Shown here piece after piece: positions 1 through 64,000 of a DNA stretch of 64,000 nucleotides. The stretch covers positions 1-64,000 of the forward strand of contig NZ_JAIKLE010000036.1 of NCBI RefSeq assembly GCF_022267315.1. Direction: 5' to 3'. The notes under the pieces were generated by a model. The model ran no database searches. It saw nothing but the letters and a program-made list of their open reading frames with translations, and had not been told where the DNA came from. Numbering within the stretch: the first letter of the stretch is position 1; every line of letters begins with the position of its first letter. The stretch comes from Maribellus maritimus (GTDB taxonomy: Bacteria > Bacteroidota > Bacteroidia > Bacteroidales > Prolixibacteraceae). The position numbers and the translations under genes are program-made.

Positions 1-50
1 TCAAGTTCTTTTAAATCCTCTTTTATATTGAATTTGCTTTGTCTTCCCAT
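1..50 (-). CDS. Truncated start of an HTH/transposase-like protein (left edge)
   Basis: An ATG on the minus strand at 50 opens a frame that runs off the window after 16 complete codons (MGRQSKFNIKEDLKEL). The short basic start followed by an amphipathic segment resembles the N-termini of helix-turn-helix proteins of IS630-type transposases in Bacteroidota, but 16 residues are too few for a family call. Nothing else of the gene lies in the window, and no terminal inverted repeat can be tested. Confidence 0.3.
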   Translation of the reverse strand, partial: MGRQSKFNIKEDLKEL

Positions 51-680
51 GCTTCAAAGATAATAAAGCGACACTATATACTCAAATTGGTATAAATTGG
101 CCTTCTCAATTTTATTTAATCACCATTGTAACGATTAAATAGCAACTATCGTCTCTGGAAAATTAAGTCTTTTATTAAATGATTTTATTACACACATAAG
201 AATACCAAAACAGAAAAAACAATCGTAAAATACTGAAAAGAATAACCGGCTATTTGTGTTTGCTTTGTGCCCCTCGTTTTGAAGTATAGGAAGCAATTTT
301 TGTTTACATATTTTCCAGTTCCTAAATATTTTCTGGTTAATTTAACTTCACTATCTGTTTTTTTTAGTTATTTGAAAAACTCATACAAAAGTGTATGGAT
401 TCACTGTTTCTTTGGAAAATACGAAATTTGAATGGTACGCTTTTTATGTGCATGCTGTATTTTAATAATTTGTTTTATTGTTTCTGATTTATTGATTTTA
501 AAACAGAGTTAAACAAACACTTTTGTACAGAAATATTCTAAAATTTTTAGTCAGAACAGACTGTTCTGTTGGAAAAGATTTAGCAGGATAAACAGGAAAA
601 GAAGAAAATGAATATGTGAAACAAATTTACTGGGATTTATTTTGAACTGCCGACAAACTTAAAAGTTATATTTTTATGTC
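51..680. other. AT-rich intergenic stretch, 630 bases
   Basis: No convincing reading frame, RNA gene or strong hairpin is visible. It separates the truncated leftward frame at the edge from the rightward AraC gene, so it should hold divergent promoters. I could not identify a confident -33/-7 pair for either. Confidence 0.5.
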
Positions 681-1823
681 ATGAATTTACCAATCGTTTA
701 TATTGGCTTTGCGCAGGCGCTTTTTACATCCCTGATATTCTTTTTAAAAAGGCCTTTGAGAATTGCTGATGTTATATTGGGTTTTTGGTTGATTGCCATT
801 TCCGGAATGTTTGGTTTGAATATTTTTCAGGAATGTAACCAGGTGAAAGAAGATATGTGGTTTTTTTCTTTGAGTATTTCCATTACATTTCCGCCGTTTT
901 TGTATTTGTATTCAAAATATCTTACCGTAGAATTTGAGCAATTTAAGCGAAGTGACTTGTTGCATGCCATTCCCTTGTTATTGCTTGTGCAACTAATTCT
1001 AATTTTTCGTAATTCAAGGGCTGTTGATCTAACACTTGAAAAAAGTGATTCTGTTCAGCTGTATTGGTTGAGAAATTATTTTGGTGCTTTTTATATTTTA
1101 ATTTTATTGATTTATGGTGTCCTGGCTCTGATTCATGTTTTCCGGTATAAAAAGCAAATAAAAGATAACTATTCATATCATTCCGATAAAATAAGTTTGA
1201 ACTGGCTGCTGGTAGTTGTTATTTCATTTTTGATTACCCAAATTTTGATTGTTTTGTTGAGCATGTTACATGAAATAAATGTGATTGTGCAGGACGTCGA
1301 TTTTATTCGAAACGGCATCTTATTAGTTTATGTGTATGTTATAGGTATATGGGGGTATCGGCAGAGTGGACTGAGTTCGGGCTTAAAACCGATCAGACTA
1401 AAAAGAAAGATTGCGGTAAAAAATGAAAGTACACCTGGTAAGTATCAAAAGTCAGGATTAAAAAGCACGCAAAAAGAAGAATATGCACAAAAGCTGATTC
1501 TATTTATGAATCGGACAGAGTCATGGAAAGACCCGGAGTTGACTATCGCTAAAATGTCGACTCATACGAGTATTCCAAAACATTATATAACGCAAGTATT
1601 AAACGAGAGCTTGGGGAAAAATTTTTATGTTTTTGTAAATGAATATCGTATTGAATATGCTAAAAGATTGCTGGTTTCCTCTGAATACGTTGCCTGGTCT
1701 ATAGTAGCCATTGCCTATGAGTGCGGATTTAATTCAAAAACCGCATTTAATACTTTTTTCAAAAAATATACAGGCATCACACCATCTGAATACAAAAAAG
1801 GAGTAAAAGACAACTCTTACTAG
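681..1823 (+). CDS. Membrane-anchored AraC-family transcriptional regulator
   Basis: This 380-residue protein has two parts. Residues about 1-235 hold six or seven hydrophobic segments, typical of the 7TM-like sensor module of Bacteroidota AraC proteins. A basic linker follows, then an AraC-type double helix-turn-helix at about 270-375, with the second helix region carrying the family pattern around IAYECGFNSKTAFNTFFKK and the closing TGITPSEYKK. Such proteins are thought to sense a ligand in or across the inner membrane and activate nearby genes. The following genes on the same strand (a small secreted protein and the glycosidase run) are plausible targets, though that is inference from position only. 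ATG at 681 is the first in-frame start and gives a normal N-terminal membrane helix. Confidence 0.85.
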   Translation: MNLPIVYIGFAQALFTSLIFFLKRPLRIADVILGFWLIAISGMFGLNIFQECNQVKEDMWFFSLSISITFPPFLYLYSKYLTVEFEQFKRSDLLHAIPLLLLVQLILIFRNSRAVDLTLEKSDSVQLYWLRNYFGAFYILILLIYGVLALIHVFRYKKQIKDNYSYHSDKISLNWLLVVVISFLITQILIVLLSMLHEINVIVQDVDFIRNGILLVYVYVIGIWGYRQSGLSSGLKPIRLKRKIAVKNESTPGKYQKSGLKSTQKEEYAQKLILFMNRTESWKDPELTIAKMSTHTSIPKHYITQVLNESLGKNFYVFVNEYRIEYAKRLLVSSEYVAWSIVAIAYECGFNSKTAFNTFFKKYTGITPSEYKKGVKDNSY

Positions 1824-1884
1824 TCTCCCTAAAAGTTAAAGATTTAAATTGTTTAAAGGTTGTGTTTTTATTTTAAGTTTTTGT

Positions 1885-1898
1885 TAGACAGGTGTCTA
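1885..1898. promoter_or_regulatory. Short perfect dyad, possible operator
   Basis: TAGACA-GG-TGTCTA is a perfect 6-2-6 inverted repeat about 140 bases upstream of the small secreted gene and just after the AraC gene. The two-base loop makes an RNA hairpin unlikely, so a protein-binding site is the better reading. Binding by the adjacent regulator is speculation. Confidence 0.25.
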
Positions 1899-2036
1899 TG
1901 AAATGCGAACTTGTCTTTCCAGAGTAGACGAACATCTAATTCATTATTCCTGAAAAATCGGAACGGCTACAAAAAATCTAATCTGTAATTTTATATCCAC
2001 AGGAATATTAATGTAGAAAAACTTAAAAGGATAATT

Positions 2037-2408
2037 ATGAAAAAAGTCGGATTTATTTTAACATTGGTAGCATCACTGTTTGTTTCACTCATTTCTAATG
2101 CACAGCAGCCAGAAGATTATTTTTTAGGCGACTGGGATGTGGTAGTTGAAGGAACTCCCAATGGAGATGCAAAAATGACTATGCATCTTGAAAGGGTGGA
2201 TGGAAAATTAAAGGGAGAAATGAGAACTGAAGGCGATGCAGGTGTAATAAAAATTGAAAAGATTGACGAAAAGGAAACTTCTCTGTCTATGTATTATTTT
2301 GCCGGAGGGTATGACATTAGTATGGATTTTGATAAAGTAGATAAAAATAATATCAAGGGAAATCTGTTAGGTATGTTTACAGCAAGGGGAATAAGAAAAT
2401 TAGATTAA
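2037..2408 (+). CDS. Small exported protein of unknown function
   Basis: The 123-residue product has a clear signal peptide (residues 1-22, ending around SNAQ), so it is exported to the periplasm or surface. The mature part, about 100 residues, has alternating polar/hydrophobic strands and ends in a short basic tail. The opening pattern around YFLGDWDVVVEG and the later GEMRTEGD resemble small beta-barrel, lipocalin-like proteins that Bacteroidota often annotate as hypothetical. I do not recognise a specific family. It stands alone with about 210 bases before it and 130 after it, between the AraC regulator and the glycosidase. Confidence 0.75.
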   Translation: MKKVGFILTLVASLFVSLISNAQQPEDYFLGDWDVVVEGTPNGDAKMTMHLERVDGKLKGEMRTEGDAGVIKIEKIDEKETSLSMYYFAGGYDISMDFDKVDKNNIKGNLLGMFTARGIRKLD

Positions 2409-2539
2409 ATAGAAAAGTCTTTGAACGACGAATAAGCTTTTTTATTCTTGTCCCGGAATTTTAAAGAGGGATGGACTAGAATATTTGATTCCGTTATTCG
2501 TCTGTTTTTTTGTCTGTAGAAATCAGAAAATATCTTTAA

Positions 2540-4060
2540 ATGAATTATATAACAGATACAGCAATAATAGTTCTACTATTTGTCCTTTCTTTAGGAAAAA
2601 CAAATGAAGACAGTGGTAGAAAAGTTATAGAACTAAATATAGCTGACCTAAAATTGATTGGTAGGGTTGATGATAGGTATCAATCTGTAAATATTGAAAT
2701 GTGTGAAGTTGTTGGAGGAGACTTTTGGATTCCATATCACCTGGTAGATCCGGAAAAAGTAAAAAGTGGTGGTTTTGCCGCTTTGAAAAGAGAGATTCCA
2801 CCGGTAAACCTGTATGATAAGAAATTACGTACCCTTGCTTCGGCTCTGGGTCCGATGTATGTGAGGGTGAGCGGAACCTGGGCAAATACGACTTATTTCC
2901 AGGATAACGATAAACCAAAATTGGAGTTCGCACCTGAAGGGTTTGAAAATGTGTTAACAAGGAAAGAGTGGAAAGGGGTAATCGACTTTTGCAACACAAT
3001 GGATGCAAAATTAGTAACCTCTTTTGCTATTAGTAATGGAATCCGGGATAAAGATGGGAACTGGACTTCGGCTCAGATAGAACCACTGGTAAATTATACA
3101 AAATCGATTGGTGGAGAAATTGCAGCGGCTGAAATGTTTAACGAACCTTCGCACGCAGGCCATGGCGGAGCTCCTGATGGTTATGATGCGAACTGGTATG
3201 CCAAAGATTTTGCAGCCTTTAAAATGTATGTTGATTCAGCTATTCCTGAAATGAAAATTTTGGGGCCGGGTTCAACGGGTGAGGGAGGAATAATTCCTGG
3301 ACAAAGCATTTCAACCGATGACATCATGTGTGCAGAGCCAAAACCGGAATTTGAGATTCTTACCTATCATTATTACGGATGGATGTCGAAGCGATGCATG
3401 GGAAGTTTAACTCCAGAAAATGCACTTACCAAAGAATGGTTGAGCAAAACAGAACTTGGTTTGAAATATTACCAGGATGCGCGTGATAAATATGTACCCG
3501 ACGCTCCCATGTGGCTGACTGAAACAGCAGAAGCTGCCTGTGGAGGTAATCCCTGGGCTGCAACTTACATAGATTGTTTCCGGTATCTGGAACAATTGGG
3601 AAGATTAGCGAAAAAGAATGTTCAGGTGGTGATGCATAATACGCTTTGTGCAAGTGAATATGCTTTGCTGGAACAGGATACGCATGAACCAAGACCTAAT
3701 TACTGGGCTGCATTGCTTTGGAATAAATTGATGGGCACAAAAGTTTACGATGCTGACATACAGACCGATGGGCCAGATGTTTTTATTCACAACCTGAAAA
3801 ACGCGTCAAAAGGTTATGCTGTGCTGATTGTAAATCCAAAGGATGTTACATCATCCATAGAAATACCTGCTGCTGCAGAACAGTTTTTGCTAACGGCAGA
3901 TGGTGATAATCTCCAAACCAAAACGGTAAAATTGAATGGCGAGGTTCTTCAATTGAAATCAGATGAGACATTACCAGAAATAAATGGGAAAAAGGTAAAG
4001 GCGGGTGCCGTTGAAATACCACCACATAGTATCGAATTTCTTGTTTTTGATGATAAATAA
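2540..4060 (+). CDS. GH79 heparanase-like glycoside hydrolase
   Basis: The 506-residue protein is a retaining clan-A TIM-barrel glycosidase. The predicted acid/base is Glu202 in FNEPS and the predicted nucleophile is Glu328 in WLTETAEA; the spacing of about 126 residues is close to that of human heparanase. The segment after the nucleophile (CGGNPWA, then an alternating hydrophobic stretch with VVMHNTL, then PNYWAALLWNKLMGTKV) follows the heparanase C-terminal barrel closely. A C-terminal beta domain (about 410-506) closes the chain. GH79 members cleave beta-glucuronidic links in heparan-type glycans, arabinogalactan side chains or related uronides. The N-terminal hydrophobic segment (1-19) suggests export, though the cleavage site is not classical. 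Exact substrate is unknown. The SDR gene follows after 11 bases. Confidence 0.8.
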   Translation: MNYITDTAIIVLLFVLSLGKTNEDSGRKVIELNIADLKLIGRVDDRYQSVNIEMCEVVGGDFWIPYHLVDPEKVKSGGFAALKREIPPVNLYDKKLRTLASALGPMYVRVSGTWANTTYFQDNDKPKLEFAPEGFENVLTRKEWKGVIDFCNTMDAKLVTSFAISNGIRDKDGNWTSAQIEPLVNYTKSIGGEIAAAEMFNEPSHAGHGGAPDGYDANWYAKDFAAFKMYVDSAIPEMKILGPGSTGEGGIIPGQSISTDDIMCAEPKPEFEILTYHYYGWMSKRCMGSLTPENALTKEWLSKTELGLKYYQDARDKYVPDAPMWLTETAEAACGGNPWAATYIDCFRYLEQLGRLAKKNVQVVMHNTLCASEYALLEQDTHEPRPNYWAALLWNKLMGTKVYDADIQTDGPDVFIHNLKNASKGYAVLIVNPKDVTSSIEIPAAAEQFLLTADGDNLQTKTVKLNGEVLQLKSDETLPEINGKKVKAGAVEIPPHSIEFLVFDDK

Positions 4061-4071
4061 ATGGTTGTCGA

Positions 4072-4872
4072 ATGAACGTATATAATAAATTAATAATTGT
4101 AACCGGTGGCGGAAGCGGGATGGGACGTAGTTTGGTATTAAAGCTACTTGAAAAAGGCACCAGGGTTGCTGCTATTGATATCAATCAAGAAGGGTTGGAA
4201 GAGACAGCAGTTTTGGCTGAAGAGAAAAAGGATTCATTAACCATATTTAAATTAGATATCACCGATAAACAAGCGGTTGAAAAAACGCTTGGTCAAATTA
4301 TAGAGCAGGCTGGAGCAGTTGACGGTATTATTAATAATGCCGGAATCATTCAACCTTTTAAAAAACTAAATGACATTGATTATGATGTCGTCGAACGGGT
4401 TCTCAATGTTAATTTGTGGGGAACAATTTATTTGACAAAAACGTTGCTTACCCATCTGCTTAAACGACCCGAGGCGCATGTTGTAAATGTTTCAAGCATG
4501 GGTGGTTTCTTTGCTTTTCCCGGACAGACCATTTACGGAGCATCAAAAGCTGCAGTAAAAATCATGACCGAAGGATTGATTCAGGAATTAAGCTCTACCA
4601 GCGTGTATGTGTCGGTTGTTTTTCCTGGTGCGGTCAATACAAACATCATGGCAAACTCAGGTCTTGAAATTAACGTTGAGCAACAAGAGGCAGCCAAACA
4701 AAGTTCCCGACTGTTATCGGCAGAACGGGCTGCTGAAATAATTATCAATGGAATCGAAAAGAATAAAAAGAGGATATTTGTTGGGAAAGATGCGCGGATA
4801 ATGGATTATTTGTATCGCCTGAGTCCGAACAGAGCGGTAAAATTTATTTCCAAAAAAATGGGTGATCATTAA
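4072..4872 (+). CDS. Classical short-chain dehydrogenase/reductase
   Basis: The 266-residue cytoplasmic protein has the SDR cofactor motif TGGGSGMG (11-18), the structural NNAG (88-91), catalytic Ser141/142 and the YxxxK pair Tyr155/Lys159. The acidic residue after strand 2 (Asp36, AAIDIN) favours NAD(H) over NADP(H). The C-terminal part is slightly longer than minimal SDRs and ends in a basic region, as in the membrane-associated SDRs often annotated YqjQ/DltE-like. Substrate is unknown. The gene sits 11 bases after the glycosidase and 48 bases before the interrupted hydrolase, so the three probably form one transcript. Confidence 0.85.
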   Translation: MNVYNKLIIVTGGGSGMGRSLVLKLLEKGTRVAAIDINQEGLEETAVLAEEKKDSLTIFKLDITDKQAVEKTLGQIIEQAGAVDGIINNAGIIQPFKKLNDIDYDVVERVLNVNLWGTIYLTKTLLTHLLKRPEAHVVNVSSMGGFFAFPGQTIYGASKAAVKIMTEGLIQELSSTSVYVSVVFPGAVNTNIMANSGLEINVEQQEAAKQSSRLLSAERAAEIIINGIEKNKKRIFVGKDARIMDYLYRLSPNRAVKFISKKMGDH

Positions 4873-4920
4873 ACTACAATCAAAAGACAGAACAGCGGTT
4901 TAGAAATTAAAACTAAAAAA

Positions 4921-7044
4921 ATGAGGCACATAAAATTGTCGATTATACTATTTACACTTTTTGCTTTAAGTTTTCATGCCAGTGCGCAAAATAGTTTGGT
5001 GAATGCGGAACTGGTTTTTACTATAACCGATACAGTTTTTGGCAAGCCATTTATTGATATTGATGAATGGCGCGATGTCCCTGTACGTCATCGATATGTA
5101 CATGGAGGTTTTAAAGGTACAGATACCCGTTTTTCGTTTTATTTTCCAGGTAAAGAAAAATATGAGGGGCATTTTTTTTAATATGTAACACCTGTTCCCG
5201 ATAGTGAAAATCTTTCTCAGGGTGCTATAGGTGAAGCGGATAAAATAGGTTTTTCGCTGACCAATGGAGCCTATTTTATTGAAACAAATGGTGGCGGGAG
5301 TAGAGCTACTGCTACCTATGGTTCAGGTATCGACCCGTTAATAGGTGCGTACAAAGCAAATGCTGCCTGTGCTCAATTCTCGAAATTGGTTGCAGAAAAA
5401 TTGTATGGCAAGCATCGTACCTACGGCTATATTTTTGGAGGGAGTGGTGGTGCATACCGAACCATCGGCGCTATTGAAAACAACGAAGGCGTTTGGGATG
5501 GTGCAGTACCGTATGTTATTGGTTCACCAATGGCAATTCCGAATATGTTTACCATTCGTATGCATGCAATGCGAATTCTAAGAGATAAGTTTCCACAAAT
5601 TCTTGATGCTGTTGAACCCGGCGGAAGTGGGGATATGTATGCAGGTTTAAATAAGGAAGAAAAGGCAGCCCTTGAAGAAGCGACAAAGATGGGTTTTTAT
5701 CCCCCGTCTTGGTACGCTCATAAAACGATGGGAATTCATGCTTTTGGTGTACTTTATCCCGGAATGGCAATGGCTGATCCGGAGTATTTTAAAGAATTCT
5801 GGACTATGCCGGGATATTATGGCTTTGACCATCCTGAATCATTTGAAGGTGATAGAATTCAATACGAAGCAAAAATTAGTAAGACTTTAACTTTGGAGGA
5901 AGGACAGAAGTTAGGATTACCCGTTTATGCAATGCCTGGGCAGGCTCGTGGTTCTGCTGATAAAGCCTGGCAGAATATGGAAAGAAAAGAACAGGAAATA
6001 CCTGTTGCTTTAAAGCTCGAAGGGAGAATGCCTTCCGTACAATTTTTGGGTGGCGATTTAATTGTAAAAACAGGAGATGCGGCAGGGCAGCAAGTTGCTT
6101 TAAGAACAATTACTGAAAATGTCGTGGTTTTTGGCGTTGCGAGTGAGGATGTTCTATCCAAATTCAAAGAGGGAGATATTGTACAAGTAGATAATTCCAA
6201 CTTTTTGGCTGCACAAACCTATCACCGTCACCAGGTTCCAAAAGATGGATACCCAACCTGGGATCAATTTCGTGACGGAAACGGAAAGCCAATTTATCCG
6301 CAAAGACCTATGATACTGGGGCCTATTTTTGCTATGGGAGCTTCCGGAGTAATTCCAAATGGAAGTATAAAAGGTAAGGTTATCGCATTGGAGAATTTGT
6401 GGGATACCGAAGCATTGCCATGGCAGGGCGACTGGTATCGGCAGCAGGTTCAAAAACAGCTTGGCGAGAAAACAGATGATAATTTCCGGCTCTGGTATAC
6501 AGATCATGCCAATCATGCTGATTTTCCGTTTCCCGGCAATCCAAATTATATCGTCAGTTACCTTGGTGTACTTCAACAGGCACTTCTGGATTTAAGTAAT
6601 TGGGTGGAAAATGGGATTGAACCAGCTGCCACAACCAAATATAAAATTGAAGATGGACAGGTGATTGTCCCGGCAACGGCGGACGAACGTGCCGGTATCC
6701 AACCAGTAGTTAATGTTACTATCAATGGGAAAAAACGCGCTGATATTTCCGCGGGTGAAACAGTAATATTTAATGCTGTTGTTGACATTCCAAAGGGCAA
6801 AGGAAAGCTGGTTAATGCAGCCTGGGATTTCGACAGTTCAGGAGCTTTTAAAGATATTGTTGATTTGTCTGACACAAAAATTAAAAATAACGGTTCACGT
6901 ATTGAAATTACTATGAAACATACCTTCAATAAGCCGGGAAAATATTTTCCGGTGCTAAGGGTTGCTTCACAACGAGACGGAGATAAAGAAACACCATTCA
7001 CAAGAATTCAAAATCTGGACAGAGTGCGCGTTGTTGTTAATTGA
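4921..7044 (+). pseudogene. Secreted alpha/beta-hydrolase-like gene with PKD-like C-terminus, interrupted by one in-frame TAA
   Basis: Reading from ATG 4921 gives a signal peptide (cleaved near SAQN) and 86 codons, then TAA at 5179-5181 after a run of eight T. The same frame is open again from 5182 to 7044 with convincing protein from the first codon (YVTPVPDSENLSQG). Without the stop the protein would be 707 residues. It carries a nucleophile-elbow-like GGSGG motif (Ser about 175) followed by a large hydrolase domain, and ends in a PKD-like beta-sandwich (WDFD, then HTFNKPGKYFPVLRV). CAA to TAA is the simplest change giving this stop. No frameshift is needed, and the downstream frame has no other lesion, so the mutation is recent, is a sequencing error, or is read through. 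The downstream 552-codon frame starts only at a TTG inside the domain and is not an independent gene. Substrate unknown; a glycan-linked ester is possible from the neighbours. Confidence 0.75.
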
Positions 7045-7116
7045 AGGCTTCGGAAAACTGCTTTTTGCATTTTTTAAGCTCGTTTTGGTTGTTGGTAAGG
7101 GTAAAGACTTTATTCT

Positions 7117-7413
7117 TTAGGAAACATTAACAAGAATTTCTTTTTCCCTGATATTGGTGTTTGTGTCCCAGTCTTTGTATCCTATTTTTATAACACCACT
7201 TCCGGATGAATTTGCCTTGATATGGAAGGTACTTTCAAAAGTGCCTTCCTGTTCAGGATAATCCGTTATGAGTAATGTGAGATTTTTTGGAAGATGTATA
7301 AACGCCTCAAGATTGAGATGTGGAGGAACAACAGCAACGCTGTAGTTCTCCAAAGCAAATTCATCTCCGGTTTTTAGATTTATTTGGTCTGTATTTTCAG
7401 CGAGAAATTTCAT
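7117..7413 (-). CDS. Small protein, candidate chagasin-like (I42) cysteine-peptidase inhibitor
   Basis: The 98-residue product has no signal peptide. Its second half, F-x-I-x-A then a Ser/Gly-rich turn, V-I-K-I-x-Y, a Lys-Asp-Trp motif and a closing beta strand ending V-N-V, follows the layout of chagasin-family inhibitors, in which an Arg-Pro-Trp loop sits at the position of the YKDW here. The first half (NLKTGDEFALE) also fits, but the usual TG loop is not obvious. It lies 124 bases downstream of a papain-family peptidase on the same strand, and both proteins lack export signals. Peptidase plus cognate inhibitor is therefore an attractive reading, but it is a family guess by eye. Confidence 0.45.
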   Translation of the reverse strand: MKFLAENTDQINLKTGDEFALENYSVAVVPPHLNLEAFIHLPKNLTLLITDYPEQEGTFESTFHIKANSSGSGVIKIGYKDWDTNTNIREKEILVNVS

Positions 7414-7506
7414 TGTATTAAGAATTGGAATTAGTGAGTTTAAGATACAACTATTTTGGTTGGTCGGCTACCAGCAAAATTGTTTTTTTTGACAAATTTT
7501 AAAACA

Positions 7507-7527
7507 GGCCGGAAAATTCTCCCGGCC
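7507..7527 (-). terminator. Hairpin after the C1 peptidase gene
   Basis: GGCCGG at 7507-7512 pairs with CCGGCC at 7522-7527. Read on the minus strand the stem is followed by TGTTTTAAAATTT, as expected for an intrinsic terminator just beyond the peptidase stop at 7538. If it is efficient, the small downstream gene at 7117-7413 would depend on readthrough or its own promoter. Confidence 0.5.
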
Positions 7528-7537
7528 CGTTGATTTA

Positions 7538-9424
7538 TCAGACATAGAACAGTAACTCAATTTTTGCCCAGGAATATTTTTCAACAAAACCTACATTGTC
7601 GGAAATAACGTGCCACCACAAGTCGGCATATTTCCCACCCCCGGTTTGCAGCGTATCGAGATTATAAGTCCACGACGACGGGACCATAATTCCACGTTTG
7701 TATTTATACCTTGTGCCGTCGTCATTCAAAACTTCAAGATAGGAAATTTCAAGTTGGTTGTTGGACTCCAAATGCATAATTGCTTTGTAAGGACGATTGG
7801 TCGTTGTTTTGCCAACAACAACTGCAAAATTCAACTTGCTTGAAGGAATACCTGCATCATTAATCGAATAACTGTTAATTCTGCTTGCTGTCAGGTATTT
7901 CATATCATATAATATGCAAACTTTGGCGCCATTTCTTGGAACGAGATAATTAACACCCGGTTTAACAGCTTCCCACCAGAAGTCAGCATCATTCGATGTT
8001 TCACGGCCGCTGTCGATGTCACACAAGTAGGTGCCACGAACAACCAAGCCGCTGCGTTTCAGATGAATGGTTCCGTTCGCATTGTATACCACCAGGTTTT
8101 TCAGATAGAGATTATATCCTGCATAAGCTTCGCAAACTGCATATCTTCCTTTTGAGGTTTTAAATGCGATAATGGCAGCACGCAATCTGGTTCTGCTGAT
8201 TTTGGAATAGGAATAGGGTGCCCGTAAAAGTCTTCCCGGAACACTTAGTGGTTCGAAAGGAACGGGTTGTTTAACCACAAATCCATATTTAAAGTAGGTA
8301 CGAATGTAATCGTAACTCAAATATGCGTAACCGGAATGTCCCCATCCTGGGCCCCAACTATTTTTGACAATAAAGTAGTTTTGGATTTTATTGTAGCCAA
8401 CAACAAGCATGGCGTGCCCCCCTTGATAAATAGGATTTCCATTTGAAAATCGGGGATCAAGAATGCCGTCATTATCGGTGTCCTGCCAGGCAACCCACGT
8501 ACCGATTACAATGTTATAACCCTGGTAAAGCAGCGATTCCAGATAACGGGTGTTTTTAATACTCTCTCCGGTAAGCCCGTTGTCCTGAATAATTTTGTAA
8601 TATTTAATTCCGTATGTTTGATTTCCGGTTGCATCCGATGACGGGCCGTAAGTTCCGGCACTTATTAAACTGTTTATTTGAGACTGGTTACACAGATATG
8701 GCCACTCTGATTCAAGGCAAATTTTTCCATCGCTTCGGGCGAGATATTTTGCTGCATCGGTAGTTTTTAATCCCTGATCCTGATTGTGAGGCCGACCTAT
8801 AAATTCATTGAATTTGTAATGAAGATATTGTTCCGAAAGATCATCCGGAATATGATCAAACGCTTCCAAAACCCCACAAGAAGCATGGGCAACGCAGGTA
8901 CCTCTGGAGCACTGGTTTTTTACGGGCGATTGGTCGCTTCGGTGATCGATTGTGGAAGGTAATCCCATAGATTCTGATTCTACAATATTTAAGTCGGTTG
9001 TTGCCTCCAGTGTATCCTGTGCATAATAAGACCTGAATTTGGCAGTATCATCATTAATTAATTTTTCACTTTTCTGATCCTCTTCATCCAATTCGGGATC
9101 AAAATCAAAGTCTTCGGGATGAATTAAAGTAACTTCAAAGGTTTCATAGTCTTTGTTTTCGTCACGTTTTTCGTCAATTTTCTTTAAAAGGTCTTCATCT
9201 TCAATTTCATTGGCTTCCAGCTTTTCAATGGCGTCGTTGCTTAAATCCAAATCTTCATCAAGAAGCTCCGCCATGTTTTGGTGGGTTTTAGCATGAACTT
9301 TAAACTTTACCTCTTTTTTTTCGGTTGTAAACCATTTTTGTACTTCATTTTCGGTAACCGAAACAATGCGTTGTTTTAACACTGTAGCTTGTTCTTTTGT
9401 GAACTTTTTAAATTCGTTTTTCAT
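7538..9424 (-). CDS. Papain-family (C1A) cysteine peptidase without signal peptide, duplicated C-terminal domain
   Basis: The 628-residue protein has a C1A catalytic core at about 155-385: oxyanion Gln171, nucleophile Cys177 in RGTCVAH, His337 in GGHAMLVVGYN and Asn355 in VKNSWG. Residues 1-150 form a very acidic, helical region that looks like a propeptide or scaffold, and there is no hydrophobic export signal. Residues about 400-628 hold two copies of a roughly 100-residue beta domain: the blocks DADFWWEAV and YADLWWHVI occupy equivalent positions, each followed by a hydrophobic strand near the end. Such C-terminal domains usually bind substrates or surfaces. The protein is either cytoplasmic or leaves by a leaderless route. 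A small inhibitor-like gene lies downstream. Confidence 0.85.
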   Translation of the reverse strand: MKNEFKKFTKEQATVLKQRIVSVTENEVQKWFTTEKKEVKFKVHAKTHQNMAELLDEDLDLSNDAIEKLEANEIEDEDLLKKIDEKRDENKDYETFEVTLIHPEDFDFDPELDEEDQKSEKLINDDTAKFRSYYAQDTLEATTDLNIVESESMGLPSTIDHRSDQSPVKNQCSRGTCVAHASCGVLEAFDHIPDDLSEQYLHYKFNEFIGRPHNQDQGLKTTDAAKYLARSDGKICLESEWPYLCNQSQINSLISAGTYGPSSDATGNQTYGIKYYKIIQDNGLTGESIKNTRYLESLLYQGYNIVIGTWVAWQDTDNDGILDPRFSNGNPIYQGGHAMLVVGYNKIQNYFIVKNSWGPGWGHSGYAYLSYDYIRTYFKYGFVVKQPVPFEPLSVPGRLLRAPYSYSKISRTRLRAAIIAFKTSKGRYAVCEAYAGYNLYLKNLVVYNANGTIHLKRSGLVVRGTYLCDIDSGRETSNDADFWWEAVKPGVNYLVPRNGAKVCILYDMKYLTASRINSYSINDAGIPSSKLNFAVVVGKTTTNRPYKAIMHLESNNQLEISYLEVLNDDGTRYKYKRGIMVPSSWTYNLDTLQTGGGKYADLWWHVISDNVGFVEKYSWAKIELLFYV

Positions 9425-10331
9425 GTAGTTAATTTTAATTTAATGGTTGCTTTAATAATTTTAATCGATTGGTTCGTTAACAATCATTTTCAGAATGCTT
9501 GTGTGGTATTTCTTATCTGATGAAAAAATGAATTGTTAATTTTGAGGAGCGGATTTATTTGCTTATGATTCACAAATTGGTTAATAATTTAGTTTCCTAA
9601 TTATGGCACGGCCATAGTTCACAAGTTTGCCAGAATTGTATAGAATATCTGAAGCTTGTTCTCTTATAGGTTGTTATGGTTTATAATCATATAAAAAGTT
9701 ACGGCTTTTAGATTTAAACTACAAAGTATATTCTCTTAAAAAGGAGTTTTTTGTCTGAAAAAAAAACAACCTGTTTGTTTTTGTTGAATCGTTTAGAATT
9801 GCTGTGGCTTGTGATTTAAATAATACTTTGAACAGAAGAAATATTTTGAGTTTGTTTGTCAGTTCTATGTTATCTTATCGGATGTGAATTTTTTAATAAG
9901 CATATGTCTATATTTTCTTCTTTGTAGCGTCAGAATAAATAATACACCGTTTTATGTTAATAAGTTTGCCCCCAGGAGCTAAATTAATTGCAGTTTCTTT
10001 TTTAATATTGAAGTACCCTTATTTTTTATCTTTATCTTATTCCTTAAATGAGATTACAGGGTAGCAGAAAGCTACCCTGATTTTTATTTGGCATAAATGT
10101 TATGCTGCAACTCTCGAATAAAATTGAAAATTTGAGGAATTTGACGTTAAACCTTTTATAATTGATAAAGTCATAAACTTACTTTTATTCCGGTATAAAT
10201 AAACGAATGTTATTTATTCGATAACTTAACTGATAAAATTATTTTTGTTTGTTTTGCAGACAACATTGTGTAGCGAGAAATGCTTACATTCGGATTTTAA
10301 ATTCTAATTAATGAACTAAAAACAAAGATTA
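9425..10331. other. 907-base intergenic region with an orphan terminator
   Basis: No protein-coding frame is convincing. The region is AT-rich and separates the leftward peptidase gene from the rightward oxidoreductase gene. It contains one strong rightward terminator (next entry) with no recognised gene upstream of it, so an unannotated small RNA between about 9500 and 10080 is possible. A weaker inverted repeat, CGAAT(7)ATTCG at 10204-10220, lies about 110 bases upstream of the oxidoreductase. Confidence 0.5.
10057..10085 (+). terminator. Strong rho-independent terminator, orphan
   Basis: CAGGGTAGC at 10057-10065, loop AGAAA, and GCTACCCTG at 10071-10079 form a perfect 9-bp stem followed by ATTTTT. 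The T tract is only on the rightward side, so it ends plus-strand transcription. No plus-strand gene is visible upstream within 650 bases. Confidence 0.75.
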
Positions 10332-11738
10332 ATGGAAGGAACTTCAAAAAATCAATTAAATCGTAGAAGATTTTTAGGTTTGTCGGCGCTGGGGTTAACG
10401 GGCTTAACTGTTTTACCAAGCTGGACGATGAATGGTATCAAGATAGCTCCAAGTGACAGAGTAGTACTCGGTTATATTGGCTGTGGCCAGCAGGCACTTT
10501 CCGATTTCAGAGGATTTAGCAGCGTTCCTGGTGTTCAGGTAGTTGCATGTTGCGATGTTGATAGTATGAAACAACAGCGTTTCAAAAAAACGGTTGAAGA
10601 ATGGCAAAAAGGGCAAGGTGTTTCTCCTCGGTGCGATATGTATGAACAGTATGAAGAATTACTGGAAAGAAAAGATATTGATGCTGTTGAAGTTGTAACT
10701 CCCGATCATTGGCATGCTTTACAGACAATCCATGCATGTCAGGCGGGGAAAGATGTATATGTACAAAAGCCATTGTCGTTTACCATTACCGAAGCTCAGA
10801 AAATGGTAAGAGTTGCCAACGACAATAAGCGTGTTGTTCAGGTAGGAAGTCAGCAAAGATCAAGTGGTGAGTTCCAGAAAGCTATTGAATTGGTTCAAAA
10901 TGGCGCGATTGGTCACATTGATAAAATTTATGCAAAAGTTGGTGATCCTCCAAAACCATTGGATCTTCCGGAAGAACCAATTCCAGGTAACCTCAATTTT
11001 AATTTATGGATGGGGCCGTTAAACGATCCGAAAATTCATTATCATCCTGATCTTTGTCCCCCTATTTCTTTAGATCCGCCGGAAAGGGAACAGTTGTGGG
11101 GAGCGTGGCGATGGTATCTCGAAACAGGAAATGGCTACACTGCTGACTGGGGGGCACATATGTTTGATATCGCACAAGCAGCTATCGGTATGGATGGCTC
11201 TGGTCCCGCAGAAATTATTCCTAAAGGATACAATGGAGCTGAATATCTAACATTCAAATATTTAAATGGTATTGTAATGACAGAACAGCCTTATTTGGAA
11301 GATATGCCAGGAGCTCAGGGTATTAAATTTATAGGAGATAAAGGTTGGATAGAAGTTGCGCGTGGATATCTTGGGTGTTCAGACTCTTCGCTTGTTCCTG
11401 AAAATCTGGCAGGAAGAAGACCCCGGAATCTTACGCCGGAAGAACGGAAGAGGATGTATGAAGAAATGCAGAAAGCACAGGCAAAAGGAAGCGGCAGTTT
11501 TGAAATTAGTGCACCGCACATGGAGGACTTTATTGATGCTGTTCGTTCAAGACAAAAGCCAATTGCTCCAATCGAAGTTGGCGCAAGCACTGCTGTTCTT
11601 TGTTGTTTGGGTAATATAGCTACTGAATTGAAACGTCCGGTGAATTGGAATCCGGCTACTCAAAGTTTTGGTGAAGATAAGGAGGCCTGGAATCATCGAT
11701 TGTATTATTATGATTACAGAGGTTCATATAAATTGTAA
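10332..11738 (+). CDS. Tat-exported Gfo/Idh/MocA-family oxidoreductase
   Basis: The 468-residue protein begins with a twin-arginine leader (RRRFLGLSALGLTGLTVL, residues 11-28), followed by a Rossmann domain with the cofactor loop GYIGCGQQ (48-54) and the family's Lys-Pro motif as QKP (145-147, usually EKP). The C-terminal alpha/beta substrate domain runs to the end. Family members oxidise or reduce sugars and inositols with NAD(P). Periplasmic Tat-exported members with a tightly held cofactor are common in Bacteroidota and Planctomycetota, and some belong to the GH109-like branch. The next gene, after 23 bases, encodes a sugar isomerase-like TIM barrel with a similar leader, so both likely act on the same periplasmic sugar. 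Confidence 0.85.
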   Translation: MEGTSKNQLNRRRFLGLSALGLTGLTVLPSWTMNGIKIAPSDRVVLGYIGCGQQALSDFRGFSSVPGVQVVACCDVDSMKQQRFKKTVEEWQKGQGVSPRCDMYEQYEELLERKDIDAVEVVTPDHWHALQTIHACQAGKDVYVQKPLSFTITEAQKMVRVANDNKRVVQVGSQQRSSGEFQKAIELVQNGAIGHIDKIYAKVGDPPKPLDLPEEPIPGNLNFNLWMGPLNDPKIHYHPDLCPPISLDPPEREQLWGAWRWYLETGNGYTADWGAHMFDIAQAAIGMDGSGPAEIIPKGYNGAEYLTFKYLNGIVMTEQPYLEDMPGAQGIKFIGDKGWIEVARGYLGCSDSSLVPENLAGRRPRNLTPEERKRMYEEMQKAQAKGSGSFEISAPHMEDFIDAVRSRQKPIAPIEVGASTAVLCCLGNIATELKRPVNWNPATQSFGEDKEAWNHRLYYYDYRGSYKL

Positions 11739-11761
11739 TTTAGCTAACCAGTAAAATAATT

Positions 11762-12703
11762 ATGGAGACAAAAAGAGAATTTTTAAAAAAACTTGGACTT
11801 CTCACAGTTGGAGGAGTGGTTGGTGGTGCGATGGCTCCCGCTACAGCATCAAATTCCAGAAGTAATTTATTTGCCCCCAAAAAAGTTGTGGGTTTACAGT
11901 TGTACTCTCTTGGAAGAGAACTAACTGAAGATGTTCCCAATGGATTAAAGAGAGTTGTTAAAATCGGGTATAGCCGAGCTGAGGCAGCCAGCTACCGTGA
12001 AAGAAAGATGTATGGCTACGACGTACCCGAATTTAAAAAAGTAGCGAATGATGCTGGTTTAAAAATAACAGGCTCGCATGTAAATCCTCCGGTTCGTAAA
12101 TATACCAGGGATAATATGGGGGAGATTGCTGATTTTTGGAAAACAACCGTAGAAGACCATGCAAAACTTGGGGTTAATACCTTGGTTCAACCGGGGATGC
12201 CACAAATTGAAAACCATGATGATGCTGCAATTGTATGCGAAGTATTTAATAAAGCAGGTGAAATCGCAAAAGATGCAGGAATCAGATGGGGGTACCATAA
12301 TCACAACCACGAGTTTGAAAGAGTAGTAAAAGAAGAAGACAAAGCCAAACAAACTAATCGGTGGATGCCGGTGGGCGATGTAATTTATGATTTGATGCTT
12401 GAGGGAACTGACCCTAACCTGGTTTTCTTTGAAATGGATGTATATTGGACTGTTATGGGGCAGAACGATCCGTTGGAATATTTCGAAAAATATGCCGGAA
12501 GGTTCCCTGTTTTACACATTAAAGACCGCTCTGTTCTTGGACAATCGGGTATGATGAATTTTAAAAATATTTTCACAAAAGCCTATGAAAACGGGCTTGA
12601 TGAATATTTTGTTGAACTGGAAGGAATCAGATCCGGTATGACTCAGTTTGAAGGAGTAAAAGAATGTTTTGAATATTTGAACAACGCTCCCTTTGTAAAA
12701 TAG
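11762..12703 (+). CDS. Sugar phosphate isomerase/epimerase-like TIM-barrel protein with leader
   Basis: The 313-residue protein starts with a hydrophobic leader (KREFLKKLGLLTVGGVVGGAMAPATAS) resembling a Tat-type signal with KR in place of RR. The mature part is an AP-endonuclease-2/xylose-isomerase-like barrel: GLQLYSLG on strand 1, the metal-ligand region GYHNHNHEF near residue 180, and FEMDVYW, HIKDRS and YFVELEG on later strands. It belongs to the IolE/YcjR type of divalent-metal sugar isomerases or epimerases. It is cotranscribed with the preceding Gfo/Idh/MocA oxidoreductase, and the pair probably performs oxidation/epimerisation of a sugar or inositol outside the cytoplasm. Substrate unknown. 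Confidence 0.82.
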   Translation: METKREFLKKLGLLTVGGVVGGAMAPATASNSRSNLFAPKKVVGLQLYSLGRELTEDVPNGLKRVVKIGYSRAEAASYRERKMYGYDVPEFKKVANDAGLKITGSHVNPPVRKYTRDNMGEIADFWKTTVEDHAKLGVNTLVQPGMPQIENHDDAAIVCEVFNKAGEIAKDAGIRWGYHNHNHEFERVVKEEDKAKQTNRWMPVGDVIYDLMLEGTDPNLVFFEMDVYWTVMGQNDPLEYFEKYAGRFPVLHIKDRSVLGQSGMMNFKNIFTKAYENGLDEYFVELEGIRSGMTQFEGVKECFEYLNNAPFVK

Positions 12704-12730
12704 AAGGATTACACAAAAAACGATAAATAA

Positions 12731-12761
12731 AAACAGGTATTTCTAAAATACCTGTTTTTTT
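12731..12761. terminator. Bidirectional terminator between convergent genes
   Basis: AAACAGGTATT at 12731-12741 and AATACCTGTTT at 12747-12757 form a perfect 11-bp stem with a five-base loop. T tracts follow it on both strands (TTTT on plus, TTTTATTTA on minus). It lies between the stops of the isomerase-like gene and the GH15 gene and serves both. Confidence 0.85.
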
Positions 12762-12775
12762 ATGTCCAAATGAAT

Positions 12776-14569
12776 TTAAAATTTAGTTTTTAAATGTATG
12801 TCCTTTGAAAACAACATTGCTGTTTCTATCAGAGCCAGGTGTGAATAGGCCTGCGGAAAATTACCCAGCAATCTTTTGGTCTCAAAATCAATGTCTTCAC
12901 TAAATAATCCTAAGTGATTGCTATAAGAAAGTAATTGGTCAAAAAGTTTTTGTGCTTCTTCTTCTTCACCGATTTTAAACAGAGCCTGAATCATCCAAAA
13001 TGTACATATTGTAAAAGATGATGATGGAAGTCCAAAATCGTCTTCGTTTCTGTAACGATACATAAGTCCATTCTTTGAAAGCTCTTTTTGTGTTGCTCTT
13101 ACTGTACTAATATATCTCTCGTCTGTAGCTTCAATAAACCCAAACGATTCCATCAAAAGTGTTGAAGCATCCAAATCTTTGTTCCCATATGTTTGTGTAA
13201 AAGCCTTTTTCTCTTCATTCCACGCTTTTTTGAAAATATCGTCATGAATGGTATTTTTTAACCTTGTCCATGGCTTAATATATTCCTCTCTTTTGGTAAG
13301 CTTTGCAACTTTAATTCCTCTGTCAACAGCCACCCAGCAAAGTAGTTTTGAGAAGGTAAAATGTTTTTGTTCATTTCTAATTTCCCAAATTCCCCGGTCT
13401 GGTTTTCTCCAGTTATTTTTTACAATCCGAACAATACTCCTGGTAATGGTCCACAATTCTTCACTATTTTCCAACGACACGTCAAAGAGACTAAATTGTT
13501 GATAAATGACATCCATTAAAATCCCGTAAATATCGTGTTGTTTTTGCTTGTAGGCAGCATTTCCAATACGTACCGGAGCACTGCCCTCATATCCGGAAAA
13601 ATGAGTAAGAATTCGTTCTTTTAAATTCTTCTCTTTATTGATACCATACATAATCTGAATTTTTTCATCCTTATCGGATACTACATCAATAATAAAATTC
13701 AGAAAACGGCTGGCACTGCGCCAATGTCCCAACTTAGTCATTACTTTAATAACCATCGATGCGTCGCGGAGCCAGCAAAAACGGTAATCCCAATTGCGTA
13801 TTTCACCAATTGTTTCGGGAAGTGATGTCGTTGCAGCAGCCAATACTGCGCCTGTCTTGTCATAGCTCAGCAATTTTAAAACAAGGGCGCTACGCAGTAT
13901 CTCGTCGTTATAGTGACTAAAACGGTGTGTTTCTTCCGACCAGTTCAGCCAGTAAACCTTTGTTCGTTGTAATTTTAAATAAGCTCGTGCCTGTGTTTGG
14001 GGTAGAAGTTTTTGGTTATAACTAATCAGAAAAAAAAGGTCGCTTTTCATTGTTACTTCTTCGCTGTTTACAACCTTCTTTTTGTTCAGGTTCGTATATA
14101 GATAAAGTGAATCATACGGTCCCTTTACTGTTTTACTTTTTATAAATTCAGACCGAATTTGTGTTTTTGTTGGTTTTTCTCCGTATTCTAATCTGGGATC
14201 ATATTTAATCCTGAACTTTGGCCTCCCTGATTTCCATTTGAAATAGCGAATATAATCGGGGGGAGAATAAATATGGTCTCCGCCATTCCGGTAATGATAC
14301 CTCGGCATAAAATCAATGATCTCGAAAGTATCAGTACCGTTGGTAAAACGTGTGACAAGTATATTGGTTTTGGGTAAATATTTCTGGTTTGTTGAATAAC
14401 TTTTGTCTACAATAATTTCAAAATTTCCACCTTTTTCTTTATCAAGTAGTGACGAAAAAACTGATGCAGAGTCAAATAAAGGAAGGCAAAGCCACTCTGT
14501 TGCGCCATTTTTTGATATTAAAGCTACACTTTTCCCATTTCCAACTATTCCGTAATCTAAATTTATCAT
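12776..14569 (-). CDS. GH15 family glucoamylase/trehalase-like glycoside hydrolase
   Basis: From the ATG at 14569 the protein is 597 residues and begins MINLDYGIVGNGKSVALISK, the usual N-terminus of cytoplasmic bacterial GH15 enzymes. Longer in-frame starts would overlap the divergent gene and are rejected. An N-terminal beta-sandwich (about 1-230) precedes the (alpha/alpha)6 barrel, with RNWDYRFCWLRDASMVIKV in the active-site region, the proposed general acid Glu in GIWEIRNEQKHF and the second acidic site at GLFSED, followed by GNFPQAYSHLALIETA. Relatives hydrolyse alpha-glucosides, and several actinobacterial members are trehalases. Head-to-head placement with a trehalose-6-P synthase/phosphatase gene 73 bases away suggests trehalose turnover. 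Confidence 0.85.
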   Translation of the reverse strand: MINLDYGIVGNGKSVALISKNGATEWLCLPLFDSASVFSSLLDKEKGGNFEIIVDKSYSTNQKYLPKTNILVTRFTNGTDTFEIIDFMPRYHYRNGGDHIYSPPDYIRYFKWKSGRPKFRIKYDPRLEYGEKPTKTQIRSEFIKSKTVKGPYDSLYLYTNLNKKKVVNSEEVTMKSDLFFLISYNQKLLPQTQARAYLKLQRTKVYWLNWSEETHRFSHYNDEILRSALVLKLLSYDKTGAVLAAATTSLPETIGEIRNWDYRFCWLRDASMVIKVMTKLGHWRSASRFLNFIIDVVSDKDEKIQIMYGINKEKNLKERILTHFSGYEGSAPVRIGNAAYKQKQHDIYGILMDVIYQQFSLFDVSLENSEELWTITRSIVRIVKNNWRKPDRGIWEIRNEQKHFTFSKLLCWVAVDRGIKVAKLTKREEYIKPWTRLKNTIHDDIFKKAWNEEKKAFTQTYGNKDLDASTLLMESFGFIEATDERYISTVRATQKELSKNGLMYRYRNEDDFGLPSSSFTICTFWMIQALFKIGEEEEAQKLFDQLLSYSNHLGLFSEDIDFETKRLLGNFPQAYSHLALIETAMLFSKDIHLKTKF

Positions 14570-14626
14570 TATGAAAACTAAATTAATTTTGAGATTCGAC
14601 TTATTTTCCGTATTATCCCTTGAAAA

Positions 14627-14634
14627 CAAATATA
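14627..14634 (-). promoter_or_regulatory. Candidate -7 element for the GH15 gene
   Basis: Read on the minus strand this is TATATTTG, an exact match to the Bacteroidota TAnnTTTG element, 57 bases before the GH15 ATG. No good -33 TTG is evident at the expected distance, so the call is weak. The 73-base divergent region must also serve the synthase gene. Confidence 0.35.
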
Positions 14635-14642
14635 AAAAAACT

Positions 14643-16850
14643 ATGAAGCGTTTTCTAATTATTTCAAATAGATTACCAGTGCAGATCGCCATCTCCGACG
14701 ATAATATAGATGTAACCCCAAGTGTGGGAGGACTGGCTACCGGGATGCAGTCAGTTAGTAAATCCTTTAAAAGCAGTTGGATAGGCTGGTCGGGGGTGGA
14801 GGCCCAAAACCTTAGCTCTGAACAACAAAAAAAGGTTGATAGTGCCCTGGCAAATGAAAATTGTATTGATGTAAATTTAACAGAAGAAGAAGTTGAATTA
14901 TATTATGAAGGCTTTAGCAATAAAACCATTTGGCCATTGTTTCACTATTTTAGTCAGTTTGTTGAATATGAGGAAGATCAATGGCAGGCATACAAGGCAG
15001 TGAATCAAAAATTTGCCGATGTTATTGCTGAAAATATGGAAGGAGTAGATAAGATTTGGGTTCACGACTATCATCTTTTACTTCTGCCACAAATGATAAA
15101 AGAAAGATTCCCGGAAGTTACCATTGGTTTCTTTCTGCATATTCCCTTCCCATCATACGAGGTATTTCGAATACTACCCTGGAGAAATGAAATTATAAAC
15201 GGCATGCTTGGTGCCGATTTACTTGGCTTCCACACTTTCGATTATGAAAGACACTTTATGAGTTCTGTTCGCCGGCTTTTGGGCTATGATATTCAAATAA
15301 ATGAAATCAGTCTTCCGCGAAGAATTGTAAAAGTAGATAACTTCCCAATGGGAATTGATTATGATAAATTTCACGATGCAGCTATTGCTTCTCAGAAAAA
15401 GTCGGTCCGTGATAAATCCGAAGTAAGAAAAGAGCTTGAGAGATATTATCTTTTATATCCCGAGACCAAATTTATTTTGTCAATCGACAGACTCGATTAC
15501 AGTAAAGGATTGATTAATCGTTTGGAAGCTTTTGAATATTTTCTACAGGAATACCCTGAGTATCGGAACAAAGTAACCCTGGTTCTTCTTGCAGTACCCT
15601 CAAGAGTGGGGGTTGAACAATACCAGCAAATGAAAAGCGAAGTGGACGAAATTGTTGGACGGGTAAATGGCAAATATTCATCGATAAACCGTATGCCAAT
15701 CTGGTATTTCTATCGGTCTTTGCCTTTTCAAAATCTGGTTGATTTATATAACTATTGCGAGATTGCACTTATAACTCCTATTCGCGACGGTATGAATTTG
15801 GTGGCAAAAGAATTTATCGCTTCAAAAACGGATGGGAGGGGAGTGTTGATACTGAGTGAGATGGCCGGTGCTTCAAAAGAGATGAGTGAAGCATTGATTA
15901 TTAATCCGAATGACAAAGCCCAAATTGCAGCAGCGATTCAAACCGCTATCGAAATGCCGGATGAAGAGCAAATTGAAAGAAATACAATTCTTCAAAAAAG
16001 GTTAAAACGTTATAACGTTGAAAAATGGGCAAATGACTTTTTGAATAGTCTGGAAAAAGTGAAAATGAGCGAGGAAATATATCTTGCCAAGAAACTTACA
16101 AAAATTGCCCAGAAATCGCTTGTGAAAGATATTTGCAGTTCGGATAGCCGGGTTTTCTTTCTTGACTACGACGGAACATTAACCGGCTTTAAAAATAATC
16201 CCGGTCATGCAAAACCCGATGAAGCTCTTTACGATTTGCTTGATGAACTTGATGCAAATCCGAAAAATAAAGTAGTTTTAATTAGCGGACGAGATAAAGA
16301 TACATTTGAAAAGTGGTTTGGCCATAAACCTTATACACTTATTGTAGAACATGGTGTTTGGGTGAGGTCGCCAGAAAAAACGTGGCAGATGATTGAACCG
16401 CTTGATGATTCCTGGAAAGAAAGCATTCGTTCGTCGCTGGAGTTTTATGTTGATCGTACGCCAGGCTCTTTTATTGAAGAGAAAAATTACAGTTTGGTTT
16501 GGCATTACAGGAAATCGGATCCGGAACTGGGAGTGAACAGGGCTATTGAATTGAAAGACGAGCTCACAAGTTTAGTTACAAACCTGAATCTTGAAATTTT
16601 AGAAGGAAACAAGGTAATAGAAATTAAAAACAGAGGTATTAACAAGGGGCGGGCAGCGCAAAAGTTACTGCACGAATTTCCGGCGGATAAAATTGTAGCC
16701 ATTGGAGACGACTGGACAGATGAATTTTTATTTGCTGAAATACCTGACTCTGCAATAACGATTAAAGTTGGACTTGCAAAAACAATTGCAAAATATAAGG
16801 TGGAGAATGTTTCAGAAGTCAGACAGTTGCTAAAAGAATTTTGCTGCTAA
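14643..16850 (+). CDS. otsAB-like: Bifunctional trehalose-6-phosphate synthase/phosphatase
   Basis: From ATG 14643 (MKRFLIISNRLPVQ, the standard GT20 N-terminus) the protein is 735 residues. The upstream ATG at 14571 would add an unrelated leader and is less likely. Residues about 1-470 are the GT20 synthase, with SVGGLATGM for UDP-sugar binding, WVHDYHLLLLP, HIPFPS, and the donor-binding PIRDGMNLVAKE. Residues about 480-735 are a HAD phosphatase with motif I DYDGTLTGF, motif II LISGRD and motif IV GDDWTDEFLF. Together they make trehalose from UDP-glucose and glucose-6-phosphate. The fused plan is common in Bacteroidota and eukaryotes. Pairing with the divergent GH15 gene suggests control of the osmoprotectant pool. 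Confidence 0.93.
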   Translation: MKRFLIISNRLPVQIAISDDNIDVTPSVGGLATGMQSVSKSFKSSWIGWSGVEAQNLSSEQQKKVDSALANENCIDVNLTEEEVELYYEGFSNKTIWPLFHYFSQFVEYEEDQWQAYKAVNQKFADVIAENMEGVDKIWVHDYHLLLLPQMIKERFPEVTIGFFLHIPFPSYEVFRILPWRNEIINGMLGADLLGFHTFDYERHFMSSVRRLLGYDIQINEISLPRRIVKVDNFPMGIDYDKFHDAAIASQKKSVRDKSEVRKELERYYLLYPETKFILSIDRLDYSKGLINRLEAFEYFLQEYPEYRNKVTLVLLAVPSRVGVEQYQQMKSEVDEIVGRVNGKYSSINRMPIWYFYRSLPFQNLVDLYNYCEIALITPIRDGMNLVAKEFIASKTDGRGVLILSEMAGASKEMSEALIINPNDKAQIAAAIQTAIEMPDEEQIERNTILQKRLKRYNVEKWANDFLNSLEKVKMSEEIYLAKKLTKIAQKSLVKDICSSDSRVFFLDYDGTLTGFKNNPGHAKPDEALYDLLDELDANPKNKVVLISGRDKDTFEKWFGHKPYTLIVEHGVWVRSPEKTWQMIEPLDDSWKESIRSSLEFYVDRTPGSFIEEKNYSLVWHYRKSDPELGVNRAIELKDELTSLVTNLNLEILEGNKVIEIKNRGINKGRAAQKLLHEFPADKIVAIGDDWTDEFLFAEIPDSAITIKVGLAKTIAKYKVENVSEVRQLLKEFCC

Positions 16851-17137
16851 TAGTTGATTCTGTCTGTCAGTTTAAACTTTTTCTGAATTGAACGTGTTGG
16901 AGATTTTTTTGAAAAGTGGTTAAACACCTGTGTATTGTTTAAGAAAACAAAGAATAGGAATGACCTAAAGGTGCTTCTTTTGCAGGTTTAAGATTTGAAA
17001 GAAATTGGAGGTATTGGTTTTCAATAGCTTTGGCACACGTGAATCTGAGTTTTGTTTTTAATAAAAGCGTTTAGAGGTCCGATTAAACTATTGAATTGAA
17101 TTGTAGTCAAAAAAAAAGTTGTTTTTAATCGGGTGAT

Positions 17138-17566
17138 ATGCGAAGCAAAATTAATTTTTCAGGACTAATAAAGTGGTTGGGCTCTACAGAAATGTTTGCC
17201 CGGCCCTCAAAAAAGCTGCCCGGGAAATGGCTTTTGCTTGAGTTTTATCACGAACCTGAAAATGAATTGATACATATATCTAAACACGAGCTAAAAGAGG
17301 AAAACTTTTTTTGGGAGATTGAGTTTGATGGTAATGAAAATTATAGTCACAATACAAATCTAAATCTTCCATTAATCTCTAGAATTGTTGACGGGACCTG
17401 GAGTCGATCCAGAAATTTTATTACGCTTGTTCATCCAAGTAATTTTCGCGACAATGTCGAGTTTCAGTTTGCCGTAGAAAGAGAGAATTTAAAATTGTTA
17501 AAAAAAGATGCTCTTGGAAGAATCGAGTTTTTTGGCTTTTTTCAGAAGGAATTGGCAAAAGAATAA
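17138..17566 (+). CDS. Small protein of unknown function
   Basis: The 142-residue product is predicted cytoplasmic, with no signal peptide or membrane segment. It begins with a basic segment, then GKWLLLEFYHEPENELIHISKHELKEENFFWEIEFDG, which suggests an antiparallel beta structure of lipocalin or nitrophorin-like type. The rest continues with beta-strand patterns and ends in a charged tail. I do not recognise the family. It stands alone, 287 bases after the trehalose gene, and converges on the outer-membrane protein gene at 17629. Confidence 0.65.
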   Translation: MRSKINFSGLIKWLGSTEMFARPSKKLPGKWLLLEFYHEPENELIHISKHELKEENFFWEIEFDGNENYSHNTNLNLPLISRIVDGTWSRSRNFITLVHPSNFRDNVEFQFAVERENLKLLKKDALGRIEFFGFFQKELAKE

Positions 17567-17628
17567 TCAAATAAAAAGGAAATCAGAGCTATAAGTTGAG
17601 GTACTTTTTTGTTTCAGGTTGATGTAGA

Positions 17629-18900
17629 TTAAAATCTCATCATTCTCCTTCCGTTTCCAAATCGCGGATTTACTATGTTGTTGAATATAGACCCAAAAGT
17701 ATAAGTAAGTGTAATTCCTCCATCAATTCTGTAGGCTGTTGCCAGTTCCTGCAGTTGTAAAAGTATGTCAGCCTCAGACAAGTCGCCGGCCACCAATGAA
17801 AGTTGGTCGCTGATTTTAGCTACCCCGCCACGGATACTAAATGAAAGTCCTTTTAAGATTCTGATACTGATACTCCCGTCCAGTTCAAGCCTGTATTTTG
17901 AAAAATCATTTAAATAATTCGAGCCCTCAAGCGAAACATTAATACCTCCCCATTTTTCTTGTACTTCGTAAGCAATTTGCAATTGGTGCTTTGGAAGATT
18001 TTCTTTTATTTTTTCATAAATCGTGGTGTCATTATACTGGTTTAATGAGGCTCCAATTCCGTATAAAAATCGTAATTGGTGGTGTGTTGATTCAGAATAG
18101 GGAAACAAATTGTATTCAATTGAGGGGAAAATTTCAGCCTGAAACTTACAGTTGTTGAATGTGGAGGTCTGAAGTTCTGTTTTTGCTCCAACAGACCAAT
18201 GTGGTCCCAGGCTCTTAACGATCAGGTTTTCAAATTGCACCTGGATCTTGGTTGCTGCATAAGTCGAGTCATCATAAATATATTTGGTTTTTGTGTATCG
18301 GTGACTGAAATCAAACTCAAGTTTCCATTCAGGAGTAACCTTGTTAGCGTTAAAGGAATTCCAGAAGGTATATTCTTTTAACGTTTCTTCCCATTCAAAT
18401 CGAGGCCTGGTTTCCAATTCAAAAACCCAATTATTCCACTTGTCAATTACTTCCTCTTGTTGTTGTTTACCATCGTGTGATATTATTATCTCTTTATGAA
18501 TGGGAGTTCTTGCAACATAGCGCATCAATCCCATTTTTATCATGTTTGTTCTCCCTTGTCTTTGATGTTCTCTGGTATCATCGGGTCTGGATATATAAAC
18601 AAGTGTATCCTTTAATCCGACAAACTTGTCCTGACCAAAAAAGAAATAGGAATATTCTCTTCCACCGCTTCCTGTATTTTGCCTGGTTTCGCGTAAATAA
18701 AGCTGTGCTTCTTTGATGTCCCTGACATAATTAACATAGGGAATTTCCCTTCTTATGTGGTTCATATCACAATAATCACAATCGATAAATAATTTTATGG
18801 CATTTTTTCGGAGGCTGTCCTGTGGTTCTGTTGTTTCCTGTGCTTTAAGCACGACAATAGTTAAAGTAAAGGCAAAAATCAGATAGATTTGTCTTTCCAT
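17629..18900 (-). CDS. Secreted protein with C-terminal beta-barrel-like region
   Basis: From ATG 18900 (MERQIYLIFAFTLTIVVLKAQ) the 423-residue protein has a typical signal peptide ending in KAQE; a longer upstream start would disrupt it and is rejected. Residues about 25-150 form a soluble domain with a CDYCDM motif and a run of charged helices. From about 160 to the end the chain alternates aromatic and polar residues in strand-length blocks (LEFDFSHRYTKTKYIY, AEIFPSIEYNLFPY, HQLQIAYEVQEKW, IDGGITLTYTFGS), as in outer-membrane barrels. The last residues, NGRRMMRF, end in Phe like many barrel proteins. A function cannot be assigned. It lies downstream of hydF on the same strand with 77 bases between. 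Confidence 0.7.
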   Translation of the reverse strand: MERQIYLIFAFTLTIVVLKAQETTEPQDSLRKNAIKLFIDCDYCDMNHIRREIPYVNYVRDIKEAQLYLRETRQNTGSGGREYSYFFFGQDKFVGLKDTLVYISRPDDTREHQRQGRTNMIKMGLMRYVARTPIHKEIIISHDGKQQQEEVIDKWNNWVFELETRPRFEWEETLKEYTFWNSFNANKVTPEWKLEFDFSHRYTKTKYIYDDSTYAATKIQVQFENLIVKSLGPHWSVGAKTELQTSTFNNCKFQAEIFPSIEYNLFPYSESTHHQLRFLYGIGASLNQYNDTTIYEKIKENLPKHQLQIAYEVQEKWGGINVSLEGSNYLNDFSKYRLELDGSISIRILKGLSFSIRGGVAKISDQLSLVAGDLSEADILLQLQELATAYRIDGGITLTYTFGSIFNNIVNPRFGNGRRMMRF

Positions 18901-18977
18901 AAATTTAGATTTGGTCAAATAGTAAAAATTTGACGGCATCAGGACTTTGGGGTTTAATGAAAAGGACTAATTTTTAT

Positions 18978-20207
18978 TTAGTCTTCATAAGGCCTTTTGT
19001 ATATGTCTAAAGCTGCGGGAAAGGGTTGCAATGCCCGTTCGAAGATTCCCAGGGAATAGGCAATTGTTAATCCGTAATTTGTAATTGGAACGTCGGCTTG
19101 TTTTGCTTTTATAATTCTTGATAACATTTCGCGACGGTTCCACATGCAAGCACCACAGTGAATAATCAGTTTGTAATCCGAAATATTTTCAGGGAAATCG
19201 TGTCCCCGGATACTGTCGATTTGAAGTTTCCCACCAACATATTGTGTTAACCATCTGGGGATTTTTACTGTTCCTATATCTTCCCCAATTGGGTGATGAG
19301 AGCAAGCCTCGGCAATTAAAACTTTATCTCCTGTCTTTAGTTTGTCTATGCTCATGGCACCTTTTACCATCTCGTTCAGATCTCCCTGAAAACGGGCAAA
19401 AAGAATCGAAAACGAGGTCATTGGGATTTGAGCGGGGGTATCCGCAGCCACTTTTAAAAAGGCTTGTGAGTCAGTTACTACAAGTTTAGGCGGTTTATTA
19501 AAAAGGGATAGCGCTTCACGAAGTTCTCTTTCTTTTACAACAGTACAAAATGAGTCGTTATCTAACAAATCGCGAATACTTTGCACCTGTGGTAAAATCA
19601 GCCGGCCTTTAGGAGCTTCTTTGTCAATCGGAACAACAAGTACTGCTGCTTCGCCAGGGCCTACCAAATCGGCCAAAATTGTTGGACGGTTAATAAAATC
19701 ATTAGGGACAGTTTTGAGCAGCAGTTGCCTTAGCTCAGTTATTCCTGTTGCTTTTATTGCTGACGTATGAGTATATTTTATTTTTACACTGTCCAGTTGT
19801 GATACAATATCGATGTTCTCTCCGTGAATGTCACTTTTGTTAAAAACAACAATAAAAGGAATTTCCCGGTTTTTAAATTCTTCAATCAATTGATGTTCAT
19901 ACTCGCCCCAATCATTAAAATTGCTCACGATCACTCCCAGGTCAGTCCGGTCGAAAATCTGAAGTGTCTTTTGAATTCTTTTCACTCCAAGTACTCCAAC
20001 ATCGTCAATTCCCGCTGTATCGATAAACAAAACCGGGCCTAACGGCAAAAGTTCCATTGGCTTTTCCACCGGATCGGTTGTTGTGCCTGCAATTTCAGAA
20101 ACGATGGAAACATTTTGTTGCGTCAATGCATTTAAAATGCTCGACTTGCCAGCGTTTCTTCTTCCAAAAATTCCAATGTGTAAACGAAATGTCTTTGGTG
20201 TTCTCAT
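18978..20207 (-). CDS. hydF: [FeFe]-hydrogenase H-cluster maturation GTPase HydF
   Basis: From ATG 20207 (MRTPKTFRLHIGIFGRRNAGKSS) the protein is 409 residues, the normal HydF length; the longer upstream frame crosses a terminator and an upstream gene and is rejected. It has an N-terminal TrmE-like GTPase domain (Walker A GRRNAGKS 15-22, DTAG 63-66, NKSD 123-126), a middle dimerisation domain and a C-terminal cluster domain. The latter carries Cys302 and His304 in EACSHHP, and Cys351 and Cys354 in HCGACMWNRREM, the 4Fe-4S ligands. HydF is the scaffold on which HydE and HydG assemble the diiron subcluster before transfer to hydrogenase. Neither hydE, hydG nor a hydrogenase is in the window. 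Confidence 0.93.
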   Translation of the reverse strand: MRTPKTFRLHIGIFGRRNAGKSSILNALTQQNVSIVSEIAGTTTDPVEKPMELLPLGPVLFIDTAGIDDVGVLGVKRIQKTLQIFDRTDLGVIVSNFNDWGEYEHQLIEEFKNREIPFIVVFNKSDIHGENIDIVSQLDSVKIKYTHTSAIKATGITELRQLLLKTVPNDFINRPTILADLVGPGEAAVLVVPIDKEAPKGRLILPQVQSIRDLLDNDSFCTVVKERELREALSLFNKPPKLVVTDSQAFLKVAADTPAQIPMTSFSILFARFQGDLNEMVKGAMSIDKLKTGDKVLIAEACSHHPIGEDIGTVKIPRWLTQYVGGKLQIDSIRGHDFPENISDYKLIIHCGACMWNRREMLSRIIKAKQADVPITNYGLTIAYSLGIFERALQPFPAALDIYKRPYED

Positions 20208-20256
20208 GTATAAATTTTGTGAATGGAAAAGTACTAATTCTTCATATTCAAACCAT

Positions 20257-20283
20257 AAAAAAAGGGTGCAATTTGCACCCTTT
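20257..20283 (-). terminator. Terminator between the Cys-rich gene and hydF
   Basis: AAAGGGTGC (20261-20269) and GCACCCTTT (20275-20283) form a stem with loop AATTT. Read on the minus strand it is followed by a run of T. It lies just after the stop of the small Cys/Lys-rich gene and about 50 bases before the hydF start, so the two genes are not simply cotranscribed. Confidence 0.75.
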
Positions 20284-20301
20284 GAAATGTAGCCCAAAAG
20301 T

Positions 20302-20622
20302 TTATTTTTTTTCTTCTTTTTCCTTTTCAGAACAACAACTCTTTTCCGAAGCAGCACAACTCTTACCTGAAGCGGCACAGCTTTTTTTCTGTGCATCTGT
20401 GCAACCTGACGAGGTTTCTGTTTTGGTAACTACTGCTTTAGCTGATGCTTTGCTTTTCTTTTTGTCTTTTTTTTCGTCTTCAATTGTTGGTTGGGAATGA
20501 TTATCAGTATCCGCAACAAAAGAAATTTCTGTTTCCGATGTGGCTAACATCTTAGGTGAAGCATTTGAAACAGAGATTCCATAAATTGCAGTCAGCACAA
20601 AAATCAGTAATAATTTTTTCAT
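20302..20622 (-). CDS. Small exported Cys/Lys-rich protein
   Basis: The 106-residue product has a signal peptide (1-21, ending in SNAS). The mature part begins with an acidic/polar stretch, then an almost pure Lys/Ser/Ala run, then three or four repeats of the type SCAASxKSC ending with CCSEKEKEEKK. Seven cysteines fall within the last 35 residues. Low-complexity composition makes homology unreliable. The Cys repeats suggest metal or cluster binding or crosslinking in the envelope. It precedes hydF on the same strand, which is curious given that HydF handles iron-sulfur chemistry, but a terminator separates them. Function unknown. Confidence 0.7.
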   Translation of the reverse strand: MKKLLLIFVLTAIYGISVSNASPKMLATSETEISFVADTDNHSQPTIEDEKKDKKKSKASAKAVVTKTETSSGCTDAQKKSCAASGKSCAASEKSCCSEKEKEEKK

Positions 20623-20733
20623 AATCTTAATAGTTTAACGATTTGTAATATGTATCTATTGAACTTTTGTTTGAAATTGCGAATGTTTTGATTTCTAGTT
20701 TGTTGCAAAATACAAAAAATATATTTTATTTTT

Positions 20734-20749
20734 TAGACCAAATGGTCTA
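20734..20749. promoter_or_regulatory. TetR-family operator upstream of the regulator
   Basis: TAGACCA-AA-TGGTCTA is an inverted repeat ending 13 bases before the TetR ATG. Its outer arms TAGACC/GGTCTA are identical to those of the second site at 21368-21383. It is a strong candidate for autoregulation. Confidence 0.7.
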
Positions 20750-20762
20750 TTTTCGTGACACG

Positions 20763-21350
20763 ATGAGTAAAGCGGAGCGAACACGACAGTTTATTATTGA
20801 AAGGGCAGCCCCAATAATTAACAGGAAGGGTATGGCCGGAACTTCAATCAGTGATATCATGGAGGCAACACAGTTAGCCAAAGGTTGTTTGTACGGTAAT
20901 TTTGTGAATAAGGATGAGATTTGTCTGGAAGCTTTCAATTACCTCACCACTCAGTATACAAATGAAAGAGAGGCATTTCTGAAGAAATATCCCAGCGCTA
21001 AAGAAAAATTGTTTGCCTACCTGGAGCATTTTAAAGAGGGGAAATTCAGGGAAGAATATGGCGGTTGCCCAGTGCTCAACTTTGGAACTGAATCAGATGA
21101 TACCAAACCGGAGATCAAAAAAAGGGTTCATCAGGTGATTCTCACCTCACAGAAATACCTGGAGGACTTGCTTGCACAGGGAATTAATGACGGCGAATTT
21201 CACTCTGAACTGAATGCGAAAAGAGTGGCTCTTAAATTTTATGCTATGCTGGAAGGTATCGTTCTGATCAGCCGGGTTGGTAATGATGATAAACAAGTGA
21301 ATGAGATTATTATATCGATTAAAGAAGAAATCGAATTGTTTAGTGTATAA
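20763..21350 (+). CDS. TetR/AcrR-family repressor
   Basis: From ATG 20763 the protein is 195 residues. Upstream codons in the same frame would be translated across the operator, so this start is preferred. Residues about 5-52 form the DNA-binding domain, with ISDIMEATQLAKGCLYGNF as the recognition region, and the rest is the helical ligand domain. Cysteines lie at 42, 54 and 102; Cys102 in GGCPVLN is at a place comparable to the redox-sensitive cysteine of E. coli NemR, a TetR protein that controls an Old Yellow Enzyme through electrophile sensing. The gene is followed after 48 bases by an Old Yellow Enzyme gene, and a matching operator lies before each gene. Confidence 0.88.
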   Translation: MSKAERTRQFIIERAAPIINRKGMAGTSISDIMEATQLAKGCLYGNFVNKDEICLEAFNYLTTQYTNEREAFLKKYPSAKEKLFAYLEHFKEGKFREEYGGCPVLNFGTESDDTKPEIKKRVHQVILTSQKYLEDLLAQGINDGEFHSELNAKRVALKFYAMLEGIVLISRVGNDDKQVNEIIISIKEEIELFSV

Positions 21351-21367
21351 AAAATTTTAAGTATTAA

Positions 21368-21383
21368 TAGACCGATCGGTCTA
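21368..21383. promoter_or_regulatory. TetR-family operator before the Old Yellow Enzyme gene
   Basis: TAGACCGATCGGTCTA is a perfect 16-base palindrome in the 48-base gap between the TetR stop and the reductase ATG. It shares both arms TAGACC/GGTCTA with the site at 20734-20749. This indicates a two-operator regulon made of the repressor and the enzyme. Confidence 0.8.
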
Positions 21384-21398
21384 AGAAAAAGTTAGGCA

Positions 21399-22493
21399 AT
21401 GGAAAACAAACTATTAACACCACTCCGGTTAGGAGATTACGCATTGAAAAACAGAGTTGTGATGGCGCCGCTAACACGTATGAGGGCGGATGTCGAGTTA
21501 GTCCCAATTGACCTGAATGTTGAATATTATCGTCAACGGTCATCGGCAGGGTTGATTATAACAGAAGCAAGTCAGATTTCGAGGTTGGGACAAGGCTATC
21601 CGATGACACCTGGAATTTATTCAGATAAACAAGTAGCAGGGTGGCAAAAAATAACGGATGCTGTGCATAAAGAAGGTAGCCGTATATTTTTGCAGTTGTG
21701 GCATGTTGGTCGTATATCACATTCATCTTTTCATACCGATGAGGGATTGCCGGTTGCGCCTTCTGCGATTCAACCAAAGGGAAATACATTGACATCTGAT
21801 TGGAAACAGGTTCCTTTTGAGACTCCACGTGCCCTTGAAACCAGTGAAATTAAATCCACTATTCAGGATTACAGACATGCAGCTAACAATGCTAAAATTG
21901 CAGGTTTTGATGGGGTAGAACTACATTCGGCGAACGGCTATCTTTTAAATCAGTTCCTACATGGAAAAACAAACCACCGGAAAGACGAGTATGGTGGTTC
22001 CGTTGAAAACCGGGCCAGACTCACTTTGGAAGTTATTGATCAACTGGTTGAGGTATGGGGAGCTGGGAAAGTAGGTATTCGGTTATCTCCATTCACTTTT
22101 TCCGGTGACGTTCATGATCTTGAAGCCTTACCTGTTTACGGGTATCTTTTAAAAGAGCTTAATTCAAGGCCTCTGGCTTACGTGCACTTTGTACGGGCAA
22201 GGGCAACCGAGATTGAGGATCAAAAAATATTCGAAAAAGAAAAGGAGTTATGGAATCGGTATTCCGGAACCATCATAGCTGCAGATGGATTTACTCCGGA
22301 AACAGCTTTGGAATACCTGGATAACGAATGGGCCGAAGCCATTGCATTTGGACGTAACTTTATTTCTAATCCGGATTTACCACGGCGAATAGAAATAGGT
22401 GCTGAGTTAAATCCGTATGATCGAACAACTTTTTATGGGGGAGGAGAAAAGGGATATACTGATTATCCTTTTTTACAGAAACAGAATGCTTGA
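21399..22493 (+). CDS. nemA-like: Old Yellow Enzyme-family alkene/N-ethylmaleimide reductase
   Basis: The 364-residue protein is a flavin TIM barrel of the OYE family. It has the N-terminal TPLRLGDYALKNRVVMAPLTRMRA, the flavin region LQLWHVGR, the substrate-anchoring His176/Asn179 with Tyr181 as proton donor in VELHSANGYLLNQFL, and the usual YGGSVENRARL. The C-terminal FMN-phosphate region GRNFISNPDLPRRI is intact. Enzymes of this type reduce activated alkenes, maleimides, nitro compounds and methylglyoxal-like electrophiles with NAD(P)H. The preceding TetR gene and the two identical operators point to induction by reactive electrophiles. Confidence 0.92.
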   Translation: MENKLLTPLRLGDYALKNRVVMAPLTRMRADVELVPIDLNVEYYRQRSSAGLIITEASQISRLGQGYPMTPGIYSDKQVAGWQKITDAVHKEGSRIFLQLWHVGRISHSSFHTDEGLPVAPSAIQPKGNTLTSDWKQVPFETPRALETSEIKSTIQDYRHAANNAKIAGFDGVELHSANGYLLNQFLHGKTNHRKDEYGGSVENRARLTLEVIDQLVEVWGAGKVGIRLSPFTFSGDVHDLEALPVYGYLLKELNSRPLAYVHFVRARATEIEDQKIFEKEKELWNRYSGTIIAADGFTPETALEYLDNEWAEAIAFGRNFISNPDLPRRIEIGAELNPYDRTTFYGGGEKGYTDYPFLQKQNA

Positions 22494-22501
22494 GATAGAT
22501 T

Positions 22502-22540
22502 AAAGAGGTTGCCGGGAACTCCGGTAACCTCTTTGCTCTT
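22502..22540 (+). terminator. Hairpin after the Old Yellow Enzyme gene
   Basis: AAAGAGGTTGCCGG (22502-22515) pairs with CCGGTAACCTCTTT (22521-22534) around loop GAACT with one G-T pair, and is followed by a short pyrimidine-rich stretch. It lies right after the reductase stop. The T tract is weak, but the 14-bp stem is strong. Confidence 0.65.
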
Positions 22541-22854
22541 GTCAGGATCGACTCTGTTTGATGACTGAATACGCCTAAACTTTGGTTCTCAATTTAAGTC
22601 GAATTTAGTCAAATAATTGCTCGAGGACTACCACTGTGTTTCCTTATATTTTCGCCAAAAACTAAGAAGCAGTGTCAGACTGGTGTATGGCAGAAGGGGC
22701 GAGTCCAGAGAAAATCCCTTATCTGCTTTATTATAAATGGCAGGTAGTTTTAGGCCTTTTAAGTCTGAAAACTACCTGATAGTTAAATGCTCTTCGAGCC
22801 TGTTCAAATTCAATAACTGTCATTGAAAAGAAGCATGGTAAAGCTCAAGATTTT
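22541..22854. other. Intergenic stretch with a long-loop inverted repeat
   Basis: No gene is visible in this gap between convergent genes. CAGGTAGTTTT at 22741-22751 and AAAACTACCTG at 22768-22778 form an 11-bp stem with a 16-base loop. It has no T tract on either side, and may help end the leftward transcript whose last gene stops at 22855. Confidence 0.45.
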
Positions 22855-23328
22855 TTATTTTCTGACAATTTTAAATGATTGTATGTTATTGGTTTTCTTT
22901 GCACTGATCCGAAGCAGATAGGTTCCCGATGCCAGGTTGCTTACATCAATCCGGGTATCGGTTTTTGATATGTAATTTAGCCGAATTATTTTTCCTGTCA
23001 TATCAAATAACGAATACTGTTTATCCTGTAATTCTGAGTCAAAATGGATCATGACAAAATCCGATGTTGGGTTAGGATACACACTTAGTTCTGAAACTCT
23101 TATCTTTGGCTCATCAATAGCTGTAACTACCAGTTTGCTTTGATGAAAACCCTGTGTGAGAATATCTGACCCGGAAGCAAAAGTTTCGGTGACTGATTCC
23201 CCCAATGTCCAGCTAAACTCTACACCACCGGCTTGCTGTGTTGCTCCGGCAGAAGCAACTACCTCCTGTGCAAAGGGAGTTGAGATTTTGAAAAGACAAA
23301 ATGCAACAATTAGTAGATAGTTTTTCAT
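22855..23328 (-). CDS. T9SS cargo protein with C-terminal sorting domain
   Basis: From ATG 23328 the 157-residue protein has a signal peptide (KNYLLIVAFCLFKISTPFAQ). A short domain of about 50 residues follows (GGVEFSWTLGESVTETFASG..., a pattern common in front of sorting domains), and the rest is a type A C-terminal domain: LSVYPNPTSDFV, then YSLFDMTGKII, then LASGTYLLRI and FKIVRK. This tail is the secretion and anchoring signal of the type IX system, so the organism should have T9SS machinery elsewhere. Upstream frames would place the signal inside a longer chain and are rejected. It starts 10 bases after the stop of the fibre-like gene, so the two form an operon. Confidence 0.85.
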   Translation of the reverse strand: MKNYLLIVAFCLFKISTPFAQEVVASAGATQQAGGVEFSWTLGESVTETFASGSDILTQGFHQSKLVVTAIDEPKIRVSELSVYPNPTSDFVMIHFDSELQDKQYSLFDMTGKIIRLNYISKTDTRIDVSNLASGTYLLRISAKKTNNIQSFKIVRK

Positions 23329-23338
23329 TGTAGCTAAA

Positions 23339-24973
23339 TTATAGTTTATACACAACAAAAGAAAAATCGCAATCGGAGTATGCATCAAGTTTGGTATCCC
23401 ATGTTGACACTGTAAAGTAGCTCGTGTTCATTCCCATTAATTTTGTCAGAATATAGGAAGAACCTCCGGAACCCGTAACCTGAATAACACAACCGCTCCC
23501 CAGGTTGTCGATTTCAATTTTATATTGCCCGGTGGATAATCTGGAAGCCATTGAAATATTTGATGTTCCGTAAGATAAATTGCCGGCACTCGTTATATAA
23601 CCATAAGCAAACGGTAACATGTTTGCAGTTCCTGTGTTTTTCTGGTGAACTTCGTTACTAACCAGGATATCTCCATCTGTTTCAACTTCCAGACCGACTA
23701 ATTCGGTGCTTAATGTTGCATCTATTCTAAAATTCGATGAGCCCCTGTAAAGGCCTGTGGTAAATGTTCCCGAAGCATCTGCATTTCGATAGTCAACACG
23801 CGCATAGTAATTTTGATTTGCTCTGTCAATGACCAGATTCCCATTATTGTTTGGTGCACTTATTCTTACAATTGCGTTGTCTGCTGTATTTATGATATCC
23901 AAATCAAATGTTGGAGCAGCCCCAATTCCAACATTACCTGAGGTATAATAAATGTCATCACCATCTTGTGTCCATGTTCCGAAGGAGGACGCTGCCCAGG
24001 AGGCCAATCCGTTTGCGTCGGATGTCAGCACTTTTCCGGCTCCCTCGGTGCCGTCTTTAATTACAATCTGACCATCAAGGTAAACAGCTGTTCCGGTATT
24101 ATTCTGGGCATAAATGGTTGGAAAAGTGGAACTGCTGCTGACAGCTTCAAGGCTTATCAAACCATCTCCCCAAATTTGTAATGCACCCGAATCATCGGCC
24201 GGATCGTGATTGATTCCAACTTTCCCTCCAAAATAATTAATTCCTGCTGTACTGCTTGTCCAGGGACTCACACTCCCGGTAGGTAAAGTCACGGTATTTC
24301 CACCCGAAATAGAAAGATCATTTCCCGAAATAGCAAGTGTCTGATTATCGATGAGTCCTCCGTCAATACTCAACGGGCTAGCTGTAGTTCCATCTCCCGA
24401 TAAGGTAGCATCGCTGATCACAGTTTGTGTTCCCCAGTTATCGCCACCGCCCGACGATGGCAGAGTAACTGTTCCTCCTCCATCAGACAATGTCAGTAGG
24501 GTTCCGCTTAAACTAATGGTCTGAAGTTCATTTGTAGCATCAGCATCGGCATCATCTACCTTGTCAACTTCTACGGTTTGCGCGTGAAAAGCATAAGGTA
24601 CAGAAAGAAGCTGTGAGGTTCCCATGTGTGTATAAGTATTTCCTCCTTCAGCATCCAGTTCAATTTTAATAAAATGAGGTATTGCTCCCCAGCTGTCAGG
24701 AGAAAAAGTACCTGTTTCAGAAGTTCCCTGCCCAACTTTTAAACTGACAAGTCCAAAGTTATTGGTTGTTGCAGAATGGGTTTCAGAATAGACTGTTATA
24801 CCCGATTCAGAGTCTTCCAAAATACTAATTCGAAAGGAAACGTTTTGGTTGGAGACCAGTTCCCCCGACGAATTTCGAACAACTGCCTGGTAATTAAAGG
24901 CTGAAGGCACTTGTGCGAATACTGTACAAACCGATATCAAAATCAAAAAAAAGAAAAAGGTAAATTTTTTCAT
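23339..24973 (-). CDS. Exported fibre-like surface protein
   Basis: The 544-residue protein has a signal peptide (1-20, ending VFAQ). It begins with a conserved Bacteroidota domain (VPSAFNYQAVVRNSSGELVSNQNVSFRISIL..., to about 125, closing at LLSVPYAFHAQTVE). The remaining chain is a Gly/Ser/Thr/Asp-rich beta repeat region with short motifs such as LSGTLLTLSDGGGTVTLP and NVGIGAAPTFDLDI that resemble phage tail-fibre shafts. There is no sorting domain on this protein itself, but the next gene, 10 bases away, encodes one. Proteins of this type are assumed to be cell-surface structures. A 222-base upstream region holds a palindrome and three spaced repeats. Confidence 0.75.
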   Translation of the reverse strand: MKKFTFFFFLILISVCTVFAQVPSAFNYQAVVRNSSGELVSNQNVSFRISILEDSESGITVYSETHSATTNNFGLVSLKVGQGTSETGTFSPDSWGAIPHFIKIELDAEGGNTYTHMGTSQLLSVPYAFHAQTVEVDKVDDADADATNELQTISLSGTLLTLSDGGGTVTLPSSGGGDNWGTQTVISDATLSGDGTTASPLSIDGGLIDNQTLAISGNDLSISGGNTVTLPTGSVSPWTSSTAGINYFGGKVGINHDPADDSGALQIWGDGLISLEAVSSSSTFPTIYAQNNTGTAVYLDGQIVIKDGTEGAGKVLTSDANGLASWAASSFGTWTQDGDDIYYTSGNVGIGAAPTFDLDIINTADNAIVRISAPNNNGNLVIDRANQNYYARVDYRNADASGTFTTGLYRGSSNFRIDATLSTELVGLEVETDGDILVSNEVHQKNTGTANMLPFAYGYITSAGNLSYGTSNISMASRLSTGQYKIEIDNLGSGCVIQVTGSGGSSYILTKLMGMNTSYFTVSTWDTKLDAYSDCDFSFVVYKL

Positions 24974-25052
24974 TATTAAGTAATTTTAAAGGTTATTGTT
25001 TTGAAAAAGGCTTTTTGAATTAGCTCGTAAAAACGTCGATATAAATTTCAGA

Positions 25053-25076
25053 TTTTATAGATATATATCTATAAAA
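25053..25076. promoter_or_regulatory. 24-base perfect palindrome upstream of the fibre gene
   Basis: The half-site TTTTATAGATAT (25053-25064) is followed directly by its exact reverse complement (25065-25076). It lies about 80 bases before the ATG of the fibre gene on the minus strand, with the TPR-LuxR gene just upstream. It could be an operator, or a weak transcript end for the regulator gene. Confidence 0.45.
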
Positions 25077-25080
25077 AAAA

Positions 25081-25120
25081 CGGGACAAAAGCCGGACATC
25101 TTGTAACATAAAACCGGACA
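25081..25120. repeat. Three CSGGACA direct repeats at helical spacing
   Basis: CGGGACA at 25081, CCGGACA at 25092 and CCGGACA at 25114 start 11 and 22 bases apart, i.e. on the same face of the helix. They are in the promoter region of the fibre/T9SS operon, between its ATG at 24973 and the regulator gene. The arrangement suggests cooperative binding of an activator. Confidence 0.45.
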
Positions 25121-25194
25121 GGAGAGAAGAAATTTGTTAATAGTTTCAGATTGAGGGTAGCAGTTATTATTACATTAAATGGCGAAATACTTTG

Positions 25195-27141
25195 TCAGAC
25201 TGTCAATAAATAGTCAAATAAGCTATCGTTGGACGATAACGAGAGTTTCTTTTTTAGCCGGTATTTTGCTTTCTGTACGGTATCGGTTGAGACATATAAA
25301 AGAAGAGCAATCTCTTTGTTGCTTAAATTCATAATGAGGTATGAACAAAGCCGAAGTTCATTTTTTGTAAGGTCGGGATGTTTCTTTTTTAAGTTTCGAA
25401 AGTAATTTGGATGGACTTCCTCAAAGTACAGACTAAAATTATCCCAATCAGAATCGGGATCCATCTGTTTTTCTATATCCTTTCGTAATTTGTCTAGTGT
25501 TGCCGAACTACTATTTTGAAGTTTAAGCCTGTCGATGTTATCAAGAAATACACGTATGCTTTCGCTTTTTTTGATGGCATAGGCAGCAGCGGTGGTCAGT
25601 TCTCTGTTTTTGTGGTCGATTTCTTTTTGCATCGCCTTAATCTCATTCTGCCGGGTGAGCTCATTGGCTTCAAGTTCAGACTTTAGTAGTTGCTTTTCTG
25701 ATTCTTTTTGTTTGTTTTCGGCAAGTAAACGTTCATTTTGAAGCGCTTTTAGTTCCAACTGCATTTTGAACATATCTTCTTTCTGACGATGAATAAGCCT
25801 GTTCTTTTTATTGGTTTGAATTCCCTGCAGAATGAGAGAAACAAGTATCAAGGCAACCAAACCGAGTAAAACGATAACAATATTTTTGTTCTTTTGGTTT
25901 TTTTTGTTCAACTGGTCTTTGTATTCCAGTTTTTCAATCTTTTGTTTTTGATTTTCTATATCATTGAGAATTGTGAGGTCGGCTATATATTGCCGGTTTT
26001 TGTCGTTGGCAATACTGTCTTTGTATTTATTCGCTTCCATAAAATAGCTAAGTGCTTTTTTATAGTTGCTCCTATGTTGTTCCAGTTCCGACAACATATT
26101 ATAGCTTTTTAAAAGAGCAGCTTTATATCCAATACGTTTAGATATGGCAATCGCGTTCTGAAAGAAAATATTTGCACTGTCGTTTTGATGTTGGCTTAAG
26201 TGATACCATCCCAAATTGGTATAGGAGTTCACAATGTAGGTACTGTCGCCGGCTTGTTTTGCCTTTTTTAAGGCGGGAACAAACAAGTTATAAGCCTTAT
26301 CGTATTCATTTTGAAGCATTGCGATGTTTCCCAGGCTGTTGTAACAAATAGCCTTACCTAAAACAGAATTCAGCTGTTGGTTATATTCTAAGGATCTGTT
26401 ATGGTAAAATATCGCAGAATCATAATCGCCCAATAATCCGTACGTTTTACCAATATTGTGGTTATCAATTGCCATCCCCAGCAAACTGCCAAGCTGTTCT
26501 TCGTATTGGAGTGAGCTTTTGTAGTATTCGATTGCTGATTCATATTGTTCCAACATGCGGAAAAGACCGCCAATTCCTTCGTTGGATATGGCCATGCTTT
26601 TAAGCATGTATTCGTCGGTATTATTACTTTCCTGCGCTGTTTTCAATGCACGCATGTAGTATTCCAGGGCAGTTTTCACAGCCGACATTCGTCGGTACAC
26701 CACCCCCATCATATTTAAAGATAAGGCTTCGAGGTAATCATTTCTTGACTTCAAAGCCGCATCGTAAGCCTGTTGATGATATTGTATAGCTTTTGAATAA
26801 CTGCTATTGTTGAGTTTATTTTTACCCAACATGTTGAGTACGAATGATTCCGCTTCGGAATTTTTGTTGGCTTTGCTGTATTCCCAATATGTCAACAAAC
26901 GACTCGTATCTTTGATGATACTTTTTAAAAATTTGTCCGGATCATATATATTTATTGAATTGTTGATGACCCGGTTGTTCAGGCTATCAATCCAGTTATT
27001 ACCGTTCTTATTGTCTGCATTTGTTTTAATCTGTTCATTTCCCTGACCAGCATTTTTTTCCGGATTTTCAGGGTTTGCCTGGCTAAAGTAGCTTACTGTA
27101 AAACAGCAGAGAATCCAAAAAAATCTAAGTGTTAGCGTCAT
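25195..27141 (-). CDS. TPR-containing membrane protein with LuxR-type DNA-binding domain
   Basis: The 648-residue protein has a signal/anchor segment (1-21), seven or so tetratricopeptide repeats between about 90 and 390 (for example GKTYGLLGDYDSAIFYHNRSLEY), one membrane helix at 420-440, a long coiled coil (about 445-545) and a C-terminal helix-turn-helix of the LuxR type at about 585-645 (LTKNELRLCSYLIMNLSNKEIALLLYVSTDTVQKAKYRLKKKL). Periplasmic TPRs joined through the membrane to a cytoplasmic HTH is a Bacteroidota one-component sensor plan. The neighbouring fibre/T9SS operon with its unusual promoter repeats is the obvious candidate target, though this is not shown. Confidence 0.85.
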   Translation of the reverse strand: MTLTLRFFWILCCFTVSYFSQANPENPEKNAGQGNEQIKTNADNKNGNNWIDSLNNRVINNSINIYDPDKFLKSIIKDTSRLLTYWEYSKANKNSEAESFVLNMLGKNKLNNSSYSKAIQYHQQAYDAALKSRNDYLEALSLNMMGVVYRRMSAVKTALEYYMRALKTAQESNNTDEYMLKSMAISNEGIGGLFRMLEQYESAIEYYKSSLQYEEQLGSLLGMAIDNHNIGKTYGLLGDYDSAIFYHNRSLEYNQQLNSVLGKAICYNSLGNIAMLQNEYDKAYNLFVPALKKAKQAGDSTYIVNSYTNLGWYHLSQHQNDSANIFFQNAIAISKRIGYKAALLKSYNMLSELEQHRSNYKKALSYFMEANKYKDSIANDKNRQYIADLTILNDIENQKQKIEKLEYKDQLNKKNQKNKNIVIVLLGLVALILVSLILQGIQTNKKNRLIHRQKEDMFKMQLELKALQNERLLAENKQKESEKQLLKSELEANELTRQNEIKAMQKEIDHKNRELTTAAAYAIKKSESIRVFLDNIDRLKLQNSSSATLDKLRKDIEKQMDPDSDWDNFSLYFEEVHPNYFRNLKKKHPDLTKNELRLCSYLIMNLSNKEIALLLYVSTDTVQKAKYRLKKKLSLSSNDSLFDYLLTV

Positions 27142-27831
27142 TCATGAATGGTTTTATCTGCAAGTTATGAAAATGTTCAATAGAAGACAATATTTTAATT
27201 GAACAGATGTTAGGTTCATTGGTATGATATATAGAAAAATCCTGTTTCTTAATCACGTGTTAAAAGTCAGTACACTCGAAGGAAAACAAGTAAAGGTTTG
27301 TATTGAACGTCCGGTGTTCCTTTCCCGATTATAGAATGACTTTATTTTCCCTTATTACTTTTGTTAAAAGATTAGAGATAATAAAGAGAGGAGTAGCCAG
27401 TTCCAGTTCGGCAAAATAAGAATTGACTCTATTCATTGTCAGAATTTGTGAAATATATTTTCTAATAAAAGGAAATATTTTTATATGTTATAAGGTTTCA
27501 ATATTATTTCATACCTTCGCAGCCTTGACAATCAGGTTTTTATTGAAATCGTCTAACGCAATGCTTCGTTTCGCTTCCCGTTTGCGAATCTTCTCATCGT
27601 CAATTCGACATCAAAATCAACTTTCTTGTTTAGATTAACAGGTTGCGAAGTGTGCTGCACAAATATCGTGACACACTTTTTAATGTATGATAAAAATTTT
27701 TTTCCAGGAGATAAAAGTCAAATTTCGGCATAGTTTGGAGGACATGAATGTGAGTTTATTGCCTGAAAAGTTTGGTGTTTTTACCTGGTTATATTTAAAA
27801 AAATCCGTATTTGAATGCGGTCAGGCAAATT
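27142..27831. other. Long intergenic/leader region before the cold-shock genes
   Basis: No reliable protein gene is visible in about 690 bases. A promoter-like TACCTTCGCAGCC block ends near 27524 (separate entry). The remaining 300 bases before the helicase ATG would be a long 5' leader, a common property of cold-inducible mRNAs. The frame at 27423-27638 is not supported by a recognisable protein. Confidence 0.45.
27487..27520 (+). promoter_or_regulatory. Candidate promoter for the cold-shock gene set
   Basis: TACCTTCGCAGCC from 27512 resembles the Bacteroidota TAnnTTTG element plus start region with one mismatch. The -33 element is weak (GTTA near 27487). It would start transcription near 27525 and leave a leader of about 300 bases. 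Confidence 0.35.
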
Positions 27832-28950
27832 ATGACATTTAAAGAATTAAATATTTCAGAGCCGATACTAAAAGCTCTGGCAAACAAAAAGTATAAAAAT
27901 CCTACTCCAATTCAGGAAAAGGCAATACCCCCGGCCCTTGACGGCAGTGATTTATTAGGGATCGCTCAAACAGGTACAGGTAAAACGGCTGCTTTTGCGA
28001 TTCCAATTATTCAGCAACTCAACCGGCTTCATTTTAATGAACGGAGGCGCGAAGTTAAAGTATTGGTTTTAACTCCCACCCGTGAGCTGGCGATTCAGAT
28101 TGGAGAAAGTTTTGGAGATTATTCCAGATATACAGATCTCCGGCATGCCGTTATTTTCGGAGGAGTAAACCAAAGGCCTCAGGTCGATAAGTTAAAACGG
28201 GGAATAGATATTCTGGTTGCTACTCCGGGACGACTACTCGACCTCATCAATCAAAAGTATATTTCACTTGACAGTATTCGACACTTTGTCCTCGATGAGG
28301 CAGACCGAATGCTGGACATGGGGTTTATACACGATATAAAAAGATTGTTACCTATGCTACCCAAACAGAAGCAAACCCTATTTTTTTCAGCGACCATGCC
28401 GTTGGCAATTTCTAATCTTTCAAGATCGATTCTGAATAATCCGGTAATAGTTAAAATTATTCCGGGTTCATCAGTTGCGGATAGGATTGAGCAACATCTG
28501 TATTATGTTGAAAGACAGAAGAAAAGTCATCTGCTGGTTTCCTTATTAAAACAGGAGCAAACGAAATCAGTGTTGATTTTTTCACGCACAAAACACGGAG
28601 CCGACAAAATCGCACGCATATTGAAAAGGAATGGAATTGATTGTGAAGCAATACACGGAAATAAGTCACAAGGAGCACGGCAACGAGTGCTGACAAACTT
28701 TAAATCGGGGAGAACACGCGTAATTGTTGCTACTGATATTGCGGCAAGAGGAATAGACATTGCCAATCTTGAAATGGTAATCAACTTTGATTTGCCGGAT
28801 GTTGCTGAAACGTACGTACATCGGATTGGGCGTACAGGCCGTGCAGGTCAGCGAGGTACTGCCCTCACATTTTGTTCTCAGGATGAACAGATGATGATCC
28901 GGAACATACAACGGCTGACAGGAAAAAAACTAAATCGTATATTGGTTTAA
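27832..28950 (+). CDS. rhlE-like: DEAD-box RNA helicase, RhlE-type
   Basis: From ATG 27832 (MTFKELNISEPILKAL) the protein is 372 residues, i.e. a minimal helicase core with almost no C-terminal extension; the start seven codons upstream is less typical. It carries the Q motif (NPTPIQEKAIP), Walker A AQTGTGKTAA, PTRELAIQ, the DEAD box LDEADRMLDMGF, SAT (FFSATMP), RGIDI and HRIGRTGRAG. RhlE-type helicases unwind structured RNA in cold adaptation and ribosome assembly. The next genes encode an RRM protein (32 bases away) and a cold-shock protein, so the three form a cold-response RNA-remodelling set. Confidence 0.9.
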   Translation: MTFKELNISEPILKALANKKYKNPTPIQEKAIPPALDGSDLLGIAQTGTGKTAAFAIPIIQQLNRLHFNERRREVKVLVLTPTRELAIQIGESFGDYSRYTDLRHAVIFGGVNQRPQVDKLKRGIDILVATPGRLLDLINQKYISLDSIRHFVLDEADRMLDMGFIHDIKRLLPMLPKQKQTLFFSATMPLAISNLSRSILNNPVIVKIIPGSSVADRIEQHLYYVERQKKSHLLVSLLKQEQTKSVLIFSRTKHGADKIARILKRNGIDCEAIHGNKSQGARQRVLTNFKSGRTRVIVATDIAARGIDIANLEMVINFDLPDVAETYVHRIGRTGRAGQRGTALTFCSQDEQMMIRNIQRLTGKKLNRILV

Positions 28951-28982
28951 AAAGAAGAATATTAAACATTTAAAAAAAAGAG

Positions 28983-29270
28983 ATGAATATTTATGTTTCA
29001 AAGTTAAGCTTCGACACAACAAGTGAGAGCTTAAAAGAATTATTTGCAGAATATGGAAAAACGACTTCTGTAAATGTTATTACTGATAGAGCTACGGGGT
29101 TTTCCCGTGGATTTGGCTTTGTTGAAATGGCTAATGATACCGACGGTAGAAAAGCCATTGAAGAACTGAATGACACTGTGTTTGAAGGCAAAACAATTAA
29201 TGTAAGTGTTGCACGGCCCAGAAGCGACAGAAACAGAGGCGGTTGGGAGTATAACAGGAGACAATTTTAA
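28983..29270 (+). CDS. Small RRM-type RNA-binding protein
   Basis: The 95-residue protein is one RNA recognition motif, with RNP2 IYVSKL (3-8) and RNP1 RGFGFVEM (near 42-49), followed by a short Arg/Gly-rich tail (RPRSDRNRGGWEYNRRQF). This plan is shared with the glycine-rich RNA-binding proteins of cyanobacteria and Bacteroidota, which respond to cold. It lies between a DEAD-box helicase and a CspA gene, 32 bases after the former. Confidence 0.92.
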   Translation: MNIYVSKLSFDTTSESLKELFAEYGKTTSVNVITDRATGFSRGFGFVEMANDTDGRKAIEELNDTVFEGKTINVSVARPRSDRNRGGWEYNRRQF

Positions 29271-29305
29271 CTGACTCCCGTAAAAAGGAAAGTTTTGAGG
29301 ATTAT

Positions 29306-29346
29306 CTTAATTAATCGGTATTCGTTATTTTATCCCGATAATTAAG
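29306..29346 (+). promoter_or_regulatory. Leader hairpin before the cold-shock gene
   Basis: CTTAATTAATCGG at 29306-29318 pairs with CCGATAATTAAG at 29335-29346 with one bulged A. The AT-rich stem sits about 35 bases before the CspA-like ATG, where a temperature-sensitive leader structure would be expected. It has no T tract. Function is inferred only from place. Confidence 0.35.
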
Positions 29347-29379
29347 TGTAACTTACATCCAACAATTTAATTTTATATC

Positions 29380-29571
29380 ATGAACAAAGGAACAGTAAAA
29401 TTTTTTAATGAATCTAAAGGATTTGGTTTTATTAAAGATGCGGATTCATCAAAAGAATATTTCGTACACTCATCAGGGTTAAAAGATAACATTGATGAAG
29501 GTGACGAAGTAACTTTTGATTTGGAAGAAGGAAAAAAAGGATTAAATGCGGTAAATGTTAAACTTGCTTAG
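29380..29571 (+). CDS. cspA-like: Cold-shock protein, CspA family
   Basis: The 63-residue protein is a single cold-shock domain with both nucleic-acid-binding motifs, KGFGFI (RNP1) and VHSS-type VHSSGL (RNP2 region as YFVHSSG). It binds single-stranded RNA or DNA and acts as an RNA chaperone or antiterminator. It ends the set of three RNA-remodelling genes and is followed by a strong terminator. Confidence 0.93.
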   Translation: MNKGTVKFFNESKGFGFIKDADSSKEYFVHSSGLKDNIDEGDEVTFDLEEGKKGLNAVNVKLA

Positions 29572-29600
29572 TTTAAAGAATTACATTCAATCATAATTTT

Positions 29601-29626
29601 ATCCCGCACTTTGCGGGATTTTTTTA
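29601..29626 (+). terminator. Terminator after the cold-shock gene
   Basis: ATCCCGCA at 29601-29608, loop CTT and TGCGGGAT at 29612-29619 make a perfect 8-bp stem followed by TTTTTTA. Beyond it, to 29873, there is only AT-rich sequence and a weak 7-bp inverted repeat (CCGATTC at 29824, GAATCGG at 29852). Confidence 0.88.
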
Positions 29627-29873
29627 TATACAGCAAGTTGTTGAGGGGGAATGGCAAATAAAATGCTTTCATTTTTACACCAGAAACTCACTTCCCCATT
29701 AAAGGTCAATTTATGCCAGATATTGAACTCAAATTAAATGAATTTTTAATTTTTTTTATCAAAAATATTATCTGGTTAATTTATTAATATTATTGTACAA
29801 GAGGAGATTAACAAAGCCAGGGGCCGATTCCATTCATATCAAATATAAACAGAATCGGAATTGTATTTTTTTC

Positions 29874-32800
29874 TCAGCAATCTGTGCAGCAAACATCAGG
29901 TACTTTGGTTAGCCGGGATGTTCGCAAAATACGGTGATGTCCCAGTTCATCACTTACCGGGCTTGGTTTTTGCTGAACGTCAACAGCAGCGAATGATGCT
30001 GAACGTGCGTTAAACCTTTTTGTAAATTCACGACTGAATGTTGCCTTCTGTTCTTCGCTTAACAGGTTTGCTGTTGTTTGGGCAACCTGTGGCTGGTTTA
30101 ATCCTGAAATGTGTTCAAAGATGTTATTGATTTGTGGTAGTGTTTCAACCACAACCACACTTAGCGAAGCATCTTTGGGCAATCCAAAAATGGAAAGAAA
30201 CTGTGTAACTTCCTTATTTGTCCAGACTGTAGTTCCGTACTTCGTAGAGCTTTTATTTTTTCTGCTAAAATCAACAAGCTTAATGACATTGTTGACCGGC
30301 GCAACAGATGTTTGTCCTTTTTGTGTTTTTAAGGTTATTTTACTGAGTAACTGTAGTTCCTCCTTGGTATACTTTTGAAGGGCATTTTCTTCTTTTTTAT
30401 TTTCCACCTGAATTCTCCAGTCCAACGGGCGATCGTCCAGCAGAATGTTCCGGTAGTCGTTGTTGTCTGCCTGTTTTACCTGTGCGTACAACAATGCCCA
30501 TAATTCAGTTCGTGGCGGATCGGCAGTTACATTTTTACCTTTATGAACTGCGACTGCGTATGGTGCAGTTACCCAAAGTTTGTCCTTGTCGCGGTTGGGC
30601 ATACATGTAAGTGCCGGAGCCGGGTGTTGAATGCCCTGCGATTTTAATCTTCTGCCAAAACGCCCCTGGGCTGTTGTCCATACTTTTTCCGGTTCCTGAC
30701 CAGGATTGACTGCAGGCCGTTCAAAATGTCCAACCCTGAATTCATAGGTAAAGAATCCAAACATTTCATCGCTGTTTGCATGTAATCCCGGAGGTAAGGG
30801 CAGAATATAATGCTTATCGCTTGATGTACTTTTAACCATTGCTTGCATAGCACTCAATCCTGCCAGATCGTTGGATGATGAAGGAGAAATAATACGTATC
30901 AATTCCGGGTCAACGGGTAAAGGAGGCTCTTGCTGGCCAACAAAAAGCGAAGGATGATTATTGCTTAACAACTGGTCGGGTGAATTGACCAGAACCCGTG
31001 CAAAATAGGTGTCCTGAGGATCTTCTACCGGATCAGCAAATTCAATCCAGAGAAAACGTTTACGCGATTCAGAATTCTGATATTTTTCATCGCGCACATA
31101 AGGAGAAAGTGCAAAGCCGGCTGAAACTATTTTGGGAACCTGGGCCGGCGGAGTCGTAATTGGCAGGGTCATTTCCACAACTACTGGTTCATCCCGTTCT
31201 GCAGCATGATCTGCTTTAAATCTGGGTTCAAGCGTGTAAGCAACGTCAATGGTATCAGGAAACGAATTTGCTGCCTGCGGATCTTTCTTGGGTTCCACCG
31301 CGTCAATAAATACAATTTGCGTGGAATTTCGTTGCGGATTATCCAATGATTCAAAGGAGGCTGTCCGTATCATTTTTATACGTCCGATTTCAGCATCCTC
31401 TTCTTCGGGTTGATTATCGTGGGTAAAACCTTTTGTCCGTATAACTGCAAAACTATCTGTTTCAAGTGCATTCCACATCCAGTCCCTGTCTAATTCAAAA
31501 TTAATGCAGCAAACCCAGTGGTTAAATAAATCAGATTTTGATGCAAATGTAATCGACGATCCATCCGGTGCTAATGTGTGACGTATACGACTCGAACAAC
31601 CAAACACAACTCGTTTCCCTTTGGGTGCATTGAGAGTCAGGCCACTGCTTTCCAGATTCAGTTGATCCGCCAGTTGTTTCACATTGGTATTTTGAGTCAC
31701 ATTCTCACTTCCAAAAAACAAAGTAGTTAACCGGCCATCAAAAACAGTGGCAGTGTCCGGTCGCATATACAAGGCCTGTACATTCGGAACTCCCGGAGTA
31801 AGCGCCAGCAATCCGGTTTCATCAGTCGATGGTTTGTATAATTCCACGCTAAAGGGTTCCCCATATCTAACATCCATTGTTTTGTCTGCTGCATCAATGA
31901 CTCCGTAATATGCGCTGGTGTCGTTATCATCGGCTTTGTCTTCACAAACTGCACGAATTGTAAGACGAACGGTTCGGGCTGTAGGTAAAACCAGTTGAGG
32001 AAGATTATCAATATCATCCGTAAGGCCTAAATCCTGCACCAGGTTGATTTCAGCGCCCACATTTAATACTTTGTCGGGCCCTTCAATATCCTTGTATTCA
32101 ATAGGAATATTTAATGTAGCCTCATAATTATCATCGTTGCCATCGATATCCGGGAAAAATCGTTGTGTGGTATATAAATGTACATAATCATCTTTTCCGT
32201 TTACACTGTTCAACTTATCCAGTTTCAATGTTTCAATCTCAACAGTGATTTCCACCTGGTTAACATCAGGATCCGCAATTCCCAAACCGACCCTGTGTTC
32301 TGCATTGTGACTATGGTTGGCATTGTCGACATCCAGACTCATATTTGACTGGTTTAACAAACGCTGGATCGGGTCAGTGTATTTATCGGTATAAACAACA
32401 GCCGGATACCCAAGTTTGGGCCTTCTGATGTTTAATTCATTTAATTCCGAAGGACCGTCGGTGCCTATGACCGGATGCAACTCACCGGGTTGTGCCGTTG
32501 GAACGGCTTCAATTTCCTGTATTCGCGGCTGAATGGGAGCGATGTATCTTTTAAACAAACAAGTGGCAATATCAGATGGAGACTCATTCACCGGGTTCAG
32601 ATTAATCGCCGGAGTACCTCCGCTGAGATCCTGCATACGAACTCTGAACTGGTAAGTCCTTCCGTACCTAAGCTGAACACTAATTGGTCCCGGATTATAC
32701 ATCTGGTTGAGGTTGTTTTGTGCAGCTCCGGACACACCCGTTCCGGTAGTTACCGGATTTCCGTCTTTATCTGTTGCAGGTTGTCCTTCGGGGTCAGCAT

Positions 32801-34205
32801 CCAGATTTGGATTGGTGGTTTGATATACTGTGGCCGCGTCGTTATCAGGTAAAACCATACTATGTCCGTTCCAGTTGGCGAAATACATCGGAAGCCAGTA
32901 GGGCTGCATTACTCCTGTAACCTGCTCTGTGCCGTCCAACTGCTGGGGATAAACCTGGTAAGGCAATTCTCCTTCATAACTACCCAGTTGGATAAAATCA
33001 GTATTTAAGTTGGGATTTTTAGCTAATGTAAGCGGTTGTTTACTGTTGACAAGGTTTAATGATTCCCATGGATTTTCCGGGTTGCCGGCCTCTGCCATCT
33101 GGCGTACATCGATAACATAACCGTGTACTCCAATCGGGGCATCCAGCCTTTTTTCAGGATTTGCTACAGACGGATCAATGCTTAACTGACGCATATACCA
33201 GTTTAGAATTTCCACGTCGTTCCATCCCAGGTTAATTCCCGTGTCTTTTACCGGGTAGGAGCCGTCGGCTTCCTCAACCAAAGGATCGCGGTGTGGTGGT
33301 TGATGACAGTGTACAATTTTAGCAAATCCGTCATCAAACTCTGCCGTTTCAATAAACAGTTTGTCGTAATTTCCGTCGTGAACGTTTACAACCGGATACA
33401 GCAACGATGCAAATACATGTCGTGGCTCGCCCGGAGTTAAAGCCGGAATTCGGGCGGCATATCTTTTAATAAATGTATCATCAGCTGCCTGTTGAGGACT
33501 AAAAGAACTTCCCCCAGCCAGATCTATGTATAAAAAACCGCCGTCAGGGAAGGTATCCGTTTCAACGGGAATACTAGCTGAGTAGATAAATCCGGCTCCT
33601 CTGGCTAACAGGGGTTGTCTCAGAATGTGTGCAAATACTTTCCCCCAGCTTATTATATTACTGCTTCTTTTAAAACCTTCATAAAATTTGGCACCCTTTA
33701 CAGCACAATGGTACTGGTCACCGGTAAAGGCGTTTTTGTTTCCGACAGGTTTGTTTCCTGTAGCTCTAAGAAATGATTTAGGAATGTGTTTATATACACT
33801 AACCTGCGCCGGTCTTGCTTTTTGAAATTGTCGTTCAGCAGGAATATTTTGCAGGTTTATATTGGAGTTCACCATGCCGAGATTAAAAATTTGCAGGTGA
33901 TTTGCCATTGCTTCAAATATTTCCCGTGGGTTTCCGGGCGGCGTTGTTGTTAACTGAATCGCTTCGCTGAGCGGCTTGGGTTGGGGTAGAGGATTAACAC
34001 CAAAACCCTGTAATAACTGAGCTCCGAAAGAAAAGTTCGCATCGGCAAATGCTGCTGTAGCATCCGGAATCTGAGGCTCTTCCCCGACAATAATCGGGTT
34101 AAGCGGATTGTGGTCGCGCGGGATGACCACTATATTTATCTGAAGTTCATTCCCGTCAAAAAATTGCGGAAATGTCATTATTGATAATCTTTGATTTGGA
34201 TTCAT
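29874..34205 (-). CDS. Giant leaderless protein of unknown family (partner of the next gene)
   Basis: The 1443-residue product has no signal peptide, no membrane helix and no motif I recognise. It is dominated by beta-type stretches, with Pro/Asn/Asp-rich loops, and has several tracts of a structured-domain look (for example near 820-990 around GKRVVFGCSSRIRHTLAPDGSS, and near 1130-1240 around the FFTYEFRVGHFERP block). The last residues are cysteine-rich (VPDVCCTDC). It starts 11 bases after the 1820-residue gene ends, so the two are translated from one transcript. Base composition is visibly richer in G and C than the flanking genes. Cytoplasmic location, or release by a non-Sec route, is likely. 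Toxin, surface-layer or scaffold roles are possible, but none is supported. Confidence 0.75.
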   Translation of the reverse strand: MNPNQRLSIMTFPQFFDGNELQINIVVIPRDHNPLNPIIVGEEPQIPDATAAFADANFSFGAQLLQGFGVNPLPQPKPLSEAIQLTTTPPGNPREIFEAMANHLQIFNLGMVNSNINLQNIPAERQFQKARPAQVSVYKHIPKSFLRATGNKPVGNKNAFTGDQYHCAVKGAKFYEGFKRSSNIISWGKVFAHILRQPLLARGAGFIYSASIPVETDTFPDGGFLYIDLAGGSSFSPQQAADDTFIKRYAARIPALTPGEPRHVFASLLYPVVNVHDGNYDKLFIETAEFDDGFAKIVHCHQPPHRDPLVEEADGSYPVKDTGINLGWNDVEILNWYMRQLSIDPSVANPEKRLDAPIGVHGYVIDVRQMAEAGNPENPWESLNLVNSKQPLTLAKNPNLNTDFIQLGSYEGELPYQVYPQQLDGTEQVTGVMQPYWLPMYFANWNGHSMVLPDNDAATVYQTTNPNLDADPEGQPATDKDGNPVTTGTGVSGAAQNNLNQMYNPGPISVQLRYGRTYQFRVRMQDLSGGTPAINLNPVNESPSDIATCLFKRYIAPIQPRIQEIEAVPTAQPGELHPVIGTDGPSELNELNIRRPKLGYPAVVYTDKYTDPIQRLLNQSNMSLDVDNANHSHNAEHRVGLGIADPDVNQVEITVEIETLKLDKLNSVNGKDDYVHLYTTQRFFPDIDGNDDNYEATLNIPIEYKDIEGPDKVLNVGAEINLVQDLGLTDDIDNLPQLVLPTARTVRLTIRAVCEDKADDNDTSAYYGVIDAADKTMDVRYGEPFSVELYKPSTDETGLLALTPGVPNVQALYMRPDTATVFDGRLTTLFFGSENVTQNTNVKQLADQLNLESSGLTLNAPKGKRVVFGCSSRIRHTLAPDGSSITFASKSDLFNHWVCCINFELDRDWMWNALETDSFAVIRTKGFTHDNQPEEEDAEIGRIKMIRTASFESLDNPQRNSTQIVFIDAVEPKKDPQAANSFPDTIDVAYTLEPRFKADHAAERDEPVVVEMTLPITTPPAQVPKIVSAGFALSPYVRDEKYQNSESRKRFLWIEFADPVEDPQDTYFARVLVNSPDQLLSNNHPSLFVGQQEPPLPVDPELIRIISPSSSNDLAGLSAMQAMVKSTSSDKHYILPLPPGLHANSDEMFGFFTYEFRVGHFERPAVNPGQEPEKVWTTAQGRFGRRLKSQGIQHPAPALTCMPNRDKDKLWVTAPYAVAVHKGKNVTADPPRTELWALLYAQVKQADNNDYRNILLDDRPLDWRIQVENKKEENALQKYTKEELQLLSKITLKTQKGQTSVAPVNNVIKLVDFSRKNKSSTKYGTTVWTNKEVTQFLSIFGLPKDASLSVVVVETLPQINNIFEHISGLNQPQVAQTTANLLSEEQKATFSREFTKRFNARSASFAAVDVQQKPSPVSDELGHHRILRTSRLTKVPDVCCTDC

Positions 34206-34216
34206 AATTGTTGTTT

Positions 34217-37200
34217 TTAGGCTATTTGACGTTGCTCCTGCCAGGATTCTGTGAAACTAATGTTAATAATAAACGCAATACTGATGTCCAGTCCGAAAGT
34301 AACCTGGCACTGCAGATCGGTACGGGAAGCGCCGCCACCCAGTGCTTTTTTTGAATAGGTACCTTTGGCTTCAATCCGTATGGTGATGGAAACAATACCA
34401 CCTAAAATTTCTGCATGCCCCTCAAACAGCATAAAAGCTGAAACCTGGACGATGCCCGAGGCAATAAAAATTTCGGCTCCAACCACAAACAGTATACTTA
34501 CATTACCTGCAACCGGAAGACCCACTACGATTTGTGCGCCAAATCCAAACTTCATCCGAAGTGAGGGGCCAATTTTGGTATCGGCCGCAATATCAACATT
34601 TGCCTGACCGATGGCATAAACCGTAGCTGCCGAAACCGAAACACACATTACCGATAAACGGGCATAAAACCCTAAAACTCCGCCTGCACTGGGCAACAGT
34701 TCATTGGCATCGGTAGTTACTTTTAGCGCTGCATTAAAGTAGGCTCCAATTTTTAATCCTGCCTCAAGTTTGAAAGGTGTATTGGGATCGTTGTATACAG
34801 CATCGGGAACAGGAAAACGTATAACAGGTATTTCTTTTGAGGCTTCAAATTTGTATTCCCAGCTACCGGCTTTATTACTCATGGCCAGTTTTAATCCGTT
34901 CTGAACAGCCTCGCCGCAATCACCCTCCTGAAGACTCTGTAAAATTTCCAGGAGGTCAACCAATGGATCCAGTTCGGGAGCAAATTCCAAATCCGGTTTC
35001 GGGTAAGTTGCTTCTTTCCCGTTTTCCGAATCCCAGTTACCCCGGATTGTCATTAGTCTTTTTATCCCTGCCAGGTCAATCACCAGACCAATATTGTTCA
35101 TTTTACCTTTCCAGCTCTCGGCTACAGAGTTGATATCAAAATCCAACTCTCCTGATTGTTCAACATTTCCGTTTTTATCTTTTTTGTCGTATTCAATATA
35201 AATTCTGAAGTTTCCGTCACCAACGTCAATTAATTCAAACTCGGTGGGTAAATCAAACGCGTCTTCCGGATTATGCAATAACTGAAGTCCCTGTTGTTTG
35301 ACATTGTTAATGGTATCCTGGATATCCATTAATTCAAAAACGTCTTTCCCAAGATCTTGCAGATTGCTGATGTTAAACGGGAAATTTCCTCCCTTTTTCA
35401 TCAGGATGGCTTCTCCCAAAACATCTCCGGCAAAATTTTCTGCTTCACCAATATTCGGGAATATTCCTTTGGTGTTGACAATACGAAAAGCGTCAACAAA
35501 AAGAGGAGGCGTTTTACTGAGTAATTTTTTTGTATTCTTTTTAAAGGAAGGTGTCAGGAATAACGCTTTCTGGGTGTCGGTACTTTGTAAAAGTCCGTAA
35601 TTTATGGTATTGCTCACAGGTTGGCGAAGTAGCTCTGCTGGTTCAGCAATTCGAGTTAAGACTTTTGTGACTGGTGTGGCCGGATCAATTTTAACCGTAT
35701 TTCCATTTTTTACAATTTTCCCTTCTCGAATCACAGGAATACTTAAATTTTCCGGTACCGGGCTGACATCTCCGTTTGCTCTTTCATGTTTCACCATGCT
35801 CCAGCTTCCTTCTTTGGGTAACAATACATTCCCTCTTCCTGCCACACAGAATGTCGGGTCTGTACCATTGCCTGCAAAAGAATTATTAAAATCAAAACGA
35901 CTTAAACGCATCTTTTGAGTGCTGTCCACCAGGTTGACTTCACAATCGATAGAGCCGCCAATAGTACCCTGACGGGTTATCAGGAGACGCAAAGCAGTAT
36001 TATTAAGCGGAAATCCCTTCGGGCCAAGCTGAACAAAACCCAAAATTCTTTTGGAGGGTACAATTTTTTTATCACCGTCGGAGGTCGGTTTTGTGACCAT
36101 TCCCGACAGAACACCTTCCACTTCAACATCGGCATCAAAATATACAGGTTGAAGTTCTATGTCGTAATTTTTGGGTGTATTTATTTCAACGCCAAGCTGG
36201 TCAACCGATTTATCGAATGTCACATTTTCGTTAAAAGGCTCTACTTCATTGGTTTCAATAATGTTGCTTACGTTATATAATGCTTTTACAAGCCCGGGAT
36301 GAATTTCAAATTCGGCAAATTGCTCTTTCGAAATAAGTTGCGGCTCCGGATTTTCCGGTGTGCCTCCCGGGAAATTGGGGTTGTTTTCATAGGTAAAATA
36401 TCTGAAATCAAATTTACCGTCGCTTTCAGCTCTCCATCCGCTGTCGAAACGATATACATAACCACTGTTTACACGGAAAAGCGTGATGGTTCGCACCACT
36501 TTTATGGCCCAGGGATACAATATACTTTTTACCTGAATTATCTCGTGAGAACAACGACCAACAAACACATCAAATTTGGCCTGACTTGTTTCGGCAATGG
36601 CTGCTTTGGTATTCAGCCAGTTGCTAAACATACTAGCGCCGTAGCCGCTTAAATCCATCCTTGTTACGGGAACGCCACGTTGTTTAAACAATTCAAACGG
36701 ATAATTGGTGTCGTAAAAAAACTCGCGGTTAAAAATGCTGGTGACACTGCCACCAAGTGTACTGTTTCCGGTTTCGTTTCCTGCAAAATCAAGAATATTA
36801 TTGATTTGAACCGTCGTTCCCATAAACATTTTGCTGTCGCCTTCACGCAGCGGTATTCCGGCATCCATTTTTAGTTGAAGACCGGAATGTATCTCGTTAT
36901 CAAAGGATACCTTTAATTTATTTAAGTCGCCGCCATCCCGAGGGACATTGTTGTACACATATTTTTCGCTTAAAAGAGCGACTGATTTCATTCCAAAAGG
37001 AAGGGTAAAAAAAGAAAAGGCTTTAAAATCACTTTCTGTATCACGCTTGTCAACTAAAAAACTGGTTACCGGCAAAGGTGCCAGAGGTACTTTGTCAGCG
37101 CTGTTGTTCAAAATACGGGTTGGTCCGCCATCGTTTGGATAGTAGTTAAAACCACCCGCAGGATCGCCCGGAACAGGGCCGTCAGGTGGTGGCGCCGGTG

Positions 37201-39679
37201 GAGAAAGATTAAACACAGGTTCCCATGATATTTGTGGTACAGTGAAAGCTTTCACATTTGCCCCGGCACTTACAACATCCATTCCCTCAACCTGAACAGG
37301 GAAAAAGCTGGATACCGCTTCGCCGGTAGCGTTTGTACCCGTAGTTACCCTAAAATCTCTTCGCATAAGCAGGTCGAAACTGATTCCAAATAAATCAGCG
37401 TTGGTACTTACATCCAGCAATGCAAACAAATCACGCCGGTACCGAAACGTATCTTTATCCCATTCTTCCTCGTAATCGGGTAGCCTCTTGGGTAAAGCTG
37501 CAGCAGATTCCGATGTTGTTGCATCTGTTTCAGTCAAACCCCTGTCGGTGGTCACATTTTTAAACGTGGAGGTAAGTTTGCGTGTCCCGCTCAGTGTGTT
37601 GGATAAATTAAGTCCGGAAAGCCGGGACACAGGTGTGTCAGTTTTTGAAATGATACCGGAAACCTTAACAGCTGTAATATTGGTATTCCCAACGGGTGTA
37701 ACAGGAGATTCCGGTTCGGGATTTGAAGGCTCTTCTGTTTTGGGTGGATTCAGAGAGATATCTCCAAACTGGTTGTTAAGAGAAGCAAAGTGAAAAGAAA
37801 CAAAAACGTCATCCATTTTATTTTCATCAGATGACACAGACCAGGCTGTGCGACAAACAAGCCAGGCGTTTATCTGCTGGTTCCCTGAAACTCCCCCCGT
37901 TATGCCTTTGCTTGTCCCTCGTATTTGTCGTTGAAGCACTCCCAGGTTAGCCGCGTAAGGATCGGGTAACGTTGGGATATAGGCCAGAAGCCCGAATGTG
38001 AGAAAAAGGAATCCTTTTTCAACTTTGTCATAATCTTTATTCATGTTTCCAAAAAGCAAACAACCATTGGGTTGTGTTACTTTAAACAATGCATTGGTTA
38101 ATGCCAGCGCCATTTCTTCGGGAACAACAGGATCCTGATTGTTTATTTGCGCATCATCAAGTATAAGATTGTTATCGTACAAATAGACCAGTTTGTTACT
38201 TGTACCGGCCGCGATGATCAACAGCGAATCCAGTGAACGGACCAGCGGCGGCTCTCCATTTACCTTCACCGGACGATCAATCCTAAAGTCGGCATTGGAA
38301 TAGGTCATTAGTAATTCATTGCCGTTACCATTACTTACATAAAAAAATGGTGCACTGTCAGAAAAGCTGAGATTTACCGAAGTTCCTGTTTGACTTGAAT
38401 TTTCTTTCCATAGCTTTAAGAGCTGGCTGGCATGCGGATTTCCTACGGCGAGATCAGCAACCAAAATTTGACCCGGGCCAACCAAAAAGCCGGGGGCATT
38501 TAACGCAAAACTGCCTCCTTTTAAGCCCGCCCATTTATTAAAAAGTCCTTGCTTGCACCGCACAAACATTTCACCAATACCGGATGCTGCTGTTGGTTGA
38601 GAGGTGTCAATTGCAGCCACTGGCAGAACCCACCCGCTTTTTTGAATTGCAGCCTTTTTATTTAGGTCTAAAAAATGAAAATCGGATTGATTTTGTTTGA
38701 TGGTAATATTTTGTCCCGAGGGTTTAAAAGGAAAAAATATACGCTGCATATTTGTATCGTAAACCGTTTGCTGATTGGCAATCCACTCAAATTTCATTTT
38801 TTGTCCGTAAAGACTCCATGAAGCATTCCCTACCTTGTCAATAATTCTTCCGTTTCCGGAGAAATGAAACTGAAGTGTTTCGGGCAATTGCAGCTGGGCA
38901 TTTCTTGCATCTTTTCCATAAGGACTGGCAGCGTCTGCATCTGTATCCTGTGGCTGATCCAAATTCAACAAAACATTGACATTTGTACTGGAGGCAATGG
39001 TAAGTTTATTGTTGATGGTTTGAGGGGCTTTGCTTAAAGTAATTGTTCCGCCGGAAATGGTCAGACCTGCGTAAGTTCCTGCCGGAGCATTGGGAGCTAA
39101 AAATTTTGTATTGATCCAGATGCTGCCTTTAACGAGAGAATATGTCCGGGTAAGACTAACCCGTATCGGAATGTTTGGGCGGGCTGTCAGCCTTGGGTTT
39201 TGTTTTATTTTAAATAAAAGAACAGGTTCGGCCACTCCTTTCATATACAAAGTGACAAGTTTTTCAATCGGGTAAAAATCATACCAGAGCTGACGGCCAT
39301 CGGGGCCTGTTAATGGCCCTATACTGTGATCAACCCTGGATCCCGCAGCCCAGTCCGCGACTGAATTGTATAACAACTGCTCCCTCACGGGAACTTCTCT
39401 GCGGAAAACTTTGTAACTGGCTTCATTCTTGGTTTTTGTCCGGGTCTTAATGATGGCGCTGATTGATTTTTTCTGAATATCTGAAATCGTGTCATCGGAG
39501 AATAAATCGGACTTTTCAATCGAGAATTCTTTTTGTCGCGGTATGGATTGATCTTTCTCAATCACCGATTTCGACAACGATGTTTTTAGCTGATTTAATT
39601 TTTTTTGATCTTCTGCACTTTCAATTTTTAAATGCCCAATAAGCCCTTTCAGGGTTGTGGAAATTTGTTGGGTTTCCAT
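34217..39679 (-). CDS. Giant leaderless protein of unknown family with Gly/Val-rich hydrophobic C-terminus
   Basis: The 1820-residue product begins with a charged helical segment (METQQISTTLKGLIGHLKIES...), not a signal peptide. The middle (about 60-1500) is a long series of beta-type domains without a recognised motif. The last 170 residues change character: alternating small and hydrophobic residues (VDIAADTKIGPSLRMKFGFGAQIVVGLP, then ISIFIASGIVQVSAF-type runs) as in a membrane-inserting or amyloid-like beta sheet, ending SFTESWQEQRQIA. Upstream on the same strand, 149 bases away, is a PAS-LuxR regulator. Length, leaderless start and pairing with another giant protein are unusual. I know no named family that fits. 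Confidence 0.75.
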   Translation of the reverse strand: METQQISTTLKGLIGHLKIESAEDQKKLNQLKTSLSKSVIEKDQSIPRQKEFSIEKSDLFSDDTISDIQKKSISAIIKTRTKTKNEASYKVFRREVPVREQLLYNSVADWAAGSRVDHSIGPLTGPDGRQLWYDFYPIEKLVTLYMKGVAEPVLLFKIKQNPRLTARPNIPIRVSLTRTYSLVKGSIWINTKFLAPNAPAGTYAGLTISGGTITLSKAPQTINNKLTIASSTNVNVLLNLDQPQDTDADAASPYGKDARNAQLQLPETLQFHFSGNGRIIDKVGNASWSLYGQKMKFEWIANQQTVYDTNMQRIFFPFKPSGQNITIKQNQSDFHFLDLNKKAAIQKSGWVLPVAAIDTSQPTAASGIGEMFVRCKQGLFNKWAGLKGGSFALNAPGFLVGPGQILVADLAVGNPHASQLLKLWKENSSQTGTSVNLSFSDSAPFFYVSNGNGNELLMTYSNADFRIDRPVKVNGEPPLVRSLDSLLIIAAGTSNKLVYLYDNNLILDDAQINNQDPVVPEEMALALTNALFKVTQPNGCLLFGNMNKDYDKVEKGFLFLTFGLLAYIPTLPDPYAANLGVLQRQIRGTSKGITGGVSGNQQINAWLVCRTAWSVSSDENKMDDVFVSFHFASLNNQFGDISLNPPKTEEPSNPEPESPVTPVGNTNITAVKVSGIISKTDTPVSRLSGLNLSNTLSGTRKLTSTFKNVTTDRGLTETDATTSESAAALPKRLPDYEEEWDKDTFRYRRDLFALLDVSTNADLFGISFDLLMRRDFRVTTGTNATGEAVSSFFPVQVEGMDVVSAGANVKAFTVPQISWEPVFNLSPPAPPPDGPVPGDPAGGFNYYPNDGGPTRILNNSADKVPLAPLPVTSFLVDKRDTESDFKAFSFFTLPFGMKSVALLSEKYVYNNVPRDGGDLNKLKVSFDNEIHSGLQLKMDAGIPLREGDSKMFMGTTVQINNILDFAGNETGNSTLGGSVTSIFNREFFYDTNYPFELFKQRGVPVTRMDLSGYGASMFSNWLNTKAAIAETSQAKFDVFVGRCSHEIIQVKSILYPWAIKVVRTITLFRVNSGYVYRFDSGWRAESDGKFDFRYFTYENNPNFPGGTPENPEPQLISKEQFAEFEIHPGLVKALYNVSNIIETNEVEPFNENVTFDKSVDQLGVEINTPKNYDIELQPVYFDADVEVEGVLSGMVTKPTSDGDKKIVPSKRILGFVQLGPKGFPLNNTALRLLITRQGTIGGSIDCEVNLVDSTQKMRLSRFDFNNSFAGNGTDPTFCVAGRGNVLLPKEGSWSMVKHERANGDVSPVPENLSIPVIREGKIVKNGNTVKIDPATPVTKVLTRIAEPAELLRQPVSNTINYGLLQSTDTQKALFLTPSFKKNTKKLLSKTPPLFVDAFRIVNTKGIFPNIGEAENFAGDVLGEAILMKKGGNFPFNISNLQDLGKDVFELMDIQDTINNVKQQGLQLLHNPEDAFDLPTEFELIDVGDGNFRIYIEYDKKDKNGNVEQSGELDFDINSVAESWKGKMNNIGLVIDLAGIKRLMTIRGNWDSENGKEATYPKPDLEFAPELDPLVDLLEILQSLQEGDCGEAVQNGLKLAMSNKAGSWEYKFEASKEIPVIRFPVPDAVYNDPNTPFKLEAGLKIGAYFNAALKVTTDANELLPSAGGVLGFYARLSVMCVSVSAATVYAIGQANVDIAADTKIGPSLRMKFGFGAQIVVGLPVAGNVSILFVVGAEIFIASGIVQVSAFMLFEGHAEILGGIVSITIRIEAKGTYSKKALGGGASRTDLQCQVTFGLDISIAFIINISFTESWQEQRQIA

Positions 39680-39828
39680 ACGTCGTGAATTTAATGGTTG
39701 CTTGTATATGAGTGTAAATCCCCAAATCGTCCTTCTTTTGCAGATTTACACTATACAAGTTACGATTGGTAATCGTAAAAAGCAATTCCCATTTTTGGGT
39801 ATTTTCCGAAAGGTTGGATAAATAAAAA

Positions 39829-40518
39829 CTACATCAATATCGATTTTGATGCTTCTTTGATTAACTGTGCTGTATTTTTAACATTAAATTTTTCAATCAG
39901 ATTTTTTCTGTGGGCAATCGCGGTGTGGTTGCTTATGTATAGTTCATCTGCAATTTGTTTTGAAGAAAAACCTTCCGATATAAGCAATAGCACTTCTTTT
40001 TCCCTTTTTGAAATAGCAATATCGTTGTTGGCTAAAGGAGCTTGTTTTTTTATTCCTAAAAAATATTCGATTTGTTCCTTTTGAGAAATGTCATGAAGGT
40101 AATTGAGAACGATGCGGTTTTTTTTGATTTGGTGAAAAGTTAGCTCGTGACTGACCCAGTGCCACTTGTTGTAAACATCTTTTATGTGATAGGAAAAGGA
40201 GAGTGCTTTGGGGCGTATTTCTGAAATCACTTTCTGATTCCATGAGTCAATTTTGTTCTTTATATTTCCAACTTCAGATGTGCTTATTTTACTATACCAG
40301 TATTCCCATCCGCCCCTGATGATCTCTTTCGGTTTATATCCCAATATATTTTGAAATGAATCATTACCATAAAGAAATTTATTTTTTTCTAAATCAAATA
40401 CACTTATCATCAGGTTATGTTCTTCTTTGCAACACAAAGAAATTTGTTTTAGAAAAGTTTTTATAAGGCCATTGTTTTTTGCCTTTATGCTGGTTGTAGG
40501 TTTCTGATTTGCTGACAT
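39829..40518 (-). CDS. PAS-domain LuxR-family transcriptional regulator
   Basis: From ATG 40518 (MSANQKPTTS) the protein is 229 residues; the slightly longer frame would start with TTG and is less likely. Residues about 35-145 form a PAS fold (FLYGNDSFQNILGYKPKEI, then WVSHELTFHQIKKNRIVLNYLHDIS). Residues about 165-229 are a LuxR-type helix-turn-helix (ISKREKEVLLLISEGFSSKQIADELYISNHTAIAHRKNLIEKF). There is no receiver domain, so it senses a small ligand or redox state directly. It lies immediately upstream of the two giant genes on the same strand, and is the likely local regulator of them. Confidence 0.85.
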   Translation of the reverse strand: MSANQKPTTSIKAKNNGLIKTFLKQISLCCKEEHNLMISVFDLEKNKFLYGNDSFQNILGYKPKEIIRGGWEYWYSKISTSEVGNIKNKIDSWNQKVISEIRPKALSFSYHIKDVYNKWHWVSHELTFHQIKKNRIVLNYLHDISQKEQIEYFLGIKKQAPLANNDIAISKREKEVLLLISEGFSSKQIADELYISNHTAIAHRKNLIEKFNVKNTAQLIKEASKSILM

Positions 40519-41068
40519 GACAAACAAGTCTTTATAATAAAAGGTAAACCTTCATTTTTTTAAAAAGTTCATATTGGGCGTTTTTCTATTTAAGTTTTTT
40601 TGTTGTTTTAAAAATATCCTCTTTTTGCAACTTAGGTTTTTTATAGGAGGCGGTTTAAAATTGTTTAACCGGTGATATTAAAAAATCATTAGGAGACGAA
40701 ATGATTGTTTTTAGGCGGAAGTACTTCATGCCCCCCCAGGGATTTTATTCATTAAAGTTTTCTTTGATGCTCTATCTCAGCTTACCTCTTAAATATGCCT
40801 GCACTGTTGATTTTTTGAAAATAAGACAGGGGCCTGTAATTTTACAGCACATATCGTTGGTTTTTATACATCGTTTCAGGAGCTGGAAGACAGAAGGCAG
40901 ATATTAGGTATTTATCATTTCTCTCTTCTGTCTTCCGAGCCAATATGGAATGTTTTTTTGAATTTCATTTTTGATATTTAAACCGATTTATTTTAATACA
41001 TAGTAATTCAGGTTGGTTCTCTATGTTGCGAACTAAAAAAACTTTGCTATTTTTGGCAAAAAGGTCAA
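40519..41068. other. Intergenic region with a 12-bp inverted repeat
   Basis: No supported gene is seen between divergent regulators. GGAAGACAGAAG (40885-40896) and CTTCTGTCTTCC (40925-40936) form a perfect 12-bp stem around a 28-base loop. A weak frame at 40701-40907 has an AGGAGA-like site upstream but no recognisable protein. The promoter of the MarR-like gene is at the right end. Confidence 0.5.
41026..41055 (+). promoter_or_regulatory. Promoter of the MarR/GbsR-like regulator gene
   Basis: TTG at 41026-41028, 19 bases, then TATTTTTG at 41048-41055 match the Bacteroidota -33/-7 consensus (TTG and TAnnTTTG) exactly, including spacing. The ATG at 41069 follows closely, so the leader is short. 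Confidence 0.75.
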
Positions 41069-41536
41069 ATGGAAGAACCGGAAAGATTGCAAAAACAAAA
41101 GGAGCTGGTTGAATGCATCGGAAGGTTACATGAAAAAGATGGTTTTCAGCCTGTAACAGCGCGCATTATGGGGTTGTTAATGGTTATGGATAAAGAAGAG
41201 TATACCTTTGATGAAATTGTTCAGGAAATGAAGATCAGTAAAAGCTCTGCCAGTACTGCACTGAAGAATCTTGAAATTCGCGGTGTAATAGAGTATGTTA
41301 CTTATCCGGGAGACCGCAAACGTTACTTTCGTTTTGTTTCGGGAGACATAAATGAAATGATTGACGGCATTGAAAAGAAAATGAAATTACAGCTTGATGT
41401 TATTGAGCAGGCTCTGGAATTAAAGAAGAATCCTGATTCCAGAAATGCGAAGTTTTTGGAAAATGTAAAGGAAGGAATTCATTTTTTTATCAAGAATATG
41501 CGTAAACTAAAAGCTGAATATAGTAAAGAGCATTAA
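41069..41536 (+). CDS. MarR/GbsR-family transcriptional regulator
   Basis: The 155-residue protein has a winged helix-turn-helix of MarR/GbsR type (YTFDEIVQEMKISKSSASTALKNLEIRGVIEYVTYPGDRKRYFRF at about 48-92) and a C-terminal helical dimerisation region (about 95-155) rich in charged residues. In Bacteroidota such genes often sit next to efflux or envelope genes and act as repressors. Here it precedes the methyltransferase/patatin run and, farther off, the RND pump. Either could be the target. The promoter is well defined. Confidence 0.85.
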   Translation: MEEPERLQKQKELVECIGRLHEKDGFQPVTARIMGLLMVMDKEEYTFDEIVQEMKISKSSASTALKNLEIRGVIEYVTYPGDRKRYFRFVSGDINEMIDGIEKKMKLQLDVIEQALELKKNPDSRNAKFLENVKEGIHFFIKNMRKLKAEYSKEH

Positions 41537-42126
41537 TTTTTTTTATTTTGCTGGTTCGATTGTTTCCGAACTAACTAGTTTTTATAAAAGAAAAGAAAGC
41601 AGTATTCTTATGGAAATTAGATTTTTGCAGTGTTTTTTATTTCCGTTAAGGGAACAAACGGGAATATTTTATTTCGCGTAGGTTATTGAAATGAATTTCG
41701 GATGACAATTAAGCTGTGAAAGAAAGGAGACAATTAGAAATATTTACATTAAAGCTTAACAAAAGGAAAGAAGCTAATACAAAAATACAAGTCCAAGCTG
41801 ATTGTTTTCCTGCGAAGTGGAAAATAAAGGAGTAAACGTTTTTGATACCGTTTGGCAACCTTGCGCTTTTTAGTTCAGTCAGATGATGATTGACTTGATA
41901 TTTGTATTGGTAAAGTATTGAGCGTGCTTTGCAGATTTTGGGAAAATTAGAAACAGCCGGTTTTACAGGAGGAAAGACATGTTTGATTTTTTGGGATTGC
42001 TCTCCTGCCGTTTATTTCTGTATGTATTCCCGCATAAAAGGCAAAAATAAGATAAAAAGATAGACGATTTTATTTTAATCGGTGTACACTGCTAAGGGAG
42101 TACCCGAATATAAAAACAGGAAAGTA
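41537..42126. other. Intergenic region, about 590 bases
   Basis: No credible gene or strong structure is visible. In-frame codons before ATG 42127 begin with GTG and lack homology to CmoA proteins. The promoter of the CmoA-like operon should be here, but no clear -33/-7 pair was identified. Confidence 0.45.
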
Positions 42127-42849
42127 ATGAAAGATAACATTTTTAAGAGCAAGTTGGACAAGTCTACTGATTTTACTTTTGATGAAAAAGTTACTAAAGT
42201 ATTCGATGATATGGTGGTGCGTTCAGTTCCCTTTTATTTGGAGGCTCAACGTATGATTGCCGAACTTACCAAAGATTATGCAAAACCAAATACGAATGTT
42301 TATGATTTAGGGTGTTCAACTGGAACAACATTTCTTAATTTGGATATGGTTCTGGATCCAGCCATTGGCTTTGTGGGAATTGATTCATCTGCGGAAATGC
42401 TTGCTCAGTGCAAATCAAATTTGATTTCATCGGGAATACAACGGAAGTTTGATTTAATTGAAGCCGATCTCAATACAGGAATTCATATCGACAATGCTTC
42501 GGTGGTAGTCCTTTGTTTGACACTTCAATTTGTACGACCACCCAAGCGGACGAAACTTTTGCAAGCAGTTTATGAGCAGTTAAATCCGGGAGGATGTGTG
42601 ATACTTTTTGAAAAAGTTTTGGGGGAAAGTCAGGAGTTTAATCGTCAGTTTATAAAGTATTATTACGACTACAAACGTCGTAACAATTATAATGAAATGG
42701 AAATCGCTCAAAAGCGCGAAGCTTTGGAAAATGTATTAATTCCTTATAAGCCTTCCGAAAATATTGAAACGTTGGAGGAGATTGGATTTCAATCTGTTGA
42801 AACGTTTTTTAAGTGGTATAATTTTTCCGGATTTGTTGCATTAAAATAA
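42127..42849 (+). CDS. cmoA-like: CmoA-like carboxy-S-adenosylmethionine synthase
   Basis: From ATG 42127 the 240-residue protein matches E. coli CmoA along its length: the N-terminal DFTFDEKVTKVFDDMVVRSVP (DFTFDERVAEVFPDMISRSIP in CmoA), the SAM motif VYDLGCSTGTT, the LCLTLQFVRPPKR segment, LNPGGCVILFEK, and the C-terminal EIAQKREALENVLIPY with FKWYNFSGFVALK. CmoA makes carboxy-SAM from SAM and prephenate, which CmoB then uses to modify wobble uridine 34 of tRNAs. No CmoB is in the window. The next gene, 14 bases on, encodes a membrane methyltransferase, so a different acceptor for carboxy-SAM is conceivable. The rejected longer frame starts with GTG at 42082. Confidence 0.85.
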   Translation: MKDNIFKSKLDKSTDFTFDEKVTKVFDDMVVRSVPFYLEAQRMIAELTKDYAKPNTNVYDLGCSTGTTFLNLDMVLDPAIGFVGIDSSAEMLAQCKSNLISSGIQRKFDLIEADLNTGIHIDNASVVVLCLTLQFVRPPKRTKLLQAVYEQLNPGGCVILFEKVLGESQEFNRQFIKYYYDYKRRNNYNEMEIAQKREALENVLIPYKPSENIETLEEIGFQSVETFFKWYNFSGFVALK

Positions 42850-42863
42850 AAGGTATATTAGAT

Positions 42864-43568
42864 ATGAATGGTTATTTTATCAAATTTGGAAACTGGATTT
42901 TCCGCTACCGAAACATTATCTTTCCCCTGTTTTATGCAGCGCTTTTTGTTCCTTCACAACAAATATTTCCAAACAGTACAGCTTTAGGGCTCGGTGCTTT
43001 TATTATAGCCCTTGGTATAGCAGTCAGGTGTGTCACCATCGGGCTTGAATATATAATACGCGGCGGACGTCACGGGAAAATTCATGCAAACAATCTTGTA
43101 ACAGGTGGAATTTATTCCATTTGCCGTAATCCGATGTATGTGGGGAATATCCTTTTGATCCTTGGGTTTGGAGTATTTGCAAATTCATTGCTTTTTTTGC
43201 TCCTGTTCTTTCCTCTTTTTCTGATAATATACAGAGCCATAATAAAAGCCGAAGAATCTTTTTTATATGAAAAATTTGGACAGGAATATTTGGATTATAC
43301 AGCAAAAGTCAAATCATTAATCCCTGACTTAAGAAAGATAAATTCAGCTTTTAAGGGATATACTTTTAACTGGAAAAGAGTTCTTTTAAGAGAATATAAT
43401 TCGCTTTATCTTTATATCTCAGGAATTGAATTGCTATTGTTTTACAATAAAGTTATTGAATTTTCAACGCTATTAATCCTTTTTGTAATTACTACCGTAT
43501 TATATGTTTTGATGAAAATGCTCAAAAAAACAAGATTTAGTGATTATGCAAAAAATACCGAAAAATAA
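42864..43568 (+). CDS. Isoprenylcysteine-carboxyl/phospholipid methyltransferase-like membrane protein
   Basis: The 234-residue integral membrane protein has about six hydrophobic segments. The central part carries the ICMT/PEMT signature: ITIG-like region before GGRHGKIHANNLVTGGIYSICRNPMYVGNILLILGF, and then EESFLYEKFGQEYLDYTAKVKSLIPD. Family members transfer a methyl group from SAM to lipid or lipid-like acceptors in the membrane. The C-terminal 60 residues add two more hydrophobic segments, a little longer than usual. It is 14 bases after the CmoA-like gene and overlaps the patatin gene by 23 bases, so all three are probably translated together. Confidence 0.82.
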   Translation: MNGYFIKFGNWIFRYRNIIFPLFYAALFVPSQQIFPNSTALGLGAFIIALGIAVRCVTIGLEYIIRGGRHGKIHANNLVTGGIYSICRNPMYVGNILLILGFGVFANSLLFLLLFFPLFLIIYRAIIKAEESFLYEKFGQEYLDYTAKVKSLIPDLRKINSAFKGYTFNWKRVLLREYNSLYLYISGIELLLFYNKVIEFSTLLILFVITTVLYVLMKMLKKTRFSDYAKNTEK

Positions 43569-45804
43569 AGGCTTAAAAAATACAAGCTTGGTGCCCGAAA
43601 AAATTGGTATTTTTATTTTATTATGTTTGATTGCAGGTTCGGGTGTATTTGCCGCAGCTGAGCAGCAGACAAAACCTGCAGCAGCTGAAGGCCGCCCCAA
43701 AGTGGCGGTGGTTTTGAGTGGAGGCGGTGCAAAAGGCTTTGCTCATATCGGGGTTTTAAAAGTACTGGAAAAAGAGGGAATCCCGATTGACATTATTGTT
43801 GGTACAAGTATGGGCAGCTTGGTAGGAGGTATTTATTCGCTCGGATACAACGCTTCTCAAATTGAAAACCTTGTAAAATCACTAAACTGGGAAATGACAA
43901 TCACAGATGAGGTTCCCCGGTTATTTCAGTCTAAATATCAACAGGAATTAAAACAGCGTTATTTTCTTTCTTTGCCTATTTCCGACAAAAAGGAAATCAA
44001 ACTCCCCAGGGGATTAATGAAAGGGCAAAATGTTCTGAATATATTTTGTGGTCTGGCAGGCGAGGTACCGGCTCATGCCGATTTTTCGCAATTCCCTGTT
44101 TCGTTTGCCTGCGTGGCAGCTGACCTTGAAACCGGTGACGAAGTAGTAATTGACAAAGGCTTTTTGCCAACAGCTATGTATTCGAGTATGGCCATCCCAA
44201 TTGCTTTTCAACCATCGGAAAGAGACGGGCACTTGTTGGTTGACGGAGGAATTGTAAATAATTTTCCAACTGATGTCGCAAAAAGAATGGGCGCGGATAT
44301 CATCATTGGAGTTGATATTCGAAACGATTATTACGGACAGGATGAGCTAAAATCAATAACCAGCGTTTTAAATCAACTAATCAGTTTTTTCGATAAAGAC
44401 AAAGATGCAGTAAATAAGTCTTATTGTGACGTTATTATTAGGCCCGATATAACAGGATATTCCGTTTCCAGTTTTAGTAAGAGGGCAGCCGATACACTGA
44501 TTTTCAGAGGTGAACAAGCGGCTCTTGATGTCGTTTCACAATTGCGAAAAATAAAAACGGAACATAATCTTCAGCCCCGGCAACCACTCCGTAATTTTGT
44601 AAAACCGGAAGACTGGTATATTACCAAAGTCAACTACAACGGAAGTTATTATTTGAGCAACGATTTTATAGCCAATACATTTGGATTGGAACTTCCCGGG
44701 AATTATTCGGCAGACGACATTAAAAACGGAATCGACAGAATCTATGGTCTGGGAGGTTTTAAAAAAGTATATTACTATCTGGAAAACAATGACGAGGGAA
44801 AAACTTTAATCATCAATATAGAGTCTGAAAAAGTATTTACCCAGAATTTTGGATTTAAAGTAAATACAACCGATGCAGCAGCGATTTTAATCAATACAAC
44901 TCAACGGAACTATAGAAATATTTTTGGTTTGTTTTCTATAAACGGTGAGCTTTCTGTAAACCCGGGATTGGATATTACCATTGAAACAAACAGGACTAAA
45001 TTTCCTACCGCAGGACTGAATTTTAACGGAAAATACCAAAATATCAATATTTACGAAGACGCAGACAAACTGTTTAAGACAAGCCTGTTTTATACATCGG
45101 CAGGAATATATTTTTACCAGCCGTTTTTTAAGCGGTATTATTTTGGAGCCGGTATTCGTGAGGAATACTTTAACGGTGATTTATTCACTAAAGAAACTAG
45201 TTTTCAATGGGAGGAAGATAAAATAAATATGTTTTTAACCAATGCATATGTCTATGTTTCTTATGATAATATGGATGATTTTTATTTTCCAACAAAAGGA
45301 ACCTCGATGAAGACCAGATTCTCTCTGCTCGGAGATCTGGAGGATAAAAAAGAGATTTGTCCGGCATTGTATTTTGAAATGAAGAATATAATTCCTGCCT
45401 GGCAGGAAACTGCCTGGCTTTTTGATATATACGCAAGAGCTTTGTTAAATACCAATTATCCGGATGTTAAAATGACTCTGATTGGGGGAGAGGCCTATAC
45501 ACAATACTTTGATTACCATCTTCCTTTTATCGGGTTGCCCGCGGTAAACGTCGGACAGGAGTATGTTTATATTGGTATGCTTGGTTACCGGTTTCACATG
45601 TCGGATTCGCAGTATATGACTTTGTTGGCAAATGGATTGTTACAGGATTCCGACTGGTTGTTAGGTGAAGATTCCGAATTTATTTTCGGGGGAGGTGTCA
45701 GGTATTCGCTAAAAACAATGCTTGGCCCCCTGGACGCAACTTTAGGCTTTTCCAATGTAGTGGATAAACCGACATTTGCCGCCAGTTTTGGGTATTGGTT
45801 TTAA
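43546..45804 (+). CDS. Patatin-like phospholipase with C-terminal outer-membrane barrel (type Vd autotransporter)
   Basis: From ATG 43546 the 752-residue protein starts with a signal segment (residues about 20-37), then a patatin domain (50-325): oxyanion loop GGGAKG (59-64), catalytic Ser88 in GTSMG, and Asp233 in DGG of VDGGIVNNFP. A POTRA-like domain (ITKVNYNGSYYLSNDFIANTFGLELPG...) at about 355-440 and a 16-strand-like barrel to the end (last residue Phe of FGYWF) follow. The PlpD architecture delivers the lipase outward through its own barrel. Cognate esters are phospholipids or lipopolysaccharide-type acyl chains. It shares 23 bases with the ICMT gene, so lipid methylation and lipid hydrolysis are coupled here. 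Confidence 0.9.
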   Translation: MQKIPKNKGLKNTSLVPEKIGIFILLCLIAGSGVFAAAEQQTKPAAAEGRPKVAVVLSGGGAKGFAHIGVLKVLEKEGIPIDIIVGTSMGSLVGGIYSLGYNASQIENLVKSLNWEMTITDEVPRLFQSKYQQELKQRYFLSLPISDKKEIKLPRGLMKGQNVLNIFCGLAGEVPAHADFSQFPVSFACVAADLETGDEVVIDKGFLPTAMYSSMAIPIAFQPSERDGHLLVDGGIVNNFPTDVAKRMGADIIIGVDIRNDYYGQDELKSITSVLNQLISFFDKDKDAVNKSYCDVIIRPDITGYSVSSFSKRAADTLIFRGEQAALDVVSQLRKIKTEHNLQPRQPLRNFVKPEDWYITKVNYNGSYYLSNDFIANTFGLELPGNYSADDIKNGIDRIYGLGGFKKVYYYLENNDEGKTLIINIESEKVFTQNFGFKVNTTDAAAILINTTQRNYRNIFGLFSINGELSVNPGLDITIETNRTKFPTAGLNFNGKYQNINIYEDADKLFKTSLFYTSAGIYFYQPFFKRYYFGAGIREEYFNGDLFTKETSFQWEEDKINMFLTNAYVYVSYDNMDDFYFPTKGTSMKTRFSLLGDLEDKKEICPALYFEMKNIIPAWQETAWLFDIYARALLNTNYPDVKMTLIGGEAYTQYFDYHLPFIGLPAVNVGQEYVYIGMLGYRFHMSDSQYMTLLANGLLQDSDWLLGEDSEFIFGGGVRYSLKTMLGPLDATLGFSNVVDKPTFAASFGYWF

Positions 45805-46005
45805 TAATATTGATGAGTAGATCTTGACACAAGCAACAAATAGCAACTGTAATGATTGTTTTTGGGAATGGGAGTTTTAAAATCAGCTATTGTTTACTGC
45901 ACTTCATGTGTAATTTTTGTCAGTTGATACACTTTATTATTTATAAGGAATAAGTTCTGTCTAGTTTTGAGCTATTAAAAACAGAAACAAACAAATTGTT
46001 GACAC

Positions 46006-47079
46006 ATGAAATTCAGAAACATTTATCTGGTACTTGGCCTTGCAATAATCATATTGTCAGGATGTAAAAATTCATCAGAAGAAGCGCCTCAGGCCGAAAC
46101 AATTAAAAAGGTTAAAGTAGAAACAATTACGGATGACGTTGTTCAGAACACAATGACCCTTAACGGTAAGATAAAGGAAAAGAGTTTGACCTCTCTTTCT
46201 TTTCGTGTAGGGGGACCGTTAAAAAAGTTGAATGTAAAACAAGGTGATTATGTTCGCACCGGGCAAGTTGTTGCGGAAATAGATGACCGCGATTACCAGC
46301 TCCAGGTTGAAACTTCCAAAGCTCAGTTTGAGCAGGTTGAAGGAGAGTATAAGCGTTACAAACAGTTGGTAGGACAGAAAAAGATTCCCGAAAACACTTT
46401 TGAAAAAATTAAATCAGGTTACCTGATGGCAAAAACGGCTTATGAAAATGCACAAAATCAGCTGAATGATACAAAATTGAAAGCTCCCTTTTCTGGTTTT
46501 ATTTACGAAAAATTTGTGGAAAATTATCAAACAGTAGGTGCAGGCATACCCATCGTTTCTATCATTGATAATTCTCATCTGGAGGTTGTCGCCTCGGTTG
46601 CAGAAAGCCAGCTCAACCGGATAAAAAGTGACAAGAAAAGTTTTTTGGATGTTGAAAATGCAGGAATAGAAAAACTTCCGGTGCAGCTGTTTAGTGTGAG
46701 TGAAAAAGCAATGCAGGACGGTTTGTATGAAGTTAAGTTTTCTTTTGAAAACAAAAAAGATTTCAAAGTAGCACCGGGAATGACCGCAGAAGTAACGATT
46801 TATTGCCAGTCGGGAGAAAATCAATTGTCGGTTGCGTCAACAGCTATTTTTCATGAAAAAACAAGTACATATGTTTGGATATACAATTCATCCACCAGCC
46901 AGGTTGAAAAACGTCAGGTTAAAATATCACTGGATGGATCAAATGGGAGAGTAAACATATCATCCGGATTAAACAACGGAGAGAAGGTTGTTACAGCAGG
47001 TGTGCACTACCTGGTGGAAGGGCAAAAAGTAAAACCGCTCTCTACTCCTTCTGAAACTAATGTTGGAGGGCTGCTATAA
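46006..47079 (+). CDS. RND efflux periplasmic adaptor lipoprotein
   Basis: The 357-residue protein is a HlyD/AcrA-type adaptor. It has a lipoprotein signal with lipobox LSGC (Cys20), a biotinyl-lipoyl-like half (VGGPLKKLNVKQGDYVRTGQVVAEIDDRDYQLQ), an alpha hairpin near 100-140, and a beta-barrel and membrane-proximal domain to the end. It links the inner-membrane pump to the outer-membrane channel. The pump gene begins within its stop codon (one-base overlap), so the three pump genes form one operon. Confidence 0.93.
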   Translation: MKFRNIYLVLGLAIIILSGCKNSSEEAPQAETIKKVKVETITDDVVQNTMTLNGKIKEKSLTSLSFRVGGPLKKLNVKQGDYVRTGQVVAEIDDRDYQLQVETSKAQFEQVEGEYKRYKQLVGQKKIPENTFEKIKSGYLMAKTAYENAQNQLNDTKLKAPFSGFIYEKFVENYQTVGAGIPIVSIIDNSHLEVVASVAESQLNRIKSDKKSFLDVENAGIEKLPVQLFSVSEKAMQDGLYEVKFSFENKKDFKVAPGMTAEVTIYCQSGENQLSVASTAIFHEKTSTYVWIYNSSTSQVEKRQVKISLDGSNGRVNISSGLNNGEKVVTAGVHYLVEGQKVKPLSTPSETNVGGLL

Positions 47080-50000
47080 TGTTTGAAAGGCTTTTAAATC
47101 AGAAGGCCATGATTTCAACCATACTGTTTGCAGTGTTGGTTGGTGGCTTTATCGCATATAATAATATAGGGAAGCTGGAGGATGCTGAAATTCCGATAAA
47201 AGCAGCAACAGTAGTTACCGTTTATCCCGGGGCAACCGCACACGAGGTGGAACTTGAAGTTACTGATGTGTTGGAAAAAGCCATTCAGAAACTGGAAAAT
47301 ATCGATGAAATAACTTCGGTTTCGCGTCCCGGTTTGTCAATGATAACCATTAATATAAAAGCAAGGGTGAAAACTCCGCAGTTACCACAGCTTTGGGATC
47401 ACCTTCGTCGTAAAGTGAATGATGCAAAAGGTTCCTTGCCTACCGGAGCAATGGATCCAATCGTAAACGATGATTTTGCGGATGTTTACGGAATTCTGTA
47501 CGCTGTTACAGCAGATGGATATAACCACGAAGAACTTACAAAATATACAGAGTACATTGAACGCGAATTGCTCGGAGTGAACGGAGTGCGCCGTTCGCAG
47601 GTTTTTGGTGAGCATACACAAGCCATTGATGTTGTTTTTTCGCCTGAAAAGCTTGCAGGCTTGAGCGTTAATCCCATGTATATTGCAGCGGCCATTCAAA
47701 ATGAGACAAGCATAATTAATCCCGGTTCTGTTGATGTTGGTAAAGAATCAGTTCGGGTTGGAGTTGGACAAAAAATTACAAGCATTGAGGAAATTGAGAA
47801 TCTTTTAATTCAGGTTCCCCGGGGAGGAAATTTCCGTTTGGGAGATATTGCTACGATAGAAAAATCGTACCTGGAACCACAAAATGAGGCTCTGTATTAC
47901 AATAACAAGCCAGGTTTAACTCTTGGTCTGTCAAACGAAAGTGGAATTAATGTGGTGAAACTAGGCGCTCGCCTTGATGAAAAACTGGCTGAAATTCAGG
48001 AAGGACTTCCGGCAGGGATAGAAATCAATCAGGTGTACTATCAACCTGACCGAGTAGATGACGCAGTTAAAAACTTTATGATGAATCTGGCCATGTCGGT
48101 TGGTATTGTAATTATTGTACTAATGTTTGCGATGGGCTTGCGTTCCGGCTTACTTATTTCAAGTGGTCTTGTTTTTACAATTATGGGAACCTTAATTGTG
48201 ATGTTGGGGATTGGGCTCCCATTACACAGGGTAACTTTAGCCGCGATAATTCTTGCAATGGGGATGTTGGTTGATAATGCCATTGTAGTTGCAGATGGGA
48301 TTTTGGTTGATTTAAAATCAGGAATGGACAGAAGTAAAGCTTTTGTTCATACAGCAAAGAGAACAGCACTCCCTTTGCTCGGTGCTACAGCTGTTGCCAT
48401 CTTAGCTTTCTTACCATTGAGAATGTCACCAAACGAAGCCGGTGAGTTCTTATCTTCCCTGTTTACCGTATTGATTATTTCATTGTCGCTGAGTTGGGTG
48501 TTCGCAATGATTCAAACACCTTTTAATGCGAAGTATTTTTACCGGAAGGAGCGTCCAAAAGGAGAGCATGCCGAGGCATACGATTCTAAATTTTACCGGA
48601 TTTTTGGACGATTTTTGAAATGGGGAATTCGAAATAAATATGCATTTGCTGTAGCTTCTTTTGCCATTTTGATTTTCGCATTCTGGTCTTTTCGCTTTGT
48701 AAAAGTAGATTTTATGTCGAAAATTGACTACGATCAGTTTTATATTGAGTATTATCTGCCGCAAGGAGCCGATATTAAAGCTGTAGAAAAGGATGTGAAG
48801 CAAATTCAGGAAGAAATTTTAAAGATAGATGGTGTACATTCTGTAACCACTTCAGCCGGCCGGCCGCCAGCTCGTTACTTATTGATGCGCCACATGGCTA
48901 CAGGTGGCTCAAATTATGGCGACTTAATTGTTGAAACGGACAACACCGAAAGAGTTGCGGAGATAATTCCTGAAATAGAAGAATATTTAAGCGAGAACTA
49001 TCCCGACGCTTTTTTCAGGGTGGAGGAATATGGAGCTGCTTTTGCCGACGCAGATATTGAAGCGCAATTTACAGGTCCGGATTCCGCTGTGCTCAAAGAT
49101 TTGGCCAATCAGGCAAAAAAGATATTTTTGGATGAGCCAACAGCAGTTAATATTACCGACAACTGGAAAAATCAGACGAAAAAACTTGTCCCTGAATATT
49201 CAGTAGAAAGAGCCCAGCCACTCGGATTAACACGCTCTGACATGGGAAACTCAATTCTTGTGGCAACAAACGGGATGCCAATTGGGGCGGTTTATGAAGG
49301 AGACAAAATGCTTCCGATTGTATTACGAACCAATACTAAACTGGGAGACAACGTGGAACAACTGATGAATATTCCGGTGTGGGGACAACAAAGCAGGGCA
49401 AGTGTACCTTTATCTCAAATAGCAGACACATTAAAAGTTACATGGGATTATGAGCTTATAAATCGTCTCGACAATCAGCGTTCGATAAAAGCGCAATGCG
49501 ATGCTGCAAAAGGATATACGGCTGCAGATGTCCAGGCTAAATTTCAGGAGAAAATTGAAGCGATAGAATTACCGGATGGTTATGAAATGAAGTGGGAAGG
49601 GGCTACTGCCAGGTCAGGCGAAGCCAACGAAGCTTTGTTTATGTTTTTACCATTAGCTGTTGGTTTAATGGCCATTATTATTATTGGCTTGTTTAATAAT
49701 CTGAAACAACCAATTATCATATTCCTTATTGTCCCCTTTGCTTTTATTGGTATTGTTTTGGGGCTTGTAACGACCAGGGTTTTCCTGACATTTGCAGGAA
49801 TAATTGGTGCACTGGGACTTATCGGCATGATGATTAAAAATGCGGTGGTTTTGTTGGATGAAATCAACCAGAATATCAGGACGGGGAAAGACCGTTTAAC
49901 TGCCACAATCGATGCTGCCTTATCGCGTTTACGTCCGGTTATGATGGCTTCGCTTACAACAATTCTCGGAATGGCGCCGCTGCTTAGTGATTCGATGTTT

Positions 50001-50129
50001 AATTCTACAGCGGTGGTAATTATGTTTGGTCTGGCAGTTGGTTCTATAATCACGTTGGTTGTTGTTCCTGTTTTATATACCGTATTGTATCGGGTTGACG
50101 GACGTCGTTTGAAAAAAGCCGGGAAATAA
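47079..50129 (+). CDS. RND multidrug-type efflux pump, inner-membrane subunit
   Basis: The 1016-residue protein has the RND plan: N-terminal helix, periplasmic porter/docking loop (about 30-330), six helices (about 335-540), second loop and last six helices (about 845-1010). In helix 4 the normal pair of acidic residues reads GMLVDNAIV, with Asn at the second place, an arrangement seen in several Bacteroidota RND groups; the lysine in the last part is present (MMIKNAVVLLDE). The drive is proton motive force, with efflux of amphiphilic compounds such as bile salts, antibiotics or lipids. It starts one base into the stop of the adaptor and ends one base into the start of the channel region. Confidence 0.93.
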   Translation: MFERLLNQKAMISTILFAVLVGGFIAYNNIGKLEDAEIPIKAATVVTVYPGATAHEVELEVTDVLEKAIQKLENIDEITSVSRPGLSMITINIKARVKTPQLPQLWDHLRRKVNDAKGSLPTGAMDPIVNDDFADVYGILYAVTADGYNHEELTKYTEYIERELLGVNGVRRSQVFGEHTQAIDVVFSPEKLAGLSVNPMYIAAAIQNETSIINPGSVDVGKESVRVGVGQKITSIEEIENLLIQVPRGGNFRLGDIATIEKSYLEPQNEALYYNNKPGLTLGLSNESGINVVKLGARLDEKLAEIQEGLPAGIEINQVYYQPDRVDDAVKNFMMNLAMSVGIVIIVLMFAMGLRSGLLISSGLVFTIMGTLIVMLGIGLPLHRVTLAAIILAMGMLVDNAIVVADGILVDLKSGMDRSKAFVHTAKRTALPLLGATAVAILAFLPLRMSPNEAGEFLSSLFTVLIISLSLSWVFAMIQTPFNAKYFYRKERPKGEHAEAYDSKFYRIFGRFLKWGIRNKYAFAVASFAILIFAFWSFRFVKVDFMSKIDYDQFYIEYYLPQGADIKAVEKDVKQIQEEILKIDGVHSVTTSAGRPPARYLLMRHMATGGSNYGDLIVETDNTERVAEIIPEIEEYLSENYPDAFFRVEEYGAAFADADIEAQFTGPDSAVLKDLANQAKKIFLDEPTAVNITDNWKNQTKKLVPEYSVERAQPLGLTRSDMGNSILVATNGMPIGAVYEGDKMLPIVLRTNTKLGDNVEQLMNIPVWGQQSRASVPLSQIADTLKVTWDYELINRLDNQRSIKAQCDAAKGYTAADVQAKFQEKIEAIELPDGYEMKWEGATARSGEANEALFMFLPLAVGLMAIIIIGLFNNLKQPIIIFLIVPFAFIGIVLGLVTTRVFLTFAGIIGALGLIGMMIKNAVVLLDEINQNIRTGKDRLTATIDAALSRLRPVMMASLTTILGMAPLLSDSMFNSTAVVIMFGLAVGSIITLVVVPVLYTVLYRVDGRRLKKAGK

Positions 50130-50191
50130 TGATGAAGAGTAAAATATGTCCGTTGAAAAAAGGTGATAAATACAATTTTAGGAAGAAGAAA

Positions 50192-51595
50192 ATGAAGAAA
50201 TCAATAAAAACTACAATAAGCATCGTTATACTTTTTGTTTTTGCAATGGCATTTAATAATGCGTTTGGGCAAAAAGTTATGACACTTGAGGAATGTCGTC
50301 GACAAGCTGTTGAATTTAACAAGGAATTGAAAGCCGCAGCTTTGCAAAACAGAGAGGCGCAGGTTAATCAGGAGGTTGCCAGAACAGCATATTTGCCAAA
50401 ATTGGGCTTTACATCGTCGTTAATGCACCGACCAAATATGGATCCGATAAGTATGCCAGGTTATTTCCTCCCAACTGCCGACAGCGAAGAAGAGGCAATG
50501 GCTGGCAACTACTCCGGAACAAGCAATGTGTGGAGTCCGGGGATTTCGCTTGATATAAGTAGTATTACTTTGATAAACAGCGGATTTGAGGTAACTCAGC
50601 CGGTTTATGCCGGTGGCAAAATAAGGTATTCCAATCAACAGGCAGATGCAGGTGTTGAAATAGCCAATTTATCTTTGAATATGAAATATTCGGAGATAAT
50701 CGAAGCAACAGATAAAGCATTTTGGCAGGTAGCAACCGTTGAAGAGAACATTTTAATCGCAGAGGAGTATATTAAAATGTTAATTGAATTGGAAGAGCAA
50801 ATGTCTGCGATGTACGAAGTTGGTTTACAACCTGCCAGTGAAAAGTTAAAAGTAACGGTTCAGAAAAATGAGGCTGAACTAAATCTGTTAAAAGCCAGAA
50901 ACGGATTGAAAGTGGCTAAAATGTATTTGAACCAGATATTAGGACAACCACTGGATACCGATATAAAAATCAGTCACGATGAAAATACAGATGTACAGTT
51001 GATAAATTTTGACAACGGTATAACTCAGGCCAGTAGCAAAAGAAATGAATTAAAAATTCTGGAGAAGCAGAAACAACTAAGCGAACTGGATGCAAAAATT
51101 ACCCGAGCCGATTATCTTCCGACAGTGGGCGTAAGTGCCCAATATACAAGTTACTGGTTAAAAGATTTGTACGAGGATGTTGATTTTCAACCCATGTTGG
51201 CGGCTCAGGTTTCAATTCCTCTTTTTCAATGGGGACAAGGAAAAAAGAAAATGCGTGCTGCTCAGTTAAAAATACAACAGGCAGAAACAGAACTGGAAAA
51301 CACAAATGATTTGATAAGCCTGGAAGTGATGCAGGTTAAAATTCAGGTTGAGGAAGCCTATGAATCAATCCGGCTGGCGGAAAAAAATGTGACAGAAGCA
51401 GGGGAAAGTCTGGATGAAACCCGTGCCAGTTTTGATGTCGGCTTAAATACAACAACTGAGTTGTTAAGTGCTCAGGCTAAATGGGCAGAAGCAAAAGCTC
51501 AGTTAACACAGGCCATTGCCAATTTTGAGGTGTTAAGAACCAGATGGGAAAATGTTACCGGAAATTTGTACATGCCTGAAGAAAATGAAGAGTGA
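50192..51595 (+). CDS. TolC-like outer-membrane efflux protein
   Basis: From ATG 50192 (MKKSIKTTISIVILFVFAMAFNNAFG) the protein is 467 residues with a good signal peptide. An ATG at 50129 in the same frame overlaps the pump stop and would give a 21-residue-longer leader with a polar start; it is possible through coupling but less likely. Two repeats of the outer-membrane efflux domain are present (about 35-240 and 260-455), each with two long helices (TLEECRRQAVEFNKELKAAALQN; AQLKIQQAETELENTNDLISLEV). It provides the channel through the outer membrane for the preceding RND adaptor and pump. Confidence 0.9.
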   Translation: MKKSIKTTISIVILFVFAMAFNNAFGQKVMTLEECRRQAVEFNKELKAAALQNREAQVNQEVARTAYLPKLGFTSSLMHRPNMDPISMPGYFLPTADSEEEAMAGNYSGTSNVWSPGISLDISSITLINSGFEVTQPVYAGGKIRYSNQQADAGVEIANLSLNMKYSEIIEATDKAFWQVATVEENILIAEEYIKMLIELEEQMSAMYEVGLQPASEKLKVTVQKNEAELNLLKARNGLKVAKMYLNQILGQPLDTDIKISHDENTDVQLINFDNGITQASSKRNELKILEKQKQLSELDAKITRADYLPTVGVSAQYTSYWLKDLYEDVDFQPMLAAQVSIPLFQWGQGKKKMRAAQLKIQQAETELENTNDLISLEVMQVKIQVEEAYESIRLAEKNVTEAGESLDETRASFDVGLNTTTELLSAQAKWAEAKAQLTQAIANFEVLRTRWENVTGNLYMPEENEE

Positions 51596-51619
51596 AAATT
51601 GACCAGTAACTAAACATGA

Positions 51620-52690
51620 ATGAAGTGTAAACAATTACATAAGAAGAAAAAACCCGAATTGGAGCTGAGGCTGCCAAGTTACGCGCCTTTGAATATTATT
51701 GTCCGGTTTGCGATTATCAGTTTAACAGCGGTGCTGATTTTACGTTTTATTGTGCTGGTGACCAAAATACCTGCCCATTTGGATGAGCGTATTCCTGCGT
51801 TTATATATGTTGTGGTTATTATCATCTTTAATGTGGCTGTGGAACTTCAAATTGTTTTAGATAATATTCTTGAAAAATTCTTACCGGTTCCAACCAAACT
51901 AAAACTTCGCCTCTTTTTACAGATAGGTGTTAGTATTATTTTTTTGATTCTTGCACATAGGTTTATTATGTATTTTGTTGAACCAAAGCTGAGTACAGAG
52001 GAGTCACGGCCTTCTGTAATTCTTGGAATGGTTGCCGGTTTAATTTTTGTCCAAATGGTTGCCAACTCACTTACACTGGGGCGGATGACAAGAAAATGGC
52101 TTAATTCGCAGGAAGTGATTGCCAAGATGAAAAGAGAAAAACTCGAAATGGATTATAATTCTCTGCAGGATCAGCTAAACCCACATTTTCTGTTTAATAA
52201 TTTAAGTGTACTAAAATCCTTGATTATATACGATCCGGAAGTTGCGGTCGGTTTCACCGAGAATTTTACAGATGTATATCGCTATGTACTTCAAAGTAAA
52301 AATAAAAGACTGGTTAAGTTAAAAGAGGAATTCGATTTTATGAAGGCATATTATGCGCTTCACAAAGAACGTTTGGGAGACGGATTATTATTGGAATATG
52401 ATATTTCAGATGAAGAACTCGATAAAGAAATCGCCCCGCTAACCGTTCAGTTGCTTATTGAAAATGCGATAAAACATAATATTGCAAGCAAGGAAACACC
52501 TTTAAAACTAAAGGTAGTGGTAGAAAGAGATTATTTGGTTGTTACCAACAATCTGAATCTGAGAACTGCCTCCTATTCAACAAAAACAGGTTTGGGAAAT
52601 CTGGTACGGAGGTATGAAATGCTCACCGATAAAGAGGTTGTCATCCAATACGATGAAGAGATGTTTGAAGTAAAAGTCCCTTTGTTGTAA
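51620..52690 (+). CDS. LytS/YehU-type sensor histidine kinase
   Basis: The 356-residue protein has four hydrophobic segments (about 25-48, 58-80, 98-120, 133-153) and a C-terminal His-kinase domain with the His_kinase motif DQLNPHFLFNNLS (phosphoacceptor His189) and an ATPase domain (ENAIKHN, then TGLGNLVRR). It starts 25 bases after the TolC-like gene and is followed after 52 bases by a LytTR response regulator, so the two are a pair. Position suggests control of the pump operon or sensing of an envelope signal, which is not shown. Confidence 0.92.
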   Translation: MKCKQLHKKKKPELELRLPSYAPLNIIVRFAIISLTAVLILRFIVLVTKIPAHLDERIPAFIYVVVIIIFNVAVELQIVLDNILEKFLPVPTKLKLRLFLQIGVSIIFLILAHRFIMYFVEPKLSTEESRPSVILGMVAGLIFVQMVANSLTLGRMTRKWLNSQEVIAKMKREKLEMDYNSLQDQLNPHFLFNNLSVLKSLIIYDPEVAVGFTENFTDVYRYVLQSKNKRLVKLKEEFDFMKAYYALHKERLGDGLLLEYDISDEELDKEIAPLTVQLLIENAIKHNIASKETPLKLKVVVERDYLVVTNNLNLRTASYSTKTGLGNLVRRYEMLTDKEVVIQYDEEMFEVKVPLL

Positions 52691-52742
52691 CGTAATTTGT
52701 TGTTGTGAATGATTATTTTGAACAAAACAGTCGGAGGAACAT

Positions 52743-53513
52743 ATGAGAGTTATTATAGTTGAAGACGAATTACATAATTACCGTTTGTTAAAAGGAATGG
52801 TAGAACGGTTACGGCCAGAGTGGAATATTGTTGAGGGACTGGAAAGTGTTAAAAGTACTGTTGCCTGGTTGGAAAATAATCCGGCACCGGATTTAATTTT
52901 TATGGATATCCAACTAACCGACGGAATTAGTTTTTCGATATTTGACAATGTTCAGGTGGACAGCATGGTAATTTTTACAACGGCTTACGACGAATATGCA
53001 CTTCAGGCTTTTCAGGTGAACAGCATCGATTATTTATTAAAGCCTGTAAAATTGGAAAAGCTGGAACAGGCAATCGAAAAATTTGAACATTTGGCAGCCC
53101 CCCGAAAAGACGATTCAACCCTAAAACCAGATTACCATGAACTTTTGGAAGCAATTACACAGGGAGAAAAAAAATACCGCAAACGCTTTCTGATTTCAGG
53201 AGCAACTTCCTATTTTAAACTAAATGTAGAAGATATTGCCTGGTTTTATACCGAAAACAGAATGAACACAGCAGTTACATTCTCAAACAAACAGTACCCG
53301 ATCGATTTAACCATGGAAAAACTGGAAGAACAACTTGATCCTGACGTATTTTTTCGTGTAAACAGAAGTACAATTGTACACATTAACGCTGTTCGGAAAT
53401 TTGAGAATCATTTTGGAGGAAAGTTGATTCTTCGCTTGATTCCTCCTTTTGACGAGCCAATTACAATCAGTCGTTTAAAGGCAACCGAATTTAAAGAGTG
53501 GATTGGATTGTAA
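52743..53513 (+). CDS. LytTR-family response regulator
   Basis: The 256-residue protein has a receiver domain (residues 1-115, phosphoacceptor Asp55 in IFMDIQ, Lys near SIDYLLKPVK) and a LytTR DNA-binding domain (about 150-256, with YFKLNVEDIAWFYTENRMNTAVTF, LEEQLDPDVFFRVNRSTIVHINAV). It is the partner of the LytS-type kinase just upstream. Targets are not evident, but LytTR sites are often just upstream of efflux or envelope genes. Confidence 0.94.
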   Translation: MRVIIVEDELHNYRLLKGMVERLRPEWNIVEGLESVKSTVAWLENNPAPDLIFMDIQLTDGISFSIFDNVQVDSMVIFTTAYDEYALQAFQVNSIDYLLKPVKLEKLEQAIEKFEHLAAPRKDDSTLKPDYHELLEAITQGEKKYRKRFLISGATSYFKLNVEDIAWFYTENRMNTAVTFSNKQYPIDLTMEKLEEQLDPDVFFRVNRSTIVHINAVRKFENHFGGKLILRLIPPFDEPITISRLKATEFKEWIGL

Positions 53514-53576
53514 GTCAGGTGTTTATTGTAAAAGAATAGTAGAAGCTTCTGTCCGTTTAACAACAGATCAATTAAA

Positions 53577-54269
53577 ATGAATAGTCTATTTCCGGTAAAA
53601 TATCATTTTCAAAAAAAGTATTTCAACAACAAGCATTTGAGCTTACGAAATAAGTTTTGGCTTTTAAATACCATTTTGTTTTTTGTTCTTGTTACAAGCT
53701 CCGTTCCTGCGAAATCCAAAGAAATAACCTCAAAGTACAATCTGGAAATGATGGGGGCAAAGGTTGGTGAATTTTCAGTTACTCAGAAAATTGAAAATGG
53801 AAAATTGAATATTGAAGCAATAACGGATATAAAAGTGAAGCTTTTGTTTTCGTATCGTGTAAAATATGTACAGAATACCGTTTACGAGCAGGGGGTTTTG
53901 AAAAGCTCCAAAGTGAAAACGTATAAAAACGGGAAGCTAAATTCCGATATGGTGCTAAAACAGCAAAAAGACGCTTACCTGCTTGTTGTTGATGGAGATA
54001 CTGCTGTTGTCAATGATTCGATTACATACAGCGGAAGCCTGCTTTATTTTAACGAACCATTGGGTATAAAACAATTATACAAAGAAAGAACAGCCGAAAT
54101 GATGCAGATAACATCTTTAAGCGAACACACTTATGTAGTGAACGACGAGAAAGAAAAGGAGCTAAACAGATATATTTATAAAAACGGTGTTTTGGAATAT
54201 GCAAAGATGCGGCATGCCCTGGGTATGCTGGAGTTAAAAAGAGTTACAGAAAATACGGTGAATGATTGA
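53577..54269 (+). CDS. Secreted DUF6134-like protein
   Basis: The 230-residue protein has an N-terminal hydrophobic segment (about 27-45, WLLNTILFFVLVTSSVPAKS) after a charged start, i.e. a long signal peptide or anchor. The mature part is a beta-rich domain (EITSKYNLEMMGAKVGEFSVTQKIENGKLNIEAITD... and Y-x-Y-G-x-L-Y-F) that I believe is the DUF6134/DUF3108-like group of periplasmic beta proteins, sometimes lipid-binding. It is the first gene of a run of seven. Its stop overlaps the start of the permease gene by 8 bases. Confidence 0.65.
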   Translation: MNSLFPVKYHFQKKYFNNKHLSLRNKFWLLNTILFFVLVTSSVPAKSKEITSKYNLEMMGAKVGEFSVTQKIENGKLNIEAITDIKVKLLFSYRVKYVQNTVYEQGVLKSSKVKTYKNGKLNSDMVLKQQKDAYLLVVDGDTAVVNDSITYSGSLLYFNEPLGIKQLYKERTAEMMQITSLSEHTYVVNDEKEKELNRYIYKNGVLEYAKMRHALGMLELKRVTENTVND

Positions 54270-55062
54270 ATTTTCAGAAATACAGAACATTTATTTTATT
54301 TTACCATTGCTGGGGTTTATTATTGGTTTGTTTGGAACCATGGTTGGCGGCGGCGGCGGATTTTTTTTTCTGCCCATTCTTACGCTGATTATAATGGTCC
54401 CTGCACAAACAGCGGTGATAACGTCGCTCGTGGCTGCTTTACCGATTTGTATTGTTGGCTCACTGGGGCACTATCGAAAAAAACATATCGATTTACGGGT
54501 AGCTGCTCTTTTTATGATAACCGGAATTACCGGAGCTTTTATTGGTGCGGAGATAACCAGCAGAATCAGTGACCTGGCGTTAAAAACGGCTTTTGGGGTT
54601 TATTCCGTTTTGATTGCACTAAACATGGTGTTTAGTGCCCGAAAAAATAAAGGAGAGAAGGAGAGGGAAAATACAAGAATATCATTTAAGAGTTTAAAAA
54701 CAGTTAAAGGTTCGTTTTTCGGCCTGGCCGCCGGTTTAATTACCGGAACATTTGGAACCAGTGGAACAGCGCCTGTTCTGGCCGGATTGTTTTCAATGAG
54801 AATTCCGTTCAGGATGGTTATTGGCACATCGCTTCTGATTGTGTTGGTGAATACGATTTTTGCAGTGGGAGCTCATTTTATTGTCGGAAAAATCGATCTT
54901 ACATTGGTTGTATTTCTCACGGCAGGCTCTGCAATTGGAGCTGTGATTGGCCCGCGTTTACTCGCCAAGGTTCAAATTGATAAATCAGAGAGCAAAGCAA
55001 AATATGTGTATGCGATCATTATGGCAGCAATCGGAGTTTTAATGATTTTAGGAAGGAATTAG
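54262..55062 (+). CDS. TauE/SafE-family anion permease
   Basis: The 266-residue integral membrane protein has about eight hydrophobic segments with the two repeats of the TauE/SafE family: GFIIGLFGTMVGGGGGFFFLPIL near the N-terminus and GLAAGLITGTFGTSGTAPVL in the second half. Family members move sulfite, sulfonates, sulfoacetate or other small organic anions. Placement inside a lipid-synthesis run makes a precursor (for example a sulfonate) a reasonable cargo, but the sequence cannot prove it. It overlaps the previous gene by 8 bases, and the next gene starts 5 bases after. Confidence 0.85.
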   Translation: MIEFSEIQNIYFILPLLGFIIGLFGTMVGGGGGFFFLPILTLIIMVPAQTAVITSLVAALPICIVGSLGHYRKKHIDLRVAALFMITGITGAFIGAEITSRISDLALKTAFGVYSVLIALNMVFSARKNKGEKERENTRISFKSLKTVKGSFFGLAAGLITGTFGTSGTAPVLAGLFSMRIPFRMVIGTSLLIVLVNTIFAVGAHFIVGKIDLTLVVFLTAGSAIGAVIGPRLLAKVQIDKSESKAKYVYAIIMAAIGVLMILGRN

Positions 55063-55067
55063 TTTTT

Positions 55068-55796
55068 ATGGAACAATTGATTTACAGTATTATATTGAGT
55101 TATTTTATTTTGGGCGGAATCGGTTTTTATCTGATTAACAGAAAAAAAGAACGCGAAGTGGCCCGCAAAAGTTATACAAAGTTTGGAGTTTATTTTATAA
55201 TCATTAATATTTTATTTTTTAGTATTACCATCCGGGCAGTTGTTTTCTCGTATCTGGCAATTCTAATTGTTGCTGTTGGAAGTTTTGAGTTAAACCGCCT
55301 TTTTATTTCTGTAAAATTTAGGCACGCGCTGTTTTTTGTTGCAGCTCTGTTGGTTTATTTTATACTTTCAGCTGGATTCATCGTTTTTAGTCTGGCCGAC
55401 CGTAATCTGATTCTGCTGACATTTTTAATACTTTCCATTTTTGACGCCTTTAGCCAAATCACGGGGCAACTTTTTGGGAAGACCAAAATAATGCCGGGTA
55501 TCAGCCCGAATAAAACGCTGGGTGGTGTTGTTGGAGGAGCAATTATTTCATTGGCAAGTGCATTTTTGTTAAAAAATCTTTTCCCGGGAAGCAATTTTGA
55601 GTTATTTCTGTTTGCTTTTGGAACCGTATTTTTTGCATTTGCGGGTGATATTCTGGCCTCGCTATACAAACGAAAATATCAGGTTAAAGATTACAGCAAC
55701 TGGATACCCGGACACGGTGGCTTTCTTGACAGGTTTGATAGTCTAATTGCAGGGGGGGCATGGGCTGCGCTGGCAATGCCGGTTTTGGGAATTTAA
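55068..55796 (+). CDS. cdsA-like: CdsA-type phosphatidate cytidylyltransferase
   Basis: The 242-residue membrane protein has about seven hydrophobic segments and the complete CDP-diglyceride synthase signature near 203-230 (SLYKRKYQVKDYSN..., PGHGGFLDRFDS), preceded by GISPNKTLGGVVGG. It activates a lipid phosphate with CTP, forming a CDP-lipid. A general CdsA gene is expected elsewhere in the genome, so this one may be a dedicated paralogue. It is sandwiched between a permease and a lipid-kinase-family gene. Confidence 0.9.
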   Translation: MEQLIYSIILSYFILGGIGFYLINRKKEREVARKSYTKFGVYFIIINILFFSITIRAVVFSYLAILIVAVGSFELNRLFISVKFRHALFFVAALLVYFILSAGFIVFSLADRNLILLTFLILSIFDAFSQITGQLFGKTKIMPGISPNKTLGGVVGGAIISLASAFLLKNLFPGSNFELFLFAFGTVFFAFAGDILASLYKRKYQVKDYSNWIPGHGGFLDRFDSLIAGGAWAALAMPVLGI

Positions 55797-55812
55797 AAGA
55801 GGAAAATTTGTT

Positions 55813-56487
55813 ATGGGAAATATTGTAGTATTGTCATTTGTGTATTTAGTCGGAATCGGCTTGTTGTTAATTTTTAATGAACTGGTTTACCGGAGGTTGA
55901 ACCCAACCGGTGAAATAACACGGAAATTTGCGCATTTTACCTCAGTGTTGGCAACCGTGCCGTTTCCGTATATTTTTCCATCACACTGGTACATTCTGGT
56001 ACTTGCGCTTTTGTTTGCAGCCGTATTGTTTATTACACGGAATGGAAAACAACTAAAATCAATTCACGGTGTAACACGAAAGTCGGTTGGAAGTTATTTG
56101 CTTCCCCTCTCAATTTACATCACCTTTTTGATTTCAAATATAAGCGATAACAAGTTTATATACATTCTTCCCATGTTGATTCTGGCCATCAGCGACCCAA
56201 TGGCAGCTATTCTTGGAATCAACTTAAAAGCGTATAACGGAAGAATAAAATGGTTTGGAAAAAAATTAAACAAAACATGGTTGGGCTCAGGAGCCTTTCT
56301 GGTTTCAAGTTTGGTAATCAGCTTGATCGCACTGTATTTCCACCGCGGAATTTTTGACCTAAAAGCATTTTGGCTAGCGTTAACCATTGGTATTGTTAGC
56401 ACTTTGGCAGAATTAGTCAGTTGGCGGGGCTCTGATAATTTAAGTATCCCACTCAGTGTTGTGGCGGTTTTGGTGTTATTCCTTTAA
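55813..56487 (+). CDS. Phytol/dolichol kinase-family (SEC59/VTE5-like) membrane protein
   Basis: From ATG 55813 (MGNIVVLSFVYLVGIG) the protein is 224 residues; the longer in-frame start within the previous gene is rejected. It has about seven hydrophobic segments and the family pattern: E-L-V-Y-R-R, ITRKFAHFTSVL near 36-48, LAISDPMAAILGI and KWFGKKLNKTWLGSGAF, and ends with TLAELVSWRGSDNLSIPL. Family enzymes phosphorylate a lipid alcohol, often with CTP. Placed 16 bases after a CdsA-type gene and before a CDP-alcohol phosphotransferase, it fits a kinase then cytidylyltransferase then transferase order. Confidence 0.82.
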   Translation: MGNIVVLSFVYLVGIGLLLIFNELVYRRLNPTGEITRKFAHFTSVLATVPFPYIFPSHWYILVLALLFAAVLFITRNGKQLKSIHGVTRKSVGSYLLPLSIYITFLISNISDNKFIYILPMLILAISDPMAAILGINLKAYNGRIKWFGKKLNKTWLGSGAFLVSSLVISLIALYFHRGIFDLKAFWLALTIGIVSTLAELVSWRGSDNLSIPLSVVAVLVLFL

Positions 56488-56538
56488 AATAAAAAGTTGT
56501 GCAGATAAGAAATTAAACATATTAAAAGAAAACAGAAA

Positions 56539-57645
56539 ATGAAAACAATTGTAGTAAATGGAGCAAACGGTTATGTTGCTTCAAATTTTATAGCCCGCTT
56601 GTTAAAAACGGGCAACAAAGTGGTCGCGTTGGTTCGGCCCGGCCACAAACAGACACCGGAAGAAAGAATGAACAGTGTATTAGCGGATATCGAGGAAAAT
56701 GAAACGCTAAATACCCAAAATCTTTCTGTTTATGCCTACTCCCTGCTTGAAAAAGATTTTGCAATGGAAGAGAAAATTTTAACAAAGGTGTTCAAAACAA
56801 ATGTGGATTATTTTCATTTTGCAGCCAGTTTAAAATACGATGAGAAATCGGTGGATGAAATTTTTACAACTAATATTGAAGGAGTGAGGAATTCGATTGA
56901 TGTATTTCAAAAATATGCCTCAAAAAAGTCGCGGTTTTTTTATATCGGAACAGCTTATTCCTGTGGAAAATATAACGATGTTTTTGAAGAGAAATTTTAT
57001 AAAAATGAACCCATTTCTTCCTTCAGAAATTATTATGAACTTTCAAAAAGATATGGCGAGAATATCGTTTGCCAAAGTATCGAAAAGAGTCATTTGAACG
57101 GACATGTCATTCGCCTTTCACAGGTTGTAGGCGACCACCGAACCGGAATAACAAAAACGGATTACGGCATTTTCGATTTCTCAAAACGGATTTACAAGTT
57201 GGCCCGTCGCTATCCAAACGAGGTGGTTCGGGTGAAAGTGGATCCGGCTTCAACTCAGAATTTGATTCCAATCGGGACTGTGGTAAGTTATCTGCTACAG
57301 GCAGTTCAAACAGACACAGCTCCGCGAATTATGAATTTGGTGGCAAAACGATCTATAAAAAACGAACAGATTATAAATACTTTAAACGAAGTTTTGCCGA
57401 TAACACTCATTCCGCAGCAAAACCTGAACCGGAATTCGATGAACTCACTGGAGCGTCTGATTTCAATTGGTATGTCGTTTACCGGAAGTTATACCGAAAC
57501 CAATTTGAAATTTGATACCAGCCGGCGCGACGAGATTATTCAGCCAGGCGAAGATGATGAATTAAACGATGAAAGTGTTTATGCGATGCTTCAATATTTT
57601 GTGAGAACACTTTCTGCCCAAAAACGGAAAACTGTTGCCGCCTGA
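56539..57645 (+). CDS. Extended SDR-family NAD(P)-dependent reductase/epimerase
   Basis: The 368-residue protein has the cofactor motif NGANGYVAS (8-16) of extended SDRs, a Tyr-x3-Lys motif in FRNYYELSKRYGENIV, and a thioester-reductase/NAD-binding-4-like layout (VVALVRPGHKQTPEERM; FHFAASLKYDEKSVDEIFTTNIEGV; VIRLSQVVGDHRTG). It has no export signal. It could reduce a fatty acyl or aldehyde precursor of the lipid made by neighbours, or act on a sugar nucleotide. It lies 51 bases after the kinase-family gene and 41 bases before the transferase. Confidence 0.8.
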   Translation: MKTIVVNGANGYVASNFIARLLKTGNKVVALVRPGHKQTPEERMNSVLADIEENETLNTQNLSVYAYSLLEKDFAMEEKILTKVFKTNVDYFHFAASLKYDEKSVDEIFTTNIEGVRNSIDVFQKYASKKSRFFYIGTAYSCGKYNDVFEEKFYKNEPISSFRNYYELSKRYGENIVCQSIEKSHLNGHVIRLSQVVGDHRTGITKTDYGIFDFSKRIYKLARRYPNEVVRVKVDPASTQNLIPIGTVVSYLLQAVQTDTAPRIMNLVAKRSIKNEQIINTLNEVLPITLIPQQNLNRNSMNSLERLISIGMSFTGSYTETNLKFDTSRRDEIIQPGEDDELNDESVYAMLQYFVRTLSAQKRKTVAA

Positions 57646-57686
57646 AACAAACTTTTAACGTTGATGAAAAACTAAAATTAAAGCAG

Positions 57687-58286
57687 ATGAAACAATTAAT
57701 AATACGGGGTGAAAATGTTTTAAATGTTCCGAATTTTATAAGTCTTTACAGGCTCCTGGTATTTCCTGTGATATTTTTTATGGCACTTACGGGCAGGGAA
57801 CAATGGTATGTTATTTTGTTGTGCATCAGTTTGGTAAGCGATGTACTTGACGGAAATATAGCCCGGTTGTTTAAATTACAAACCAATTTTGGTGCGGCTC
57901 TTGATAACCTGGCGGATATATGTACTTATGCCATGGCTTTGTTGGGGTTGTTTGTTTTTAAATGGACCGAGATTGAACCCCACGCGTGGATATTGTATCT
58001 CTTTTTGAGCGTGTTTGTTCTAAGTTATATTATTTCTTTTGTACGGTTTGGCAAAATTCCGGGATTACATTTGTACTCGGCCGTTTCTGCCGGATATATC
58101 CAGAGTATTTTCTTTTTTATTCTTTTTGTTTTCGGATTCTATACCTGGATGTATTACCTGGCAGTGGGGTGGGGAGCACTGGCTTACATCGAGAAAATTT
58201 TTGTCCTGTTGAAACTCGACGATATCAAAATCGGAGTAAAAGGATTGTATTGGTTGATAAAAAAGGAGAGGGAGCAAGCACACTAA
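57687..58286 (+). CDS. CDP-alcohol phosphatidyltransferase
   Basis: The 199-residue membrane protein has about five hydrophobic segments and the complete active-site motif D-x2-D-G-x2-A-R-x8-G-x3-D-x3-D as SDVLDGNIARLFKLQTNF plus GAALDNLAD. Such enzymes join a CDP-lipid and an alcohol to make a phospholipid. The acceptor alcohol is unknown. Its ATG is 41 bases after the SDR, and its stop abuts the ATG of the outer-membrane gene. Confidence 0.9.
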   Translation: MKQLIIRGENVLNVPNFISLYRLLVFPVIFFMALTGREQWYVILLCISLVSDVLDGNIARLFKLQTNFGAALDNLADICTYAMALLGLFVFKWTEIEPHAWILYLFLSVFVLSYIISFVRFGKIPGLHLYSAVSAGYIQSIFFFILFVFGFYTWMYYLAVGWGALAYIEKIFVLLKLDDIKIGVKGLYWLIKKEREQAH

Positions 58287-60737
58287 ATGATGTTACATAA
58301 AATTACTCTGGTCAGTTTGTTGGCCATAATATATACCGGGGCTTTTGCTCAGGGGATTACCGGTACCGTAAAAGACCGGAAAACGCAGGAATCAATCCCG
58401 TATGCAAATATATGGATAAAGGGTACAACCACAGGTACCATGTCGGATGTGGAAGGCCGGTTCAAAATGAAACTGGAGAAGGATGACACACTTTGCATTT
58501 CATCGGTGGGATATCAGAGAAGGGAAATCCCTTTTTGGGAAATTAACGAAAACCCCTATATTGTTTTTATGCAGGAGGAGGTAAAGGAATTAAGTGAAGT
58601 AACTGTAAAACCTGAAGTTTCGCGTGCAAAAGTTTTGCTGAAAAAGATTCTGGACAGAAAAAAAGAGAACAGGGAGCTCATCGAAAATACTTCAGCTTAC
58701 AATTCCTATGCACGAACAACAGTTTATGTTGCTATCGACTCTACTTCAAATGCAAGCCGCCTGGTTGACAATTTAAATGAGGTAACCATGAAAATTGACG
58801 GACAGAACCTGCTTTTTTCTCCCATTTATTTGTCGGAAACAGGAACAAAAGTAGCTGACGGAGTGGACAGTACCGTTTACATGCGGCGCGATGGTATATT
58901 CCCCAAGTTAAACCAAACCATCGAAAGTTTAATCCTTTTGAATGTAGTGGTTGATTTGGATTTTTATAAAGACCAGATTGACATTTTGGGACGGGGCATC
59001 ACTTCTCCGCTAAGCAATACGGCATCGTTGAGTTACGATTTTTTTCTAAACGACAGTACTTATGTGGGCGACCGGAAATATTTTAGTTTTTCTTTTGCTC
59101 CCAAAAACAAGTACAATCCATTATTTACCGGGCGTTTTACCGTGGAAGACAGTACATTTGCGCTAAGCGAAGTGTATGCTTATGTACAGGAAGAAGCAAA
59201 CATCAATTTTGTAAATGGTTTTAAAGCCCGGGTAAATTATTCAAAGTCAGAGAAAGGAGAATGGTTTTACGATGACCAGGAAATAAGTTTAAATCTTGCA
59301 CTCAGGCTAAATAAAGATACCACTTCCAGGTATGGTTCGCAGCGTATCGATGAAATTGACAGCGGGAACTGGTTAGTTTCAAAAACAACAGAATATTCTA
59401 CTTCTCCGGAAATAAACCAAATAAAACCGCGAAACTGGAAAAATTTGCCGGAGTTTGCAGCATCCAACCATTTGGAAGAGGACACCTACGCGCGGGTTGA
59501 CAAGCTAAAGGAGAATTCTGTTGTAAAAGGAATTGACGCCATTGGGGGAATGGTTTTAACGAGCTATGTTGATGCCGGGAAAATAGAAATCGGTCCGGTT
59601 TTCGATATATACAGTACAAATGCCATCGAAGGCCAGCGTTTTTCGCTTCCGCTGCGCACAGGAGAAAAAATGTTTGAGCGTTTTACCGTTGGCGGTTTTT
59701 TAGGCTACGGAACCAAAAGCAAAGAACTGAAATATGGCTTCAACTTTGGGATTCAGCCTTTGCCCACCGACAAGATCATTATCCGTGGTAATTATTCTGA
59801 TGATTATACGCTGGTTTCGCAAGATAAATACTTACGCTTTATCAAAAAGAACCCGAATACCCGGGGAAACGGAAATTTTATCGCCGCCCTTACCAGCCGC
59901 GAAAAGAACCCGTATCTAAAGGAGGAAAAAAGTTTCAATCTGGTTTTTGAATACAATGCCAACGAAGACATCAATGTGGAGATATCTCCCTATTTTTTAC
60001 ACAGCAAAAGTACGCCCAACGTTCATTTTTTTAAAAATAATGTAGAGTATTCTACCTACAATAACTATGGAATTCTGTTTAATACACGTTTGGCATTCGG
60101 GCAATATTACGACAAGTATTATTTTACACGTGTTTATTATATCGACGAAACTCCTGTTATCAATTTAAGTCTGGATTTGGGGCAGGTAAAATTGCCGGGT
60201 GTTTCTGATGGTCAGGGATTGTATGCGCAGTTTCACGGCTCTGTTGTGGGCAGAGTGAATATGGGACTTACGTTTATGCGCTATATGGTAAATGGCGGAT
60301 ATCTTTTTGGCGATGCCCCTTACGACTTGCTCGACCAGCCGGTTGGCTCAATGTCGCTGGGGTATGCAAAATACCGTTTTAACCTTTTACATCACGCGTC
60401 GTTTGCACATAATTTGTATACCAATGTCCATCTTGACTTTAACGGGGGGGGAATTTTGCTTAACCGGGTTCCCCTGATAAAGAAATTGAAGTTGCGCGAA
60501 ATGGTTTCGTTAAAGAGTCATTATGGCACCTTGACAGATTCGTATAAACCTGTTTTTGATTTGCCGGAATATAATGTAACTGCCATGAGTAAACCTTATG
60601 CGGAAATTGGTTTTGGATTGACAAATATTTTTAAAGTGTTACGGGTGGAGTATGTCCGCCAGTTGGGAGGAACCTATACCAACGCTGATTTTGCCGATAA
60701 ACATGGAATCTTTTTCAGAGCAGAGATGAGCTTTTAA
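58287..60737 (+). CDS. DUF5686-like outer-membrane protein with carboxypeptidase-regulatory-like N-terminal domain
   Basis: The 816-residue protein has a signal peptide (1-21, ending AFAQ), a CarboxypepD_reg-like domain (GITGTVKDRKTQESIPYANIWIKGTTTGTMSDVEGRF, 22-105), a middle domain (about 120-430) and a long barrel region to the end (closing with FFRAEMSF). This plan, DUF5686, is common in Bacteroidota. It starts right after the stop of the transferase gene with no spacer, so it belongs to the lipid run. Its role may be placement or sensing of an outer-membrane lipid, which is inference. Other possible starts are only one codon later. Confidence 0.85.
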   Translation: MMLHKITLVSLLAIIYTGAFAQGITGTVKDRKTQESIPYANIWIKGTTTGTMSDVEGRFKMKLEKDDTLCISSVGYQRREIPFWEINENPYIVFMQEEVKELSEVTVKPEVSRAKVLLKKILDRKKENRELIENTSAYNSYARTTVYVAIDSTSNASRLVDNLNEVTMKIDGQNLLFSPIYLSETGTKVADGVDSTVYMRRDGIFPKLNQTIESLILLNVVVDLDFYKDQIDILGRGITSPLSNTASLSYDFFLNDSTYVGDRKYFSFSFAPKNKYNPLFTGRFTVEDSTFALSEVYAYVQEEANINFVNGFKARVNYSKSEKGEWFYDDQEISLNLALRLNKDTTSRYGSQRIDEIDSGNWLVSKTTEYSTSPEINQIKPRNWKNLPEFAASNHLEEDTYARVDKLKENSVVKGIDAIGGMVLTSYVDAGKIEIGPVFDIYSTNAIEGQRFSLPLRTGEKMFERFTVGGFLGYGTKSKELKYGFNFGIQPLPTDKIIIRGNYSDDYTLVSQDKYLRFIKKNPNTRGNGNFIAALTSREKNPYLKEEKSFNLVFEYNANEDINVEISPYFLHSKSTPNVHFFKNNVEYSTYNNYGILFNTRLAFGQYYDKYYFTRVYYIDETPVINLSLDLGQVKLPGVSDGQGLYAQFHGSVVGRVNMGLTFMRYMVNGGYLFGDAPYDLLDQPVGSMSLGYAKYRFNLLHHASFAHNLYTNVHLDFNGGGILLNRVPLIKKLKLREMVSLKSHYGTLTDSYKPVFDLPEYNVTAMSKPYAEIGFGLTNIFKVLRVEYVRQLGGTYTNADFADKHGIFFRAEMSF

Positions 60738-61254
60738 GAGGTGTATATTCTTGTATAACATAATGTTTTATGGAGGAGTGGTCAGATGTTTGATGTTTGG
60801 TTCCGGATTTGACTTTTGAATCGTTTGATTTTCCTAGTCAAAGAGTTTTTTGTTTCAGCGGATGAATAATGACCGGTGACATCAAATATCTATCGAAACA
60901 AAAACAGCCGGGTAATCATTCTTCCCCGGCCGGAGTCGAAGCCCTCCTTTCAATTTTTTATAAACATCTGACCTCACAGAGAGCAAAGTTCCGATTCTTA
61001 AAAAACATCAAAACTTTTTTCTGTTGAGCAACGATACAAGCTGCCAAATTCTGTGTGGTATTTTTTTTACCGATGATTTTTAATCAAATAACACCTGCGA
61101 CTTGTTTCTGTCACCCGGAAAATTTAGGAAGGAGGATATCACACGAATGTATGGCGAAGCCGTAAAGATTTTCTTTATGGTTTAACGTTCTGATTTTATT
61201 TTTTTCAAAGAGAAACAGATCGATACCAACACGTTTTCCCGGTATCAAATTTTT
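60738..61254. other. Intergenic region between convergent units
   Basis: No gene is seen. It contains a G/C-rich inverted repeat, GCCGGG (60907-60912) with CCCGGC (60925-60930), which on the minus strand is followed by TGTTTTTG and could end the leftward transcript of the WecA-type gene. No clear terminator of the lipid run was found. Confidence 0.45.
60900..60930 (-). terminator. Candidate terminator of the WecA-type gene
   Basis: GCCGGG and CCCGGC form a 6-bp stem with a 12-base loop, followed on the minus strand by TGTTTTTG. The distance of over 300 bases to the gene stop at 61255 makes the link uncertain. Confidence 0.4.
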
Positions 61255-62334
61255 CTACGCCGGATGGTGTGCAAGTTTTGTTTTTTTCCTTTTTGCCAAT
61301 AATGAAGGCACAAATGAAAACAGAATACCAAGCGTAAACACCAGCAAAAACTGTACGGTTACATTTAATCCCATATTGTTAAACAAAATGGCAATACCAG
61401 TAACAAATATGGTGGCAATAGCCAAAATAGAGGTGACCTGTAAATGGTTGGGAACAAGTTCGAGTATTCTGTGATGAATATGATTTTTATCGGGCGAAAA
61501 GGGAGATCGCTTTTGCATCAGTCTTATGGTCATCACCCGCAGCGTATCAATCAAAGGAACAATAATAACTGCAAAGGATACAGAGGGAGCACTGTAAATC
61601 GAAACCGGGTTTGTTTTTACAATATTAAATTCATTAAACTTTATGACCAAAGTAGATACAACAAGCCCTATAATGAGTGAACCTGTGTCTCCCATAAAAA
61701 GTTTGTTTCGGTGACCAAAAACATTATACAGAAAAAAGGCTGCCAAACTTCCCATTAAAGCAAACGACATGATTGAAAACTGAATCTCTGAGGCCAGAAA
61801 AAACCATACCCCCAGAAATGCAGAAGCAACAATGGCAAGACCCGATGCCAAACCATCTATACCGTCTATAAGATTAAATGCATTGATAATCGCAATCATG
61901 ATAAACAGCGTAAGAAATAAACTTACAAAATAATGGATATCATAAACTCCGAGGACTCCGTGCAAATTTGTCAAACGTACATTCCCCAGCGTTATCAGTA
62001 TGACTCCTGCAAAAAGCTGTACAATAAACTTCTTTTTTGCAGAGATAATCATAAGGTCGTCTTTTAAACCAATAAAGAACATTAAAATAACCGCTGCGAT
62101 AATATATTTCAGAGAATCAAAAGTATATCCATCAGTTGCGATAATGGTACTCAGCACAAATCCGAAAAAAATGGCTACACCCCCAAGCGAGGGAATAGAG
62201 CCTGTGTGTATTTTTCTCTCTTCAATAGGTTCAAAAAGATTTTTTTGTCTTGCTACGCGTAAAATAGGGGGTACGGCTATCATTACTAAGGTAAAACCTA
62301 TTATTGCTGCTCCAATGATTAGTAATATTTCCAT
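61255..62334 (-). CDS. wecA-like: WecA/TagO-type polyprenyl-phosphate glycosyl-1-phosphate transferase
   Basis: The 359-residue integral membrane protein has about eleven hydrophobic segments and the MraY/WecA family motifs: SLGGVAIFFGF near the start, KDDLMI, INAFNLIDGIDGLASG, MGDTGSLIIG and SPDKNHIHHRILE. It loads the first sugar phosphate (usually GlcNAc- or GalNAc-1-P) onto undecaprenyl phosphate, beginning O-antigen, exopolysaccharide or wall polymer synthesis. The ATG at 62334 is the first in-frame start. The 1.2-kb empty region upstream is unusual and may hold its promoter and leader. Confidence 0.92.
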   Translation of the reverse strand: MEILLIIGAAIIGFTLVMIAVPPILRVARQKNLFEPIEERKIHTGSIPSLGGVAIFFGFVLSTIIATDGYTFDSLKYIIAAVILMFFIGLKDDLMIISAKKKFIVQLFAGVILITLGNVRLTNLHGVLGVYDIHYFVSLFLTLFIMIAIINAFNLIDGIDGLASGLAIVASAFLGVWFFLASEIQFSIMSFALMGSLAAFFLYNVFGHRNKLFMGDTGSLIIGLVVSTLVIKFNEFNIVKTNPVSIYSAPSVSFAVIIVPLIDTLRVMTIRLMQKRSPFSPDKNHIHHRILELVPNHLQVTSILAIATIFVTGIAILFNNMGLNVTVQFLLVFTLGILFSFVPSLLAKRKKTKLAHHPA

Positions 62335-63550
62335 AATGTGCGGGTTAAACTCTGTTTCTTTTTTGTCTAAGCGTCTATCTCGATTCCAAATGTAATAACT
62401 TTACGCTCTATGTAAAAATCCAATTTTATAGATGTTACATAAATATCTTTTATGTTTATTTCTTTTCTTATTCATAAATAAAAGACTATTAGGTGTTTTT
62501 ATCGTCTTTCCAAAAAATTGAATGGATCGAAACCGTTCGAGTGTCTATGTAAATTTAATAATTTATTAATATTTCTTGGTTGAAATCTATAATTTGTCAA
62601 TAAAAGTTACACTAAGTATACATTTTATTCGGAACAAATGTAAAAACTTTTGCTGGTAATTGGTATCAAAAAGTGGTTAATTTTTTATGAATAGCGGACA
62701 AATGTAAATTTTGTATCAATCAGGAGTAGGGGAAAAAAACAACCTGATTTTTGCTTTTGCAGGTTTGAAGCAGGTTTCGTGATAAATAAAGAAATAGGCA
62801 GGCAGTTAATTTTTGTTTTTGATGCATAGTTTTTTTGCAATAAATATACTTAACAATAAATTAGTATTTGTACTGCGACAATTGTCTGAATCCTAAGGAT
62901 GAAGATAGCTTGAAATAAGGATGCGGAATGTTCTGTTTCTCCTTAGTCTGAAACTGAAAAAACTGACTCCGGTTTTATTTCGCTTAAAGCAAATAATTTC
63001 TTGTGATTTGCTGCGGATTCCCCTGTGTCCTTCCTCTGGGTTTGGGGGAGATGTCAGAAGAATGTCCGGCTAAGAAGTATAAAGTATACAGGGAAAATCC
63101 GGGTGTCAGTTTTTAAACGCTGATAAAGTTGGCAAAATACCCCGCGGGCTTTGCCTTAGTAATGTTCTGTTTAAAGATTTTTTTTGACTAAAAAGCACAT
63201 AAAAATCAATTTTTTTCAGGAAAGTTTTGTTGAATAGTGATATTTTTACAGCGGCTGACGGAAAGAAAGTAGAGAATAAATTAGTTACATTTTTGAAACA
63301 AGATCATCAGGAACTTACGTGTTGGTAAAATTATGCTGTAAAGGACAAAATCAAATCCCGCTTTCGTTAAATCTTTCGATTACAGCGAGTCTCCGAAAGA
63401 TTGGGGAAAAAAGGAGCAGTCAGCTACAGTTTAATTTTGGCATCAGTAAAGGCGATGTTATTTTCTTTTTAAAATAATTAAAGAGAACTGCCGTTTAATA
63501 AAAAAATAGTTTTGAGTCTGAAATGTTTGGAGTGGGGAGGTAGTATATAG
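62335..63550. other. 1.2-kb region without recognisable gene
   Basis: No frame over 60 codons on either strand looks like protein. Base composition is AT-rich with a few G/C islands. One island is a nested inverted repeat: GGCAAA (63131-63136) and TTTGCC (63150-63155) enclosing CCCGCGGG (63141-63148). The left end should hold the promoter of the WecA-type gene and the right end that of the outer-membrane gene. Confidence 0.5.
63507..63514 (+). promoter_or_regulatory. Candidate -7 element for the last gene
   Basis: TAGTTTTG matches TAnnTTTG, 36 bases before the ATG at 63551. The -33 site is weak (CTG at 63488), so this is only a candidate. Confidence 0.35.
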
Positions 63551-64000
63551 ATGAAGTATTGGTTAATTGTTTATTTGCTGTTAAGTTTGGTGTTAAATAC
63601 CCGGGCGCAAAAGAACCCGGCCTCGGATATCAGGATTACCGGTGAATTTGTTGTTTCTCAAATGATGACCGAGTTTCAGAAAGGTTTTTCCGGCTCCGTC
63701 AATGAATTTGACAATCAGCCCGGAGTTGGTTTTGGGTTTGAACTTTCCAAACAATTTACAAAAAACTGGGAGGCAGGTGTTGCTTTTACCTTATCCACTT
63801 TAAATGGAGAAGCTACTTCACCCGATTTTTCTGCTACCGGTTTTCATGCTTCGATGCAAGAACCTTTTACCGAACCCATAGTGTATAAAAGTCAGTTGTT
63901 TGCGCAAAAAATTTATGTGCAGTATAATATTGTGTTAAGGACTCATTATAATACAACAAATCCTTTTATCAGAGCCGGTTTTGGATATGTGCCCTACCGT
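63551..64000 (+). CDS. Outer-membrane beta-barrel protein, truncated by window end
   Basis: From ATG 63551 the frame stays open for 150 codons to the last base. It begins with a signal peptide (MKYWLIVYLLLSLVLNTRAQ) and continues with strand-like segments (ASDIRITGEFVVSQM, PGVGFGFELSKQFTKNWEAGVAFTL, IYVQYNIVLRTHYNTTNPFIRAGFGYVPYR) typical of small OmpA- or OmpW-like barrels. The C-terminal part is missing, so the exact family is open. Confidence 0.8.
   Translation, partial: MKYWLIVYLLLSLVLNTRAQKNPASDIRITGEFVVSQMMTEFQKGFSGSVNEFDNQPGVGFGFELSKQFTKNWEAGVAFTLSTLNGEATSPDFSATGFHASMQEPFTEPIVYKSQLFAQKIYVQYNIVLRTHYNTTNPFIRAGFGYVPYR

Follow-up and report, generated by a model that had tools for sequence, protein, structure and literature searches.

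Two adjacent genes for giant proteins, on the minus strand of the window (the whole stretch of 64,000 nucleotides of Maribellus maritimus DNA that was analysed), form a conserved two-gene module, B-A, which looks like an undescribed two-part cellular system. The module comprises two very large, strongly conserved proteins with hundreds of homologues in at least nine phyla, unmatched by the models searched. A from Bacteroidota shares 53–58% identity with A from Cyanobacteria, Chloroflexota or Ignavibacteriae (among the 120 best matches listed), and a specific role is therefore to be expected. With a probability of roughly 0.45, the pair may be understood as a horizontally transmitted, cross-phylum two-protein machine, in which a porin-like barrel would be built in the cytoplasm and would hold or cross lipid there or once freed by lysis, and which a PAS-LuxR regulator would switch on demand.

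The gene pair

The features of the region are the following (positions are those of the window).

29874-34205, minus strand: gene A, giant leaderless protein of 1443 residues, second gene of the pair, downstream of B
29892-29948, minus strand: nearly invariant C-terminal tail of A, residues 1420-1438, LGxxRxxRxSxLxxxPxxC
34206-34216, minus strand: gap of 11 bp between B and A (median of 23.5 bp across 58 loci)
34217-39679, minus strand: gene B, giant leaderless protein of 1820 residues, first (upstream) gene of the pair
34220-34891, minus strand: predicted C-terminal amphipathic beta-barrel-like domain of B, residues 1597-1820
39711-39752, no strand assigned: inverted repeat between promoter and B (z -4.0), not counted in the system
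39756-39762, minus strand: TAACTTG, candidate -7 box, exactly 20 nt after the dyad
39783-39802, minus strand: dyad ATACCCAAAAATGGGAATTG, conserved, candidate regulator site, its 3' TTG being the candidate -33 box
39829-40518, minus strand: PAS-LuxR (GerE) regulator (ATG at 40518; ORF to 40527), putative partner specific to one sub-lineage

ORF calling confirmed the two products of 1820 and 1443 residues encoded 11 bases apart, as described in an earlier interpretation of the letters (the sequence-only reading). Both ORFs are intact and open on the minus strand, and no homology of A with B was found. The raised G+C content noted at that stage stands in so far as A (44%) and B (43%) exceed the mean of 38.7% for the 31 other window ORFs of at least 200 residues, but other window ORFs also reach 43%. 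The GC3 values of A and B, 0.385 and 0.390, lie about one standard deviation above the mean of 0.356 (s.d. 0.031), and a foreign origin of the pair is thus unsupported by this measure.

The lack of a signal peptide, likewise claimed from the letters, is supported by a crude hydropathy test, in which a 15-residue KD mean of at least 1.8 within the first 60 residues counted as leader-like. Of the full-length sequences, 2 of 165 for A and 0 of 163 for B passed this threshold, with N-terminal KD medians of 0.98 for A and 0.74 for B, and maxima of 1.95 and 1.63, respectively. Two window proteins with leader-like starts served as controls and gave 2.61 and 1.73, such that the threshold misses one of them. 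By this simple measure, no export signal is evident in the homologues of either protein.

Distribution and linked evolution

At E<=1e-3 the searches returned 816 homologues of A (7997 candidates scored) and 736 of B (7988 candidates scored). A search started from 16 distant A sequences gave 478 (7987 candidates). Scanning a single genome for each species produced 72 distinct B loci; in 65 of them A follows B on the same strand, and the other 7 stop at a contig edge. ORF calls found both genes in 58 of the 72 loci, always in the order B to A on the same strand and with a gap of at most 60 bp in 47 of the 58, while a six-frame search added A in 7 more; the final 7 contigs end 0–100 bp past the B match. 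Of the 72 loci, at least four (L014, L034, L042 and L073) carry a split or frameshifted copy. The hosts in the 51-row trees belong to nine phyla, namely Bacteroidota, Chlorobiota, Ignavibacteriota, Cyanobacteriota, Chloroflexota, Acidobacteriota, Pseudomonadota, Actinomycetota and Thermodesulfobacteriota. Diderm hosts account for most of the 72 loci, and monoderms carry copies too.

The two genes have evolved in concert. In FastTree phylogenies with 51 rows for each gene (the 50 loci with both long ORFs plus the window, fragments being left out), the distances are correlated with a Pearson coefficient of 0.946, a value reached by 0 of 1000 permutations. The starred branches of the A tree require the Bacteroidota label to have changed at least four times, and the copy of the cyanobacterial Nodosilinea is grouped with 13 Bacteroidota at full support; this pattern fits a transfer of the pair between phyla, albeit without proving it. 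More distant copies of A are about 36% identical (L073 compared with the window). Within the genus of the window, B was found in 2 of the 37 genomes searched, and the pair is chromosomal in the second, 95% identical member, the genome of which is a single contig of 7.8 Mb. Among 395 genomes from the phylum, the A profile matched 12, the B profile 11 and both matched 10, some of these being fragments; two of the 12 (G119 and G336) are weak partial matches to a sister family and were excluded from the A count, and the eleventh B-bearing genome holds only a fragment with a stop.

With regard to genomic context, the only recurring neighbours of at least 80 residues beside the pair were the PAS-LuxR regulator in one sub-lineage, the species-level synteny of Cyclobacterium, and broad families. 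In a Pfam search with 138 of the 140 neighbours of at least 110 residues, the 25 of 253 families listed included no shared partner apart from GerE/PAS. As a test of recent acquisition within the genus, two flanking genes were searched, and their orthologue-like matches were confined to G031 and scattered relatives.

Judged by sequence and profile comparison, A and B belong to no named protein family in the libraries searched. Neither protein has a match in Pfam at E<=5 or in NCBIfam; PDB sequences gave nothing better than E 0.12, and in PHROGs window A had no match and B only matches at E>0.2. The window proteins, together with a Streptomyces pair, hit 0 families among the PADLOC defence models, and a Pfam search with 31 distant members of the family yielded single-member matches only, at E 0.036 or worse. 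B had no match among phage records, and viral contigs scanned for close relatives of B and A contained none. On plasmids, B matched three records, all large and typed as non-mobilizable; in each, the B-like ORF is followed downstream by another giant ORF. Among the 120 homologues listed for each gene, the named ones read hypothetical or uncharacterized protein. One homologue listed from the search with 16 distant A sequences, P0241, carries the automatic UniRef name 'Baseplate protein J-like', which was not borne out in PHROGs (0 matches for this protein and five others). At gathering scores, Rfam gave 0 matches for the window, and no papers on the pair were found in the open-access literature. 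No strong family match has thus emerged and the pair recurs across phyla; the expectation of a conserved pair outside any named family holds for the sequence and profile libraries and the 72 loci covered.

Predicted architecture

The AF2 models of A and B are rich in beta structure, in agreement with the long beta-rich chains proposed initially, and the two C-termini also pointed out then, hydrophobic in B and Cys-rich in A, are real and recur in relatives. The C-terminal end of B is predicted to fold into a porin-like amphipathic barrel, classified as a beta-barrel by its modelled fold, and its pattern is shared by homologues from Streptomyces and Mycobacterium. In this predicted fold B resembles the outer-membrane porins CymA and OmpG. 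In contrast to classical porins, of which an export signal is a defining feature, B has no evident signal peptide and no sequence match to them, carries about 1600 extra residues fused to the barrel, is co-encoded with A, and is found in monoderms as well. Outer-membrane proteins typically end in an aromatic residue; the last residues of B are QEQRQIA, with no aromatic residue at the terminus. A porin-like barrel on a protein with no evident export signal, of a pattern that extends to Streptomyces, would, if true, represent an unusual use of this fold.

The model of A is a chain of beta-sandwich domains of Ig/FN3-like appearance, the FN3-like matches being at background Z. Such a predicted domain chain is shared with multidomain proteins of the fibronectin type III, alpha-2-macroglobulin and complement kind. 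The C-terminal tail of A was found in 161 of 166 sequences.

Candidate operator-promoter and regulator

A PAS-LuxR regulator had been placed upstream on the same strand by the sequence-only reading, and its ORF (39829-40527, minus strand) was recovered, with a clear GerE domain (59.6 bits; cut-off 23.5); its PAS match falls narrowly short of the cut-off (22.5 compared with 22.6 bits). The idea that regulator and giants share one transcript fared less well: the 149 bp between luxR and B hold a conserved candidate operator-promoter, and a single transcript with the regulator is therefore unsupported. We conclude that B-A has its own candidate promoter. In relatives, the region preceding B contains a dyad AATCCCC..GGGGATTG or a near form of it, the TTG of which takes the place of a -33 box, and, after 20 nt (21 nt in L004), TAnnTT, while most bases around the dyad and TAnnTT vary (12 sequences, those from Cyclobacterium being closely related). 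These elements may be compared with the Bacteroides promoter consensus of TTTG near -33 and TAnnTTTG at -7, as stated in an excerpt of PMC7366714; in Flavobacterium johnsoniae, according to the same excerpt, the -7 box alone was confirmed. The hairpin between promoter and B was dropped as a part of the system, as by eye the sister species with 95% identity (L103) does not retain it.

The GerE regulators of the NarL/FixJ type share with the window regulator the GerE domain and the heptamer-like halves of the dyad. NarL heptamers are arranged with a 7-2-7 spacing. By eye, each half of the dyad agrees at 6 of 7 positions with the NarL heptamer consensus TACYYMT (in an excerpt of PMC4886647). In contrast to the NarL/FixJ type, the window regulator has a PAS-like sensor in place of a receiver, and its candidate operator is fused to the -33 box of a promoter of the Bacteroidota type.

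A PAS-LuxR gene like that of the window is present in 11 of the 54 loci with a readable upstream region and absent from the other 43. The dyad-promoter site occurs in 10 of the 11 loci with the regulator and in 0 of the 43 without it (Fisher p 5e-10, the loci being related). The exception is L018, with a regulator and a degenerate dyad; in L034 the regulator lies downstream of A and the site is still present. It appears from these comparisons that the PAS-LuxR protein is a partner of the pair in one sub-lineage and no general part of the module. The regulator, described at the outset as dedicated, is indeed linked to the pair here, but 43 of the 54 testable loci have none like it.

When the site was written as a regular expression and run against 1.84 Mb of DNA, it returned these sites and two others (L024:19761 and L034:24516), neither of which precedes B. 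The fixed-spacing pattern occurs once in the 7.3 Mb genome of the window (G000), once each in G031, Cyclobacterium lianum and G006, twice in Maribacter, and 0 times in G003, G008 and the genome of L018; the backwards pattern, used as a control, gave 0 in all 8 genomes. In G006, a member of the genus without the pair, the dyad-promoter (L128:6553) precedes a TonB-dependent-receptor-like cluster, and the operator type is consequently not exclusive to B-A. A second dyad-promoter in Maribacter halichondriae (L129:15519) stands before a run of genes, among them those for a TPR-like protein, for a response regulator of the NarL type and for the PAS-LuxR protein. The B-A promoter is probably controlled by the PAS-LuxR regulator through the dyad as its candidate site, and the single operator in the genome offers a direct handle, pointing to the gene that would control the pair.

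Proposed mode of action

A more specific proposal, which we hold more tentatively than the general reading given above, is that of an obligate two-subunit assembly, probably intracellular and under PAS-LuxR control, that engages lipid or another hydrophobic compound. B-A would then be a self-contained, horizontally spread module, the giant leaderless products of which work as an obligate complex. A may serve as a long scaffold in which Ig/FN3-like and other domains are joined to a fixed C-terminal docking tail, and B would consist of a body and the C-terminal amphipathic beta-barrel, the latter contacting lipid or another hydrophobic partner. The complex would most likely reside inside the cell, as a particle holding lipid or a hydrophobe or as a membrane-associated assembly; intracellular action is suggested by the missing evident export signal, the copies in monoderms, and a pair that is conserved rather than diversifying. 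In the lineage of the window, the PAS-LuxR protein may sense a signal, bind the dyad at about -40 and activate, rather than repress, the B-A promoter.

The strongest rival, unlikely in our estimation, is a toxin-like complex released by lysis, in which the FN3-like chain of A binds targets and B inserts its barrel to form a pore or to translocate across the membrane. It would agree with the leaderless appearance of both proteins, the predicted porin-like barrel, the FN3-like domains (at background Z, as stated), the patchy distribution and the dedicated regulator. A and B have, however, no Pfam match at E<=5 to domains of polymorphic or Tc/Rhs-type toxins and no PADLOC match, and with its tail conserved in nearly all sequences A lacks the variable C-terminal effector of such toxins. 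The toxin option raised early on is weakened, because no toxin domain was found, the A tail is near-invariant, and no immunity-like neighbour of at least 80 residues recurs; the recurring partners are confined to PAS-LuxR and the Cyclobacterium synteny, no family is common to the 138 neighbours within the families listed, and conservation across phyla is high. Neither anti-phage defence (no PADLOC model matched by A or B) nor a phage tail or contractile injection device (no tail or baseplate match in PHROGs) offers a counterpart. Less likely again than a lysis-released pore-forming pair is an outer-envelope or surface structure, with B as an outer-membrane barrel that uses an unrecognised export route and A as an exposed chain. 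The porin-like fold of B, the Ig/FN3-like domains of A and the prevalence of diderms among the 72 loci speak in its favour; on the other hand, export signals are not evident in the homologues (2 of 165 A lie above the crude threshold), the C-terminal pattern extends to Streptomyces and Mycobacterium, and B has a non-aromatic end. The classical cell-surface route is weakened by the missing export signals and the copies in monoderms.

It seems least probable that the pair is a remote branch or variant of the giant-protein operons with DUF6603 (PF20248), themselves an unnamed system. Giant tandem ORFs and a strand-rich C-terminal region are common to both, a C-terminal strand segment aligned in register at 1.6% (one sequence) and 9% (four sequences) probability, and DUF6603 is co-present in 3 of 16 pair-bearing genomes compared with 0 of 14 controls. 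Against this, the sequence relation is not significant, the operons differ in content and in the number of giants, and none of 395 sampled genomes holds both. The Pfam model (27 bits) left A and B unmatched at E<=5; it found nothing in the whole genome, and the controls were silent too. The profile of 19 sequences gave 5% probability, elsewhere in the chain, and its reversed control 21%; with profiles of 1, 4 and 19 sequences tried and the reversed control scoring higher, kinship of B with DUF6603 was dropped. The two-subunit assembly engaging lipid or a hydrophobe, probably within the cell, remains the preferred mechanism.

Other giant proteins and nearby genes

Additional giant ORFs adjoin the DUF6603 gene in the loci L099-L102, with at least three of about 900-1780 residues in L099-L101; in L099 two giants and the N-terminal part of a third are without Pfam match. 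Sister giant pairs were encountered at L097:3178-12740 (1749 and 1434 residues) and L098:7424-15750 (1467 and 1321 residues). In L097, the second ORF shows a distant relationship to A (hhalign E 6.6e-6, 170 columns); the first, upstream giant did not align with B and was rejected as its relative, and it matched coiled-coil-rich models below their cut-offs.

Within the window, 25195-27141 encodes a TPR-like protein of 648 residues with a C-terminal GerE domain (26.2 bits; cut-off 23.5), near the pair and no part of it. The protein encoded at 43540-45804, which has a hydrophobic N-terminal leader, presumably combines a patatin-like phospholipase with an outer-membrane barrel at the C-terminus, and 46006-51595 holds what we take to be an RND efflux trio of periplasmic adaptor, RND pump and TolC-like protein.
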